Below are positions 1 to 45,521 of a stretch of DNA of 45,521 nucleotides, piece after piece. How positions within the stretch are numbered: the first letter of the stretch is position 1; each line of letters opens with the position of its first letter. The translations under genes were made by a program, and so were the position numbers. This DNA comes from Fibrobacter succinogenes (GTDB lineage: Bacteria; Fibrobacterota; Fibrobacteria; Fibrobacterales; Fibrobacteraceae): contig CACXMH010000011.1 in assembly GCA_902768715.1 (NCBI GenBank), positions 1-45,521 of the forward strand. The letters run 5' to 3'. Under the pieces are notes generated by a model. The model ran no database searches and was not told the DNA's origin. It worked only from the letters and a program-made list of their open reading frames with translations.

Positions 1-1495
1 CGGAGAAGTCGCCGTTTTCGAAGTGCTTCACGTTGAGGGAGTTGCCATCGAGCTTGGAGGTCTTGAACGGCATTTCCACTTCGACCTTGGACTTCGGACC
101 CTTGGACGGTTCCCAGTTGTCCTTGGCAAACTTGCCTTCGAAGTCAGAAATCACGACATCCGGAGCCTTGGACTTCCAGTTATCCCACTTGATATCCGGG
201 TCAACCCAGTCGATATTTTCGGTGAAGGTAATCTGATCGACAAAGATGGTCACAGGAGCGGGCTTGCCCGGTTCACCCTGGTTTTCACCCTTACCGACAG
301 AGAAGCGGATTTCCTGAATCTTGTTCCACTGGATATCCTTGGCGACTTCGGCCTGCTTGTTGGCGTCCCAAGCCTTGCCCTTGTCGTTGAACTTCTTCAG
401 AGGAATCTTCACCAACTTCCAATCGGTGCCCACCTTGGCGCCTTCGATCCAGTCGTTCAGGCTGACCTTGGTCTGGCTCTTGATGTCGTTGCCCTGGTTG
501 TCGAGGATACCGACATAGACCTTTTCGCCGCCGAGCTTACCCTTGATCCAGAAATAGAGACCGCCCTTGTTGCGGACCTTGGACAGATCGGCATACTTGC
601 CTTCGCCCATGGAGTAGGTCACGCCGGACCAGTCGTTATTGTCGATGTACAGGGCAAGCACGTTGGGGTTGCCGCTGGTCTTGGACTTGGCTTCGCGCTG
701 GGCGGAAAGACCACCGTAGCTGTAGCTGAAGCCCTTCAGGTTGTTGTCGTAGAAGGTGACAAGAGTTTTGGCCTTGCCATCCAGCTTTTCGGGATTCTTC
801 GGACCGTCGATGACGTCTTCGTTTTCATCCCAATAGACAATCTTTGCCTTGGGGGCAGCCTTCTTGTTGCCCTTCACGATTTCGATGTTATCTACCCAGA
901 TTTCGAAATCCTTGGCACCGCTCTTGTCGATAGAGAAGCGGATTTCAGCAATCTTGTCCCAGTCGATACGGGCCGGGAATTCGGACTTGCGAGTGTTATC
1001 CCAGTAGAGACCGCGGTCAGGGAAATCCACCAGAGGAATGGAAACCTTTTTCCAGTCCGTGGTGATGGCGCCGCCCTCGATGTACTTGTTCATAGGGAGA
1101 ACGACCTGGGTTTTCTTGCCATCGGACACTTCTTCGTCCAAAAGACCAATCTTCACGGCTTCGCCGCCCTGCTTGCCCTTGATCATGAACTCAATCTTGG
1201 AGTCGAGCATGAACTTGTTCAAGTCAAAGGTTTCGTTGTAAAGGCAAACGGAAGCGCCCGAATATTCACTGGGATCCAGCTTGATATTCAATGCGGCCTT
1301 GGACTTGTAACCGCCGTCCTTAGTGATGGTGATACCCTTGCTCTTGCCGCCGTAAGCGTAGTCAAAGCCCCCCGGACGATACTGTTCGTCGAAGAACTTA
1401 TAGACGACTGTTTTCGGCTTTTTCGGCTGAGCCATTGCAGCCACGCTTACACCCAGGAGGATGACGGACGCGACTTTCAATGTTTGCTTAATCAT
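1..1495 (-). CDS. Secreted protein with tandem beta-sandwich (CBM11/CIA30-like) modules, C-terminus outside window
   Basis: The frame is open from the ATG at 1495 to the window edge (498 codons, no stop), so the C-terminus is missing. AAGGAA lies about 7 bases before the ATG. Residues 1-22 form a signal peptide ending AMA before Gln23. The mature part has two full repeats (about 30-205 and 225-410) and the start of a third. Each repeat carries a FMIKGKQGGE / FWIKGKLGGE strand, then a TDWK.V.IPL strand, a W(D/N)KI.EIRFS strand and a final VDNI/VDQI strand. This order resembles galactose-binding-like sandwiches such as CBM11 or CIA30, so sugar binding at the cell surface is inferred. No catalytic module is visible in the part present. 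Two perfect 12-bp direct repeats lie just upstream. Function beyond export and modular beta structure is uncertain. Confidence 0.8.
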   Translation of the reverse strand, partial: MIKQTLKVASVILLGVSVAAMAQPKKPKTVVYKFFDEQYRPGGFDYAYGGKSKGITITKDGGYKSKAALNIKLDPSEYSGASVCLYNETFDLNKFMLDSKIEFMIKGKQGGEAVKIGLLDEEVSDGKKTQVVLPMNKYIEGGAITTDWKKVSIPLVDFPDRGLYWDNTRKSEFPARIDWDKIAEIRFSIDKSGAKDFEIWVDNIEIVKGNKKAAPKAKIVYWDENEDVIDGPKNPEKLDGKAKTLVTFYDNNLKGFSYSYGGLSAQREAKSKTSGNPNVLALYIDNNDWSGVTYSMGEGKYADLSKVRNKGGLYFWIKGKLGGEKVYVGILDNQGNDIKSQTKVSLNDWIEGAKVGTDWKLVKIPLKKFNDKGKAWDANKQAEVAKDIQWNKIQEIRFSVGKGENQGEPGKPAPVTIFVDQITFTENIDWVDPDIKWDNWKSKAPDVVISDFEGKFAKDNWEPSKGPKSKVEVEMPFKTSKLDGNSLNVKHFENGDFS

Positions 1496-1518
1496 ATGTC
1501 GTTTCCTTATGTTTGTGT

Positions 1519-1542
1519 TTTTACTTGAAATTTTACTTGAAA
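1519..1542 (-). promoter_or_regulatory. Two tandem 12-bp direct repeats upstream of the secreted sandwich protein
   Basis: TTTTACTTGAAA occurs at 1519-1530 and again, abutting and identical, at 1531-1542. The pair starts 24 bases before the ATG at 1495. Perfect tandem spacing in an otherwise unstructured leader suggests a regulator-binding site or an upstream promoter element. This is inference only. Confidence 0.35.
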
Positions 1543-1609
1543 TTAAACTTTTACGGCTGATACCAGGGGCCATCGGGGTATTTTTGCGTGTACACCCGAA
1601 AACAAAGGC

Positions 1610-2344
1610 TTACTTGGCCTCTTTCAGCATCTTTTCCACCAGTTCCTTGCTGAAGCGGTCCTGGCGCTTGCCGTTGATGTAGAAGTTAGGCGTACCCTGA
1701 ACTCCGACCTCGACCCCAAGTTTGAAGTCCTTGTCGATACGGGCCTGCATGGCGGAGTCGAGAACCATGTCCTTCTTGAACTGTTCGATGTTCAGGCCCA
1801 CCTGCTTTGCGACTTCAACAAAGATGGAATCGCCCAGTTCGCGGCTGTGGGGAGCGAGAGCGTAACGGAATTCCCAGAACTTGCCCTGCTTGTGGGCGGC
1901 GATGGAAGCAGCCGCTGCAGCCGGAGCGTTGGCGTGGAAGCTCAGGGGGAAATGCTTATAGACGAACTTGATCTTGTCGCCGTACTTGTCGTTCAGCTCC
2001 TTCATGGTAGGAGCGATACGGGAGCAGTAGGGGCACTGGAATTCGGTAAATTCAACAATGGTGAGCTTCGGGTTCTTGGTGTTGCCAAATACCGGGCTAT
2101 CTTCGTCGGGAATGTCCCAGACCTTGTTGTCCGCTTCCATTTCGGCACGGGCCTGCTCCAGGGAGATTCCGCGCTTATCGAGGGCGTACTTGATAATTTC
2201 AAATTCTTCCTTGACCTGCTTGAAATCCTTTTCCAGGGAGTCCAGCTTGGCCTGCTGGTTGAAAGAAGAACCGGCAGAAGCCTGGTTGCACGCCACGAGG
2301 CTTGCGAAGAAGATTGCCATAGCAACGAGAGAGAGACGTTTCAT
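1610..2344 (-). CDS. DsbA-like thioredoxin-fold lipoprotein
   Basis: The product has 244 residues. The start at 2344 follows AAAGGA with good spacing and begins a lipoprotein signal with lipobox LVAC, so Cys19 would be lipidated. Residues about 32-75 look like a coiled coil. The thioredoxin domain follows, with redox motif CPYC at residues 104-107, the KFVYKHFPLSFH segment typical of DsbA/Thioredoxin_4 proteins, and the cis-proline loop GTPNFY near the C-terminus. The likely role is thiol oxidation or disulfide exchange in the periplasm, anchored to a membrane. A partner DsbB is not seen here. The upstream leader has an extended -10 (TGTATATT) and a small hairpin at 2372-2387. Confidence 0.88.
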   Translation of the reverse strand: MKRLSLVAMAIFFASLVACNQASAGSSFNQQAKLDSLEKDFKQVKEEFEIIKYALDKRGISLEQARAEMEADNKVWDIPDEDSPVFGNTKNPKLTIVEFTEFQCPYCSRIAPTMKELNDKYGDKIKFVYKHFPLSFHANAPAAAAASIAAHKQGKFWEFRYALAPHSRELGDSIFVEVAKQVGLNIEQFKKDMVLDSAMQARIDKDFKLGVEVGVQGTPNFYINGKRQDRFSKELVEKMLKEAK

Positions 2345-2397
2345 AGATGTCCTTTTATCAGTTAAAAACAAGCAGATTCACATCTGCATCCTGCGAG

Positions 2398-2403
2398 AAT
2401 ATA
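2398..2403 (-). promoter_or_regulatory. -10 element (TATATT) of the DsbA-like gene
   Basis: On the minus strand this reads TGTATATT, an extended -10, about 54 bases before the ATG at 2344. The predicted leader contains the stem-loop GCAGAT-TCAC-ATCTGC (2372-2387). No clear -35 hexamer is seen. Confidence 0.4.
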
Positions 2404-2489
2404 CAATAAAATGAGTCCTTCTTTGGGGTTCTTTTTTTGATTTGGCCTTTTACCGCACTTTGTAAACAAAAAGAAACAACGGTGGCAGA

Positions 2490-2567
2490 TGAGGTACGAG
2501 CCTCATGCCTCAAAGCGAAGCGACCTCAAACCCCTATCCCCTAGCCCCTAATTACTACATTTATGCC
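2490..2567 (+). repeat. Heptamer-phased intergenic repeat before spmAB
   Basis: ATGAGGT, ACGAGCC, TCATGCC, TCAAAGC and GAAGCGA follow one another in 7-base steps, then CCCTATC CCCTAGC CCCTAAT. The frame of the next gene is open through this stretch, but its translation is repeat-derived and carries no membrane-protein features. Confidence 0.5.
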
Positions 2568-3812
2568 ATGGTTCTGAACATCATCTGGCTTGTTTTCTTT
2601 CTGGGCGCCTTTGTGGCCTGCATGGTCCAGTGGCTCGCCTTCGGTGATTCCGGCATTTTCAACAAGGCGATCCTCGGCGCATTCGACATGTCGAAAACCG
2701 CATTCGAAATCGCCATCGGCCTTACGGGAATCCTTTCCCTGTGGCTCGGCATCATGAAAATCGGCGAAAAGGCGGGAGCTGTGCAGATTCTCGCGAAAAT
2801 CGTCTCTCCCCTGTTCAGCCGACTGTTCCCCGAAATTCCCAAGGGTCACCCCGTGGTGGGTACCATGCTCATGAACATCAGCGCCAACATGCTGGGCCTC
2901 GACAACGCCGCCACTCCCATGGGCCTCCAGGCTATGAAACAGCTTCAAGAAATCAACCCCAACGAAGACAAGACTGTCGCCAGCAACTCCCAAATCATGT
3001 TCCTGGTGCTGAACGCCAGTGGCCTTACGCTGATTCCCGTGAGCATCATGACCTACCGCGCCCAGATGGGAGCCGCAAACCCAAGCGATGTGTTCTTACC
3101 CCTTTTGCTTTCTACGTTTTTCAGCACCATCGCAGGCATTATCGCCCTGAGCTTTTTCCAGAAGGTGAAACTCAAAGACCCCATCACTGTAGCCTGGCTC
3201 GGCGGTGGCGTTGCCGTCGTAGTCGCCGTCATGGTATATTTCAGCCGCCTTACGGCAGAAGCCATCGGCACTACCAGCCTCTTTATCAGCGGATTTGTGC
3301 TGTTCGGCATCATTGTCGCCTTCTTGGGGCTTGCCATCTATAAAAAAGTCCAGGCCTACGAAGCTTTCGTGGAAGGAGCCAAGGACGGATTCCATACCGC
3401 CGTGATGATTATCCCGAACCTAGTGGCTATCCTCGTGGGCGTGGCCGTATTCCGTGCCAGCGGAGCCATGGACTTGCTCATGAACGGGATTTCGTGGGTA
3501 CTAGGACTGTTCGGAGCAGGAAACGACGTGGTGCCGGCTCTGCCCACCGCCCTGATGAAACCCTTGAGCGGAAGCGGCGCACGGGGCATGATGATTGACG
3601 CCATGAAGAGCATGGGTCCCGACAGCTTTGCAGGACGCCTCAGCTGCATGTTCCAGGGGGCTGCTGACACAACGTTCTATATCATCGCCGTCTATTTCGG
3701 TTCTGTAGGCGTAAAAAAGACCCGCCACGCCGTCACCTGCGCCCTGATAGCTGACGCTGCCGGCGTAATTGCAGCCATCGCCATCGCCTACCTGTTCTTC
3801 CCGCCAGTGTAA
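2568..3812 (+). CDS. Fused SpmA-SpmB nucleoside-recognition (Gate) membrane protein
   Basis: The product has 414 residues and many hydrophobic helices. Residues about 1-195 match SpmA (NMLGLDNAATPMGL motif). Residues about 225-414 match SpmB (PTALMKPLSGSGARGMM and GAADTTFYIIAVYFGSV). In spore formers these are two adjacent genes; here they are one chain. The family has gate-like transporter domains and is widespread in non-sporulating bacteria, where the substrate is unknown. An upstream in-frame ATG at 2505 would add 21 residues made from intergenic repeat. I chose 2568 because MVLNIIWLVFF begins the first helix as in SpmA. No good Shine-Dalgarno sequence precedes either start. Confidence 0.85.
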   Translation: MVLNIIWLVFFLGAFVACMVQWLAFGDSGIFNKAILGAFDMSKTAFEIAIGLTGILSLWLGIMKIGEKAGAVQILAKIVSPLFSRLFPEIPKGHPVVGTMLMNISANMLGLDNAATPMGLQAMKQLQEINPNEDKTVASNSQIMFLVLNASGLTLIPVSIMTYRAQMGAANPSDVFLPLLLSTFFSTIAGIIALSFFQKVKLKDPITVAWLGGGVAVVVAVMVYFSRLTAEAIGTTSLFISGFVLFGIIVAFLGLAIYKKVQAYEAFVEGAKDGFHTAVMIIPNLVAILVGVAVFRASGAMDLLMNGISWVLGLFGAGNDVVPALPTALMKPLSGSGARGMMIDAMKSMGPDSFAGRLSCMFQGAADTTFYIIAVYFGSVGVKKTRHAVTCALIADAAGVIAAIAIAYLFFPPV

Positions 3813-3830
3813 CAAGGAAGGGTACGCTCC

Positions 3831-4409
3831 ATGCGTCTGATTCCTTTCGCCATACTCGCGTTCTGTGTCGCCGTCCTTGCGGAAACACCTGCAGACATCG
3901 ATTCAACGGTGAAAGTTGCACAAAATGTTCCCGTGGATACCGTTTACGACACCGTCTTTGTAAATACGGGAAGCGGAATTCCATGGAACAATGAGTACTT
4001 TGACCCCAGCCGTTTACTACGGCACGATACTTTCGACCCGGCACTAAGTGTGGCGTACACATATTCCGTAAGTTTCTTTTCCAGCCCTTGGGGAAGTTTC
4101 AGCCAGCAAAGTTACCTGGCGCACCTCGCCTACCAATTCACACCTGAGCTCCATCTATATGCCGATTTGGGACTCTGGATGCCGCTATATGTGAACTGGA
4201 ATGAGCCCAAGTCTATTGCCAGGGAAGATATTCAGCAGGGCAATGTACAATTCGTGATGCCGGGAGTTGAGCTGGAGTACAAGCCCACCAACAACACCAC
4301 ATTCCGCCTGATGATTATCAACGAAAACGACGCCGTCAAGGCCTATGGACCTTGGCGTTACCGCTACGGACGCTGCCATACCTGGAGTGACCCGTATTAC
4401 TGCAGGTAA
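3831..4409 (+). CDS. Exported protein of unknown function, possible small outer-membrane barrel
   Basis: The product has 192 residues with a signal peptide of about 17 residues (ending VLAE) and AAGGAAG about 12 bases before the ATG. The mature part starts with a Thr/Val/Asp-rich linker. It then alternates aromatic and polar residues in short strands (YTYSVSFFSSPWG, LHLYADLGLWMPLYV, VMPGVELEYKPTNNTTFRLMI), as in outer-membrane beta-barrels. The C-terminus is rich in Tyr, Arg and Trp with two Cys. The family is not recognised. It lies 18 bases after spmAB on the same strand, so co-transcription is likely. Its stop codon is one base from the convergent stop of the DUF4130 gene. Confidence 0.6.
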   Translation: MRLIPFAILAFCVAVLAETPADIDSTVKVAQNVPVDTVYDTVFVNTGSGIPWNNEYFDPSRLLRHDTFDPALSVAYTYSVSFFSSPWGSFSQQSYLAHLAYQFTPELHLYADLGLWMPLYVNWNEPKSIAREDIQQGNVQFVMPGVELEYKPTNNTTFRLMIINENDAVKAYGPWRYRYGRCHTWSDPYYCR

Positions 4410-4410
4410 A

Positions 4411-5157
4411 TCAGGTACAGCGCTCCGGCAAGTGATTCCAGTACCGAACGGGCAGGCAACGCCTCAAAAGTTTCGGATTTTCCCGTTCCTTAATTGCAAT
4501 AGACTTGTAGAATTCTTTCCACAAATCGGTAAAAGAATCCTTTAAATCCATGGTTCCAGATTTATAACCGGGAAGAGTTACCACCTGACAGCCCGAGCGG
4601 TCGTGAAAAAGACCGTAGTCTCGCTTGGAATCATAAATCAACCATTTTTCGCCAGCAAACCGTTTGGAAAAATGGGTCTCCATAAGCGTCAAGACATCGT
4701 ATTTCGGCTCGATTTCGGCGCAGAGCATGTTGTCGGGACCAACGGCAAAGCGGACAAGACCGAGCATTCCCCCAGCTTCCCTGCGCACGGACTGACCCAG
4801 CTTGTAAAGCGGGAGCATTTCTGCCGAAGCTGGATTTTGACCGTAATTTGGGTCCACACCTGAAAAGAGCTTTTTCAAGAAAGCAAAGATTTTCATTTCG
4901 ACGCCATCCTCCTCGGACAAAAAAGCTGCATGGAGCAGATTATAAACCTCCTCGCTGGCGAAATTGACTATAGCTCGATGGAGACGGGTCGCAGATTCAC
5001 CGCTGGTCTCGATTCGGAATGGTTGCATAAACATGTCCACGGGAGTTGTGGCGCGATCAGGACGAATTTCGCCCACATCCAAGTGCTGGCGGTATATCTC
5101 GAAAACAGTACTCAAGAAGCCATCGAAGGAGGAGTCGTATTGGATGGAAAGGGACAT
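4411..5157 (-). CDS. DUF4130 / TIGR03915-type DNA-metabolism protein
   Basis: The product has 248 residues. It resembles the 'probable DNA metabolism protein' family (DUF4130), recognised by YDSSFDGFLSTVFEIY at the N-terminus, AEIEPKYDVLTLMETHFSKRF and W.IYD.KR.YG in the middle, and a C-terminal LPVRYWNHLPE. The family is nearly always next to a radical-SAM protein with a helix-hairpin-helix, as here (5433-6683, same strand). In other bacteria DUF4130 is fused to a uracil-DNA-glycosylase-family domain; that domain is absent from this chain. A role in recognition or repair of modified DNA is inferred from this linkage. The 275-base gap to its partner is full of repeats. No clear ribosome-binding site is visible. 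Confidence 0.82.
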   Translation of the reverse strand: MSLSIQYDSSFDGFLSTVFEIYRQHLDVGEIRPDRATTPVDMFMQPFRIETSGESATRLHRAIVNFASEEVYNLLHAAFLSEEDGVEMKIFAFLKKLFSGVDPNYGQNPASAEMLPLYKLGQSVRREAGGMLGLVRFAVGPDNMLCAEIEPKYDVLTLMETHFSKRFAGEKWLIYDSKRDYGLFHDRSGCQVVTLPGYKSGTMDLKDSFTDLWKEFYKSIAIKERENPKLLRRCLPVRYWNHLPERCT

Positions 5158-5432
5158 TGTTAGGTAGTAGGTTATAGGTTGTAGGGATTAGGATCTAGGG
5201 GTTAGGGCTGATGGAAACAAGAGGTTTTAATGTGAGATGTTGGGTGTGGGATGTGGGATTAGAAAAGTTTCGTGATTAGTGGTTAGGGGGAAGTATGGGG
5301 CTAAAGCCCCAACTGCTCGGCTCAATCACGCCAGACCGCGAGCGGTCTGTCGCGATACTCGCCTTATGCAGTTGTCCCCTGATTCGCACTGCGTAGCTCA
5401 CCACCCCTTCTTGCCGGAATCATAGTTAGGCT
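5158..5432. repeat. Repeat-filled gap: TAGGNNN heptamers, TGTGAGA heptamers and two hairpins
   Basis: From 5161 the sequence steps in 7s: TAGGTAG, TAGGTTA, TAGGTTG, TAGGGAT, TAGGATC, TAGGGGT. A second array at about 5230-5262 uses TGTGAGA, TGTTGGG, TGTGGGA, TGTGGGA. Stem-loops follow at 5297-5310 (GGGGCT/AGCCCC) and 5332-5349 (CAGACCGC/GCGGTCTG). I see no gene here. Confidence 0.6.
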
Positions 5433-6683
5433 CTATGCAGGCAGGGCCAGCGGGGTATTGCTGAACAAATCCAACTGGCCAGACTTTGGGCGTGGCAATA
5501 GCAAAGGCCGAACCATCTCGGGGTAAAGCCTGCGCAGGCTTGCAGGAGTGTCTGGGTGGTAGATGAAGTACTTGGCCCGCTTGAGGACCACCCCCATCTT
5601 CTTCAGCTGTTCCAGCCGGATTTTCCCGAAACGCCTGCCCGAGACGATTAGCTGGGCGGACTTGACACCGATTCCCGGAACTCTGAGAATCATCTCGTAG
5701 TCAGCATGCTGAATATCTACAGGGAACATTTCCGGATGGCGCAGCGCCCACCCGATTTTCGGGTCCAGTTCCAGATCCAGGTTCGGGTGTTCCTCGTCCA
5801 AAATTTCGTCGTAGCGGAACTTGTAGAAACGCATGAGCCAATCCGCCTGGTAAAGCCGATGTTCCCGGACCAGAGGAGGCTTGGTGGTAAGCACCGGCAG
5901 GCGCTTGTCTGCATTGATAGGTACATAACCCGAATAATAGACACGCTTGAGTTTTTGCTTGTTGTAAAAACCCGAGGTCAGGGAAAGAATCTGGTAGTCC
6001 GACTCCCCCGACGCCCCCACAATCATCTGGGTGCTCTGCCCCGCCGGCAAGAAACTCGGGGTGTAACGGCTCACGGAAGCCTTGTATTCCAGCTTGCGTT
6101 CGGCAAAGAAGTTCATGGGCGCATAAACTGAGGCAAAGTTCTTTTCGGGAGCGAGATACTGCAGAGACCTGTCGGAGGGAACTTCGATATTCACGCTGCT
6201 CCGGTCGGCATATAGACCTGCCTCGTAAAGCAGGCGGGCGCTAGCACCGGGAATCGCCTTCAGATGGATGTAACCGCCAAAACGATGTACCGTCCGGAGT
6301 TCGCGGGCAATTTTTACCAAAAGTTCCATTGTATAGTCCGGATCTTTTATCACCGCCGAACTCAGGAACAGGCCCTCGATATAGTTCCGACGATAAAACT
6401 CGATGGTAAGCTGGATAAGCTCTTTTGGCGTAAAGGTGGCACGGGGAACGTCGTTGCTCCGGCGGTTCACGCAATAGGCGCAGTCGTACTTGCAGGCGTT
6501 GCTGAGCAAAACCTTCAGCAGGGAGACGCAACGCCCGTCGGCGGCCCATGTATGGCAAATGCCCGCACTGCAGGCGTCGCCAAGCCCGCCAGGAGGTGCA
6601 CAGCGGCTTGAACCACTCGACGAACAAGATACATCGTACTTGGCCGCCGCCGATAAAATTTTCAGTTTTTCACGAACATCCAT
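5433..6683 (-). CDS. Radical-SAM protein linked to DNA repair (TIGR03916-type), with helix-hairpin-helix
   Basis: The product has 416 residues. The radical-SAM cluster motif CKYDCAYC (CX3CX2C) is at residues 64-71. Ahead of it lies a Cys-rich N-terminal segment (Cys20, 28, 38 and 43, with GICHTWAADGRCVSLLK) typical of the 'putative DNA modification/repair radical SAM' family. FYRRNYIEGLFLSSAV is another family signature. Near residue 330, VPGIGVKSAQLIVSGRR is a helix-hairpin-helix of the DNA-binding type. An AdoMet-radical reaction on DNA or a nucleobase is inferred; no substrate is established to my knowledge. The DUF4130 partner lies downstream on the same strand. TATATT at 6719-6724 is a likely -10. 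Confidence 0.88.
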   Translation of the reverse strand: MDVREKLKILSAAAKYDVSCSSSGSSRCAPPGGLGDACSAGICHTWAADGRCVSLLKVLLSNACKYDCAYCVNRRSNDVPRATFTPKELIQLTIEFYRRNYIEGLFLSSAVIKDPDYTMELLVKIARELRTVHRFGGYIHLKAIPGASARLLYEAGLYADRSSVNIEVPSDRSLQYLAPEKNFASVYAPMNFFAERKLEYKASVSRYTPSFLPAGQSTQMIVGASGESDYQILSLTSGFYNKQKLKRVYYSGYVPINADKRLPVLTTKPPLVREHRLYQADWLMRFYKFRYDEILDEEHPNLDLELDPKIGWALRHPEMFPVDIQHADYEMILRVPGIGVKSAQLIVSGRRFGKIRLEQLKKMGVVLKRAKYFIYHPDTPASLRRLYPEMVRPLLLPRPKSGQLDLFSNTPLALPA

Positions 6684-6718
6684 GCTTGCTTTTTTGTATA
6701 GTTACTCTTATGAGCACT

Positions 6719-6724
6719 AATATA
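6719..6724 (-). promoter_or_regulatory. -10 element (TATATT) of the radical-SAM gene
   Basis: TATATT on the minus strand begins about 41 bases before the ATG at 6683 and lies just beyond the terminator hairpin at 6771-6800, as expected for a new transcription unit. No clear -35 is seen. Confidence 0.4.
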
Positions 6725-6770
6725 CATAAAACTGCACAAAAAAGCAATAGTTAATGTAATTTTTTCAAAA

Positions 6771-6800
6771 AAAAGCCCGCCCCAAACGGAGCGGACTTTT
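6771..6800 (-). terminator. Rho-independent terminator after the GH94 phosphorylase gene
   Basis: On the minus strand this is a 13-bp stem (AAAAGTCCGCTCC pairing with GGGGCGGGCTTTT, two G-U pairs) with loop GTTT and a run of eight T. It lies 85 bases past the phosphorylase stop and before the promoter of the next gene. Confidence 0.7.
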
Positions 6801-6885
6801 AATTTCAGGAAGATTCCCGTGATTCTATCGCCCTATCGCTATGCTCCAGGGCTCCAGAATGACAGCGGGGATGACAACTCTGAGA

Positions 6886-9396
6886 TTAGCCCAGGGTGAC
6901 GATAACCTTATGCACACCCTTGGTGAAGATCGGAGCCACGTCGGCGTCAATCTTCTTGCCATCGACGATCATCTCGGCGACACCCTTGCACACGTGCTTC
7001 GGGTTCTTCACTTCGATTTCGTAGGTAGCGCCGCGGAACTTGCGGGTCACCTTGAAGCCGTCCCACTTGGAGGGGATGCAGGGGTTGATAATCAGGCCCT
7101 TGAAGCTTGCGCGCACACCGATGATGAACTGCGTTGCAGCCTGGTAGGTCCAGGAGCTGGTTCCGGAGAGCCATGCGTTACGGCCCATACCGAACTGCTT
7201 GTGTTCGTCACCGAGAATGTTCTGCGGGTAGCAATAGGGTTCAGATTCGAACTCGTCCAGCTTGGTGTTCTTGGAAGCCGGGTTAATCTGGTTGTAATAC
7301 TGGAAAGCCTTGTCGCCACGGCCGAGAATGGTTTCGGCAATCATCACCCACGGGTTGGTGTGGAGGAAGATACCGCCGTTTTCCTTGGCTCCAGGAGGAT
7401 AGGTGGATATGCCACCCACGTTGGGGTCGAAGCCGCGGTAGCCCGGAGTGGAGCTCTTCACGCCGTTGGCGGTGTTCAGGAGCTTGTTCAGGCTGTCCAT
7501 GCCCTGCACAGCGCGTTCACCGGTAGCGATACCGGAAATCACGGACCAGGACTGGCTATTGCAGTAAATCTTGCCGTACTTGGCCTTGTTGGTACCGTAG
7601 GCGTTGCCCTGCTTGTCGAACCAGCGGACCCACCACTTGCCGTCCCAGGCGCTCTTGTTGAAAGCGGCCTTCACGTCTTCGTACCACTTCTTGTACATTT
7701 CCACGGACTTCTTGTCGCCGAGAGCTTCGCAGATGTCCATCATCTCGAGCAATGCCTTGGCGTAGAGGCCGGTGTTGAAAGAAGATTCTGCACCGAGAGG
7801 CAGGTTCATGCAGTCGTTCCAGTCGGCAAAGCCGAGGAGCGGAAGGCCATGCTTGCCCAGGTGAGTGCGTGTAAAGTTGAGGGAGCGCTTCAGGTGTTCA
7901 AGGACAGTGCCCTTTTCACGCTGGGCGCGCTTCTTGCCGGCTTCATAGAACGGGATGACTTCCTTGAGGAGGCTCATCTTGCCGGTTTCCTTGAGGTAGT
8001 TGGCCACCGTGAGCACAATCCACAGGTGGTCATCGCCGTACCAGTCTGCATAGGCAGGCTTGCCGTGTTCGTCGAGAACACCCTTCTTTTCGCGGGAGTC
8101 ACCGGCGTTGGCTTCGTTACCCGTATCCTCTTCCAAAGCGAGAGGAGCATACTGGTGCATGGCGTTACCTTCGGGGCGCTGCACAGAGAGCAAATTCTTG
8201 GCAAGGACCAGAGCTTCTTCGGGCATGTGGCTCATAACACCCATCAAGTCCTGGCTGGAGTCACGGTAACCAATACCGCGGCTGGTGCCGTAGCCCAGCT
8301 GGTACAGGGATAGGTAGCGGCTCCAGTTCTTGGTGGTGTGGCACTGACGGGGGTTGTGGACGTTCACCATAGAGTTGAACGCTGCATCCGGAGTCTGTAC
8401 CTGGATAGTAGAAAGGTAGTTCTGCCAGAACTTGGCCAGTTCGTCAAAGGCCTTGTCCACGTTCTTCAAATCACGATACTTGGCGATAGCCTTGGCGGCA
8501 ACCTTCAGGCTCTGTTCCTGACCCAGCTGGGTGCAGGTGCGGAAGGTCTTGCCTGCGGCAATCTTGCCGGCGTGGATCATGAGGGCGGCAATGTTGTCGC
8601 CACGGTCGCATTCGCTGTTGGAAAGTTCCTTGTTGGCAAGGCTGAGCGGAGCGGCCCAGGAGCCCATTTCGTTTGCGCCCAGGAACACGCGGCGGTCACC
8701 GTCGAAGCTACCGACCTTGCAGTTGGCGGTCACGTAGTTCACGGCGAAATCACGCTTCATGTAGGCGTACTGTTCCAGCACCACATGGCCATCCTTTTCC
8801 CAGTGGCCCTTGAGGGTCATGGTCTGGGGAACCCAGTCGGCGTTGGTGAGCTGCTTTTCAGCTTCGAAATGGCTGAATTCATAGACCGGGACAATATCCA
8901 CTTCCTTGGCGGTCTTGTCGAGGTTGGTGACCTGGATGTCCTGGAGGAGGGTGTTGGATCCGGTGGGAACGAAAATCGTCACCTGCGTACGGAGGCCTTC
9001 GCATTCGGCGATCCAGCGCATGTAAGAAAGACCCACGTGGCATTCCCACTTCTTCATCTTGGTGAGGGTCGGGACCACGAACGGGGAGAACACGGTGTAA
9101 CCCTTGGCGTTCTTCACACGGATATAGATGGTGCTGGCCTTGAAGTCAGAGCAGGGCATCTGGGCGATGTACTTGGTGATACGGTTCAGGGCCGGGTCGC
9201 CCTTGCAAACCAGGGTACCGCCGGTGGTATCCACGATACCGCCGAAGTTCAAAGTACCGACGTAGTTGCACCACTTGATCGGGGTTGCCGGGGTGGTGAG
9301 CACGTATTCTTTCTTGGCGTCATCGAAGTAGCCGTACTTGGCGGCCGGGGCCTTGGAGGCGACCTTCTTGACACTCTTCTTCTGTTTTGTAGCCAT
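6886..9396 (-). CDS. GH94 cellobiose-phosphorylase-type enzyme
   Basis: The product has 836 residues, close to the usual size for GH94 disaccharide phosphorylases. It has an N-terminal beta-sandwich domain, then an (alpha/alpha)6 barrel with SSQDLMGVMSHMPEEAL, GDDHLWIVLTVANYL, and the DWND motif at residues 525-528 that holds the family's general acid. HTNPWVMIAETILGRG near residue 680 is also typical. The expected reaction is phosphorolysis of cellobiose (or a close beta-glucoside) to glucose 1-phosphate and glucose in the cytoplasm, saving ATP. Chitobiose or laminaribiose specificity cannot be excluded by eye. The N-terminus has a short Lys-rich extension. GGAGATAC precedes the ATG. A PadR regulator gene lies upstream on the same strand. 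Confidence 0.88.
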   Translation of the reverse strand: MATKQKKSVKKVASKAPAAKYGYFDDAKKEYVLTTPATPIKWCNYVGTLNFGGIVDTTGGTLVCKGDPALNRITKYIAQMPCSDFKASTIYIRVKNAKGYTVFSPFVVPTLTKMKKWECHVGLSYMRWIAECEGLRTQVTIFVPTGSNTLLQDIQVTNLDKTAKEVDIVPVYEFSHFEAEKQLTNADWVPQTMTLKGHWEKDGHVVLEQYAYMKRDFAVNYVTANCKVGSFDGDRRVFLGANEMGSWAAPLSLANKELSNSECDRGDNIAALMIHAGKIAAGKTFRTCTQLGQEQSLKVAAKAIAKYRDLKNVDKAFDELAKFWQNYLSTIQVQTPDAAFNSMVNVHNPRQCHTTKNWSRYLSLYQLGYGTSRGIGYRDSSQDLMGVMSHMPEEALVLAKNLLSVQRPEGNAMHQYAPLALEEDTGNEANAGDSREKKGVLDEHGKPAYADWYGDDHLWIVLTVANYLKETGKMSLLKEVIPFYEAGKKRAQREKGTVLEHLKRSLNFTRTHLGKHGLPLLGFADWNDCMNLPLGAESSFNTGLYAKALLEMMDICEALGDKKSVEMYKKWYEDVKAAFNKSAWDGKWWVRWFDKQGNAYGTNKAKYGKIYCNSQSWSVISGIATGERAVQGMDSLNKLLNTANGVKSSTPGYRGFDPNVGGISTYPPGAKENGGIFLHTNPWVMIAETILGRGDKAFQYYNQINPASKNTKLDEFESEPYCYPQNILGDEHKQFGMGRNAWLSGTSSWTYQAATQFIIGVRASFKGLIINPCIPSKWDGFKVTRKFRGATYEIEVKNPKHVCKGVAEMIVDGKKIDADVAPIFTKGVHKVIVTLG

Positions 9397-9574
9397 TGTA
9401 TCTCCGTGAGAGGGGGTTGTTAAAAGGTTTTGGGGTATGAGGTGATGAGGTATGAGCTATTGCAAAATACACCGTCACCTAATACAACTTTTGATGCAAA
9501 TTTAGTAAAGTCCTATAAAGCTCAAAGGCACGAAGTGCCGACCTCATCGCTCAAAGCGACCATCGGGAGCGACC
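9397..9574. repeat. Intergenic repeats between padR and the GH94 gene
   Basis: The gap contains ATGAGGT/ATGAGCT words near 9435-9465, a hairpin GGCAC-GAA-GTGCC at 9527-9539 and a CGCTCAAAGCG palindrome near 9550. The GTGC-type hairpin with a GAA loop recurs in other gaps of the window. No gene is seen. Confidence 0.45.
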
Positions 9575-10183
9575 TCACACCTCTTTCTTCTGGTTGAAAT
9601 TCTCGAAATCCCGGTTACCGAAGTTAATGTAGAAGTAGCCGTCCAGCTTCTTGTTGCGGATGGGGTCCCGCAGAATGCCGATGGCGGCACGCACATACTT
9701 GAGTTCCACCAGAATGTGGTCCCGGCTCATGCAGTTGAGGAACGGACCTTCGGGGTAAAGGGTCGGGCGAGGTTCTTCGGCGATCATCTTCTCAAGATTC
9801 TCGATTTCCTGGACCAGGCGGCGCTCGTGGGCTTCCAGGGTGCGGATAAGTTCCTTGTTCTCGGCACCGTAGAGGAAGGCGAAACCCAGCGTCCTCGGGT
9901 CGTCGTTGAAGCCGGTCAGGTGCTTGAGGACCTCCTTGCGGAGGGTTTCCTTCCCCTTATCGGTAATGCTGTACATCACGCGCTCGGGGCGGTTGCCGTC
10001 TTTTTCGGCACGGCCTAGGATGCTTCCATTCTTTTGCAGGGTGGTCAAGCGGTTATAGACCGTGGAGGTGCTGATCTTTGCCCAGCGGTCCAGCTCGCGG
10101 ACCCTAATCTCCGTAATGATGTCGTAGCCGCTGCGTTCTTTTTCATCAATCAAGCCCAAAAGCACTAGGTCATAACGATTCAT
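9575..10183 (-). CDS. PadR-family transcriptional regulator
   Basis: The product has 202 residues. The start is the ATG at 10183, preceded by AAGGA at 6 bases; a TTG one codon earlier is less likely. Residues about 1-85 form the PadR winged helix (LVLLGLIDEKERSGYDI, TSTVYNRLTTLQKNGSI, MYSITDKGKE). The rest is a helical C-terminal dimerisation domain with a charged coiled segment near residues 115-140. PadR proteins are usually repressors that sense small molecules and repress their own genes. A 17-bp palindrome lies over the likely -10 of this gene, which supports autoregulation. The gene is upstream of the GH94 phosphorylase on the same strand, 178 bases apart; control of that gene is possible but unproven. 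Confidence 0.9.
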   Translation of the reverse strand: MNRYDLVLLGLIDEKERSGYDIITEIRVRELDRWAKISTSTVYNRLTTLQKNGSILGRAEKDGNRPERVMYSITDKGKETLRKEVLKHLTGFNDDPRTLGFAFLYGAENKELIRTLEAHERRLVQEIENLEKMIAEEPRPTLYPEGPFLNCMSRDHILVELKYVRAAIGILRDPIRNKKLDGYFYINFGNRDFENFNQKKEV

Positions 10184-10226
10184 CAAAAATCCTTCGTTTT
10201 AACGCGAAATTATTCGCACGTGTGAT

Positions 10227-10269
10227 TATTCCAACTTGGAATATATACAAAAAAAGCACAAAAGGACAA
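10227..10269 (-). promoter_or_regulatory. padR promoter with overlapping 17-bp operator-like palindrome
   Basis: The palindrome TATTCCAACTTGGAATA (10227-10243) has perfect 8-base arms around one central base. On the minus strand the -10 TATATT is 10240-10245 and the -35 TTGTCC is 10264-10269, with an 18-base spacer. The palindrome therefore covers the end of the -10 and the predicted start of transcription, where a bound dimer would block polymerase. Binding by the PadR product is inferred. Confidence 0.55.
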
Positions 10270-10322
10270 AAAATCGTAAAAAAGGTGTGAATTTTACGAA
10301 AAAATTAGTTTACAAAATTGCG

Positions 10323-11006
10323 TTAAGGGTTTTTATTACACATCCTGTCGTACATTTCCTTTTTTTGCTCGGACGTGTATTTTTCGTCGGCCGTTCCTTG
10401 CGCCGTCATATTGAGCATATCCCCTTCGCATGTGGCAAACATGGTCATATCCGTTTCGTCTGAAGCCGCCGCCATGGTTCCAAAAACGGTGAGTAAGGCA
10501 GCTGTTTGCATACATTCTTCTTCGCTTTGGGCTTTACCTTCAGTAGCAATACTAAACCACAGGTCACCGTTGTCCTTGAATTTGATAGTTACATCAACTG
10601 AAGAATCCGCTTCAACTTCTTCAAAATGCCATACATCGTCATCTAACGAGAATGAACAGTCCATTTTCTGGTTTGGCACAAACTTGGTAACGTCCATGCC
10701 CGTGGAACCCGACGAAGTGTTTGCGGAACCGCCCCCAAAATCACTAAACCAATCATCTCCCCAGCCATCATCAGGAAAATCGAAGGATTCTGAACTTGTG
10801 CCACCGCCCGTGGAACTGCTACTTTCTGAACCTACATTAGCCGAGCTGCCCTTCGTAGATCTATTACCCCCAACCTGGTTAAACCCGGGAATATCCGAAA
10901 GGTCGTCATCACCGCGGGAATCCTTGTCTGGGCTGGAAACGCTCTGGGAGCAAGCCCAGAACAGAACTAAACTGGAACAGGCCAAGGCGATTTTCAACAA
11001 TTTCAT
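10323..11006 (-). CDS. Lipoprotein of unknown function with Ser/Gly/Asp-rich linker
   Basis: The product has 227 residues. It starts with a lipoprotein signal ending LFWAC, so Cys19 is the likely lipid site. Residues about 22-95 are a low-complexity linker rich in Ser, Gly, Asp and Thr, as in surface lipoproteins of this group. The C-terminal part (about 100-227) is a compact domain with four Cys and a VTIKFKDNGDLWFSI strand pair. The family is not recognised. GAGGGG lies 7-8 bases before the ATG, and TATATT at 11034-11039 gives its own promoter, so it is probably not co-transcribed with the Nif3 gene upstream. Confidence 0.75.
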   Translation of the reverse strand: MKLLKIALACSSLVLFWACSQSVSSPDKDSRGDDDLSDIPGFNQVGGNRSTKGSSANVGSESSSSTGGGTSSESFDFPDDGWGDDWFSDFGGGSANTSSGSTGMDVTKFVPNQKMDCSFSLDDDVWHFEEVEADSSVDVTIKFKDNGDLWFSIATEGKAQSEEECMQTAALLTVFGTMAAASDETDMTMFATCEGDMLNMTAQGTADEKYTSEQKKEMYDRMCNKNP

Positions 11007-11033
11007 AACAAGCCCCTCTCTAACTTAAATCAA

Positions 11034-11039
11034 AATATA
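11034..11039 (-). promoter_or_regulatory. -10 element (TATATT) of the lipoprotein gene
   Basis: TATATT lies 27 bases before the ATG at 11006, in the 52-base gap after the Nif3 stop. The resulting leader of about 20 bases includes the GAGGGG ribosome-binding site. Confidence 0.4.
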
Positions 11040-11058
11040 TAAATCTTGACAAATTCGT

Positions 11059-11820
11059 CTATATGGGATTGTCAATATCCACAAATACCGCTGGAATTCC
11101 CAAATCGGCCGTAATTTTTTTCGCCAAGGCCCGAACTCCGAAGACCTCGGTCCGGTGGTGGCCGCAGGCAATGAGGTTAAAACCGGCCTCTTCTACCGCA
11201 ATAGGCACGTTTTCCTTGATTTCGCCGGTCACAAAAGCGTCGCAGTCCAGGGCCATGGCCTCTTCTAGGCCAGAAGCGCCGCTCCCGCTGCAGATGGCCA
11301 CACGGCGGATCTTGTCCGAGCCGAACATGAAGCTGTTCTGGACGCCTGCAGGGAACGCCTGGGCTGCAATTTCCAGAAAACGCTCCTTGGAAACAGGCGT
11401 GCCCCACTCCCCCACCTGGCCCACGCATTTTTCACCTTCTTGCATAAAGCCTTCTACCACCTTAAGTCCCAAGGCCTTGGCAATCAGGGCATTGTTCCCG
11501 ATTTCGGGATGACCGTCCAGAGGCAGGTGAAAACCGTAGAGGGAAATCCCGTGCTGCATGAGCTGGCGGATGCGCCTGCCGAAATGACCTACAGGAACCT
11601 TGGAATCCCCGTTCCAGAACCCGTTGGGGTGATGGACGATGATGGTGTCCGCACCCTCTTCGATGGCGCGCTCAATCAGGCGGTCGCGAAAAGAAACACC
11701 CGTTACCACCTTGGTCACCTTGTCAGAAGCCTCGACGCAAAGTCCGTCAACGCAGTAATCCTTGAACGCTGCCGGAGTGAGTAAACGGTCTAGCCAACAC
11801 GAAAAATCCTTCAATTCCAT
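11059..11820 (-). CDS. Nif3-like dinuclear metal-centre protein
   Basis: The product has 253 residues, the typical length of the short Nif3/YbgI family (often annotated 'GTP cyclohydrolase I type 2' by homology). Metal-ligand segments are visible: ADTIIVHHPNGFW (two His), HLPLDGHPEIGNN (Asp), and the C-terminal CGHHRTEVFG (His and Glu). GSGASGLEEAMALDCDAFVTGEIKEN is another family signature. The proteins form hexamers with two metal ions per subunit; the cellular reaction is not settled. TATATT at 11848-11853 is a likely -10, and the leader carries AGAGGC ahead of the ATG. Confidence 0.88.
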   Translation of the reverse strand: MELKDFSCWLDRLLTPAAFKDYCVDGLCVEASDKVTKVVTGVSFRDRLIERAIEEGADTIIVHHPNGFWNGDSKVPVGHFGRRIRQLMQHGISLYGFHLPLDGHPEIGNNALIAKALGLKVVEGFMQEGEKCVGQVGEWGTPVSKERFLEIAAQAFPAGVQNSFMFGSDKIRRVAICSGSGASGLEEAMALDCDAFVTGEIKENVPIAVEEAGFNLIACGHHRTEVFGVRALAKKITADLGIPAVFVDIDNPI

Positions 11821-11847
11821 AAAAGCCTCTAATAGCAGTCTCTACTG

Positions 11848-11853
11848 AATATA
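11848..11853 (-). promoter_or_regulatory. -10 element (TATATT) of the Nif3 gene
   Basis: TATATT on the minus strand ends 27 bases before the ATG at 11820. It lies in the gap shared with the divergent HTH gene, whose own promoter is not obvious. Confidence 0.4.
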
Positions 11854-11948
11854 TAACAAAAAATGCGAAAAAACGAGATTTTTCCGAAAAATGTAACCAT
11901 ATGTTATCACCGAAGGTGGCCGTAAATTCCTAGAAATCACATTTGCGG

Positions 11949-12275
11949 ATGAAGAGGAAAAACAAAATAGAGAAGACTTTCGATGAGAGTATCGCCTATT
12001 TGCTGAGAAAGGGCCGTGAAAAGCTTGGCCACTCTCAGGACCTCGTCGCCCAGGAAGCGGGCATCAGTCGGATTACCCTAGGGAAATGGGAGCGGGGCGA
12101 AAAGACTCCGAATTCCTTTGATCTGTACAATGTGCTCAAGGTCCTCAAGTGGGAACCTGAAGATTTTTGGACTGAATTGGGCAAGCATTTTGAGCCGACG
12201 GCAAAGCCCCTGCGGATTGCCGCCGAACGAACCAAAATAAAAGCCTATATCGAACAGACCAAGAAAAAACGATAG
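11949..12275 (+). CDS. Small XRE-type helix-turn-helix regulator
   Basis: The product has 108 residues from the ATG at 11949; a TTG two codons earlier is possible. The N-terminus is very basic. Residues about 20-70 form a Cro/C1-type domain: GREKLGHSQDLVAQEAGISR then ITLGKWERGEKTPN, followed by a helix ending in EDFW. The C-terminus is short and Lys-rich with no sensor domain. It probably binds DNA as a dimer; its targets are unknown. An imperfect palindrome centred on CATATG (about 11896-11911) lies upstream and could be its operator. Its 3' end overlaps the convergent small basic gene by 31 bases. Confidence 0.82.
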   Translation: MKRKNKIEKTFDESIAYLLRKGREKLGHSQDLVAQEAGISRITLGKWERGEKTPNSFDLYNVLKVLKWEPEDFWTELGKHFEPTAKPLRIAAERTKIKAYIEQTKKKR

Positions 12276-12472
12276 CATAAAGGAAAATCCCCCGCGTCGG
12301 CGAGGGATTTCTTGTGCTTCAAGTTCCGGTTGTACTTCGTCTTGTCGCGGACCACCCTGGTCCGTAACGTGGCTCCGTTCTGGGAGCCGTCTATGCGTAG
12401 CGCTCGCATTCTTGCGCTTTCTGTTGCGGCTTCGGCAACCTTGCCCGCCGCTTTCGCTCTGTTTTTAGCCAT
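12245..12472 (-). CDS. Small basic protein, possible ArfA-type alternative ribosome rescue factor
   Basis: The product has 75 residues. The start at 12472 has the best ribosome-binding site in the window (AAGGAGG, 6-7 bases) and TATATT at 12493-12498. Residues 35-53 (TLRTRVVRDKTKYNRNLKH) resemble the core of E. coli ArfA, roughly R-x-R-V, a basic run, then K-x-x-Y-x-R-x-x-K-H. From residue 55 the frame passes through an 11-bp hairpin followed by T-rich sequence (12285-12310), and the last 17 residues look unlike protein. Transcripts ending there would lack a stop codon, as in arfA and brfA mRNAs, whose products are made only when trans-translation fails. Two more hairpins lie inside the gene. 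The function is inference. Alternatively it is an ordinary small basic protein with a misplaced stop. Confidence 0.62.
   Translation of the reverse strand: MAKNRAKAAGKVAEAATESARMRALRIDGSQNGATLRTRVVRDKTKYNRNLKHKKSLADAGDFPLCYRFFLVCSI
12285..12310 (-). terminator. Terminator-like hairpin inside the small basic gene
   Basis: On the minus strand AAATCCCTCGC pairs with GCGGGGGATTT (one G-U pair) around loop CGAC, followed by TTCCTTT. It lies before the stop codon of the 75-residue frame and just past the stop of the convergent HTH gene. It could serve both genes. Confidence 0.55.
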
Positions 12473-12492
12473 AGGGGCCTCCTTAAGGGGCA

Positions 12493-12498
12493 AATATA
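12493..12498 (-). promoter_or_regulatory. -10 element (TATATT) of the small basic gene
   Basis: TATATT lies 20 bases before the ATG at 12472. The predicted leader of about 14 bases is filled by the AAGGAGG site. The gap is shared with the divergent tilS operon. Confidence 0.4.
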
Positions 12499-12537
12499 AA
12501 TTATTATTTTTAGGCAGTAAAGGGGCCAAGTTTTCTT

Positions 12538-13749
12538 TTGTACGACTCCATCGCAGATAGTATTCGCCGTCATGGTTTCAAGCGCCTGCTGCTTGCAGTT
12601 TCGGGCGGTCTGGATTCTATTTGCCTAGCGCATTATTTTATTTGCAATAAAGCGGCATTGTGCATTGAATGGCTAGGGATTGCCCATGTGCATCACGGGC
12701 TACGGGTCGGAACGGCAGACCGCGATGCCGCATTTGTGGAAGCTTTCGCAAAAACGCACAACGTTCCGTTTTTCTTGAAGAAACTGGACGGCGAGGCACT
12801 CAAGGCCGCCGAAGGTTCGCTGGAAGAAAACGCACGGGACGCAAGGTATAAAGCGCTGGAAGAAATATTCAACGAGACAGAAGATCCCCGCCTGCGCGGG
12901 GATGACAATAAGGACGTCATCGTCACTGCTCATCATGCAGGCGACCAGGCGGAAACCATGTACATGCGGCTCCATCGCGGAACGACGCTGGCGGGACTCC
13001 GTGGAATTCAGGAATTTCGCGTTCTTAGCAATAGCCAGGGCGATGCGGGCGGACAGCACTTAGGAGCATGCTCCTTAGTGCGCATGGCCACCAAGGTGGG
13101 GCTGGCGTCTGAAGCCACGCTAGAGGGGGTGATGGAAGACCGTGCAACGGGCTGCAATCAGGGGGAAACCTCCCCCACCTCGCGCCTATTCCGTCCTTTC
13201 CTTTCCATCACCCGCGAAGAGCTTCTCGCCTACGCCCGCGAAAACAATCTTGAATGGGTGGAAGACGAAAGTAATGCCGACGTGAATTTTGCCCGAAACA
13301 GGATTCGGCACGAGATGTTGCCACGGCTGGAGCGTGAATGCCCCGGTGCGGCGGCTCAGCTTTGCCGGATTGCCGCCCTTGCGGACAGGGCGTACGGGAA
13401 GGTGATGGAGGTGTGCGATGGGGTATTCGGGACATGCCTGCGCGAGGATGACATTCCTCGTGTCTCAATCACTCTCGACAAAAAGAAGCTCCGCAAGGTG
13501 CTGCTGGCCCACGAGAACACCGACCTTTCCGAGATGTTTCGGCTGTGGCTTTCGGAGAAGGGCCTGCGATTCCCTATCGGGTTCTTTTACTGCCCCAAGG
13601 AGCCTGCCTGCGTCAAGATTCCCCACCACGCCGTTTACCGCAGGCGCGCCATCGTAAAAATCGGCCAGTCAGTCCGAATTTGCGAATTCGACAGCCCCGA
13701 AGAAGCCGAGATTTTTGTATCTTGCGGAAAGAAAAATAAAGGATTATAA
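12538..13749 (+). CDS. tilS: tRNA(Ile)-lysidine synthetase with repeat-derived insertions
   Basis: The product has 403 residues. It adds lysine to C34 of the AUA-reading isoleucine tRNA. The PP-loop motif SGGLDS is at about residues 22-27, followed by HVHHGLR and [35 protein letters not shown] and [21 protein letters not shown] complete the N-terminal signature; a C-terminal TilS domain follows. The only possible start in frame is TTG at 12538, because TAG lies upstream. Two stretches look inserted: residues about 115-125 are encoded by a GATCCCCGC...GCGGGGATGAC repeat (12883-12906), and residues about 160-215 (DNA 13015-13180) contain a 26-bp near-palindrome at 13056-13081 and a GGGGGA/TCCCCC hairpin at 13161-13176. 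Both keep the frame. The stop overlaps the ftsH start (TAATG). Confidence 0.93.
12883..12906. repeat. Palindromic GATCCCCGC...GCGGGGATGAC element inside tilS
   Basis: The element is nearly identical to intergenic copies at 39052-39075 and, with CTC for CCC, at 20981-21004 and 21017-21040. Here it is translated as [10 protein letters not shown] within TilS. Confidence 0.75.
13056..13081. repeat. 26-bp near-perfect palindrome inside tilS
   Basis: The arms GCACTTAGGAGCA and TGCTCCTTAGTGC match except for one base pair. It lies in a segment that has no counterpart in ordinary TilS proteins. Confidence 0.65.
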
Positions 13750-15899
13750 TGAGCCAACCCAAGAAGCCCACCTCCCCTTTCAAGAATCGCAATTTTATCA
13801 TCGTCCTTGTGATGCTTTTGATGCTGTTCGTGATGTTCCCCCTTACAGGGAAAAGCAGCGAACAAGACATGACCCGCACGGAATTTCTCGCCATGATGGG
13901 AGATTCCACCAAGGTGATTACGGAACTCACGCTCCAGAAAACCCCCGACGGCATCATTATCGAAGGGGCCTACCAGATGAGCCCCGAAGAAATCGCCAAG
14001 GCAAACGAACAGCGCAGCGCCCTCGCCCGCTTTACCCGTTCCGAAAAGGACAACGGGAACACCAAGCGGTTCAAGAGCCACATGCTGGAAATTTCCAACG
14101 AGCAGATTACCGCCTGGGAAATGTTCAAGGGCGTCAAGGTGAAGGTGATCCACGAATCTTCCACCTGGATCGACACGCTGGTGGCGTTCCTGCCCGCGCT
14201 CTTGCTGATTGCCTTCTTCTACCTCATGATGAGCCGCCAGATGGGCGGTGGCGGCAAGAACCCCTTCAGTTTTGGAAAGAGCCAGGCCAAAATCATCGGG
14301 AGCGACCCGAAGAAAAAGACCACCTTCAACGACGTGGCCGGCTGCGACGAGGCCAAGCAGGACCTGCAGGAACTGGTGGAGTTCCTGAAAGACCCGAAAA
14401 AATACGTCGAACTGGGCGGACGGATTCCGAAGGGGGCGCTGCTGGTAGGCCCTCCGGGTACCGGCAAGACCCTCCTTGCCCGTGCGGTTGCTGGCGAAGC
14501 GGGAGTGCCCTTCTTCAGCATGTCGGGATCTGACTTTGTGGAAATGTTCGTGGGCGTTGGTGCAAGCCGCGTGCGCGACCTGTTCGACACAGGCAAGAAG
14601 AACGCCCCCTGTATTCTGTTTATCGACGAAATCGATGCCGTGGGTCGCCAGCGCGGTGCTGGCCTCGGTGGCGGTCACGACGAACGCGAACAGACCTTGA
14701 ACCAATTGCTGGTGGAAATGGACGGCTTTGCGGCCAACGAAGGCGTGATTCTGATTGCGGCCACCAACCGCCCCGACGTGCTGGACAAGGCACTGCTCCG
14801 TCCGGGCCGTTTCGACAGGCAAATCGTGGTGGGACTCCCCGACCTGAAGGGCCGCGAAGAGATTTTGAAGGTTCACCTGAAAAAGCGGAAGGTCCCCCTG
14901 GACAAGGATGTGGACGTTTCCGCCATCGCAAAGGGTACGCCCGGACTTGCCGGTGCCGACCTGGAAAACCTGGTGAACGAGGCTGCGCTCCTGGCCGCAC
15001 GTTTCAACAACAAGAAGGTCACCATGCTGGACTTCGAAGAAGCCCGGGACAAACTCAGCATGGGCGCAGAACGCCGCACGCTGTTGATGACCGACGAAGA
15101 AAAACGGCACACCGCCTACCACGAAGCGGGACACGCCCTGATGACGCTCCTGTGCAAGCATTCTGACCCGCTCCACAAGATTACCATTATCCCCCGCGGC
15201 CGCGCTCTGGGCGTGACCATGAGCCTGCCGGAACGGGACCAGGTGAGCTACAGCCGGGAATACGCCGAAGAACGCATCATGATCATGATGTCTGGCCGCC
15301 TTGCCGAACTCATCTTCTTCAACCACCAGAGCACCGGCGCTAGTAACGATATCCAGCGGGCGACAGAACTGGCCCGCAAGATGGTGACCGAATGGGGGTT
15401 CGACGAAGAAATCGGACCGGTATGCTACAGCCGCGCCGACGGCGAGGTGTTCCTGGGCCGCGAAATCAGCAAGCCAAAGGAAATGTCCGAAATGATGGCG
15501 GAAAAAATCGACAACGCCGTCAACGGACTTATCAAGCGCATGGATGCTGCGGCACGCAAGTTGCTGGAAGAAAACAAGGACAAGTTGATCGACCTTGCTG
15601 AAGCCCTCTTTGAATTCGAAGTCCTGGACCGCGAAGAAATCGACAAGGTCATGGCAGGCGAAAAACTCACTGGCACCAAGAAGAGCCGCCAGTACCAGGC
15701 CCTGGAAGAACTGGCCGAAAAGAAAAAGCGGGAAAACACTCCCCCGCCGGACCCGGGAAAACAGCCACCGGTAGCCCCTGCAGCAGACGCAAACGCCACC
15801 GTCGCAGAAATCAAGCCCAAGCCCGCCGATGGTTCGGCAACGGCTAGCGACGGCACGAGCCAGGCAACCGCCGTAGAGTCGTCCCAGGATCAGGCCTAA
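13749..15899 (+). CDS. ftsH: ATP-dependent zinc metalloprotease FtsH
   Basis: The product has 716 residues, longer than the usual 610-650 because of a Pro/Ala/Lys-rich tail from about residue 660. It has a transmembrane helix at about 14-31, a periplasmic domain, and a second helix at about 143-162. The AAA module has Walker A GPPGTGKT (234-241), Walker [10 protein letters not shown], and second region of homology [19 protein letters not shown]. The zinc site HEAGH starts at residue 458. FtsH is a membrane hexamer that degrades damaged membrane proteins and short-lived regulators. Its ATG overlaps the tilS stop by one base, and folP follows after one base, so all are in one operon. Confidence 0.97.
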
Positions 15900-15900
15900 A

Positions 15901-16812
15901 ATGCTGAAAGCCGTCCTGGAAAAAAGCCGTGCACTTCCCTGGACCATCGGGAACAGGATTTTCCCCTGCGCCTCCCCTCTGGTCATGGGAATCGTGAACG
16001 TGACACCGGACAGCTTTTTTGACGGTGGAACACACGCCACTCCAGACACCGCCTACGAGCATGCCGTAAACCTGTTACAGCAAGGGGCGGATATACTGGA
16101 CATCGGCGGCGAAAGCAGCCGGCCGGGAAGTACTCCTGTAAGCGAACAAGAAGAAATGGACCGGGTATGCCCCGTGGTAGAAAGCCTTGCGCAACTGCAG
16201 GACATTTCCGAAGACCTGGGAAACCCCGGACACCGGGAGTTCCTTATTTCTGTAGATACCACCAAGGCGAAGGTCGCCGAGCAGTGCATGCGCCTGGGCG
16301 CCCACATTATAAATGACATCAGCGCCTGCACCATGGATCCCAATATGCCATCGGTAGTCGCAAAGACCGGAGCCTCTGTGGTGCTGAACCACATGCGGGG
16401 GAATTTCGGCACCATGCAGGCGGACTTCAAGCCCTACGGAAACGTGGTGCAAGAAGTCCGGCAAGAGCTGCTTGCCCAGGCGAAAAAGCTTCTGGACCTG
16501 GGCGTCAAGCGAGAAAAGATTTGCCTGGACCCTGGGATTGGCTTCGGAAAGACCGTCCAGGACAATATCGACCTGATGAAATCCCTGGAATGCTTTCTGG
16601 ATGACGGTTTCCCGGTGCTTATCGGCACATCCCGCAAGTCCTATATTGGCAAAATGCCCGGTCTCGAGCATAGCGACCGGCTGATCCCCACCATCACCGC
16701 AGGCATTATTGCTACCTTGGGTGGAGTAAGCTGTATCCGTGTACACGACGTGAAAGAAACGAAAGAATCCCTGCTCTACCTGGAGGCTCTAAAGTCCGAT
16801 GGTCCTGTTTAA
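15901..16812 (+). CDS. folP: Dihydropteroate synthase
   Basis: The product has 303 residues. It condenses p-aminobenzoate with dihydropterin pyrophosphate in folate synthesis. The pterin-site motifs are clear: MGIVNVTPDSFFDGG near the N-terminus, DIGGESSRPGS, INDISACTMDPN, VVLNHMRG, LDPGIGFGKT and IGTSRKSYIG, in the TIM-barrel order of the family. The gene begins one base after the ftsH stop, and its end overlaps cdaA by 14 bases. ftsH-folP adjacency is common in bacteria. Confidence 0.96.
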   Translation: MLKAVLEKSRALPWTIGNRIFPCASPLVMGIVNVTPDSFFDGGTHATPDTAYEHAVNLLQQGADILDIGGESSRPGSTPVSEQEEMDRVCPVVESLAQLQDISEDLGNPGHREFLISVDTTKAKVAEQCMRLGAHIINDISACTMDPNMPSVVAKTGASVVLNHMRGNFGTMQADFKPYGNVVQEVRQELLAQAKKLLDLGVKREKICLDPGIGFGKTVQDNIDLMKSLECFLDDGFPVLIGTSRKSYIGKMPGLEHSDRLIPTITAGIIATLGGVSCIRVHDVKETKESLLYLEALKSDGPV

Positions 16813-17623
16813 GCTTTTTGACATCATCGATGTCCGCATGGCGGATATTCTGGACATCCTCATCATGTCCATTATCCTGTACTATGTGTTCCAGCTGTTC
16901 CGCGGGACACGTGCCGTCCAGATGATCATCGGCGGCATGTTCCTGGTGGTGGCCTGGTTCCTTGCCCAGTGGTGGGAACTCCACACCCTTCTCTGGCTTT
17001 TGACCAACCTTGCCACCCTGGGCATTATCGCCATCGTGATTCTTTTCCAGCCCGAAATCCGAAGCGCCCTGACCCGAATAGGCCAGACCGTCAGCCGGGC
17101 CAGCTGGCAATCCATCTTTTTCCACGCCAGCGGACTTGACGACGTGACCAAGTCCATCACTACTGCCGTACAGGACCTGGCCAAGAACCATTTCGGAGCC
17201 CTGATTGTCCTTGAAAAACGCGTTGGCCTGCGTAACTACGAAGAGACCGGCGAAATCTTGAACGCCCGCATCAGCTCCCGACTGCTCCGCTCCCTGTTTT
17301 TCCCCAATTCCGCCCTCCACGACGGTGCCGTGCTCCTGAACAGCAAGTGCATTGTGGCCGCGGGCTGTATCTTGCCCATGCCCACCGCAAACGCAGGCGG
17401 CGACACCGGCTACGGCATGCGTCACCGTGCCGCCCACGCCCTCGCCTCCGAATGCGACGCCCTAGTCATCGTGGTCTCCGAAGAAACGGGCTACATTTCC
17501 ATCGCCTACCGTTCCAGCCTGCGCCGCAACCTGAGCGTCAAGGAACTGGAAACCGAAATCAAGCGCCACTGGGGCGAACTGTTCAAGGACGAACGGGTCG
17601 AGGAGAAGGAAGGCAGTGGTTAG
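16799..17623 (+). CDS. cdaA: Membrane diadenylate cyclase (CdaA-type)
   Basis: The product has 274 residues. Three hydrophobic helices fill about residues 15-85 (ILIMSIILYYVFQLF, MIIGGMFLVVAWFLAQWW, LLTNLATLGIIAIVILFQPE). A DisA_N catalytic domain follows with the DGA motif (LHDGAVLL, about residue 175) and RHRAA (about 208), both needed to join two ATP into cyclic di-AMP. The arrangement matches CdaA rather than DisA. Its start lies inside folP, with GGAGG about 11 bases before the ATG, so translation is coupled. In Firmicutes cdaA sits with cdaR and glmM; here it sits with tilS-ftsH-folP. Confidence 0.93.
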   Translation: MVLFKLFDIIDVRMADILDILIMSIILYYVFQLFRGTRAVQMIIGGMFLVVAWFLAQWWELHTLLWLLTNLATLGIIAIVILFQPEIRSALTRIGQTVSRASWQSIFFHASGLDDVTKSITTAVQDLAKNHFGALIVLEKRVGLRNYEETGEILNARISSRLLRSLFFPNSALHDGAVLLNSKCIVAAGCILPMPTANAGGDTGYGMRHRAAHALASECDALVIVVSEETGYISIAYRSSLRRNLSVKELETEIKRHWGELFKDERVEEKEGSG

Positions 17624-17716
17624 GTTTTAGGTTTTAGGTTTTAGGTTGTAGGTATTAGGTTTTAGGTTGTAGGTATTAGGGGTTAGGATCTAGGGGCTAG
17701 GATCTAGGATTTAGTA
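17622..17716 (+). repeat. Long TTTTAGG-type heptamer array
   Basis: Fourteen AGG triplets in succession are each separated by exactly four bases (TTTT, TTGT, TATT, GGTT, ATCT, GGCT), giving a 7-base period over about 95 bases. It is the longest uninterrupted example in the window and begins at the cdaA stop. Confidence 0.85.
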
Positions 17717-17736
17717 AAGCTGGTCTCAAGAAGTGT

Positions 17737-17805
17737 CTGGTAGGTCTCAAGAGGTGTCATCCTGAGTGTCCTGTAAGGGCACGAAGGATCCAGGTCAGCG
17801 GAATA
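17737..17805. repeat. TCATCCTGAG / GAAGGATCC-type intergenic repeat
   Basis: TGTCATCCTGAGTG and GCACGAAGGATCC enclose a short palindrome. Sequences of this kind are common dispersed repeats in bacterial genomes. A related AGAATGAC/CCAGGG form occurs at 6835-6885 and 27636-27725. Confidence 0.45.
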
Positions 17806-17820
17806 GTTAGGTTGTAGAAG

Positions 17821-19080
17821 ATGAGCGAAAACAAGAATAATGAGATTGAAGAAAAGAAAAAACGCAAGAAAAAGAACATCGCCATCCTGGTGCTGATGTT
17901 CCTTTTGCTTTTGTGCCTTTTTATTGTACAGTGCCACCTGGACCGCATCAAGCAAGAGGCCCTGCGCCGTCAGCAGGAGACCGAACTGGAGGCCCGCCAG
18001 CGCTACATTCTGGATAGTTTACGTCGGGCCGAACAGATGCGGGCCGACAGCCTTGCCGCCCTGGAACAGGCTCGCCTTGCCGACAGCCTAAGGATTGCGG
18101 ACAGTCTTCGCCTAGCGGACAGCCTCCGCATAGCCGATTCTCTGGCGGCGCTGAACCCCAAGCTGAACCAGGACAGCCTCCGCCATGTGCGGGACAGCAT
18201 CCGCCACGTGCGGGACAGCCTTGCCGCCCTGGAAAAGGCCCGTAACGACAGCCTCAAGCGCATTGCCGACAGCCTTGCCGCACTAGACAAGGCACGAGCC
18301 GACTCCCTGGAAAAGAAACGCATTCAAGACAGCATCCGCGCCGCAGACCAAATTCCGCCCAACGCAGAAATCACGCCCCCTGCGGGCCGCTACTACGACC
18401 CCATCAAGCTGAAAGTAAAGTGCGACGAAATCAAGTGCAAGACATTCCTCTCTATCAGTGACACACTGAATCCGGTTGAGGCAGGCAAGGCCATCGATTA
18501 CAACAAGACAGGCTCCGTGTACTACTACGCCGAAGATTCCGTTGGAAACAAGAGCGCCTGGGAAGAAGCCAAGTACGACATGGCCAGCGACAACATCTGC
18601 GGAAAGAACGCCTACCCCGTTCCCGTTGGCGGCAAGACCGTTTGCGTCGATGCCTACGAATACCCCAACACCCCCGACGAAAACCCCAGGGACATGGTGA
18701 GCCAAGAACAGGCCGCAAGCCTCTGCAAGCAGGCGGGCAAGCACCTTTGCACCATCGACGAATGGCAGGCAGCCTGTCGCGGCAAGGACAACACCAAGTA
18801 CACCTACGGCAATTCCTACAAGCAGAACAAGTGCAACACCAACACCAAGGCGGCCAAGCGCAGCGGGCGCAAGGAACAGTGCCGAAGCTGGTGGGGCATG
18901 TACGACATGAACGGAAACCTGTGGGAATGGACCGCAACCCCCAGCAAGGAACATTCCAACATGTTCTACGTGGCCGGAGGAGCCTGGAACACCAACAACG
19001 GAAGCCAGTGCACCGAGAAGAAGTTCAGCTTCTACCCCCAGAACCAGTACCCCAGCGTAGGGTTCAGGTGCTGCAGATAA
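17821..19080 (+). CDS. Membrane-anchored protein with DSL-repeat coiled region and FGE/SUMF-like C-terminal domain
   Basis: The product has 419 residues. A charged cytoplasmic N-terminus precedes a transmembrane helix at about 19-39. Residues about 60-165 are built from short repeats (ADSLRIADSL, RDSLAALEKAR) with a long helical, probably coiled-coil, pattern. A Cys-containing linker domain follows (about 175-245). The C-terminus (about 250-419) resembles formylglycine-generating-enzyme/sulfatase-modifying-factor domains: SLCKQAGKHLCTIDEWQAAC, MYDMNGNLWEWT, GGAWNT and VGFRCCR. In this fold most members are not sulfatase activators, and the many Cys here look structural. An envelope role is inferred; the substrate is unknown. 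The ribosome-binding site is weak. Confidence 0.8.
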   Translation: MSENKNNEIEEKKKRKKKNIAILVLMFLLLLCLFIVQCHLDRIKQEALRRQQETELEARQRYILDSLRRAEQMRADSLAALEQARLADSLRIADSLRLADSLRIADSLAALNPKLNQDSLRHVRDSIRHVRDSLAALEKARNDSLKRIADSLAALDKARADSLEKKRIQDSIRAADQIPPNAEITPPAGRYYDPIKLKVKCDEIKCKTFLSISDTLNPVEAGKAIDYNKTGSVYYYAEDSVGNKSAWEEAKYDMASDNICGKNAYPVPVGGKTVCVDAYEYPNTPDENPRDMVSQEQAASLCKQAGKHLCTIDEWQAACRGKDNTKYTYGNSYKQNKCNTNTKAAKRSGRKEQCRSWWGMYDMNGNLWEWTATPSKEHSNMFYVAGGAWNTNNGSQCTEKKFSFYPQNQYPSVGFRCCR

Positions 19081-19150
19081 TGTGAAGTGTGAGGTTTGTA
19101 ATGTGAGATGACAAATTTCACATTACACATCACACATTACACATTGCCTT
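19081..19150. repeat. Heptamer palindrome between convergent genes, possible terminator
   Basis: The 7-base words TGTGAAG, TGTGAGG, TTTGTAA, TGTGAGA run into TTTCACA, TTACACA, TCACACA, TTACACA. The two halves are complementary and could form a long imperfect stem between two converging genes. It lacks a T-run, so terminator function is uncertain. Confidence 0.6.
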
Positions 19151-19672
19151 TTATTCCGACAGCTCTAGATGCAGGTGTTCGGCGTCGCCGCGCTCCCAGA
19201 TGATTCTGAACCGGGGGCTTAGCCGTTCTGTCACCAGGTTCACGATTTCGCGGCGTTGTTCCAGTGGAATGTACTTTATGCGGAAATCGATAGCCTTGTT
19301 TTCGTAATGCTTGGACTTGCGGGCATGGTAAGGCCAGTCGTTCCCGCTGGTAATCACGGGAACATAGTCGTCGCCCAGGACCTGATGAAATGCGTTAATC
19401 ACCTCCAGCCCAGCCGTGTCCATGGCGGGTTCAAGGCTTTCCAGGTAAACACCCGGCTTCTGCTTGGTCCGCTTGATAAGGAGCTTATGAACTTCTCGCC
19501 CACTAAAAGGCTTCACGTTCAAGTGCCTGTAATAATCCTCGGCACTCCAGTCCACCTCCACCTCAGGAGAATCGTACTTGGGAATGGGCCGTGTATTGGC
19601 CCGAATCAGCAGATAGACGCCAACAAGCGCCAATATGGCAAGGATCGGGGCAATTAAATACAGGTGCTTCAT
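19151..19672 (-). CDS. M15-like zinc peptidase (D-Ala-D-Ala carboxypeptidase/endolysin fold), membrane-anchored
   Basis: The product has 173 residues. An N-terminal hydrophobic helix (about 4-24) acts as anchor or uncleaved signal. The C-terminal half carries an M15-type zinc pattern: SKHYENKAIDFRI supplies His and Asp, and AEHLHLEL supplies the last His. VITSGND fits the strand before it. The family cuts peptidoglycan cross-bridges or D-Ala-D-Ala ends. The chain is short and compact, so the exact specificity is not clear. It diverges from the next lipoprotein gene with only 30 bases between the starts. Confidence 0.72.
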   Translation of the reverse strand: MKHLYLIAPILAILALVGVYLLIRANTRPIPKYDSPEVEVDWSAEDYYRHLNVKPFSGREVHKLLIKRTKQKPGVYLESLEPAMDTAGLEVINAFHQVLGDDYVPVITSGNDWPYHARKSKHYENKAIDFRIKYIPLEQRREIVNLVTERLSPRFRIIWERGDAEHLHLELSE

Positions 19673-19702
19673 TTTCCGCGAAAAAATACTATTTTATGAA
19701 AC

Positions 19703-20059
19703 ATGAAAAAGTTAATTCCTTTTGCAACACTCGCTCTTTCTTCCCTGTTCCTTTTCGGTTGCGGACAGGACAACGTAAACTACACCGGCTGCTGGCTGGG
19801 TGAAGAAAACATGGCCTTCGAAGTTCTTACCGAAAACGGCACGGACTACACCATCCGCAACATCAACGGCGACCTGAAGGCAACCGTACAAGACGGGGCT
19901 CTCCGTGGCAAGAATACTCTTGACATGGAATACAAGATGAACGTGAAAGGAGACTCCGCCTACTACGAATTCGGCGGAATCGTCACGGGCTACAAGAGAA
20001 TTACCAAGGAAGAATACGACCGCGTCGTAGCTACCCTGCAGAAAGCCGCCGGAATGTAA
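19703..20059 (+). CDS. Small lipoprotein of unknown function
   Basis: The product has 118 residues with a lipoprotein signal ending LFGC, giving Cys20 as the lipid site. The mature part is a small beta-rich domain (YTGCWLGEENMAFEVL, YTIRNINGDLKATV, DSAYYEFGGIVTGYKRI) that resembles compact lipocalin-like or META-like lipoproteins, without a definite match. The gap to the divergent peptidase gene is too short for two separate, full promoters. No strong ribosome-binding site is visible. Confidence 0.75.
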   Translation: MKKLIPFATLALSSLFLFGCGQDNVNYTGCWLGEENMAFEVLTENGTDYTIRNINGDLKATVQDGALRGKNTLDMEYKMNVKGDSAYYEFGGIVTGYKRITKEEYDRVVATLQKAAGM

Positions 20060-20065
20060 TCCTTC

Positions 20066-20185
20066 TTCGTCATGCTCGTCCCGGAACTTTGTCCGGGATA
20101 AACTCCAGCGAGCATCCGTTATCAAATCTCGTCATGCTCGCGACCTGTGGTGAGCGAAGTCGAACCAAGGCGAGCATCCGCTTGA
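20066..20185. repeat. TCATGCTCG / CGAGCATCC palindromic repeats
   Basis: Two copies lie in tandem. TCATGCTCGTCCCGG...CCGGGATAAACTCCAGCGAGCATCC is followed by TCATGCTCGCGACC...GGCGAGCATCCG. Each is closed by complementary ends around a smaller inner palindrome. A related copy with GGGCATG/CATGCCC ends is at 33150-33193. Confidence 0.6.
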
Positions 20186-20965
20186 TTACTTTCCTTCCAG
20201 AGTCTCTCTAACTAGCTGGTCCAGGGCGTACTCGCCGGGAGCGCCGCTCCACACGCCCTTGATGTAACCGTCCTTGTCCAAAAGCATAAGGGTCGGGACA
20301 GCGTGAATTCCGTAGCGACGCCACAGGTCCTGTGTCGCGTCCCGGTACAGCGGATAAGGCGAAGCGTGGACCTGGCTGTAAAAAGCATTCAGTTCGCCCA
20401 GGCCCTCGTTTGAAATCCCAATAACTTCCAGTCCCTTGTCGTCGTACTTCTTGTAGATGTTGGCAAGCACGGGGAGCGTCTTGCGGCAAGGCCCGCACCA
20501 GGTGGCCCAGAAATCCAGCAGGGTGGCCTTGGGCTTTTCTTTACGCTTTTCGCCGTTCTTGTAGAAGTTCTTTCCGAATTCGGCAATCTTGCTCCCGATG
20601 GCAGAACCTGTCAGGCTGCTGATGTCGTCGGGGCGTTCCGTAAGGGCTGCCATCACGGTCCTTTTCTTGCCGTCGCGGGAAATTTCCAACTTGATCTTGT
20701 CCCCCGCCTTGTGGCCCGAAATGGCGATCTGAATCTGGGACATGTCCGTCAAGGGCTTGCCGTTTACACCCACCAGCAAATCGCCAGAGGTCACGCCAAC
20801 CGCAAAGCACCCAGACTCAGGATGCACGCCCTTGATGTCCAAGGCCAGATGGTTTTCGAAGGTGGTCTTCTTGAAAGAAAGCCCCAGCCAGGGAGCGGCA
20901 AAAGAGGCTGTAGTTACCAGGAGTAAAAGTAGAGCAAAAAATCGAATAGACGTATTAAATTTCAT
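20186..20965 (-). CDS. TlpA/ResA-like thioredoxin with N-terminal PDZ domain
   Basis: The product has 259 residues. The start at 20965 follows GAGGT at 5 bases and begins a signal peptide (MKFNTSIRFFALLLLLV, ending SFA). Longer frames upstream encode only translated repeat. Residues about 30-110 form a PDZ domain (GVTSGDLLVGVNGKPLTDMSQI). Residues about 135-259 form a TlpA-type thioredoxin with redox motif WCGPC at 156-160 and cis-proline AVPTLMLLDKDG. Such proteins reduce disulfides outside the cytoplasm. PDZ plus thioredoxin in one chain is unusual and could direct it to exposed C-termini of clients; that is inference. Confidence 0.88.
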   Translation of the reverse strand: MKFNTSIRFFALLLLLVTTASFAAPWLGLSFKKTTFENHLALDIKGVHPESGCFAVGVTSGDLLVGVNGKPLTDMSQIQIAISGHKAGDKIKLEISRDGKKRTVMAALTERPDDISSLTGSAIGSKIAEFGKNFYKNGEKRKEKPKATLLDFWATWCGPCRKTLPVLANIYKKYDDKGLEVIGISNEGLGELNAFYSQVHASPYPLYRDATQDLWRRYGIHAVPTLMLLDKDGYIKGVWSGAPGEYALDQLVRETLEGK

Positions 20966-20975
20966 ACTTAACCTC

Positions 20976-21105
20976 AAGCAGATCCTCGCCTTCGCGAGGA
21001 TGACATTCCTCAAACGGATCCTCGCCTGCGCGAGGATGACGTTTCTCAAACGGATCCACGCCTTGGTTCGGCAACGCTCACCACAGGTCGCGAGGATGAC
21101 ACATC
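20976..21105. repeat. Three tandem GATCCTCGC...GCGAGGATGAC elements
   Basis: Copies lie at 20981-21004 and 21017-21040. A third, longer copy (21053-21100) has its loop replaced by a sequence containing TTCGGCAACGCTCACCACAG. They sit directly upstream of the PDZ-thioredoxin start. Confidence 0.75.
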
Positions 21106-21165
21106 ATGAGACCCGCAAACCCTAGATCCTAACCCCTAGATCCTAATCCCTAAAATCCTACCCTA
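21106..21165 (-). repeat. CCTANNN heptamer array
   Basis: CCTAGAT, CCTAACC, CCTAGAT, CCTAATC, CCTAAAA repeat in 7-base steps just past the pyrD stop. The orientation is the complement of the TAGG arrays. Confidence 0.7.
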
Positions 21166-22338
21166 CTTTTTCGGGTTGCGGTCGTCGTATTCGCCTAGAG
21201 ACTTGTAGCCGTCATTCAGCATGGCGTCCATCAGTTCGGCCCGCATGGCATGTGCCGCCATCCAGCGGAAGGCCACCACGGAGTAGCACTGCACAGCGTC
21301 CACCCCCATCTTGATGAGGTCGTAAATCTTGTAGCCGTGGTCGATACCGCCGCAGGCAATGACGCTCATTTGCGGGTAATGTTCCCGGATGTACTTCACG
21401 TTCCAGACCATGTTCTCGTAGAGAGGCCTACCCGAGAGTCCGCCGCAATCCCCGTCGGCCCTGAGGGGCGTCAGGTCTTCGTGGGTCACGGACACCGGAA
21501 GCTCGCTAATCTTTGCCGTAGGATAAGTGTTCCCCACCACCACGCCATTCACGCCGGTACGCACCAGCATTTCCATGATAGAAATCAAATGACGTTCCAT
21601 CAAGTCGGGGCTGAGCTTGGCATATACCGCCTTCCGGATCCCCAGGCTATTGCGGATCTTCATGATTTCCTCGAAAATCCGCTCCGAGAAACTCATGTCC
21701 AGATCTACGCGGGACTCTCCTGTATTGGGGCAGCTCACGTTAATCTCGATGTAGTCCGCCGCCTTATAGGCGATGGTGAAACTCTCGATGATGTCCTTGA
21801 TTTTTTCTTCGGGGTCGGTAAGGCCCGGAGTCTCCGCCACGGAGATGCCTACGCAGAGACCTGCCTTGTGGGCTTTGACCAGCTGTTCATCCACACGCTT
21901 GGCTATAACTTCTACACCCTCGTTGTTGAGGCCCATGCTGTTGTAGATGGCCCGGTCCTCTTCCAAGAATCCGATACGAGGGCGGTGGGTGTTCCCTTCC
22001 CTGAAGTTACGGGTGGCAGTACCTACAGTAATGCCTCCAAAACCCACGTTGGCGTAATCCTTGATGCGAAGTGCCGTCTTGTTGGCACCGGCGGCCAAGA
22101 TGATGGGGCAACCGAAATAAAGGGAATTGCTGTGGTCCGCAAAGGTAATGACCCGCTTCAGGGGCTTGCGCAAGTCGGGGCGGCCACCCATGAAAGGAAT
22201 AAACGGGGCAAACCGCGCCACGTGCTTGAAGGAATCATGCCTGAACTCCGGAGATTTCCGGAAAATCCTGCGGATCAGGGCCAACACCTTGTCGCTGAAC
22301 TGCAGATAATACTCGTGATTCGTGCACTGAAAACTCAT
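21163..22338 (-). CDS. pyrD: Dihydroorotate dehydrogenase family protein
   Basis: The product has 391 residues from the ATG at 22338. It oxidises dihydroorotate to orotate in pyrimidine synthesis, using FMN in a TIM barrel. Class-2-like features are the overall length, the N-terminal helical part, and GLNNEGVEVIAKRV. The active-site loop reads NVSCPNTGESR, with Cys where membrane class 2 enzymes usually have Ser, as in soluble class 1. VIACGGIDHGYKIYDLIKMGVDAVQ is the usual phosphate-binding end. No Shine-Dalgarno sequence is present. TATAAT lies 9 bases before the ATG, suggesting a near-leaderless mRNA. The substrate assignment is likely, but a related flavin dehydrogenase cannot be excluded. 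Confidence 0.85.
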   Translation of the reverse strand: MSFQCTNHEYYLQFSDKVLALIRRIFRKSPEFRHDSFKHVARFAPFIPFMGGRPDLRKPLKRVITFADHSNSLYFGCPIILAAGANKTALRIKDYANVGFGGITVGTATRNFREGNTHRPRIGFLEEDRAIYNSMGLNNEGVEVIAKRVDEQLVKAHKAGLCVGISVAETPGLTDPEEKIKDIIESFTIAYKAADYIEINVSCPNTGESRVDLDMSFSERIFEEIMKIRNSLGIRKAVYAKLSPDLMERHLISIMEMLVRTGVNGVVVGNTYPTAKISELPVSVTHEDLTPLRADGDCGGLSGRPLYENMVWNVKYIREHYPQMSVIACGGIDHGYKIYDLIKMGVDAVQCYSVVAFRWMAAHAMRAELMDAMLNDGYKSLGEYDDRNPKK

Positions 22339-22347
22339 ATTAGTTAA

Positions 22348-22353
22348 ATTATA
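22348..22353 (-). promoter_or_regulatory. -10 element (TATAAT) of pyrD, near-leaderless
   Basis: TATAAT is followed by only 9 bases before the ATG at 22338, which leaves a leader of 2-3 bases. Confidence 0.45.
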
Positions 22354-22372
22354 AAAAAATGAGGTACGAAAG

Positions 22373-23749
22373 GTGGAACAGTCCATAGAAAAAGAAATTC
22401 ACGGGAAGATGCCCCGCTATCTGGAAACCCTGATGGACCTGGTGCGGATTCCCTCCATCAGTTTCGACAATTTTGACCAGAAATACGTGTTGGAAAGCGC
22501 CGAAGCCGTCAAGGCCCTTTTCGAGAAAGCAGGATACACCAACGTGCAGTTTTTGACGCCCAAGAGCGGAAGGCACACGGTCTATGCCGAAAGCCTCACC
22601 AGCAAAGACAAGCCTACGGTGCTCCTGTACGCCCATCACGATGTGCAGCCCCCCATGCGGGAGGCCCTCTGGAATTCCAAGCCCTTCGAGCCTGTTCTGA
22701 AGGGGGACCGGCTCTACGGCCGTGGAACAGCCGATGACAAGGCGGGAATCGTCACCCACCTGGCGGCGGCCGAACAGGTCCGCAAGCTGCTGGGCGACAA
22801 GGGTCCGAACCTGAAGTTCATCATCGAAGGCGAAGAGGAATCGGGCAGCGAAGGCTTCGCAAGCATCCTTCGGGAAAATGCGGAACTCCTCAAGTGCGAC
22901 GCCGTCATCGTGGCGGATCTGGAAAACTTCGCCAAGGGCACGCCCTCCATCACCACCACCCTCAGGGGCATGAGCGCCATCAACGTGGAACTCCGCGCCA
23001 CCAAGGCACCCCTCCATTCTGGAAGTTGGTCGGGTCCCATTCCGGATCCTGGGCAGGAACTCTGCAAGATTATCGCCTCCATGACCAAGGCCGACGGAAG
23101 CATTACTATTCCGGGATTTTGCGACGGACTTGTCCCCCCTACCCCGGAAGAACTGGAATCCTACAAGAGCCTGGGCATGACCGAAGAAATCTTCCGCAAG
23201 GACGGCGGCGTGCTGGACTCGGTCAAGCTGAAGGTGAACGAAGAGGAAATCTTGCTTTCCCTGTGGAGACGCCCCTCCATCGTGGTGACCGCCATGCAGG
23301 TAGGGAGTCGCACCAACGCCGGGAACGTGCTGCAGGACTCCGCCTACGCCCGCATAGGCATACGGCTCGCCCCCGGCATGAACGCAGACCGTTGCACACG
23401 CCTGCTGGTAGAATTTATACAAAGTAACGTTCCCGACGGCCTGGAATGCACCATCCGGGAAGAAGACGGCGCAAACCCCTTCGTGACGGACACCAGCCAC
23501 CCCTTCTTCAAGGAGATGGCAAGCGCCATGACTCGGGCCTACAAGAGCGAGACCAAGTTTATAGGTTGCGGGGCAAGCATCCCCGGCGCAGAGCTGTTCC
23601 GCAAGACCTTCGGAAACATACCGATTCTGCTGACGGGCCTAGAGGACCCGGAATGTGCCGCACACGGTGAAAACGAGAGCCTGTACGTTCCTGATTTTGA
23701 GCACGGCATCGTGGCGGAAACACTGTTCTTTGCAGGAATATGTTCGTAA
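22373..23749 (+). CDS. M20-family metallopeptidase (dipeptidase/carboxypeptidase type)
   Basis: The product has 458 residues. The start is GTG at 22373 with GAGG 8 bases upstream; the ATG at 22359 is out of frame. Zinc-site motifs run in order: LLYAHHDVQPP (His, Asp), GRGTADDKAGI (bridging Asp), IIEGEEESGS (catalytic Glu pair), DLENFAKGTPSI, and a C-terminal AAHGENE His. A lid domain lies at about residues 195-330 (LHSGSWSGPIPDP). The family hydrolyses dipeptides or acylated amino acids in the cytoplasm. It is divergent from pyrD with 34 bases between starts. Confidence 0.93.
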   Translation: MEQSIEKEIHGKMPRYLETLMDLVRIPSISFDNFDQKYVLESAEAVKALFEKAGYTNVQFLTPKSGRHTVYAESLTSKDKPTVLLYAHHDVQPPMREALWNSKPFEPVLKGDRLYGRGTADDKAGIVTHLAAAEQVRKLLGDKGPNLKFIIEGEEESGSEGFASILRENAELLKCDAVIVADLENFAKGTPSITTTLRGMSAINVELRATKAPLHSGSWSGPIPDPGQELCKIIASMTKADGSITIPGFCDGLVPPTPEELESYKSLGMTEEIFRKDGGVLDSVKLKVNEEEILLSLWRRPSIVVTAMQVGSRTNAGNVLQDSAYARIGIRLAPGMNADRCTRLLVEFIQSNVPDGLECTIREEDGANPFVTDTSHPFFKEMASAMTRAYKSETKFIGCGASIPGAELFRKTFGNIPILLTGLEDPECAAHGENESLYVPDFEHGIVAETLFFAGICS

Positions 23750-23813
23750 AGGAGATGCCCGGTCAAGCCGGGCATGACAACTTAAAATATGGCTTATTAA
23801 TTGTGGAGGCTAT

Positions 23814-24503
23814 ATGAAAAAGAGACTTGTAGTATTGACGGGTGCTGGCATCAGCGCCGAATCGGGACTCCGCACCTTCCGCGGAAACGACGGCATGTGG
23901 GAACACGAGAACATCGAGGACGTTTGCACTCCCGACGCCCTCCGGCGTGACCCGAAAAGGGTCAAGGACTTCTACAACTTTTTGCGGAAGGGCCTGCCGG
24001 AGCACAAGCCCAACGCCGCCCACCTGGCGCTAGCCGAACTGGAAGAGCGTCTGGGCGACGAGTTTTTGCTGGTGACCCAGAACGTGGACGACCTGCATGA
24101 ACGTGCCGGAAGCAAGCGTGTACTCCACATGCACGGCGACCTGATGAAACTCCGCTGCGTGCGGGACGAGGATCACGAATTCAGTTTTACTGGCGAAGAG
24201 ACTCTGGAGACCAAGTGCCCCATTTGCGGCGCCAAGACACGCCCCGACATCGTGTTCTTTGGCGAAGTCCCGCTGTACATGGACCAGATCCAGGACGCCC
24301 TACGGGAATGCGACGAGTTCGCCTACATCGGTACCAGCAGCGTAGTGTACCCTGCGGCTGGCTTCAAGAGTTTTGCCAAGAGTTTCGGGGCCAAGGTCAC
24401 CTGTCTGAACCTGGAGATTCCCGATCACGACCCCTACACCGACGTGTTTATCCAGGGCAAGGCCACCGAAGTAGTCCCCAAGTGGGCGAAAGAGTTTAAG
24501 TAG
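23814..24503 (+). CDS. cobB: NAD-dependent protein deacylase, sirtuin class III
   Basis: The product has 229 residues. GGAGG lies 5 bases before the ATG. The Rossmann motif GAGISAESGLRTFRG is followed by TQNVDDLHERAGSKRVLHMHG with the catalytic His. The zinc-ribbon segment has LRCVRD and KCPICG, and GTSSVVYPAAGF completes the NAD site. Overall it is closest to E. coli CobB/SIRT5. In the FYNFLRK segment, the Arg of the CobB YxxR motif (which binds succinyl and malonyl groups) is replaced by Leu at Tyr+3, so acyl preference may differ. It removes acyl groups from lysines using NAD. Confidence 0.93.
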   Translation: MKKRLVVLTGAGISAESGLRTFRGNDGMWEHENIEDVCTPDALRRDPKRVKDFYNFLRKGLPEHKPNAAHLALAELEERLGDEFLLVTQNVDDLHERAGSKRVLHMHGDLMKLRCVRDEDHEFSFTGEETLETKCPICGAKTRPDIVFFGEVPLYMDQIQDALRECDEFAYIGTSSVVYPAAGFKSFAKSFGAKVTCLNLEIPDHDPYTDVFIQGKATEVVPKWAKEFK

Positions 24504-24721
24504 TGGAAACGGGGCGTTGCGGGGTGTCCCCGCAGAGGGGGTAGCGGAAGATACAGGGAGATCCCCGCTAATATGATAGCAGATCCCCGCCGGAGCCAGC
24601 CCTGAGCCTGTCGAATGGGCGGGGATGACGAGAGAATTGCGGGGATGACATGCAGCTGAAGCGGGGGGGAGACTTCCCCCTTTTTTAGGTAATTGGATTA
24701 AACCTAACCCCTAAAATTTTT
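24504..24721. repeat. Repeat-filled gap before metXW
   Basis: The gap contains stem-loop GCGGGG-TGT-CCCCGC (24519-24533), a GATCCCCGC-type element with an expanded interior (about 24561-24650), a GGGGGGAGACTTCCCCC hairpin followed by T6 (about 24663-24685), and a short CCTAACC CCTAAAA array. No gene is seen. Confidence 0.5.
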
Positions 24722-24727
24722 TATATT
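24722..24727 (+). promoter_or_regulatory. -10 element (TATATT) of metXW, leaderless
   Basis: TATATT is separated from the ATG at 24735 by 7 bases, the spacing expected when transcription begins at the start codon. The ATG at 24729 is only one base away and would fall inside the promoter. Confidence 0.5.
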
Positions 24728-24734
24728 TATGCAT

Positions 24735-26528
24735 ATGAGTGAATATACGCATAAATCCAGCATCGGACCGGTGGTCCCACAGGATTTCGTCAAGGACTAT
24801 GGCGAAACGGGTTTTGTGCTGGAAAACGGAAAGACGCTGCCTGCGCTGAATATCCGTTACGAGACTTACGGCAAGCTGAATGCCGCCGCCGACAACGCGG
24901 TGTGGGTCTGCTCGCCCCTGACCGCCGACGCACACGCCGCCGGCTGGTACACCGAAACCGACCGCAAACCCGGCTGGTGGGACGAACTTATCGGACCGGG
25001 CAAGGCTATCGACACGGACCGCTTTTTTGTGGTCTGCAGCAACATTCTGGGCGGGTGCAAGGGCACAACAGGCCCCGCGACCATCAACCCCCGCACGGGT
25101 AAGCCCTACGGGAGCACCTTCCCCATCATCACCATCGGCGACATGGTGCATGCCCAAAAGGAACTGGCCGACGGGCTAGGCATCAAGGAATTCTACTGCG
25201 TCCTGGGCGGCTCCATGGGCGGTTTCCAGGCCATGAAATGGGCCATCTACTACCCTGAACAGGTGAAGCGGGTGGTGATTATCGCCAGCTCGCCCCGGTT
25301 CTCCAGCCAGGCGCTGGGTTTCGAAGTGGTGGCCCGTGACGTGATTACCCAGGACCCAGACTTTAACGGCGGGGACTATTACGACAAGGCGAACAAGCCC
25401 GACATCGGTCTTGCCAACGCCCGCAAGCTGGCCCACATCACCTACCTGAGCGCCATCGGCATGGAACAGAAGTTCAAGCGTTCCCAGGAACAGGAGAACC
25501 GTAACCACGCCGTCACCTACAGCACGCCCTTCGACCTGGACCTGCCTATCGAAAGCTACCTGCGCTACCAGGGCAAAAAGTTCGTGGACCGCTTTGACGC
25601 CAACAGCTATTTGCACATCGCCCACGCCACCGACGCCTTTGACCTGGAAACGGAATACGGAAGCATCGAGAATGCCTTTAAGGATATCGGCGCCGAGGTG
25701 CTGAACGTGAACCTCTCCACCGACTGGCTGTTCCCGCCCCACGAGAGCCGCCGCATCACCAGCGCCCTGTTGAACGTGGGCAAGAAGGTGACGAGCCTGG
25801 AACTGGACACCCAGTTCGGACACGACGGGTTCCTCATCGAAGTGGGCGAACTGGGAAAAGCCGTGGGCCGATTCCTGGATTCAAAGATCATTCCTCAGCA
25901 GGGAACACAGGCCGTGCCCGTGTTCCACGAAGAAAGCGACTTTAAGCTGCTGGGAAAGCTGGTGAAAGAGGGTAGCCACGTGCTGGACCTGGGCTGCGGA
26001 AGCGGCGACCTGCTGGACTACCTTATCCAGAAGAAGAACGTCACCGGTTTCGGCATCGAGAAGAACATCACGGGAATCCTGGACTGCCTCGAGAAGGACG
26101 TGCAGGTTATCCAGCGGGACCTGGACGACAAGGGCATCTCGGACCTGAAGGACGGAAGCTTCGACTACGCCATCATCAACCGCACGATTCAAGAGATCCG
26201 CGACCCGGTGGCACTGTTGAACGAACTGCTGCGGGTGGCGAAGAAGGCCATTGTCACCTTCCCTAACTTCGGGCACTGGGCCACCCGCGGAAGCCTGATG
26301 CTCCATGGTCGCATGCCCAAGTCCAAGGAACTGCCCTACGAGTGGTACGACACGCCCAACATCCGCCTTTTGACGGTGAAGGACTTCTACACCCTCTGCA
26401 AAAAAGAAGGGTTCAAGATAGAGAACATCAACTTCCAGAGCGAACACCTGGCAAGCAAGGTCCTCTCAGCTCTTGGGCTCAAGAACTTCGGCACCGAACA
26501 CGTAATCGCGACGATTAGTAAATTATAA
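24735..26528 (+). CDS. metXW: Fused homoserine O-acetyltransferase and MetW methyltransferase-like protein
   Basis: The product has 597 residues. Residues about 1-385 are MetX, an alpha/beta hydrolase that makes O-acetylhomoserine (or O-succinylhomoserine) for methionine synthesis. The nucleophile Ser160 is in GGSMGG, the Asp in STDWLFPPHESR, and the His in TQFGHDGFL. Residues about 395-597 are MetW: LDLGCGSGDLLDYL (AdoMet-type loop), FDYAIINRTIQEIRDP, VTFPNFGHWATRGSL and LPYEWYDTPNIRL. In Proteobacteria metX and metW are usually neighbours; here they form one chain. MetW is needed for MetX activity in some bacteria. I prefer the ATG at 24735 over 24729 because TATATT lies 7 bases before it. 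Confidence 0.93.
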   Translation: MSEYTHKSSIGPVVPQDFVKDYGETGFVLENGKTLPALNIRYETYGKLNAAADNAVWVCSPLTADAHAAGWYTETDRKPGWWDELIGPGKAIDTDRFFVVCSNILGGCKGTTGPATINPRTGKPYGSTFPIITIGDMVHAQKELADGLGIKEFYCVLGGSMGGFQAMKWAIYYPEQVKRVVIIASSPRFSSQALGFEVVARDVITQDPDFNGGDYYDKANKPDIGLANARKLAHITYLSAIGMEQKFKRSQEQENRNHAVTYSTPFDLDLPIESYLRYQGKKFVDRFDANSYLHIAHATDAFDLETEYGSIENAFKDIGAEVLNVNLSTDWLFPPHESRRITSALLNVGKKVTSLELDTQFGHDGFLIEVGELGKAVGRFLDSKIIPQQGTQAVPVFHEESDFKLLGKLVKEGSHVLDLGCGSGDLLDYLIQKKNVTGFGIEKNITGILDCLEKDVQVIQRDLDDKGISDLKDGSFDYAIINRTIQEIRDPVALLNELLRVAKKAIVTFPNFGHWATRGSLMLHGRMPKSKELPYEWYDTPNIRLLTVKDFYTLCKKEGFKIENINFQSEHLASKVLSALGLKNFGTEHVIATISKL

Positions 26529-26655
26529 GGTAACAGGTATTAGGTGTTAGGTATTAGGATTATAATCGCGGCTATGCCGCCTTATATAAGGACGCACGAA
26601 GTGCGTGATTCTTTACCTATCCCCTGTGACCTAAAACCTATAACCTAAAAAGCTT
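26529..26655. repeat. Composite palindromic element, copy 1
   Basis: The left arm has heptamers AGGTAAC, AGGTATT, AGGTGTT, AGGTATT. The core has two hairpins: GCGGC-TAT-GCCGC (26568-26580) and ACGCAC-GAA-GTGCGT (26592-26606). The right arm is CCTA-rich (ACCTATC...ACCTAAAACCTATAACC). The same plan recurs at 31782-31905 and 42428-42560. TATAAC at the end of this copy could act as a -10 for yicC. Confidence 0.8.
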
Positions 26656-27537
26656 ATGTCCATCATTTCCATGACCGGGTTCGGCAAGAGCGAATCCACC
26701 CTGAACGGAACCACCTGCGTTATCGAAGTCCGCAGCGTGAACAGCCGTTTTCTTGAAATTTCCAGCAAGATTCCCAAGAACTTCGCCTACCTGGAAAACG
26801 ATCTGAAGGCGATTGTGAAGGACAAACTTGTCCGCGGTTCGGTAAACCTCACCATTACCCTGGGCGAAGGGGCCGTCGGGAACATCCCCGTGTGCTACAA
26901 CGAAGCCGCAGTCGCCAAATTCGTGGAAATCACCAAGGCCATGCAGGCCAAATACGGCATCGACGGCGACATCAAGCTGGAACACGTGTTGGCCATCCCC
27001 GAAGTGCTGCAGTTTACCGACGCCGGTGCCGACAACGAAGCCTGGGCCGCACACCTGAAAAATGAACTTTCCAAGGCCCTGGACGGCGTTATCGCCATGC
27101 GGGAAAAAGAAGGAGCCAACCTGGCCGCAGACCTTACCAAGCGGGTCGCCCATCTGGAAGACGTGCTCGCCAAAATCGAGGTGCTGGACCCCCAGCGCAT
27201 CGAAACCTGGAAAGTCAAGTTCAAGGAGCGTGTGGACGCCCTGATGAAGGACAGCGAAATCGACGACGTGCGACTGCTGCAAGAAGCCTGCATCATGGCG
27301 GACAAGCTGGACATCCACGAAGAGATTACGCGGTTCCACAGCCACAACAAGCTGTTCCTGGACGCCCTCAAGAAAGGCGGCGCCCAAGGCAAGAACCTGG
27401 GGTTCATCCTTCAGGAAATGGGCCGCGAGGCCAATACGCTTGGGACCAAGTGCCAGAGCGCAGAAATTGCGGCCCTTGCCATCGAACTCAAGAACGAGAT
27501 CGAGTGCATTAGGGAACAGAGCCTGAACATCGCATAA
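26656..27537 (+). CDS. yicC: YicC/YloC-family endoribonuclease
   Basis: The product has 293 residues, the standard length. The N-terminus MTGFGKSE followed by EVRSVNSRFLEIS is the YicC signature. The C-terminal DUF1732 domain has RLLQEACIMADKLDIHEEITR, SHNKLF, GKNLGFILQEMGREANTLGTKC and a final IKNEIE-like helix (LKNEIECIREQ). Members of this family cut single-stranded RNA and affect stability of small RNAs. No Shine-Dalgarno sequence is seen. A terminator hairpin follows 50 bases after the stop. Confidence 0.95.
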   Translation: MSIISMTGFGKSESTLNGTTCVIEVRSVNSRFLEISSKIPKNFAYLENDLKAIVKDKLVRGSVNLTITLGEGAVGNIPVCYNEAAVAKFVEITKAMQAKYGIDGDIKLEHVLAIPEVLQFTDAGADNEAWAAHLKNELSKALDGVIAMREKEGANLAADLTKRVAHLEDVLAKIEVLDPQRIETWKVKFKERVDALMKDSEIDDVRLLQEACIMADKLDIHEEITRFHSHNKLFLDALKKGGAQGKNLGFILQEMGREANTLGTKCQSAEIAALAIELKNEIECIREQSLNIA

Positions 27538-27589
27538 GGCAAGCGTCGCAGGGACCGAGCCGAGCAAGGTTCGCCATTTTTTCAAACGA

Positions 27590-27619
27590 AAAGGCCGCGA
27601 TAAAAAATCGCGGTCTTTT
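27590..27619 (+). terminator. Rho-independent terminator after yicC
   Basis: The 9-bp stem GGCCGCGAT/ATCGCGGTC has an A5 loop and is followed by TTTT. A-rich sequence precedes it, so it may also work on the other strand. Confidence 0.7.
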
Positions 27620-27635
27620 AAGTTCTTAGATTCTA

Positions 27636-27725
27636 TCGCTTCGCCTTCGGCTCCGCTCCAGAATGACGTGTCACCCTGGAGCCGTACCTTCTGTCACCCT
27701 GGAGTGCGAAGCACGATAGGGTCCA
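27636..27725. repeat. CTCCAGAATGAC / TGTCACCCTGGAG repeats
   Basis: Three related words (CTCCAGAATGACGTG, TGTCACCCTGGAGCC, TGTCACCCTGGAGTG) surround short palindromes such as TTCTATCGCTTCG. They lie between the yicC terminator and the pgi stop. A similar sequence lies at 6825-6885. Confidence 0.5.
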
Positions 27726-29390
27726 TTAAGCCTGGTGCTTCTTGAACCACTTGATGAGCCCGTTGGTAGAGCTGTCGTGGTTCAGTTCGGCGTCGGCCTT
27801 GGCGAGTTCCGGAAGAATCTTCTTCGCGAGCTGCTTGCCGAGTTCAACACCCCACTGGTCGTAGCTGTTGATGTTCCAGATAACGCCCTGCACAAAAATC
27901 TTGTGCTCGTACATGGCGATGAGGGCGCCGAGGGTTTCCGGAGAAACGTAGTCCATCATGATGGAGTTGGTGGGCTTGTTGCCTTCGAACACCTTGTGCG
28001 GGGCGAGGAATGCGATTTCTTCTTCGCTCTTGCCGTCCTTGCGGAGTTCTTCCTGGGCCTGAGCGAGGGTCTTGCCGTTCATCAGGGCTTCGGGTTGTGC
28101 AAAGAAGTTGGAGAGCAGCTTCTGGTGGTGGTCCCCCACCTTGTTGTGGCTGTTTGCCGGGGCGATGAAGTCGCAAGGAATCATCTTGGTGCCCTGGTGG
28201 ATCAGCTGGTAGAAGGCGTGCTGGCCGTTGGTACCCGGTTCGCCCCAGAGGATCGGACCTGTCTGGTAATCGACGCGGGCAGAGTTACGATCGACGGTCT
28301 TGCCGTTGGATTCCATATCGGCCTGCTGGAAGTAGGCGGCCAGGCGGTGCAGGTACTGGTCGTACGGGAGCATGGCGTAGCTCGATGCACCGAAGAAGTT
28401 GTTGTACCACACGCCGATGAGGGCGAGGATCACCGGCATGTTCTTGTCGGCCGGGGCGGTCTTGAAGTGCTGATCCATTTCGTAGGCACCCTGGTGGAGC
28501 TTCATGTAGTTCTCGAAGCCGATGCGGAGCGCGATGGAAAGGCCGATGGCAGACCACAGAGAGTAGCGGCCGCCGACCCAGTTCCAGAATTCGAACATGT
28601 TGGCGGTGTCGATCCCGAAGGCGGCGACGGCCTCGGTGTTGGTGGAAAGCGCCACAAAGTGCTTGGCGATGGACTTTTCGTCGCCATTGAAAGCCTTGAG
28701 GACTGCAGCCTTGGCAGTTTCGGCGTTAGTCATAGTTTCAAGAGTGGTGAAAGTCTTGGAAGCGACAATGAAGAGGGTCTCCTCGATGTTCACCTTCTTG
28801 AGGGTTTCGGCCATGTGAGTGCCGTCGATGTTAGAAACGAAATAGACTTCCGGGGAGTATTCGCCGGCAATGGGCTTGTCGGCATAGGGCTTCAAAGCTT
28901 CGGTCACCATCACCGGGCCCAGGTCGGAGCCGCCGATACCGATGTTCACCACGTACTTGATGGCCTTGCCGGTGTGGCCCTTCCACTTACCGCTACGGAC
29001 CAGATGGGTAAAGTCTTCCATGTGCTTGAGCACGGCGCGGACTTCGGGCATCACGTCTTTGCCATCGACGCAGATGGCGTCGTTACCCTTGTAACGCAGA
29101 GCGGTGTGGAGCACGGCGCGCTTTTCGGTGGTGTTAATCTTTTCGCCGCCGAAGAACTTCGCACGCATGTCTTCGAAGTTGGCAGACTTCAGGAGGTCCT
29201 GGAGCTTAGCCATGGTCTCGTCGGTGATGATGTTCTTGGAGTAGTCCAAGAAGAGTCCGCAGGCTTCCAGGCTGAACTTCTCGGCACGGGCCGGGTCCTT
29301 AGCAAAGAGTTCCTTCATGTGCCAAGTCTTGGCGACTTCGGCGTGGGCCTCGAGGGCCTTCCATTCCTGAGAATCAGTCAGTTTCGACAT
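27726..29390 (-). CDS. pgi: Glucose-6-phosphate isomerase
   Basis: The product has 554 residues, typical for the long bacterial form. It interconverts glucose 6-phosphate and fructose 6-phosphate. Family motifs are [74 protein letters not shown] and [19 protein letters not shown]; the C-terminal [13 protein letters not shown] is the second signature. AAAGGA lies about 8 bases before the ATG, with a -10 TATATT at 29434-29439. Together with the GH94 phosphorylase and pfp in this window it would carry cellulose-derived sugar into glycolysis. Confidence 0.97.
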
Positions 29391-29433
29391 AGATTAATCC
29401 TTTCCGCAAGCGCGGTTATTTGTTGCGGGGGTA

Positions 29434-29439
29434 AATATA
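29434..29439 (-). promoter_or_regulatory. -10 element (TATATT) of pgi
   Basis: TATATT lies about 43 bases before the ATG at 29390. The leader carries an AAAGGA ribosome-binding site. Confidence 0.4.
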
Positions 29440-29574
29440 GAAAAATGAAAAAAATATGCCAAAACAGGTCAAAAATTGGTATCTTTACAGCACGCCATCG
29501 ACGACCCGGGAAAACCTTCCGACAGCCGCCAGACGAGCACCGGGCAACCGGCAAGCTTTTATAAAGGCAAAACG

Positions 29575-30270
29575 ATGGATATAAAGATATTACAGCAGCC
29601 CGACGACGTCACCTGCGGGCCCACCAGCCTTCAGGCGGTCTATAACCACCTGGGCTACAAAATTTCCCTGAAGCAGCTCATCTCCGAAATCGAATTTTTG
29701 GAAGACGGAGGAACCCTGGGCGTGTTCCTTGGCATCGACGCGCTCAAGCGCGGGTTCAAGGTCACGCTACATTCCTACAACCTGACGCTCCTGGACCCCA
29801 CCTGGAGTACCCTCAGCATGCCCGAACTGAAGGCGAAGCTGGAACTTTTGCACAAGGCAAAGCACGCCCCCAAGCTCCGCAAGGCAATAGAGGCGTACAT
29901 CCGCTTTATCGATTTGGGTGGAAAGGTTGCTTTTGAAGATTTGCGGGCAGCCATGTTCGAGAAGTACTTCAAGAAGGGAGTTCCCGTCCTGTGTGGGCTT
30001 TCAGCCACCTACCTGTACCGCAGCATGCGGGAATTCACCAGCAAAGACGACAAGTCCGTATTCGACGACATCCACGGCGAGCCCATGGGACATTTCGTGG
30101 TGGTGTACGGCATCGACGACAAGAAACAGTTCATGGTGGCCGACCCCGACGGCACCAATCCGCTGCACAAGACGCCTTACTACAAGGTGGACAAGTTCCG
30201 TCTGCTCCACAGCATACTGCTGGGCGTCATGACCTACGACGGGAACGTGCTGGTGATAGAGAAGAAATAA
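29575..30270 (+). CDS. C39-like papain-fold cysteine peptidase
   Basis: The product has 231 residues from the ATG at 29575, which follows AAAGG; a longer frame begins at 29476 without family features. The N-terminus ILQQPDDVTCGPTSLQAVYNHLG is the C39-type motif with catalytic Cys and a nearby Gln. GHFVVVYGID supplies the His, and MVADPDG the Asp. No signal peptide or export domain is present, so it acts in the cytoplasm. It ends 3 bases before an ATP-grasp ligase gene, so the two are translationally linked. Likely roles are trimming or hydrolysis of a peptide or amide made by the ligases that follow, or acting as a transpeptidase. This is inferred from context. Confidence 0.85.
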   Translation: MDIKILQQPDDVTCGPTSLQAVYNHLGYKISLKQLISEIEFLEDGGTLGVFLGIDALKRGFKVTLHSYNLTLLDPTWSTLSMPELKAKLELLHKAKHAPKLRKAIEAYIRFIDLGGKVAFEDLRAAMFEKYFKKGVPVLCGLSATYLYRSMREFTSKDDKSVFDDIHGEPMGHFVVVYGIDDKKQFMVADPDGTNPLHKTPYYKVDKFRLLHSILLGVMTYDGNVLVIEKK

Positions 30271-30273
30271 ATC

Positions 30274-31779
30274 ATGAAGAAACTTATAGTCGTAAACAAT
30301 CCCAAGCACTGGAAATTACACGTTCCGGGCATCGACATCATTTCGGCCCAGGACTACCTGATTTCCAGCAAGTACACCAACGAGCGCAACCTGCGCGTAT
30401 TCAACCTTTGCCGCGATTACAACTACCAGAGCAAGGGCTATTACGTGTCGCTGTTGGCCGAAGCCCGCGGGCACAAGGTAATTCCCGGCGTCAAGAACAT
30501 GCGGGACTTCAAGGCTCCGGCGGTCATCAAGCATATCTCCGACGAAATCGACAAGCTAATCCAAAAGAGTTTCCACAAGCTGACCGGCACGGAATTCGTG
30601 CTTTCGATTTACTTCGGCCAGAACGTGAGCCCGCAATACCTGGAGCTTTCGCAGGAACTTTATCGTTTGTTCCAGGCACCGCTGCTTCGTGCGAAATTCG
30701 TGTTCAAGCAAAAGTGGTTTATCCAGAGCATTCGCCCGATTTGCGTGGACGAAATTCCCGAATCGCACATGGAATTTGTCGATAAATTCGCCCAGGAATA
30801 CTTCGAAAAGACCCGTTACGCCACCAGTAAAGAAGAAGACTACCTGTACGACTTGGGCATTCTCACAAACCCCGACGAAGTGGAGCCGCCGAGCAATGCG
30901 CAGGCCATCCAGAACTTTATCAAGGCCGCCGAAGAAACGGGATTCCGCGTGGAGATGATTACCAAGAAGGACTACCCGCGCGTTGGCGAATTTGACGCCA
31001 TCTTTATTCGCGAAACCACAAACGTGAACCACTACACTTACAGTTTCGCTCGCCGCGCACAATCGCAGGGCATTGCAGTGATTGACGATCCCGACAGCAT
31101 TCTGCGCTGCTCCAACAAGGTGTACCTGCAAGAACTGATGCAGGCGGCGAAGATTCATTCGCCGAAGACGATTATCGCCCATGCCGAAAACCGTCACACC
31201 CTGGCCAAGGAAATAGGTTTCCCGATGGTGATCAAGTCGCCGGATTCCAGCTTCTCGATGGGCGTGAAGAAAGCCACCAACAAAGAAGAACTGGAACAGA
31301 TTCTCGACGAAATGTTCCAGCACAGCGACCTGCTGATTGCCCAGGAATTCACTCCGACGGAATTCGACTGGCGCGTGGGTGTGCTGGACGGCAAGCCGCT
31401 TTACGCCTGCAAATATCACATGGCCAAAGGCCACTGGCAAATTTACAACTGGGAAAGCAACGACAAGCAGAGCGAAGAATTTTCGGGCAAGTGTGAAAGC
31501 ATTCCTATCGAGATGGTGCCCCACGGAATCGTAAAAACCGCCCTCAAGATTTGCAGCCTCATCGGCAACGGACTTTACGGCGTAGATTTGAAGGAATGGC
31601 ACGGTCACCCGATTGTGATTGAAGTGAACGACAACCCGAGTATCGACGCGGGAATTGAAGACGGTGTGGGCAAGAGCAAGGTTTACCTTGCCATCATGAG
31701 GTCTTTGCGCCACCGCATCGAAGAACGCATGAACGCAGCTCAACATAAGCTGCAAATGCACGAGAGAGAATGGTTTTAA
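30274..31779 (+). CDS. RimK-like ATP-grasp ligase with RLAN-type N-terminal domain
   Basis: The product has 501 residues. The N-terminal 150 residues (IISAQDYLISSKYTNERNLRVFNLCRDYNYQSKGYYVSLLAE in sequence around residues 22-63) match the RLAN domain found before some RimK-type ligases. A linker with NPDEVEPPSN follows. The ATP-grasp domain spans about 270-480: DDPDSILRCSNKVYLQELM, FPMVIKSPDSSFSMGV, AQEFTPTEFDWRVGVLDGKPLYACKYHM and the metal-binding IVIEVNDNPSID. It would join an amino acid (often Glu) to a carboxylate through an acyl phosphate. The substrate is unknown. The neighbours are a C39-like peptidase and a GCS2 ligase. Confidence 0.9.
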   Translation: MKKLIVVNNPKHWKLHVPGIDIISAQDYLISSKYTNERNLRVFNLCRDYNYQSKGYYVSLLAEARGHKVIPGVKNMRDFKAPAVIKHISDEIDKLIQKSFHKLTGTEFVLSIYFGQNVSPQYLELSQELYRLFQAPLLRAKFVFKQKWFIQSIRPICVDEIPESHMEFVDKFAQEYFEKTRYATSKEEDYLYDLGILTNPDEVEPPSNAQAIQNFIKAAEETGFRVEMITKKDYPRVGEFDAIFIRETTNVNHYTYSFARRAQSQGIAVIDDPDSILRCSNKVYLQELMQAAKIHSPKTIIAHAENRHTLAKEIGFPMVIKSPDSSFSMGVKKATNKEELEQILDEMFQHSDLLIAQEFTPTEFDWRVGVLDGKPLYACKYHMAKGHWQIYNWESNDKQSEEFSGKCESIPIEMVPHGIVKTALKICSLIGNGLYGVDLKEWHGHPIVIEVNDNPSIDAGIEDGVGKSKVYLAIMRSLRHRIEERMNAAQHKLQMHEREWF

Positions 31780-31781
31780 CA

Positions 31782-31905
31782 GGTTACAGGTAGTATGTGT
31801 TAGGTATTAGGACAATAATCGCGGCTTCGCCGCCTCTTATAGATGTGCGAAGCACATGTAACTTTACCTACCACCTACAACCTAAAACCTACAACCTATT
31901 TTATT
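31782..31905. repeat. Composite palindromic element, copy 2
   Basis: The left arm is CAGGTTA, CAGGTAG, TATGTGT, TAGGTAT, TAGGACA. The core hairpins are GCGGC-TTC-GCCGC (31821-31833) and ATGTGC-GAA-GCACAT (31843-31857). The right arm is ACCTACC ACCTACA ACCTAAA ACCTACA ACCTATT. It lies inside the ligase cluster, between two genes on the same strand. Confidence 0.85.
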
Positions 31906-33138
31906 ATGACTAACTACAAACTTTGGCAACGTTACGGCATCGAGATGGAATACATGATCGTGGATCGTGATTCCTTGAATGTTCTCCCTCGCGCTGATGT
32001 ACCGCTTGGAAAAGACAAGAACGGCGAACAGCTCTCTGACGTGGAACACGGGCCGATTGGACTTTCCAACGAGCTGGTGAGCCATGTGCTGGAATTCAAG
32101 TGCGCACAGCCTGTCGATAGCCTCAAGCACTTGGGCAAGACCTTCCATCACGAAATCTTGAAGGCAAACGAATCGCTCAAGAGCATTAATGCCATGCTTT
32201 TGCCCACGGCGGCCCACCCCTTTATGGACCCCGCCGAGATGAAACTCTGGCCCTACGATTGCCTGGATATTTACGAGACTTACGACCGCATCTTTAACTG
32301 CAAGGGTCACGGCTGGGCAAACCTGCAATCCACCCATATCAATCTCTCCTTCAACGGTGACGAAGAATTCGGGAAACTTCATGCGGCTATTCGCGCCCTG
32401 TTGCCGCTGATCCCCGCCGTGGCAGCTTCTAGCCCGTTTTTGGACAGCAAGTACTGCGGATTCTTGGACGGACGAATTGAGACATACCGCCACAACCAGG
32501 AGAAAATTCCGAGCATTACGGGCAAGGTGATTCCCGAAGCGGTCTTTACCTACAAGGATTACGAAGAGCAGATTTTCAACCGCGTGAAGGCAGACATTGC
32601 GCCGTACGATCCGGAACATTTGCTGAATCATTTCTTCTTGAATAGCCGCGGGGCAATTGCACGTTTTGACCGCGGAGCCATCGAGATTCGACTCGTTGAC
32701 ATTCAGGAATGCCCGGACGCCGACATCGCCATTGCCGAATGGGAAATCGCCGTGTTGAAAGGTCTTGTGGAAGGTAGATTTGCGAATGAGTCGCAAATTC
32801 GCGCACTCGATACGGACGCCCTCGCAAAAATTCTGCTTGCCACGACACATTCCGCCGAAAAAACGGTGATAAACGACCAAGATTATCTGAAAATCTGGGG
32901 AATCAATGCCAGCGAAATCGCAGCCCAGGACTTGATTGTTAAAATCACCGAGAAGGCAAAGGACAAGATTTCCCAGCATTCTCAGGAACTGCTTCAAAAG
33001 ATGTTCAAGCGCGGAACCCTCGCCAGCGCCCTGGTAAAGAACGTCGGTGCAGACCCCGACCGCGACGATTTTGTATATGAATACGGCCGTCTCGCCCACT
33101 GCCTCGCAGAGAACAAGCTATACGGAACAGGGGAATAG
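31906..33138 (+). CDS. GCS2-type carboxylate-amine ligase (glutamate-cysteine ligase family 2)
   Basis: The product has 410 residues. The start at 31906 is chosen because upstream codons come from repeat sequence; no Shine-Dalgarno sequence is visible. GIEMEYMIVD near the N-terminus is the first metal-binding strand of the GCS2 fold, QSTHINLSF the next, and GAIARFDRGAIEIRLVDIQECPDADIAIAEW the C-terminal conserved segment. GCS2 enzymes are glutamine-synthetase-fold ligases that form gamma-glutamyl or other amide bonds with ATP. Being next to a RimK-like ligase, a C39-like peptidase and an N-formylglutamate-amidohydrolase-like gene suggests a special metabolite or peptide modification rather than ordinary glutathione synthesis. 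Confidence 0.87.
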   Translation: MTNYKLWQRYGIEMEYMIVDRDSLNVLPRADVPLGKDKNGEQLSDVEHGPIGLSNELVSHVLEFKCAQPVDSLKHLGKTFHHEILKANESLKSINAMLLPTAAHPFMDPAEMKLWPYDCLDIYETYDRIFNCKGHGWANLQSTHINLSFNGDEEFGKLHAAIRALLPLIPAVAASSPFLDSKYCGFLDGRIETYRHNQEKIPSITGKVIPEAVFTYKDYEEQIFNRVKADIAPYDPEHLLNHFFLNSRGAIARFDRGAIEIRLVDIQECPDADIAIAEWEIAVLKGLVEGRFANESQIRALDTDALAKILLATTHSAEKTVINDQDYLKIWGINASEIAAQDLIVKITEKAKDKISQHSQELLQKMFKRGTLASALVKNVGADPDRDDFVYEYGRLAHCLAENKLYGTGE

Positions 33139-33149
33139 CTCCAAACTTG

Positions 33150-33241
33150 TCATGCCCGTCCCGGAATATGTCCGGGATAAACTGGCGGGCATCTCCTTTC
33201 AATTTTTCAAGCAAAAGGAGGTCCCCGACCAAGTCGGGGAA
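33150..33241. repeat. GTCATGCCCG...CGGGCATC palindrome plus TCCCCGAC/GTCGGGGA hairpin
   Basis: The first element (33150-33193) has complementary ends around an inner TCCCGGA/TCCGGGA palindrome. The second is a stem-loop near 33223-33241. Both lie between the GCS2 gene and the amidohydrolase gene. Confidence 0.6.
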
Positions 33242-33263
33242 GACATCAACAAAACAATCCTTT

Positions 33264-33269
33264 TATATT
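33264..33269 (+). promoter_or_regulatory. -10 element (TATATT) of the amidohydrolase-like gene, leaderless
   Basis: TATATT is followed by 6 bases and then the ATG at 33276. No Shine-Dalgarno sequence is present. The last gene of the ligase cluster may therefore have its own start of transcription. Confidence 0.5.
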
Positions 33270-33275
33270 TAAAAC

Positions 33276-33953
33276 ATGGCTAAAGCAATACTCATCCTCA
33301 CTTGCGAGCATGCGAGCAACAAACTGCCCGCTGCGTTCAAGAGCGCCGTTCCTGCCGATGTTCTGGAGACCCACCGTGCCTACGATATAGGGGCAGTACA
33401 GGTATTCCGCAAGTTGGTGAAATTTGCAAAGCCCGAATTTTATTGCGAAGGTAAATTTTCACGCCTGTTCGTGGACCTGAACCGCACTATCACGAACAAG
33501 AGCGCTTTCAGCGAATATTACGAAGCGCTCGAAGCCCGCGACAAGGCCGCCGCCGAAAAAGCGAAAGCCCAGGCCACCGCCTACTGGAACGAATATCGCG
33601 CTACCATTGAAAAATTCGTGGAAACCGCTCTTAAATCAAAAACACGTGTTGCAAAATCTGAGCCAGAAATCATCCACCTAGGCATCCACAGCTTTACACC
33701 GGAACTAAACGGCAAAGTCCGCAACACCGACATCGGGATTCTCTACGATCCGAACCGTCCGCAAGAGCGAGCCTACGCAAACGTCATCAAGGCAGAAATC
33801 AAGCGGCTCTACCCCGCCATGAAAGTCCGTTTCAACTACCCGTACAAGGGCACTTCTGACGGGCTCACCACCACGCTCCGCAAAAAGTTCGGCCCGGGTT
33901 ACGTTGGGATCGAGATTGAGATAAATCAGAAGTTATTGAGCTATGAACGATGA
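33276..33953 (+). CDS. N-formylglutamate amidohydrolase-like protein
   Basis: The product has 225 residues. LTCEHASNKLPAAF near the N-terminus matches the zinc-binding start of the family. AYDIGAVQVFRKL, FSRLFVDLNRT, GIHSFTPELNGKVRNTDIGILYDPN and the C-terminal GYVGIEIEINQKLL follow in the usual order, including the conserved His, Asp and Arg. The family hydrolyses N-formylglutamate in histidine breakdown, but no hut genes are near. The gene instead ends a cluster of peptide-ligase genes, so hydrolysis of an acylated or amide intermediate made by them is the better inference. Confidence 0.88.
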   Translation: MAKAILILTCEHASNKLPAAFKSAVPADVLETHRAYDIGAVQVFRKLVKFAKPEFYCEGKFSRLFVDLNRTITNKSAFSEYYEALEARDKAAAEKAKAQATAYWNEYRATIEKFVETALKSKTRVAKSEPEIIHLGIHSFTPELNGKVRNTDIGILYDPNRPQERAYANVIKAEIKRLYPAMKVRFNYPYKGTSDGLTTTLRKKFGPGYVGIEIEINQKLLSYER

Positions 33954-34002
33954 GGTCGGCGCAAAGCGCCTTTGAGCTCGTTTCACTTTGAGTCTTCTAA
34001 AC

Positions 34003-34036
34003 AAAAAAGTTCTAGGATTATCCCTAAAACTTTTTT
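34003..34036. terminator. Bidirectional terminator between the amidohydrolase-like gene and ddh
   Basis: AAAAAAGTTCTAGG pairs with CCTAAAACTTTTTT (one internal mismatch) around a short loop. The T-run on one side and A-run on the other fit both converging genes. Flanking hairpins GGCGC-AAA-GCGCC (about 33957-33970) and TCAGCC-GAA-GGCTGA (about 34045-34060) are repeat elements. Confidence 0.75.
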
Positions 34037-34107
34037 ACTCATAGTCAGCCGAAGGCTGACGCGCTCACACCTCAAAGGCGTCCTTTGGGGCGCCGTGCTC
34101 ATACCTA

Positions 34108-35091
34108 TTACAAGCAGTGAGCCCTTAATTCTTCGTCGCTGAGCGTGCTGAGGTATGCAGGCGGCACGTCGAGGACGGTCTTGCAACCGGTCACTCCGTT
34201 AGCCTTCATGCGCAGCGCTGCACGGGCGTAAGCCACGAGAACGCTCGTCGTGAATTCCGGGTTGGAATCGAGCTTCAGGCTGTATTCGATCACGTGCGTG
34301 TGTTCCTTGTTCATGCCGGTCTTGCCGGTACGGATCACGAAACCGCCGTGAGCGAGCCCGCTGTGGTTCTTGTTGAATTCTTCTTCGCTGATGAAGTTGA
34401 CGGTCGTGTCGTATTCGTCGAAGTAGTTCGGCATCGTCTTGATGGCGTTTTCGATGTAGGCCTTGTCGGCACCTTCTTCGGCAACCACGTAAACGAGACG
34501 CGTGTGCTTCTGGCGGGTGGTGAGTTCCGGCATGGAACCGCTACGCACGGCTTCGAGAGCCGCTTCCACCGGGCAGGTGTACTGCTTCGCGTTCTTCACG
34601 CCCTTGATGCGGCGGACAGCGTCGCTGTGGCCCTGGCTAACGCCCTTGCCCCAGAACGTGTAGTCCTTGCCTTCCGGAAGGATGGACTGGGCGTACACGC
34701 GGTTCAGGCTGAACATGCCCGGGTCCCAACCCACAGAAATCATCGCGATGTTGCCGGCAGACTTGGCAGCAGCGTCAACGGCAGCGAAGTGCTGCGGAAT
34801 CTTGGCGTGGGTGTCGAAGGAATCGATCACGTTGAACATGGCGGCGTACTTCGGGGTGAGCACCGGCAGGTCGGTAGCGGAACCGCCACAGATGATGAGC
34901 AGGTCCACCTTGCCTTTCCAAGCTTCCATTTCAGAGACGTTCAGCACCGGAACGCCCGCCGTCTGGATCTTGACCGTCGAGGGGTCACGACGGGTGAAAA
35001 CAGCGACGAGTTCCATATCCGGAGCCTGCTTCACGGCGCATTCCACACCGCGACCCAGGTTACCGTAACCGAGAATAGCAATCTTTGCCAT
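34108..35091 (-). CDS. ddh: meso-Diaminopimelate D-dehydrogenase
   Basis: The product has 327 residues, the family length. It makes meso-diaminopimelate from tetrahydrodipicolinate with NADPH and ammonia, in one step, for lysine and peptidoglycan synthesis. The Rossmann start AILGYGNLGRGVECAV is followed by VFTRRDPSTV, CGGSATDLPVLTP, ISVGWDPGMFSLNRVY, FWGKGVSQGHSDAVRRIKGV and the C-terminal TSSV-like region with NPEFTTSVLVAYARAA. AAGGAT lies 7-8 bases before the ATG; a -10 TATATT is at 35126-35131. Ddh has a patchy distribution, so this gene may have been acquired or may act beside another DAP route. Confidence 0.95.
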   Translation of the reverse strand: MAKIAILGYGNLGRGVECAVKQAPDMELVAVFTRRDPSTVKIQTAGVPVLNVSEMEAWKGKVDLLIICGGSATDLPVLTPKYAAMFNVIDSFDTHAKIPQHFAAVDAAAKSAGNIAMISVGWDPGMFSLNRVYAQSILPEGKDYTFWGKGVSQGHSDAVRRIKGVKNAKQYTCPVEAALEAVRSGSMPELTTRQKHTRLVYVVAEEGADKAYIENAIKTMPNYFDEYDTTVNFISEEEFNKNHSGLAHGGFVIRTGKTGMNKEHTHVIEYSLKLDSNPEFTTSVLVAYARAALRMKANGVTGCKTVLDVPPAYLSTLSDEELRAHCL

Positions 35092-35125
35092 AACAATATC
35101 CTTGTTTAAAATTTTTGCAGAAAAA

Positions 35126-35131
35126 AATATA
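35126..35131 (-). promoter_or_regulatory. -10 element (TATATT) of ddh
   Basis: TATATT begins 40 bases before the ATG at 35091. The T-rich leader includes the AAGGAT ribosome-binding site. Confidence 0.4.
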
Positions 35132-35148
35132 GGAAATTTATAGGAAAA

Positions 35149-35227
35149 GGGGGAAGTTTCCCCCTCGCTTCAGCCTTGGCTAGAACCAAGGCTTCCACTA
35201 CACTCTCGCCTAGGGGCTCCGCCCCTA
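35149..35227. repeat. Three successive hairpins upstream of the restriction-modification gene
   Basis: The stems are GGGGGAA/TTTCCCCC (35149-35164), GCCTTGG/CCAAGGC (35173-35192) and TAGGGGC/GCCCCTA (35211-35227). The first resembles the GGGGGA/TCCCCC hairpin inside tilS and one near 24663. No gene is seen in the rest of the gap. Confidence 0.6.
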
Positions 35228-35287
35228 AGACCCCACCTCTTTTTCAAAAAGCAACAATATTTGTCACTTTATGCCATTTCAAGATTG

Positions 35288-35293
35288 TATATT
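35288..35293 (+). promoter_or_regulatory. -10 element (TGTATATT) of the restriction-modification gene
   Basis: The extended -10 ends 28 bases before the ATG at 35322. It lies inside the upstream open frame, which argues that the earlier in-frame start at 35271 is not used. Confidence 0.4.
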
Positions 35294-35321
35294 TGAAAGT
35301 AACGCAAAATTGGAGATTTTG

Positions 35322-38321
35322 ATGAAGGCAACCGAACAGCAGACAGCGGCCAAAAAATTTGTCAAAGAGTGGTCTGGCAAGGGCTACGAAAAGGGCGAAT
35401 GCCAGAAATTCTGGATTGATTTGCTTTGCAACGTGTTCGGCGTGCAAGATTTCGCAAGTTTTATCCTTTTCGAGGAACAGGTCAAGGAATATTTCGTTTC
35501 AAAAGAAACGAAGCAATCTAAATCCATAACCAACTTCATTGACGCATGTATTCCCTCGACTCATGTAATAATCGAACAGAAATCGAGCAGCAAGGACTTA
35601 CGTGAGCTTATCAAACAGTCGAACGGTTCGTTTCTGACTCCATTCCAACAAGCAAAGAACTATTCAGCAAACTTGCCCTATTCTAAACGTCCTCGTTGGA
35701 TTGTTACTTGCAATTTTGATGAGTTCCTAATTTACGATATGGAGCGTCCTGATGGAGAACCACAACAAATTTTTCTGAAGGACTTGCCCAAAGAACTTTA
35801 CAGACTACAATTTCTGGTCGATTCCAAAAGCGAACACATTCGCCGCGAAGAAGAAATCTCCCTGAAAGCAGGCGAACTCGTAGGAAAACTCTACGATGCT
35901 CTATACAAGGAATACATCAATCCAGACGAAAAAAGCCTGCGCAGCCTAAACATTCTCTGTGTCCGCATCGTATTCTGTCTTTACGCCGAAGACGCCGGAC
36001 TTTTCAATACAAAAACCGCCTTTGAAGACTACATCCAGAGTTTCAAGATAGAGAATGTTCGTCGTGGTCTTATCGACCTGTTCAAGGCCCTCGACACAAA
36101 ACTCGAAGATCGTGATAAATACGATACGAAGCTAAACCCATTTCCTTATGTAAATGGCGGGCTTTTCGCATACGAAGACATCGAAATTCCAAATTTCTCG
36201 CAAGAAATCGTCGACGTCATCGTGAACCATTGCGCACCATTTGACTGGAGTGAAATCAGCCCAACCATTTTCGGCGCAGTTTTTGAAAGCACCTTGAATC
36301 CCGAGACCCGTCGTAAGCGCGGAATGCACTACACTAGCATCGAGAACATACACAAGATCATTGACCCACTCTTCTTTGATGAATTGCGGGAAGAATTCGA
36401 TGGAATTGCGCCATCTACAGCCAAAGCACTCTCTAAGCCCCAGCGTCAAAAGCTGCTTGATTTGCAAGACAAACTCAGTTCCTTGAAATTTCTCGACCCC
36501 GCCTGTGGGTCGGGCAACTTCCTTACCGAAACATACACAAGCCTCCGCAAATTGGAAAATCAGATCCTCAAGTTGCTCATGGCCGACAAAATTGTGATGG
36601 GCGAAATCGTGAACCCTGTAAAGGTAAGCATCACGCAGTTTTACGGAATCGAAATCAACGACTTTGCCGTAAACGTGGCAAAGACCGCCCTCTGGATTGC
36701 AGAATCGCAAATGCTCAAGGAAACGGAATCCATTGTCCAACAAGACATCGATTTTCTCCCCCTAACCTCGAACGCCACCATTATCGAGGGAAATGCCCTA
36801 CGCATGGACTGGACTAGGTTGGACTCTGGCGCTTCCGAATCCGAAGCACTAGTTGCGGACAAGTTGAACATTATCCAAGTTGACGATATTGATTCCCTAA
36901 CAGTAAACGACATTCGACGCCCATACAAACAGAAGAAGAACGAAATCACGGTTATCACACGCGAGGTGGAATACAAGGATTCGAAGGATTTCGATTACAG
37001 TTCCATTACAAGCATGGCGAAACGATCCGTCTGCAACTACGATTTTATCATGGGAAACCCGCCATTTATAGGCGCAAGGTACATGAGCAAAGCTCAAAAG
37101 GACGATCTAGTTTCCGTATTCGGGAAAAAATGGCAAGGCGTGGGCGATCTCGATTTTGTTTGCGCTTGGTACAAAAAAGCTGCACCGCTATTGCAAAATG
37201 GGCACACAAAAGCAGCTTTCGTTTCTACAAATTCAATTGTTCAAGGTGGATCCGTTAGCAACTTATGGAAACCACTCTTTGAAAAAGACAACCTACATAT
37301 TGATTTTGCGTACCGCACTTTCCATTGGGCATCCGAATCAAATTCTATGGCTCATGTTCATTGTGTCATTATCGGATGTTCTGTCGGAGAGTCCGCCTCC
37401 CCTAAACAAATTTACAACTTCAATGGGGAAGCTACCATTGCAAAAAACATCAACGGTTATTTGCTGGACGCGCCGAATTCGTTCATCGAAAAGCGCTCCA
37501 AACCTATTTGTGACGTGCCCCAAATTTGCCTAGGCGGTCAACCGATTGATGACGGAAATCTGATTTTAACGGCAGAAGAAAAAGACGAAATTGTCAAAAA
37601 AGATTCGCAGATAGCAAAATTCATTCGCCATTACATGATGGGAAAGGACTTTATAGATAGGAAGCCCCGTTTCTGTCTTTGGTTGCAAGGAGCAAATCCC
37701 GCTGAATTTCGCAAAAGTCGCGAAATAATGAAGCGAATCGAAAAGGTTAGAGAATTCCGTCTCGCCAGTGACCGTTCAAGTACGCTACGTGCCGCAGAAA
37801 TGCCTTATCTATTTGGAGCTCCTTTTGAATGTGAAAGTGACTATATCGCCATTCCAAAAGTTTCCTCTGAAAAAAGACCATACATTCCTATTGATTATCT
37901 TTCTCATGAGATTATTCCGGGCGACAAGCTTTTTGTTATGCAAAGAGCATCACTGTATCATTTTGGCGTGCTAACCTCCAAAATCCACATGGCATGGGTG
38001 CGAACCGTTTCTGGAAGATTAAAAAGCGATTACAGCTATTCAAACACAATCGTCTATAACAACTTCCCATGGAGCAATCCAAACGACACTCAAAAAGCTA
38101 AAATAGAAGCAACCGCACAAGCGATTCTCGATATTCGCGCAAAATATCCTGACGCAAGCCTAGCGGACCTTTACGACGATCTGACAATGCCCGTCGATCT
38201 TCGCAAGGCTCACATAGAAAATGACCATGCCGTCATGGAATCCTACGGGTTCGGCTCTAAAATGACCGAAGACGAAATCGTGGCAGAACTATTTAAGATG
38301 TACGAGAAACTTACGAGGTAA
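35322..38321 (+). CDS. MmeI-type (Type IIL) single-chain restriction-modification enzyme
   Basis: The product has 999 residues. The start follows GGAGAT at 6 bases. The order of domains matches MmeI: an N-terminal nuclease with Asp74 and Glu85-Gln-Lys87 (PD-ExK pattern in STHVIIEQKS), a helical spacer with GMHYTSIENIHKIIDPLF, a gamma-class adenine methyltransferase with motif I LDPACGSGNF (391-400) and motif IV NPPF (579-582), then a target-recognition region (WASESNSMAHVHCVIIG, FCLWLQGANPAEFRKS, FPWSNPNDTQKAKIEATAQAIL). Such enzymes methylate one strand and cut about 20 bases away. Catalytic residues look intact. The gene is visibly more A+T-rich than its neighbours and stands alone, which suggests horizontal transfer. 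Confidence 0.92.
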   Translation: MKATEQQTAAKKFVKEWSGKGYEKGECQKFWIDLLCNVFGVQDFASFILFEEQVKEYFVSKETKQSKSITNFIDACIPSTHVIIEQKSSSKDLRELIKQSNGSFLTPFQQAKNYSANLPYSKRPRWIVTCNFDEFLIYDMERPDGEPQQIFLKDLPKELYRLQFLVDSKSEHIRREEEISLKAGELVGKLYDALYKEYINPDEKSLRSLNILCVRIVFCLYAEDAGLFNTKTAFEDYIQSFKIENVRRGLIDLFKALDTKLEDRDKYDTKLNPFPYVNGGLFAYEDIEIPNFSQEIVDVIVNHCAPFDWSEISPTIFGAVFESTLNPETRRKRGMHYTSIENIHKIIDPLFFDELREEFDGIAPSTAKALSKPQRQKLLDLQDKLSSLKFLDPACGSGNFLTETYTSLRKLENQILKLLMADKIVMGEIVNPVKVSITQFYGIEINDFAVNVAKTALWIAESQMLKETESIVQQDIDFLPLTSNATIIEGNALRMDWTRLDSGASESEALVADKLNIIQVDDIDSLTVNDIRRPYKQKKNEITVITREVEYKDSKDFDYSSITSMAKRSVCNYDFIMGNPPFIGARYMSKAQKDDLVSVFGKKWQGVGDLDFVCAWYKKAAPLLQNGHTKAAFVSTNSIVQGGSVSNLWKPLFEKDNLHIDFAYRTFHWASESNSMAHVHCVIIGCSVGESASPKQIYNFNGEATIAKNINGYLLDAPNSFIEKRSKPICDVPQICLGGQPIDDGNLILTAEEKDEIVKKDSQIAKFIRHYMMGKDFIDRKPRFCLWLQGANPAEFRKSREIMKRIEKVREFRLASDRSSTLRAAEMPYLFGAPFECESDYIAIPKVSSEKRPYIPIDYLSHEIIPGDKLFVMQRASLYHFGVLTSKIHMAWVRTVSGRLKSDYSYSNTIVYNNFPWSNPNDTQKAKIEATAQAILDIRAKYPDASLADLYDDLTMPVDLRKAHIENDHAVMESYGFGSKMTEDEIVAELFKMYEKLTR

Positions 38322-38339
38322 GTTTCAACTTCGGATTAC

Positions 38340-38774
38340 CTAAATTCCCGTGCTGCCAAAGCCGCCGCGGTCAGCGCCGTCGAGAGCACCTTCTTCGAAG
38401 GTGAGCGTTGGTTGGATTTCCATGATGCGGAACTGAGCGATGCGGCTTCCCTTTTCGATTACCACGTCACGGGTGGCATAGACCGGCATTTTCCACCAGT
38501 CGTTCGAACCGCAGTAGCTGGAATCCACCACGCCCACGGAATTCGCCTGCAAGATGCCGAAGTTCCTGAACGTGGAACTGCGCGGGGCGATATGCGCCTC
38601 GTAACCCTCGGGCAACTTCATTGCAACGCCCAAATGAATCAGGCGGAACTCCCCCGCCTTGAGCGTCACGGTCTCCGCCGCAGCCAAGTCAATCCAGTCG
38701 GACTTGCCGCCAACGTAAGTGAGTTTCGGGATGGAATCGTCGAGATATTGAATCTTGATGGTCTTCGAGGTCAT
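38340..38774 (-). CDS. dut: dUTP diphosphatase
   Basis: The product has 144 residues, the normal length of the trimeric dUTPase. It hydrolyses dUTP to dUMP and keeps uracil out of DNA. Motif order: GVAMKLPEGYEAHIAPRSST (motifs 1-2), GVVDSSYCGSNDWWKMPVYA (motif 3), KGSRIAQFRIM (motif 4) and the C-terminal RGGFGSTG (motif 5). The start codon is preceded by TATATT and only six bases, without a Shine-Dalgarno sequence, so the mRNA is probably leaderless. It lies 38 bases after a tiny Cys/His protein gene on the same strand. Confidence 0.96.
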   Translation of the reverse strand: MTSKTIKIQYLDDSIPKLTYVGGKSDWIDLAAAETVTLKAGEFRLIHLGVAMKLPEGYEAHIAPRSSTFRNFGILQANSVGVVDSSYCGSNDWWKMPVYATRDVVIEKGSRIAQFRIMEIQPTLTFEEGALDGADRGGFGSTGI

Positions 38775-38780
38775 GGAGCA

Positions 38781-38786
38781 AATATA
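38781..38786 (-). promoter_or_regulatory. -10 element (TATATT) of dut, leaderless
   Basis: The spacer to the ATG at 38774 is six bases (TGCTCC), which places the predicted start of transcription at or beside the start codon. Confidence 0.5.
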
Positions 38787-38811
38787 AAAAGCAATAAGCT
38801 AACAGAGAATA

Positions 38812-38982
38812 CTATTTGAGTCCGTACTTTTCTTTTAGGGCAATGCGTTCCTCTTCGGAAAGGCTTTTCAGATAAGCCTTCCAGCCGGGGCAGAAGTTAA
38901 TATGGAAGCGCCAAAAGCGCCCGATGAGGGACTTGGGGTTCTTGTCGTACTGGGCGCGGATCTTGCAGTTTGCACAGGCCAT
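38812..38982 (-). CDS. 56-residue conserved-looking Cys/His protein
   Basis: The gene starts at 38982 with a near-perfect ribosome-binding site (AAAGGAGG, 6-7 bases). The product begins MACANCKIRAQYD, then NPKSLIGRFWRFHINFCPGW and a charged C-terminal helix (SLSEEERIALKEKYGLK). Cys3, Cys6, His27 and Cys31 could bind one zinc ion. The aromatic cluster around FWRFH is notable in so short a chain. The family function is unknown to me. It sits between pfp and dut on the same strand, after the pfp terminator, so it is probably its own unit. The ribosome-binding site and ordered motif argue for a real gene. Confidence 0.75.
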   Translation of the reverse strand: MACANCKIRAQYDKNPKSLIGRFWRFHINFCPGWKAYLKSLSEEERIALKEKYGLK

Positions 38983-39007
38983 AGGGGTCCTCCTTTCCTG
39001 TAAACAT

Positions 39008-39040
39008 AAAAAATCCCTCGCGAAAATGCGAGGGACTTTT
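39008..39040 (-). terminator. Rho-independent terminator after pfp
   Basis: The 8-bp stem TCCCTCGC/GCGAGGGA has loop GAAAAT (plus strand), with T6 after it on the minus strand. It is 43 bases past the pfp stop, beyond a GATCCCCGC repeat at 39052-39075. Confidence 0.75.
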
Positions 39041-39051
39041 CAATGCTTGGA

Positions 39052-39075
39052 GATCCCCGCCTTCGCGGGGATGAC
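39052..39075. repeat. GATCCCCGC...GCGGGGATGAC element
   Basis: A perfect-stem copy lies between the pfp stop and its terminator. It differs from the copy inside tilS (12883-12906) only in the loop (TTC for TGC). Confidence 0.75.
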
Positions 39076-39082
39076 ATTAGGA

Positions 39083-40747
39083 TTACTTCACCTTGAGGGC
39101 GCCGCGTTCCAGCTTGATCGTGAAGTTGGTCACGTCGCAAACTTCGCTGGGACCCCAGTACTGGATCGGACCCGGATAGGTGTAGGATTCAGTCTTGGCC
39201 CAAACATCGCGGTTCTTGGCGAAGAACTTGAACGGAGCGCCGTTCAGTTCCACGAGAGCCTTCTGGATCACCGGCTTGTCGGCACCGTGACGACGTTCGA
39301 TGTTCATCATCATGGTGATAGGAATGCCACCGGCAGTCCACTTTTCGATGCCCTTGGTCAGGTCACGCACAGAGCTCATGTAGCCGTTCATCTTGTTGAA
39401 GGCGAGCACGGAGGCGGTGAAGCCCAGGCTGTAGCAGTAGTCGGCGTCGAAGTTAGACGGAGCGGCGCAGCGGCCTTCGTAACCGAAGAAGTGGTTGAGA
39501 GCGCTGAACTTGCCCTTGAAGTTCTTGCGGCTCTTGAGTTCCTTCTTGACCATCTCGATGATGAGCTTTTCGGTTTCAATGAGGGAAACCTGCACGTTGC
39601 CGTGGCTGTCGCGGTCCAGCATCAGCTGGCCCTGAGTGGTGGCGGGGAGGCTCTTGAGGACTTCGGCGGAAGCCTTGGAAATCCACTTGCAGAGCTTTTC
39701 CACCTTGGCGGCGGTGTCGAGGCCTTCCACTTCCTTCTCGTGATGAGCGAGGGCTTCGGAAAGTTCGGAAATGAGCACGCCTACATCGGGGATGAATTCC
39801 AGGAGGCCTTCGGGAATGAGGGCCACACCGAAGTTCTTGCCGGCAGCGGCACGGGCAGCGACGATGTCGGCCACGTACTTGATGACCTGCTTCAGCTTCA
39901 TCTTCTTGGCCTTGACTTCTTCAGAAATCAGGCAGATGTTCGGATGGGTCTGGAGAGCGGCTTCGAGAGCAATGTGAGAAGCGCTACGGCCCATGAGCTT
40001 GATGAAGTGCCAGTACTTCTGGGCGGAGTTGGCATCGCGCATGATGTTGCCGATGAGTTCGGAGTAGGTCTTGACGGCGGTGTCGAAACCGAAGGAGGTT
40101 TCGATGTATTCGTTCTTGAGGTCGCCGTCGATGGTCTTGGGGCAGCCGCAAACCACGCAGCTAGCGCCGTGGGCCTGGAAGTATTCACCGAGAACAGCAG
40201 CGTTGGTGTTGGAGTCGTCACCACCGATAATCACGATAGCGTCCAGCTTCTGGGCCTTGGCAACGGCCATGCACTTCTTGAACTGTTCTTCGGTTTCGAG
40301 CTTGGTACGGCCGGACTGGATGATGTCGAATCCGCCAGTGTTGCGGTAGGAGTCCATGATCTTTTCGTTGATCACGATGAACTTGCCGTTCTCGAGGCCG
40401 GAGGGGCCGCCGAGGAAGCCGAGAAGCTTGGAATTCTTGCTGATGCTCTTGATACCGTCGAAGATACCCGCGATCACGTTGTGTCCACCAGGAGCCTGGC
40501 CGCCGGAGAGCACCACGCCCACGTTGAGAGCCTTACCGGCAGCGGCCTTGGTAGCCTTCTTCATGCCGATGTAGGGAGCGCCGTAGGTGTTGGGGAACAG
40601 GGCCTTGATCTTGGCCTGGTCACGGACGGACTGGGTGGGCTTGCCCTTCACGAGAGCAACTTTGAGAGCGCCATTGCGGAGCGCTACGGGGAGTTTCGGC
40701 TTGTAGGCCTTGCGGGCCTGGCCGAGGACGGACAGATTGTCAGCCAT
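39083..40747 (-). CDS. pfp: Pyrophosphate-dependent phosphofructokinase (long, plant-like form)
   Basis: The product has 554 residues, as in the long PPi-dependent enzymes of plants, spirochaetes and related bacteria, against about 320 for ATP-PFK. It phosphorylates fructose 6-phosphate reversibly with pyrophosphate. Motifs are GGQAPGGHNVIAGIFDGI (nucleotide loop), VIIGGDDSNTNAAVL (where Asp marks PPi use), CPKTIDGDLKN (catalytic), SFGFDTAVKTYSELI and LMGRSASHIALEAAL. A Lys-rich ribosome-binding leader with AAAAGGAAAA precedes the ATG. A -10 TATATT is at 40818-40823. With GH94 phosphorolysis and pgi it fits an ATP-saving sugar pathway. Confidence 0.95.
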   Translation of the reverse strand: MADNLSVLGQARKAYKPKLPVALRNGALKVALVKGKPTQSVRDQAKIKALFPNTYGAPYIGMKKATKAAAGKALNVGVVLSGGQAPGGHNVIAGIFDGIKSISKNSKLLGFLGGPSGLENGKFIVINEKIMDSYRNTGGFDIIQSGRTKLETEEQFKKCMAVAKAQKLDAIVIIGGDDSNTNAAVLGEYFQAHGASCVVCGCPKTIDGDLKNEYIETSFGFDTAVKTYSELIGNIMRDANSAQKYWHFIKLMGRSASHIALEAALQTHPNICLISEEVKAKKMKLKQVIKYVADIVAARAAAGKNFGVALIPEGLLEFIPDVGVLISELSEALAHHEKEVEGLDTAAKVEKLCKWISKASAEVLKSLPATTQGQLMLDRDSHGNVQVSLIETEKLIIEMVKKELKSRKNFKGKFSALNHFFGYEGRCAAPSNFDADYCYSLGFTASVLAFNKMNGYMSSVRDLTKGIEKWTAGGIPITMMMNIERRHGADKPVIQKALVELNGAPFKFFAKNRDVWAKTESYTYPGPIQYWGPSEVCDVTNFTIKLERGALKVK

Positions 40748-40817
40748 TGTGTTTTCCTTTTGAATTTTCGCGCAGCTAGAAAACCGCGCGGTTCGGGTTA
40801 AAAAATTTACGGGCTAA

Positions 40818-40823
40818 AATATA
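40818..40823 (-). promoter_or_regulatory. -10 element (TATATT) of pfp
   Basis: TATATT lies about 71 bases before the ATG at 40747, just after the prfC stop. The leader includes GCGCGG/CCGCGC-like pairing near 40770-40790. Confidence 0.35.
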
Positions 40824-40834
40824 GCAAATGCCGC

Positions 40835-42400
40835 CTACCCTTGGGAGGTTTCGGCGAACTTCAGGTTCTCGAAATTCTTGATGGCCAGGTTCAGGCGGTA
40901 CTCGTTGGGGAATAGGCAAACCAGGTTACGTTCCTTGTCCATCATGCAGTCCATGGCGTATTCCTCGGCGAACTTGGCCATGTCGGCTTCGGGGCCGGAC
41001 ACCCAGCGGATTCCGTGGGCAGGCACGCGGTCCAGGGATACGTCGGCGCCGTATTCGCTCTGCAGGCGGAACTTGAGCACGTCGAACTGCAACTCCCCCA
41101 CCACGCCAATCACCGGAATTGCGGACTTGAGCGGTTCGTAAAGCTGGGTTGCACCTTCTTCGGACAGTTCGGCCAGACCCTTGGCCATCTGCTTGCTCTT
41201 GAGCGGATTCAAAAGCGTCACTCGGGCAAAGTGTTCCGGAGCGAAGTCCGGAATGCCGGTAAAGCTGATTTTTTCGCCGTCGGTAAGGGTATCGCCAATG
41301 CGGAACAGCCCCGGGTCGTTAATACCCACGATATCGCCCGCCCATGCGTGGTCGATGACTTCCTTGTCTTTGGCGAGGAAGGCGGTCGGGGCGGCCAGGC
41401 GGATTTCGCGGCCCGTACGCACGTGGAAAACCTTCTCCCCGCGGGTAAAGCTTCCCGAACAAATTCGCAGGAATGCGGTACGGTCGCGGTGCTTGGGGTC
41501 CATGTTGGCCTGAATCTTGAAGACGAACGCGCTGAAGGCATCTTCGTCGGGGCTCACCGGGCGCTTGTCGGTCTCGCGCACCATCGGGGGCGGGGCCAGC
41601 TTGGCAAAGGCGTTCAGCAACTGACGGACACCGAAGTTGTTCACCGCAGACCCGAAGAACACGGGGCACATCTCCCCCTTCAGGAACTTCTCGTGGTCAA
41701 AGGGGTCCATGCCGCCGGTGACCATCTCGTATTCTTCCTTGAACTGATTGACCCAATTTTCACCGCACATTTCCACAAGGCGCGGATCGTCGGGACCTTC
41801 CATCTGGATAATTTCTTGATGGCCTTCTTCCTTGTTGAAGGTGTGGAAGGTGTTTTCGGCAATGGAATACACACCCTTGAACAGCTTACCCACACCAATG
41901 GGGAGCGTAAAAGGGGCTGTCTTAATGTGCAAAACGCTTTCAATCTGGTCCAACAAGTCCAGTACGTGACGGCCATCCAAGTCCATCTTGTTGATGAACG
42001 TGATAATCGGGGTGTGGCGCATGCGGCACACGTCCATGAGCTTGATAGTCTGCTTTTCCACACCGTTCACGCTATCGATAAGCACGAGGGCCGCATCCAC
42101 GGCAGTCAGGGCACGGTAAGTGTCTTCGCAGAAGTCCTGGTGCCCCGGGGTATCGACGAGGTTGAACATGCAACCTTCGAACGGGAAGTTCAAAACGGAG
42201 CTCGAAACCGAGATACCGCGTTGCTGTTCAATCTTCATCCAGTCACTGACGGTGTAGCTGCGGTTCGCCTTGGCGCGCACGTGGCCCGCTTCGCGGATGA
42301 CATTTCCGTACCACAGGAACTTTTCGGTGATGGTGGTCTTACCCGCGTCGGGGTGGCTTACGATGGCGAAAGTGCGGCGTTTCTCGATTTCCGGATTCAT
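40835..42400 (-). CDS. prfC: Peptide chain release factor 3
   Basis: The product has 521 residues. It is a GTPase that recycles RF1 and RF2 from the ribosome after termination. G1 is SHPDAGKTT (about 15-23), the switch region DWMKIEQQRGISV, G3 DTPGHQDF, G4 NKMD, then the RF3-specific domains (FFGSAVNNFGVRQLL, DRTAFLRICSGSFTRGEK, VVGELQFDVLKFRLQSEY). The start is the ATG at 42400. TATATT lies 7 bases upstream with no Shine-Dalgarno sequence, which suggests a leaderless message, notable for a translation factor. Confidence 0.97.
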   Translation of the reverse strand: MNPEIEKRRTFAIVSHPDAGKTTITEKFLWYGNVIREAGHVRAKANRSYTVSDWMKIEQQRGISVSSSVLNFPFEGCMFNLVDTPGHQDFCEDTYRALTAVDAALVLIDSVNGVEKQTIKLMDVCRMRHTPIITFINKMDLDGRHVLDLLDQIESVLHIKTAPFTLPIGVGKLFKGVYSIAENTFHTFNKEEGHQEIIQMEGPDDPRLVEMCGENWVNQFKEEYEMVTGGMDPFDHEKFLKGEMCPVFFGSAVNNFGVRQLLNAFAKLAPPPMVRETDKRPVSPDEDAFSAFVFKIQANMDPKHRDRTAFLRICSGSFTRGEKVFHVRTGREIRLAAPTAFLAKDKEVIDHAWAGDIVGINDPGLFRIGDTLTDGEKISFTGIPDFAPEHFARVTLLNPLKSKQMAKGLAELSEEGATQLYEPLKSAIPVIGVVGELQFDVLKFRLQSEYGADVSLDRVPAHGIRWVSGPEADMAKFAEEYAMDCMMDKERNLVCLFPNEYRLNLAIKNFENLKFAETSQG

Positions 42401-42407
42401 GGCGCCA

Positions 42408-42413
42408 AATATA
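42408..42413 (-). promoter_or_regulatory. -10 element (TATATT) of prfC, leaderless
   Basis: The spacer to the ATG at 42400 is seven bases (TGGCGCC). The region upstream is the heptamer repeat of the next gap. Confidence 0.5.
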
Positions 42414-42427
42414 GTAAATAGAGAGAA

Positions 42428-42560
42428 GGGGGTATAATCTAGGGATGAGAATCTAGAGGCTAGAGAGAAATATCACGGCTTCGCCGTCTGTTATTAACGC
42501 ACGAAGTGCGTGATTCTTTTCACTAACCTCTATTCTCTAGATCCTAACCCCTTATAAGAT
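42428..42560. repeat. Composite palindromic element, copy 3
   Basis: The left arm is TAGGGAT, GAGAATC, TAGAGGC, TAGAGAG. The core hairpins are ACGGC-TTC-GCCGT (42475-42487) and ACGCAC-GAA-GTGCGT (42497-42511). The right arm is CTAACCT, CTATTCT, CTAGATC, CTAACCC. It shares its plan and second hairpin with the copy at 26529-26655. Confidence 0.85.
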
Positions 42561-42578
42561 TAGTCCCCATATTTAATT

Positions 42579-43040
42579 TCATCTATGGTGATACGGATGG
42601 TTCTGCATCACCATCTGCACGCGGTAAAGCTGTTCAGCCATAATCACGCGGGCATGGTCGTGGGTAAACGTGAGGGGCGAAAGAGAAAGCAGCAAATCGG
42701 CGGACTTTTTCAGGTTTTCGTCGATACCATAGGCTGAGCCAATCAAGAATACGATATTGCCCGAAAAACGGTCACGCAAGGTGTCGGAAAGCTTCACCGT
42801 ATCCATCAGCTTGCCCTCTTCGGAAAGGATGACCCGACGGTATTCCGACTTGGGAAATTTCTTGTCAAAAAGTGTCGCTTCCTGTGCAAGGGATTGCAAG
42901 CGGTCATCGAGCTTGGATTCCTTCAGTTCCACCACCTCCAGCGGGTACACTCCCCCACGGAGGCGCTTCACGTACTTGTCCACCTCGTCGGCGATAAAAG
43001 GCGAGCCGGCCTTACCAAAAACTGCGAGAACCCATTTCAT
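42579..43040 (-). CDS. rlmH: 23S rRNA pseudouridine-1915 N3-methyltransferase
   Basis: The product has 153 residues from the ATG at 43040 (MKWVLAVFGKAG), the usual RlmH length of about 155; upstream codons come from a repeat. The SPOUT-knot features are LSEEGKLMDT, VFLIGSAYGI (AdoMet-binding Gly loop) and the C-terminal ARVIMAEQLYRVQMVMQNHPYHH, matching the family's LL.EQLYRA....G.PYH end. It methylates pseudouridine 1915 in helix 69 of the 50S subunit. Its leader contains four GACGAGA heptamers, and TATATT is at 43096-43101. Confidence 0.95.
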   Translation of the reverse strand: MKWVLAVFGKAGSPFIADEVDKYVKRLRGGVYPLEVVELKESKLDDRLQSLAQEATLFDKKFPKSEYRRVILSEEGKLMDTVKLSDTLRDRFSGNIVFLIGSAYGIDENLKKSADLLLSLSPLTFTHDHARVIMAEQLYRVQMVMQNHPYHHR

Positions 43041-43186
43041 GTTAGACGAGAGACGAGAGACGAGAGACGAGAGAAAATCGTATTTGACGAGAGACAATAT
43101 AAATATCCTTTTTCACCACAGTCCATAAAAACATCATCAAGCATATCTCTCGTCTGTAGCCACGAAGTGGCGTTCTCTCGTCTAAG
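43041..43186. repeat. GACGAGA heptamer array with inverted partner
   Basis: GACGAGA is repeated four times without gaps from about 43046 to 43073. The complement TCTCGTC appears at about 43146 and 43176 around hairpin GCCAC-GAA-GTGGC (43159-43171). The -10 TATATT of rlmH (43096-43101) lies between the halves, so the first array is in its 5' leader. Confidence 0.75.
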
Positions 43187-43915
43187 CTATCTCCCCACGC
43201 TCAGGCGGTCGATGAGGAAATTCGGCATTCCCGCCTTGCGCATGCGCTCCTGGGTCGTAAAGACATCGTATTCCACACGGATAATGCGGATGCACTTGGC
43301 CTCCGTATCCAGCAGGCACCAACTGGCGCGGCAGTCCCGGTCACGAGGCTGGCCTACGCTGCCCACGTTAACCAAAAGCCGTTCCGTATTCTCGATGGTG
43401 TATTCGTATTCGTCCAGCACCTTGGGAATGGCCATGGGGCGGCTCGCCACAATCACGGGGCTATGGGTATGGCCGATAAAGCAATAAGTTCCAGAAAAAT
43501 GGTCAAAAGCGTTCAGGGCGTCTTCCAAGTCGGTTATGTAGAGCCAGTCCGCAGGGGACATGGGTGACGCATGCACAAAGGTAATGTCGTTTTCCTCGTG
43601 AATGTAGGGCAGCGAACGGATGTAGGCCACCGATTCGGCATTCATGTTCTCTTGCGTCCATTCCACGGCCTGCTTGGCGTAAGGGTTAAAGCCCATACTG
43701 GACTCGTACTTGATAGCCACGCTGTCGTGGTTTCCAATCAGACACACGTCCATGTTTTCTTTGGCAAGCTGTACACATTCGTTGGCATCGACGCCGTAAC
43801 CCACAAGGTCACCCAGGCAAATCCGGCGCTCCACCTTGTTTTCTTTCATGGATTCCAGCACGGCACGAAAAGCCGTAGCATTGGAATGAATATCAGAACA
43901 AATACCGTAAAGCAT
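43187..43915 (-). CDS. Metallophosphoesterase (YfcE/ApaH-like superfamily)
   Basis: The product has 242 residues. The dimetal motifs are in order: SDIHSNATAF (Asp, His), CLGDLVGYG (Asp), IGNHDS (Asn, His), TFVHASP (His) and IGHTHSPV (His). LVNVGSVGQPRDRDCRASW near the C-terminus is typical of the calcineurin-like group with PF12850. The substrate (phosphodiester, phosphoprotein or nucleotide) cannot be told from the sequence. The ATG at 43915 has no strong ribosome-binding site and is separated from the divergent slyD-like gene by a heptamer palindrome. Confidence 0.9.
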   Translation of the reverse strand: MLYGICSDIHSNATAFRAVLESMKENKVERRICLGDLVGYGVDANECVQLAKENMDVCLIGNHDSVAIKYESSMGFNPYAKQAVEWTQENMNAESVAYIRSLPYIHEENDITFVHASPMSPADWLYITDLEDALNAFDHFSGTYCFIGHTHSPVIVASRPMAIPKVLDEYEYTIENTERLLVNVGSVGQPRDRDCRASWCLLDTEAKCIRIIRVEYDVFTTQERMRKAGMPNFLIDRLSVGR

Positions 43916-43921
43916 GGGTGT

Positions 43922-44032
43922 AATGTAGTAAATTAGAGATTAGAGATTAGGATCTAGAGACTAGAGGTTAGAAACTAGCCCCTAAATCCTAGATCCTAAC
44001 CCCTAAATACTAATCTCTAAAATCTATATTTG
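43922..44032. repeat. Heptamer palindrome between the phosphoesterase and slyD-like genes
   Basis: TAGAGAT, TAGAGAT, TAGGATC, TAGAGAC, TAGAGGT, TAGAAAC pass in the same 7-base register into TAGCCCC, TAAATCC, TAGATCC, TAACCCC, TAAATAC, TAATCTC. The second half is the inverted complement of the first. Confidence 0.85.
44025..44030 (+). promoter_or_regulatory. -10 element (TATATT) of the slyD-like gene
   Basis: TATATT lies 10 bases before the ATG at 44041, right at the end of the heptamer palindrome. The predicted leader is only 3-4 bases long. Confidence 0.45.
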
Positions 44033-44040
44033 TCGCGCCT

Positions 44041-44673
44041 ATGGAAATCGTGGAAGCAAAGACAAAGGTGAGCATCGCCTACACGCTCAAAGAGATGAGC
44101 GGGCGCATCTTGGAGGAAATTCCTCCGAGCCACCCCTTTGTATATATCCATGGCTACGACAACATTATCCCCGGGCTTGAAACCGCCCTGGAAGGCCGCA
44201 AGCTGGGCGAAAAGTTCACCGTAGAGATTCCCTTTGACCAGGGCTACGGACCTTACCGCGACGAACTGCTGCTACAAGTTCCCAAAGAAGAACTCCAGGA
44301 CGTAGGCGAACTCTGGCTGGGCATGGAGCTGGAGATGATGCTGGACAACGACATCCGGGAATTCCAGCTGCCCGACACCGCCGACGAGTTTGTAGATGGA
44401 CTGAACCTGGACGACGAAGACGACGCCGACGGCATCTACATCGTGAAAGAAATCTACAAGGATACCGTGCTGGTAGATGGAAACCACCCCTTCGCCGGCA
44501 AGGACCTGATTTTCGAAGTCCAGGTGGTGAACATCGAGGAGCCCAGTTTCACCGAGCTGGAATCGGGATTCCCCGACCGGGACGACAACTACGACGACGG
44601 CGACTATCCCGAAAACTACGACGACCGCTACGACGATTTCGACGGGCCGGACAACCATCGCCGCTGGCGCTAG
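44041..44673 (+). CDS. slyD: FKBP-type peptidyl-prolyl isomerase, SlyD-like
   Basis: The product has 210 residues. Residues 1-70 form the first half of the FKBP domain (VSIAYTLKEMSGRILEE, PFVYIHGYDNIIPGLETALEGRKLGEKFTVEIP). An inserted flap (about 72-155) follows, and the FKBP fold is closed by DGNHPFAGKDLIFEVQVVNIEE, the SlyD signature. The C-terminal 40 residues are rich in Asp, Tyr and Asn with a few His, a different tail from the Cys/His metal-binding tail of E. coli SlyD. An acidic stretch LDDEDDAD lies in the flap. The likely role is cytoplasmic proline isomerisation and chaperoning. Confidence 0.92.
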   Translation: MEIVEAKTKVSIAYTLKEMSGRILEEIPPSHPFVYIHGYDNIIPGLETALEGRKLGEKFTVEIPFDQGYGPYRDELLLQVPKEELQDVGELWLGMELEMMLDNDIREFQLPDTADEFVDGLNLDDEDDADGIYIVKEIYKDTVLVDGNHPFAGKDLIFEVQVVNIEEPSFTELESGFPDRDDNYDDGDYPENYDDRYDDFDGPDNHRRWR

Positions 44674-44707
44674 GCAGCACCTGACAACACCATTTATAAA
44701 AACATAA

Positions 44708-44733
44708 AGCCCCCGGTCCTAAGACCGAGGGCT
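44708..44733. terminator. Bidirectional terminator between slyD and the next gene
   Basis: AGCCCCCGGTC pairs with GACCGAGGGCT (one mismatch) around loop CTAA. T-rich sequence follows on the minus strand, so it mainly serves the gene at 44759-45394. Confidence 0.75.
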
Positions 44734-44758
44734 CTATCAAGCTTTTGGCTTTTCGTGA

Positions 44759-45394
44759 TTATGCTTCGTCGGAGAGCTCCGGAGCCTTCTTGATCACGTT
44801 GCGGCGGCCATAGCGGACCTTGGCGGGATCGAAGGTGGTTTCGGCGACTTCCACAGCAGGTTCGGCGGCAGCGGCAGCAGGTGCTGCAGGAGCCACGGGA
44901 GCGCTGACAGGAGCGGCCGGAGTTTCAACCGGAATGCGCGGAGCCAGGGGGCGACGGCCTTCGGCGGCAGCAGGAGCGGCCGCTTCGGCAGGCTGGGCCA
45001 CGGGAGCTTCAGAAGAAGCGGCCTGGGCTTCGGCGTTCATTTCACGACGATTGCTGCGGTCAGGACGACCGTCACGGCGGTCACGGCGGTTGCCGCGATC
45101 ACGCTGTTCGTTGCGGTCACGGTTCTGGCCCTGCTGGGCCTGGCCGTTCTTTTCACCGCGGTTGTCTTTATTCTGACGATCCTTGCGATCACCCTTGTTG
45201 TTGCGATCACCACGCTGTGCCATTTCTTGGGCAGAGACAGGACGACGAGAGTTAGGCCTCAGGTTCATGTCTGGGGTGAGCTTCTTAACGATAGGAGTGT
45301 GAAGGTTGTCAAGAATCTTGTTAACCTTAGTCAGGATAACGATACAGAGCACGACTGCAAGAGCAGAACATGCGAGTGCGATATAACTTTCCAT
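44759..45394 (-). CDS. Membrane-anchored low-complexity protein (Arg/Asp/Asn-rich then Ala/Pro-rich)
   Basis: The product has 211 residues. GAGGTG lies 5-6 bases before the ATG. A hydrophobic helix at about residues 5-22 anchors it. Residues about 60-118 are almost entirely Arg, Asp, Asn, Gln and Lys (RDRGNRRDRRDGRPDR), like disordered RNA-binding tails. Residues about 122-185 are Ala/Pro/Val-rich, like a cell-wall-spanning spacer. A short ordered-looking end (TFDPAKVRYGRRNVIKKAPEL) closes it. The family is not recognised. RNA binding or an interaction with the wall is possible, but neither is shown. Confidence 0.75.
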   Translation of the reverse strand: MESYIALACSALAVVLCIVILTKVNKILDNLHTPIVKKLTPDMNLRPNSRRPVSAQEMAQRGDRNNKGDRKDRQNKDNRGEKNGQAQQGQNRDRNEQRDRGNRRDRRDGRPDRSNRREMNAEAQAASSEAPVAQPAEAAAPAAAEGRRPLAPRIPVETPAAPVSAPVAPAAPAAAAAEPAVEVAETTFDPAKVRYGRRNVIKKAPELSDEA

Positions 45395-45475
45395 CTAGGC
45401 ACCTCATAAGTAAGGGTTAAACCGCGACTGCAGGCTGGAAAAGACCTGCAGAAGGGGTGATTGCAAGTGAATGTG

Positions 45476-45521
45476 TTAGGGGGCCATCTTAATAACGCCT
45501 CGGGGAGACTTGACGGCCAGG
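45476..45521 (-). CDS. C-terminal end of an unidentified protein, truncated by window edge
   Basis: Reading the minus strand from the window edge gives LAVKSPRGVIKMAP and then TAA at 45476-45478. The 14 codons have the codon choice of neighbouring genes and read like a real C-terminus. It would lie 81 bases upstream of the low-complexity gene on the same strand. Too little is present to name it. Confidence 0.4.
   Translation of the reverse strand, partial: LAVKSPRGVIKMAP

Follow-up and report, generated by a model that had tools for sequence, protein, structure and literature searches.

The locus studied here raises the question of why a small bacterial gene should carry a terminator-like hairpin within its reading frame, ahead of the stop codon, and whether its product is a factor that rescues stalled ribosomes. 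The window, meaning the whole stretch of DNA that was analysed, comprises 45,521 nucleotides of a Fibrobacter succinogenes contig. Our answer, to which we give a probability of roughly 0.8, is that the gene encodes a rescue factor of the ArfA type, translated from a non-stop message. No experiment has been performed, and the claims about rescue activity, about the 3' ends of the RNA and about the partnering release factor are all inferences; what can be supported, by sequence comparison alone, is the anatomy of the gene, its pattern of selection and a chain of kinship.

Anatomy and conservation of the gene in Fibrobacter

The candidate frame runs for 75 codons from an ATG start (12245..12472, minus strand) and has the Shine-Dalgarno sequence AAGGAGG 5-6 bases 5' of the ATG (12478..12484, minus strand), confirming the basic 75-residue ORF and very strong ribosome-binding site reported in the initial annotation. 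AAGGAG precedes the start codon in nearly all homologues. Further upstream lies a promoter-like TTTACT-17-TATATT (12493..12521, minus strand), which rests on a consensus match only and whose TAATTTATATTT stretch is also found in close relatives. A PP-loop gene (12538..13749, plus strand; PF01171, E 5e-50), presumably of the TilS type, diverges upstream and an HTH_3 gene (11943..12275, plus strand) converges from the other side, so the candidate gene stands alone. Codons 36-53 (12314..12367, minus strand) encode an ArfA-like core, LRTRVVRDKTKYNRNLKH, which was recognized by profile comparison and alignment, with a DUF7230 match over residues 39-56. Codons 54-63 form the in-frame, terminator-like hairpin GAAATCCCTCGC-CGAC-GCGGGGGATTTT (12284..12311, minus strand), which is followed by CCTTTATGCT (12274..12283, minus strand), a U-tract remnant that reads CCTTTTTT in many relatives. 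The post-hairpin codons (12245..12283, minus strand) are unconserved and end in a chance TAG. The working product is expected to consist of approximately residues 1-64.

The hairpin has 10-12 pairs (about -17.6 kcal/mol) and occupies nucleotides 162-189 of the ORF, and the stop codon begins 36 nt further on. A terminator-like hairpin before the stop codon had been claimed previously and was indeed found (12311-12284, minus strand). The accompanying claim, that 17 residues of translated terminator follow it, was right in that the hairpin is itself translated (residues 54-63), but only 12 residues (64-75) come after it. Folding of the hairpin region surpassed 200 of 200 dinucleotide shuffles (z -3.94). 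A scan of the window returned 2 terminator-like matches versus 1.5 expected from shuffles, such that a single match is not above chance; this hairpin is beyond chance because it is conserved, with presence in 66 of 68 loci, retention of its pairs and silent co-variation at paired sites. Among 35 ORFs of the window that served as an admittedly thin control, a terminator lay near the stop codon in just 2, in both cases 3' of it.

By tblastn (E below 1e-19), the gene was located in 66 of 80 genomes of the genus, at 68 loci. Two genomes carry 2 copies, with one second copy at E 2.5e-10. Among genomes of good quality (completeness of at least 90% and contamination of no more than 5%), 35 of 40 have the gene. 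It was not found by tblastn, nor with the wider profile A4, in the near-complete genomes G003, G009, G029, G032 and G037, and hence the genus can do without it. The named copies are all from Fibrobacter except for two MAG contigs, one of Bacteroidales (L141) and one of Clostridia (L143). Both of these homologues are on contigs under 4 kb; L141 looks like misbinned Fibrobacteraceae DNA and L143 like phage DNA.

The protein is conserved as far as KHKKSLADAGDFPF, with unrelated tails beyond. The family hairpin is encoded ahead of any in-frame stop in the 66 loci noted above, a count that includes L068 although its contig runs out before any stop. The exceptions are L035, with one stem mismatch, and L027 (G002:C76:70812-72548), where an unrelated inverted repeat, AACCCCGAAAGTTG..CAACTTTCGGGGTT, replaces the hairpin near the contig end in what we regard as an insertion or assembly fault. 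In L055 (G005:C1:682410-683840), an in-frame insertion, KSLGFCYGLKSLADAGDFPF, separates KHKKSL from the hairpin, which is kept 27 nt further on. L067 (G036:C15:60956-62326) is a diverged second copy in one Fibrobacter genome; it has an in-frame hairpin with compensating bases and an N-terminal half (AKETKRQRAERI) similar to that of phage copy L196, and may be a phage-derived copy that acquired the hairpin.

For codon tests, 66 loci could be anchored (all but L055 and L067), and after removal of L027 and L068, which were too short, and of duplicates, 59 distinct sequences were used. Core codons gave pS 0.507 and pN 0.098 (pN/pS 0.19), hairpin codons pS 0.281 and pN 0.048 (pN/pS 0.17), tail codons 10-19 pS 0.668 and pN 0.704 (pN/pS 1.05), and tail codons 20-29 pS 0.705 and pN 0.736 (pN/pS 1.04). 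Protein constraint therefore stops at the hairpin. From core to hairpin, pS drops from 0.51 to 0.28. Stem codons are frozen despite the availability of synonyms (Ser TCC, 59/59; Ala GCG, 58/58; Gly GGG, 55/55), and loop codons are variable (Ala GCC/GCT/GCA/GCG; Asp GAT/GAC). An accidental ORF was ruled out by conservation together with the codon tests, and a functional full-length tail was ruled out by the lack of constraint on the tail.

Silent variation follows the pairing. At the paired third bases of codons 55 and 62, AAA/GAT (A-U) occurs 23 times, AAG/GAT (G-U) 22 times and AAG/GAC (G-C) 13 times, AAA/GAC is never seen, and one further sequence has GAA/GAC, an A-C mismatch. Standard pairs fill 98.2% of pair cells in 57 sequences, a percentage slightly raised by exclusion of L027 from alignment A3 before counting. 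The covariation score was reached by none of 500 shuffles; pairs changed on both sides were not above shuffles in these 57 sequences (2 vs 1.3). Because related sequences are not independent, the covariation is to be taken as support and not as a probability.

Beyond the hairpin, the in-frame stop is reached after a mean of 21.7 codons in 63 distinct tails, compared to 18.5 (sd 2.5) in shuffles and to 25.2 and 25.4 codons in the other two frames, and none of these comparisons gave any sign of a preferred stop position. The spread of distances is narrower than geometric, probably due to several loci having the same convergent neighbour. Six loci (L010, L011, L017, L022, L025 and L039) have much the same post-hairpin tail (IQAVxGYLPxAILP), and in five of them the end of a convergent frame lies shortly past the hairpin (L017 is too short to test); this likeness, too, probably reflects a common neighbour gene.

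Such neighbours suggest a plainer account, in which the hairpin terminates transcription of the convergent gene, the downstream frame is accidental and the protein is made normally, ending at TAG. The stop of the HTH_3 gene of the window is about 9 bases short of the hairpin as read on the opposite strand, and 52 of 65 loci have a convergent frame, 90 codons or longer, with its end between -40 and +200 nt from the hairpin, as judged by a raw ORF count and not by gene calls. The 13 loci without such a frame nevertheless keep the hairpin, its stem is coded within the frame of a conserved protein, and tails vary from 2 to 78 codons after DF across loci, all of which renders this account very improbable. 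The window hairpin may still serve, or be common to, the convergent HTH_3 gene.

Homologues outside the genus and in viruses

The non-stop reading that we prefer can be examined further in more distant relatives. Clear homologues were found in only 5 of 87 other Fibrobacterota genomes (G139, G144, G147, G150 and G080). Profile A4 matched these genomes with E-values of 5.6e-24 to 2.2e-12, which are flattered, given that A4 was built partly from the five homologues themselves. The genus-only profile A1 matched G139, G144 and G150 at 2.5e-23 to 1.9e-14 and G147 at only 0.0017; G080 was not matched by A1 at E <= 0.1 and was picked up with DUF7230 at 0.0019. All five homologues have an in-frame hairpin before the stop. 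Those of L144 and L145 are variants of the Fibrobacter hairpin, and those of L146, L148 and L175 are unrelated to it in sequence (TCCTCGAA/TTCGAGGA, AACGGCCC/GGGTCGTT and AAAAGGGCC/GGGCCCTTTT, respectively). L145 has just 41 residues to the end of the hairpin region, and the N-terminal half is accordingly not a strict requirement. Several weak matches in the phylum (L149-L155) look like chance. In Bacteroidota, a DUF7230 scan at E <= 0.01 picked out 4 of the 395 genomes, and the cut-off was exceeded in no case: L185, whose frame has diverged, closes with an ordinary stop, G167 is the same genome that harbours L141, and L184 and L186 have no such core in the frames inspected.

The initial annotation had envisaged a non-stop message and had proposed that relatives be searched for a hairpin before the stop. 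That search was positive both within the genus and in the five homologues outside it, and the idea itself gains support from the end of constraint at the hairpin, the random stops after it and the unrelated hairpins of distant homologues.

The same protein, with the same function, could also be made if the hairpin were an RNase III cleavage site and not a transcription terminator, the message being stop-less in either case. E. coli ArfA comes from an RNase III-cut mRNA (PMC4245945). The stem of the hairpin is long, with 10-12 pairs and no interruption, and the U-tract of the window is weak (CCTTTATG), with a T-run that is interrupted by CC and then A. However, most loci have T-runs of 5-7 in the 8 bases 3' of the hairpin, and long T-runs make classic terminators of the divergent hairpins of L146 (TTATTTTTTTT) and L175 (TTTTTCTTTT). 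Cleavage by RNase III is therefore held to be unlikely, if still worth keeping in view. As it alters only how the message is cut, our confidence in it overlaps with that in the main reading, and the confidences do not sum to one.

Small genes with the same core also occur in viruses (L191-L197, L211-L217 and L182), among them large rumen phage contigs, the longest of 248 kb. The core was detected on 14 viral contigs (7 by the family alignment and 11 by a phage member, with 4 overlapping); together with Pseudoalteromonas J2-1, Campylobacter CJLB-10, Staphylococcus qdsa001 and the phage-like Clostridia MAG contig, these make up 18 viral copies. All 18 have an ordinary stop 3-24 residues after KH, and none has a terminator-like hairpin within -60..+40 nt of that stop. 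In 3 of the first 7 copies, the next frame starts a few bases before the stop codon. Homologues that end near residue 55 with a normal stop had been named in advance as grounds for refutation; they do exist, but are exclusively viral (18/18). Their normal stops show that the factor can do without the hairpin, which leaves the cellular design intact. It is possible that the viral copies are always-on rescue factors. A further phage-like contig (L176, G049:C34:18000-26869, and L147) has many small same-direction genes, with upstream frames that repeat a similar leader, and one of its genes encodes a diverged relative with KHKK and ends in an ordinary stop.

Relationship to ArfA and to DUF7230

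In Pfam, the window protein matched only DUF7230 (PF23876), with an E-value of 2.8e-4 and 21.4 bits, which is under the 27-bit cut-off. DUF7230 matched 28 of 37 family members; the relative L145 scores 26.5, and viral L211, L215 and L216 exceed the cut-off. Neither the window protein nor any of the 37 members matched PF03889 (ArfA) in Pfam, and an NCBIfam search with the window protein returned no match. Formal membership of PF03889 is thus unmet, with none of the 37 members matching and none of 80 genus genomes over the cut-off. PHROGs 2701, 18092 and 6310, all of unknown function, were matched at 5.9e-6, 5.1e-5 and 1.7e-4, respectively. A tblastn search of plasmids and phages with the window protein gave no match.

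Direct comparison with ArfA is weak, whether by hhalign with E. coli ArfA (2.6%) or for the family against an eight-sequence ArfA profile (20%, P 0.0011). A 51-aa protein of Pseudoalteromonas phage J2-1, annotated as ArfA in its record, matches both ArfA (1.1e-10) and DUF7230 (1.5e-6) over their cut-offs, and was matched by the family profile (P 4.7e-9) as well as by the ArfA profile (P 1.3e-8). In the case of viral L215, the match is to DUF7230 at 2.9e-10 and, under the cut-off, to ArfA at 1.7e-4. Joint alignment yields one core, RxRV..(DN)K..YxRK.KH, in which ArfA has three extra residues (GKGS turn); the KGKGSY stretch is absent from all aligned family members, which have a three-residue gap there. 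We conclude that, to the extent that sequences can establish it, the core is linked by homology, via the phage proteins, to the mRNA-channel segment of ArfA. The weak point of this kinship is that the common part is short (~24 residues) and basic. The register read by eye in the initial annotation (RxRV, YxR and KH) was recovered by profile comparison, although the direct score is weak. The profile search against ArfA that it recommended produced no Pfam or NCBIfam ArfA match, but phage proteins bridge the families.

No meaningful PDB match was obtained for the window protein or the family profile, and ArfA structures were matched by the bridge protein only. ArfA-type peptides become ordered on the ribosome. 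ArfA residues 31-48 sit in the mRNA tunnel, and ArfA cut at Asn47 still works and shorter forms do not (PMC5378476). In the joint alignment, Asn47 of ArfA aligns with K55 of the family, where the hairpin starts. A Lys-His pair common to BrfA and ArfA contacts 16S U534 (PMC6881298). Across 37 family sequences, R39, Y47, R49 and K52 are invariant and R37 and H53 are conserved in at least 90%, with K52 and H53 forming the counterpart of this pair.

A basic RNA- or ribosome-binding protein with a different job, whose terminator overlaps the frame end merely through tight gene packing, would fit with the 'unknown function' of the nearest Pfam family, with the many things that basic peptides bind and with the weakness of direct ArfA similarity. 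Packing leaves unexplained the lack of a preferred stop, the constraint that ends at the hairpin and the new hairpins at the same place in distant relatives, and the bridging phage protein has an ArfA domain over the cut-off. A different job for the protein consequently seems quite unlikely to us.

Ribosome rescue in Fibrobacter and the proposed mechanism

tmRNA was over the cut-off in 68 of 80 genus genomes and SmpB was present in 75 of 80. ArfA and ArfB were over the cut-off in none of the 80, weaker ArfB matches being mostly in RF1/RF2-sized frames, and RqcH was found in none of the 80. The GGQ domain of ArfB is absent from the window protein (Pfam and NCBIfam). Without the window gene, and within the scope of ArfA, ArfB and RqcH, these cells have trans-translation but no recognisable backup.

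We propose that RNA polymerase would stop at the hairpin, leaving a message without a stop codon, and that the ribosome would reach the message end after approximately codon 64. With trans-translation working, the stalled product would be tagged and degraded; with trans-translation failing or saturated, the ~64-residue protein would accumulate. Its basic RxRV-DK-YxR-KH segment may then go into the mRNA channel left empty in a stalled ribosome, and recruitment of a release factor, RF2 being the likeliest, would allow the peptide to be released. For phage copies, which have an ordinary stop, synthesis would not depend on the state of trans-translation.

The family resembles ArfA (PF03889; E. coli YhdL) in size, in its strong basic core RxRV..K..YxR..KH, in co-existence with tmRNA/SmpB and in a message that ends before the stop codon, by design only in the case of the window gene. 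It differs from ArfA in the lack of a direct PF03889 match, in the missing KGKGSY, where it is three residues shorter, in its N-terminal half (AKES..MR..RI.GS.NGATL) and in its host, which belongs to Fibrobacterota as opposed to beta/gamma-proteobacteria. We know of no non-stop message for ArfT. ArfT of Francisella is a small factor through which release factors are brought to non-stop ribosomes (PMC8012679); the window protein is likewise small, and release-factor recruitment is proposed for it as well. B. subtilis BrfA has an in-frame terminator (terminator-like in the window), a product of ~62-64 residues, a Lys-His near the C-terminus and the same trans-translation control as we expect here, and the published description presents it as distinct in evolutionary terms and almost confined to Bacillus (PMC6881298). 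DUF7230 (PF23876) and PHROGs 2701, 18092 and 6310 have the core V..DK..Y.RK.KHK in common with the window protein, but their function is unknown and the viral members examined have an ordinary stop and no hairpin.

In a survey of >15,000 genomes, ArfA was reported only from gamma-proteobacteria, a subset of beta-proteobacteria and the B. subtilis group, and none of the 1,956 Fibrobacterota-Chlorobiota-Bacteroidota genomes had arfA (PMC11633108). Phage-borne ArfA has already been annotated in pelagiphage HTVC027P (gp30), where it was identified via its PF03889 domain and not via the shorter window-type core (PMC12753301). No literature on DUF7230 was found, and no such factor was described in the accessible literature on Fibrobacter ribosome rescue, with most subscription papers and all preprints outside the coverage of both searches. 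We propose a new ArfA-related, non-stop-controlled family in Fibrobacterota, for which no such factor is known, that is not a formal member of PF03889 and is tied to tiny phage proteins. A broader hypothesis, plausible enough to state yet somewhat likelier to fail than to hold, is that ArfA, DUF7230 and several tiny phage families form one rescue superfamily. Phages would keep it always on with a normal stop soon after KH, and in Fibrobacterota the stop would have been replaced by a terminator more than once, with unrelated hairpins, thereby creating a sensor of failing trans-translation.

If our reading is true, Fibrobacter gains a backup that was apparently missing before, non-stop self-control recurs in distant phyla, and DUF7230 and several phage protein families acquire a testable function. 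Cellular copies with a hairpin and viral copies with a stop would then offer a naturally occurring test of why the non-stop message persists. As a separate observation on the trans-translation genes of the genus, two genomes have tandem tmRNA genes, two to three of them passing the Rfam cut-off, at G011:C23:43557-44980 and G030:C17:30318-31214.

Follow-up and report, generated by a model that had tools for sequence, protein, structure and literature searches.

The window, i.e. the whole stretch of 45,521 nucleotides analysed here, belongs to a 2.84 Mb genome, 95% complete, of a relative of Fibrobacter. Four consecutive genes lie on its forward strand, with a repeat between the two ligase genes:

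29575-30270, forward strand: C39-like papain-fold cysteine hydrolase, 231 aa (Pfam Peptidase_C39_2, 1.4e-10)
30274-31779, forward strand: RLAN and RimK-type ATP-grasp carboxylate-amine ligase, 501 aa (Pfam RLAN, 1.2e-47; RimK, 9.2e-12)
31780-31905: spacer separating the two ligase genes and occupied by an (ACCTAMA)n hairpin repeat that is found genome-wide and elsewhere is not in the module
31906-33138, forward strand: GCS2-type gamma-glutamyl ligase, 410 aa (Pfam GCS2, 7.2e-17)
33276-33953, forward strand: FGase-like amidohydrolase, 225 aa (Pfam FGase, 1.2e-22)

The Pfam matches of all four proteins exceed the curated cut-offs and the RLAN ligase gene starts 3 bases after the C39-like gene, which bears out the families, strand and spacing given in a preliminary description of this DNA. 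The GCS2 open reading frame covers 31843-33138; its conserved start is the ATG at 31906, an in-frame upstream start at 31843 being possible. GCS2 and RLAN genes occur once each in the host genome, both in this operon. Flanking genes are on the opposite strand: upstream a gene that resembles phosphoglucose isomerase, judging by its translation, and downstream the gene for diaminopimelate dehydrogenase. A search for RNA elements at 29300-34200 gave no Rfam match.

Compared with other loci, the gaps of 126 bases between RLAN and GCS2 and of 137 bases between GCS2 and FGase are atypical. In the first, the (ACCTAMA)n heptamer and opposing AGGT repeats form a long intergenic hairpin (31866-31898, z -4.1); further repeat sites lie at 5162-5186, 17622-17674 and 26629-26646. 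A genome-wide count of similar motifs gives 194, and the reversed control 0, so that the repeat is apparently an element dispersed through the intergenic DNA of the host. Two other frames of the window were noted by eye. The 1016 aa protein encoded at 35271-38321, in lower-GC DNA near the operon, resembles a restriction/methyltransferase-type enzyme with an N6 methyltransferase motif NPPF, and is possibly a horizontally acquired defence gene. At 24729-26528, a single frame seems to fuse a MetX-like homoserine acyltransferase to a MetW-like methyltransferase domain.

The active-site residues (nucleotide-binding, metal-binding and catalytic) are intact and conserved in all four proteins. Q8, C14, H173 and D190 of the C39-like protein are invariant across 33 homologues, and K282, K321, D438, E450 and N452 of the RLAN ligase across 48. 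The same holds for the G-x-E-x-E, HP, H-x-N and E-x-R-x-x-D residues of GCS2 (40 homologues) and for E11, H12, D37, H134, H138, E213 and E215 of the FGase-like protein (34 homologues).

By its arrangement, RLAN followed by an ATP-grasp domain with nucleotide and Mg ligands, the 501-residue protein belongs to the RLAN RimK-like ATP-grasp family (PF14401 and PF08443); the GCS2 fold (PF04107) is indicated by the family score and by conserved residues common to YbdK. Narrower assignments fail. As a RimK S6 glutamate ligase, the window enzyme scores 78.7 against a cut-off of 143 bits (TIGR00768) and 29.3 against 331 (PRK10446), and the GCS2 protein reaches 25.9 of 249 bits as a glutathione GshA (gshA_cyano) and 38.9 of 176 for the YbdK subfamily. 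A C39 bacteriocin processor would need an attached ABC transporter; the window protein stands alone with its 231 residues, and no transporter is found among the recurrent neighbours. No NCBIfam model matches the FGase-like protein as a HutG, and urocanase, the single hut marker searched genome-wide, is absent. Similarly, glutathione synthetase (PF02955, GSH-S_ATP; positive in 9 of 14 controls) has no match in this 95% complete genome, and neither has the bacillithiol marker BshC. The preliminary description had reported no hut genes and no glutathione synthetase nearby, and this extends to one marker each across the genome: neither histidine breakdown nor the plain synthesis of glutathione or bacillithiol is therefore likely.

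The structure model of the C39-like protein (pLDDT 93.6) has three tied matches: Z 16.0 over 134 residues with C39 peptidase domains, Z 15.9 over 155 with Alr0975 and Z 15.7 with the pseudomurein endoisopeptidase PeiR. Such matches suggest a reaction without proving it, C39 peptidases scoring the same as Alr0975. The latter is a phytochelatin-synthase-like enzyme that converts glutathione to gamma-glutamylcysteine and glycine (PMC12065762). The C39-like fold and the Cys-His-Asp triad would fit a phytochelatin synthase, in which a papain-fold domain with these residues forms a gamma-Glu-Cys acyl-enzyme, but they are tied with C39 peptidases, and there is no Pfam phytochelatin match. Residues ~190-485 of the RLAN ligase, its ATP-grasp half, match LysX, ArgX and RimK (Z 26-28), residues 1-180 forming the RLAN domain outside it. 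For the FGase-like protein, the nearest solved structure is Atu2144 (2odf, E 6e-34), deposited as a hypothetical protein.

The two ligases go together in the phylum. Among 168 Fibrobacterota genomes, RLAN is present in 92 and this type of GCS2 in 93; 90 genomes have both, 5 only one and 73 neither, so that presence and absence agree in 163 (Fisher 3e-41, the related genomes not being independent). G002 and G103 are two genomes with RLAN and no GCS2. In the loci that we fetched, the order C39-RLAN-GCS2-FGase is kept across Fibrobacterota families at 36-80% identity. The adjacent C39 gene is missing from some genomes of the same genus, four of which carry an intact copy 25-120 kb away.

A single scan beyond Fibrobacterota returned 80 loci (46-94% identity) in Bacteroidota, Ignavibacteriota, Balneolota, Planctomycetota, Verrucomicrobiota, Pseudomonadota, Thermodesulfobacteriota, Myxococcota, Spirochaetota, Nitrospirota, Acidobacteriota, Omnitrophota, Sumerlaeota and others; the same four-gene order recurs in about 16 phyla. 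At 64 of the 71 loci that could be assessed, GCS2 lies next to RLAN on its downstream side; C39 is the upstream neighbour in 44 of 78, and FGase comes after the ligase pair in 45 of 67. Junctions in other phyla are tight, with median gaps of -4 to 2.5 bases and many overlapping start and stop codons, the RLAN-GCS2 junction usually overlapping. Pairwise locus distances of RLAN, GCS2 and C39 correlate at 0.52-0.72, above all of 500 permutations, as expected for a unit inherited together.

The four genes are therefore an ancient operon and no chance neighbourhood. Its core is the ligase pair RLAN and GCS2; the hydrolases are optional, C39 being absent from the Flavobacteriaceae genomes tested and FGase from many loci. 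It had been proposed that the ligases build a product that the two hydrolases trim: the functional unit stands and a design of ligases plus hydrolases fits, but C39 can be lost or displaced and FGase is often missing.

Annotated neighbours of the operon are unrelated. When all ORFs of at least 50 aa around the 80 loci were clustered, no fifth gene or precursor peptide emerged beyond closely related species: only the four families recurred, with no transporter among the recurrent neighbours. The lack of a precursor peptide and a transporter reported for the window thus extends to these loci, and the search for a short conserved peptide gene in relatives came back negative for ORFs of this size. 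In Salegentibacter and Gramella (L080, L082, L091, L122), the operon has as its neighbour upstream of RLAN a divergent gene for an M19 membrane dipeptidase, which is possibly linked to the product of the operon.

In some lineages GCS2 is replaced by a GNAT. The four-gene operon is present at 6 of the 20 RLAN loci from Gammaproteobacteria and an adjacent GNAT at the other 14 (on the opposite strand in 2), with none having both; GCS2 of this type is absent from all 14 GNAT-layout genomes and present in all 6 others. In 8 of 9 Pfam-tested loci of the 14, the GNAT is fused to DUF3335, a C39-like domain that keeps the Q, C, H and D of the window C39 protein and is homologous to it (hhalign 97%, 8e-11). 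GNAT layouts are also found in Bacteroidales/Verrucomicrobia and Nevskiaceae, and the RLAN tree requires at least three switches between GCS2 and GNAT, in whichever direction. Genomes G181-G183 (loci L139, L106, L140) have RLAN with a neighbouring GNAT and no GCS2 anywhere; several further genomes where RLAN stands without GCS2 have none elsewhere either. One doubtful exception to exclusivity at the locus level is L096, a GCS2 locus with a weak GNAT-like match (37 bits) 2 kb upstream. L107 has no adjacent partner and a GNAT-like gene 2.3 kb upstream. In G002 (locus L038), a GNAT gene lies 1.7 kb from RLAN on the other strand (4274-4765 and 6435-7901), which may be a further swap or chance.

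Both GCS2 and GNAT convert a free amino group to an amide. In function they are probably equivalent, each masking an amino group before another residue is attached by the RLAN ligase. That one can stand in for the other beside this ligase suggests an RLAN enzyme that requires its substrate to be amino-capped. The hydrolases sort accordingly in the non-redundant loci: FGase occurs with GCS2 in 27 of 45 and with GNAT in 0 of 13. As C39 accompanies RLAN in both layouts and FGase only GCS2, there would be one hydrolase per ligase. On the simplest reading, drawn from few GNAT loci and related genomes, C39 would serve the RLAN bond and FGase the GCS2 product.

We now propose a pathway, to which we give about an even chance: the operon would be self-sufficient, both producing and recycling a small amino-capped peptide, likely a gamma-glutamyl one. 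The substrates, the order of steps and a free small-molecule product are what we infer. GCS2 would spend ATP on an amide bond between the glutamate gamma-carboxyl and the amino group of either an amino acid or an amine. The RLAN ATP-grasp enzyme, to judge by its fold and invariant residues, would then link, again with ATP, the free carboxyl of this capped intermediate and the amine of one more residue, which is the type of reaction carried out by RimK, LysX and GshB. Going by which hydrolase follows which ligase, the C39-like enzyme may reverse or edit the RLAN bond via an acyl-enzyme, comparable to the splitting of glutathione by Alr0975, and the FGase-like enzyme may act on the GCS2 product. 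More tentatively, and with rather less than even confidence, we extend this to a capped peptide of wide conservation, serving as a cofactor, protectant or signal, which the RLAN ligases of many phyla would make in two versions, gamma-glutamyl by GCS2 and acyl by GNAT, with separate recycling hydrolases for the two.

The acceptor could instead be a protein, to which the ligases would add glutamate or a short peptide that the two hydrolases remove, as RimK and RimB do on ribosomal protein S6. RimK, LysX and ArgX, to which the ATP-grasp half comes closest, have protein carboxyls as their substrates. RimI acetylates a protein, and since the GNATs of the alternative layout score just under its cut-off, a protein target is possible. 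Still, the S6-RimK models are far below cut-off for the window ligase, GCS2 enzymes of known function normally act on small molecules, and no constant target gene is found at the loci, which favours a small-molecule acceptor. We regard protein tagging as rather unlikely.

Less probable still is a new glutathione-like thiol, a special case of the capped peptide in which GCS2 makes gamma-glutamylcysteine, RLAN adds the third residue and C39 acts as a phytochelatin synthase. The enzyme folds are those of GshA and GshB, the C39 model matches Alr0975, and the host has neither a glutathione synthetase nor a BshC match. Nothing points to cysteine, however, no thiol-redox gene is constant among the neighbours, and a gamma-glutamyl thiol does not sit easily with a GNAT in the place of GCS2.

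A LysW-like carrier, loaded with an amino acid by the ligases and relieved of it by a hydrolase for amino-acid biosynthesis, seems improbable to a greater degree. LysX and ArgX are the best structure matches of the ATP-grasp half, and some genomes have lysine or arginine genes in the vicinity (34108-35091 in the window, L102 and the Pontibacter loci), but the loci share no small carrier gene and the neighbouring biosynthetic genes vary between lineages. Finally, a chance neighbourhood of four genes that each serve an ordinary role of their own, such as plain glutathione synthesis, histidine breakdown or bacteriocin processing, can hardly be maintained: each family has members with such roles, but the gene order kept over about 16 phyla already refutes chance, the ligases co-occur as described and no glutathione synthetase or urocanase was found in the host.

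A conserved pathway lacking a known product that reaches from rumen Fibrobacter to many marine bacteria, over about 16 phyla altogether, marks a clear gap in bacterial metabolism. The GCS2/GNAT swap makes the product question directly testable, as the compounds would differ only in their cap.

The amidoligase survey of Iyer et al. 2009 reportedly named the RLAN domain and predicted linked ligase-peptidase systems, and probably touched on this one. Our literature search, which did not cover that survey, found no paper describing the operon. We do not claim the discovery of the neighbourhood itself; new here are the breadth of the operon, its ligase core, the GCS2/GNAT swap and the pairing of the hydrolases. 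Of the known systems, glutathione synthesis (GCS2-type GshA and ATP-grasp GshB) taken together with Alr0975 resembles it in combining a GCS2-fold ligase, an ATP-grasp ligase and a papain-fold hydrolase, and in the scheme of making and splitting a gamma-glutamyl tripeptide. The operon differs in its subfamilies (all NCBIfam gshA and gshB models are far below cut-off), in the extra RLAN domain, in FGase and in the GNAT that can replace GCS2. RimK/RimB and RloABC likewise couple a RimK-type ATP-grasp ligase to a peptidase, there an aspartic one (PMC12239564); the operon has the RLAN domain, a cysteine peptidase in place of the retropepsin and a GCS2 partner. The synthesis of NAGGN unites GNAT capping, ligation and a peptidase gene in Ngg (GNAT-ATP-grasp), AsnO and the peptidase (PMC8070244), and in this it resembles the GNAT layout. 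There, however, TIGR03103 is far below its cut-off and matches only the GNAT part (18-31 of 569 bits for the related GNATs), and no AsnO was seen. For the window ligase this model is not among the best 25 matches, and the window operon has GCS2 where NAGGN synthesis has a GNAT.
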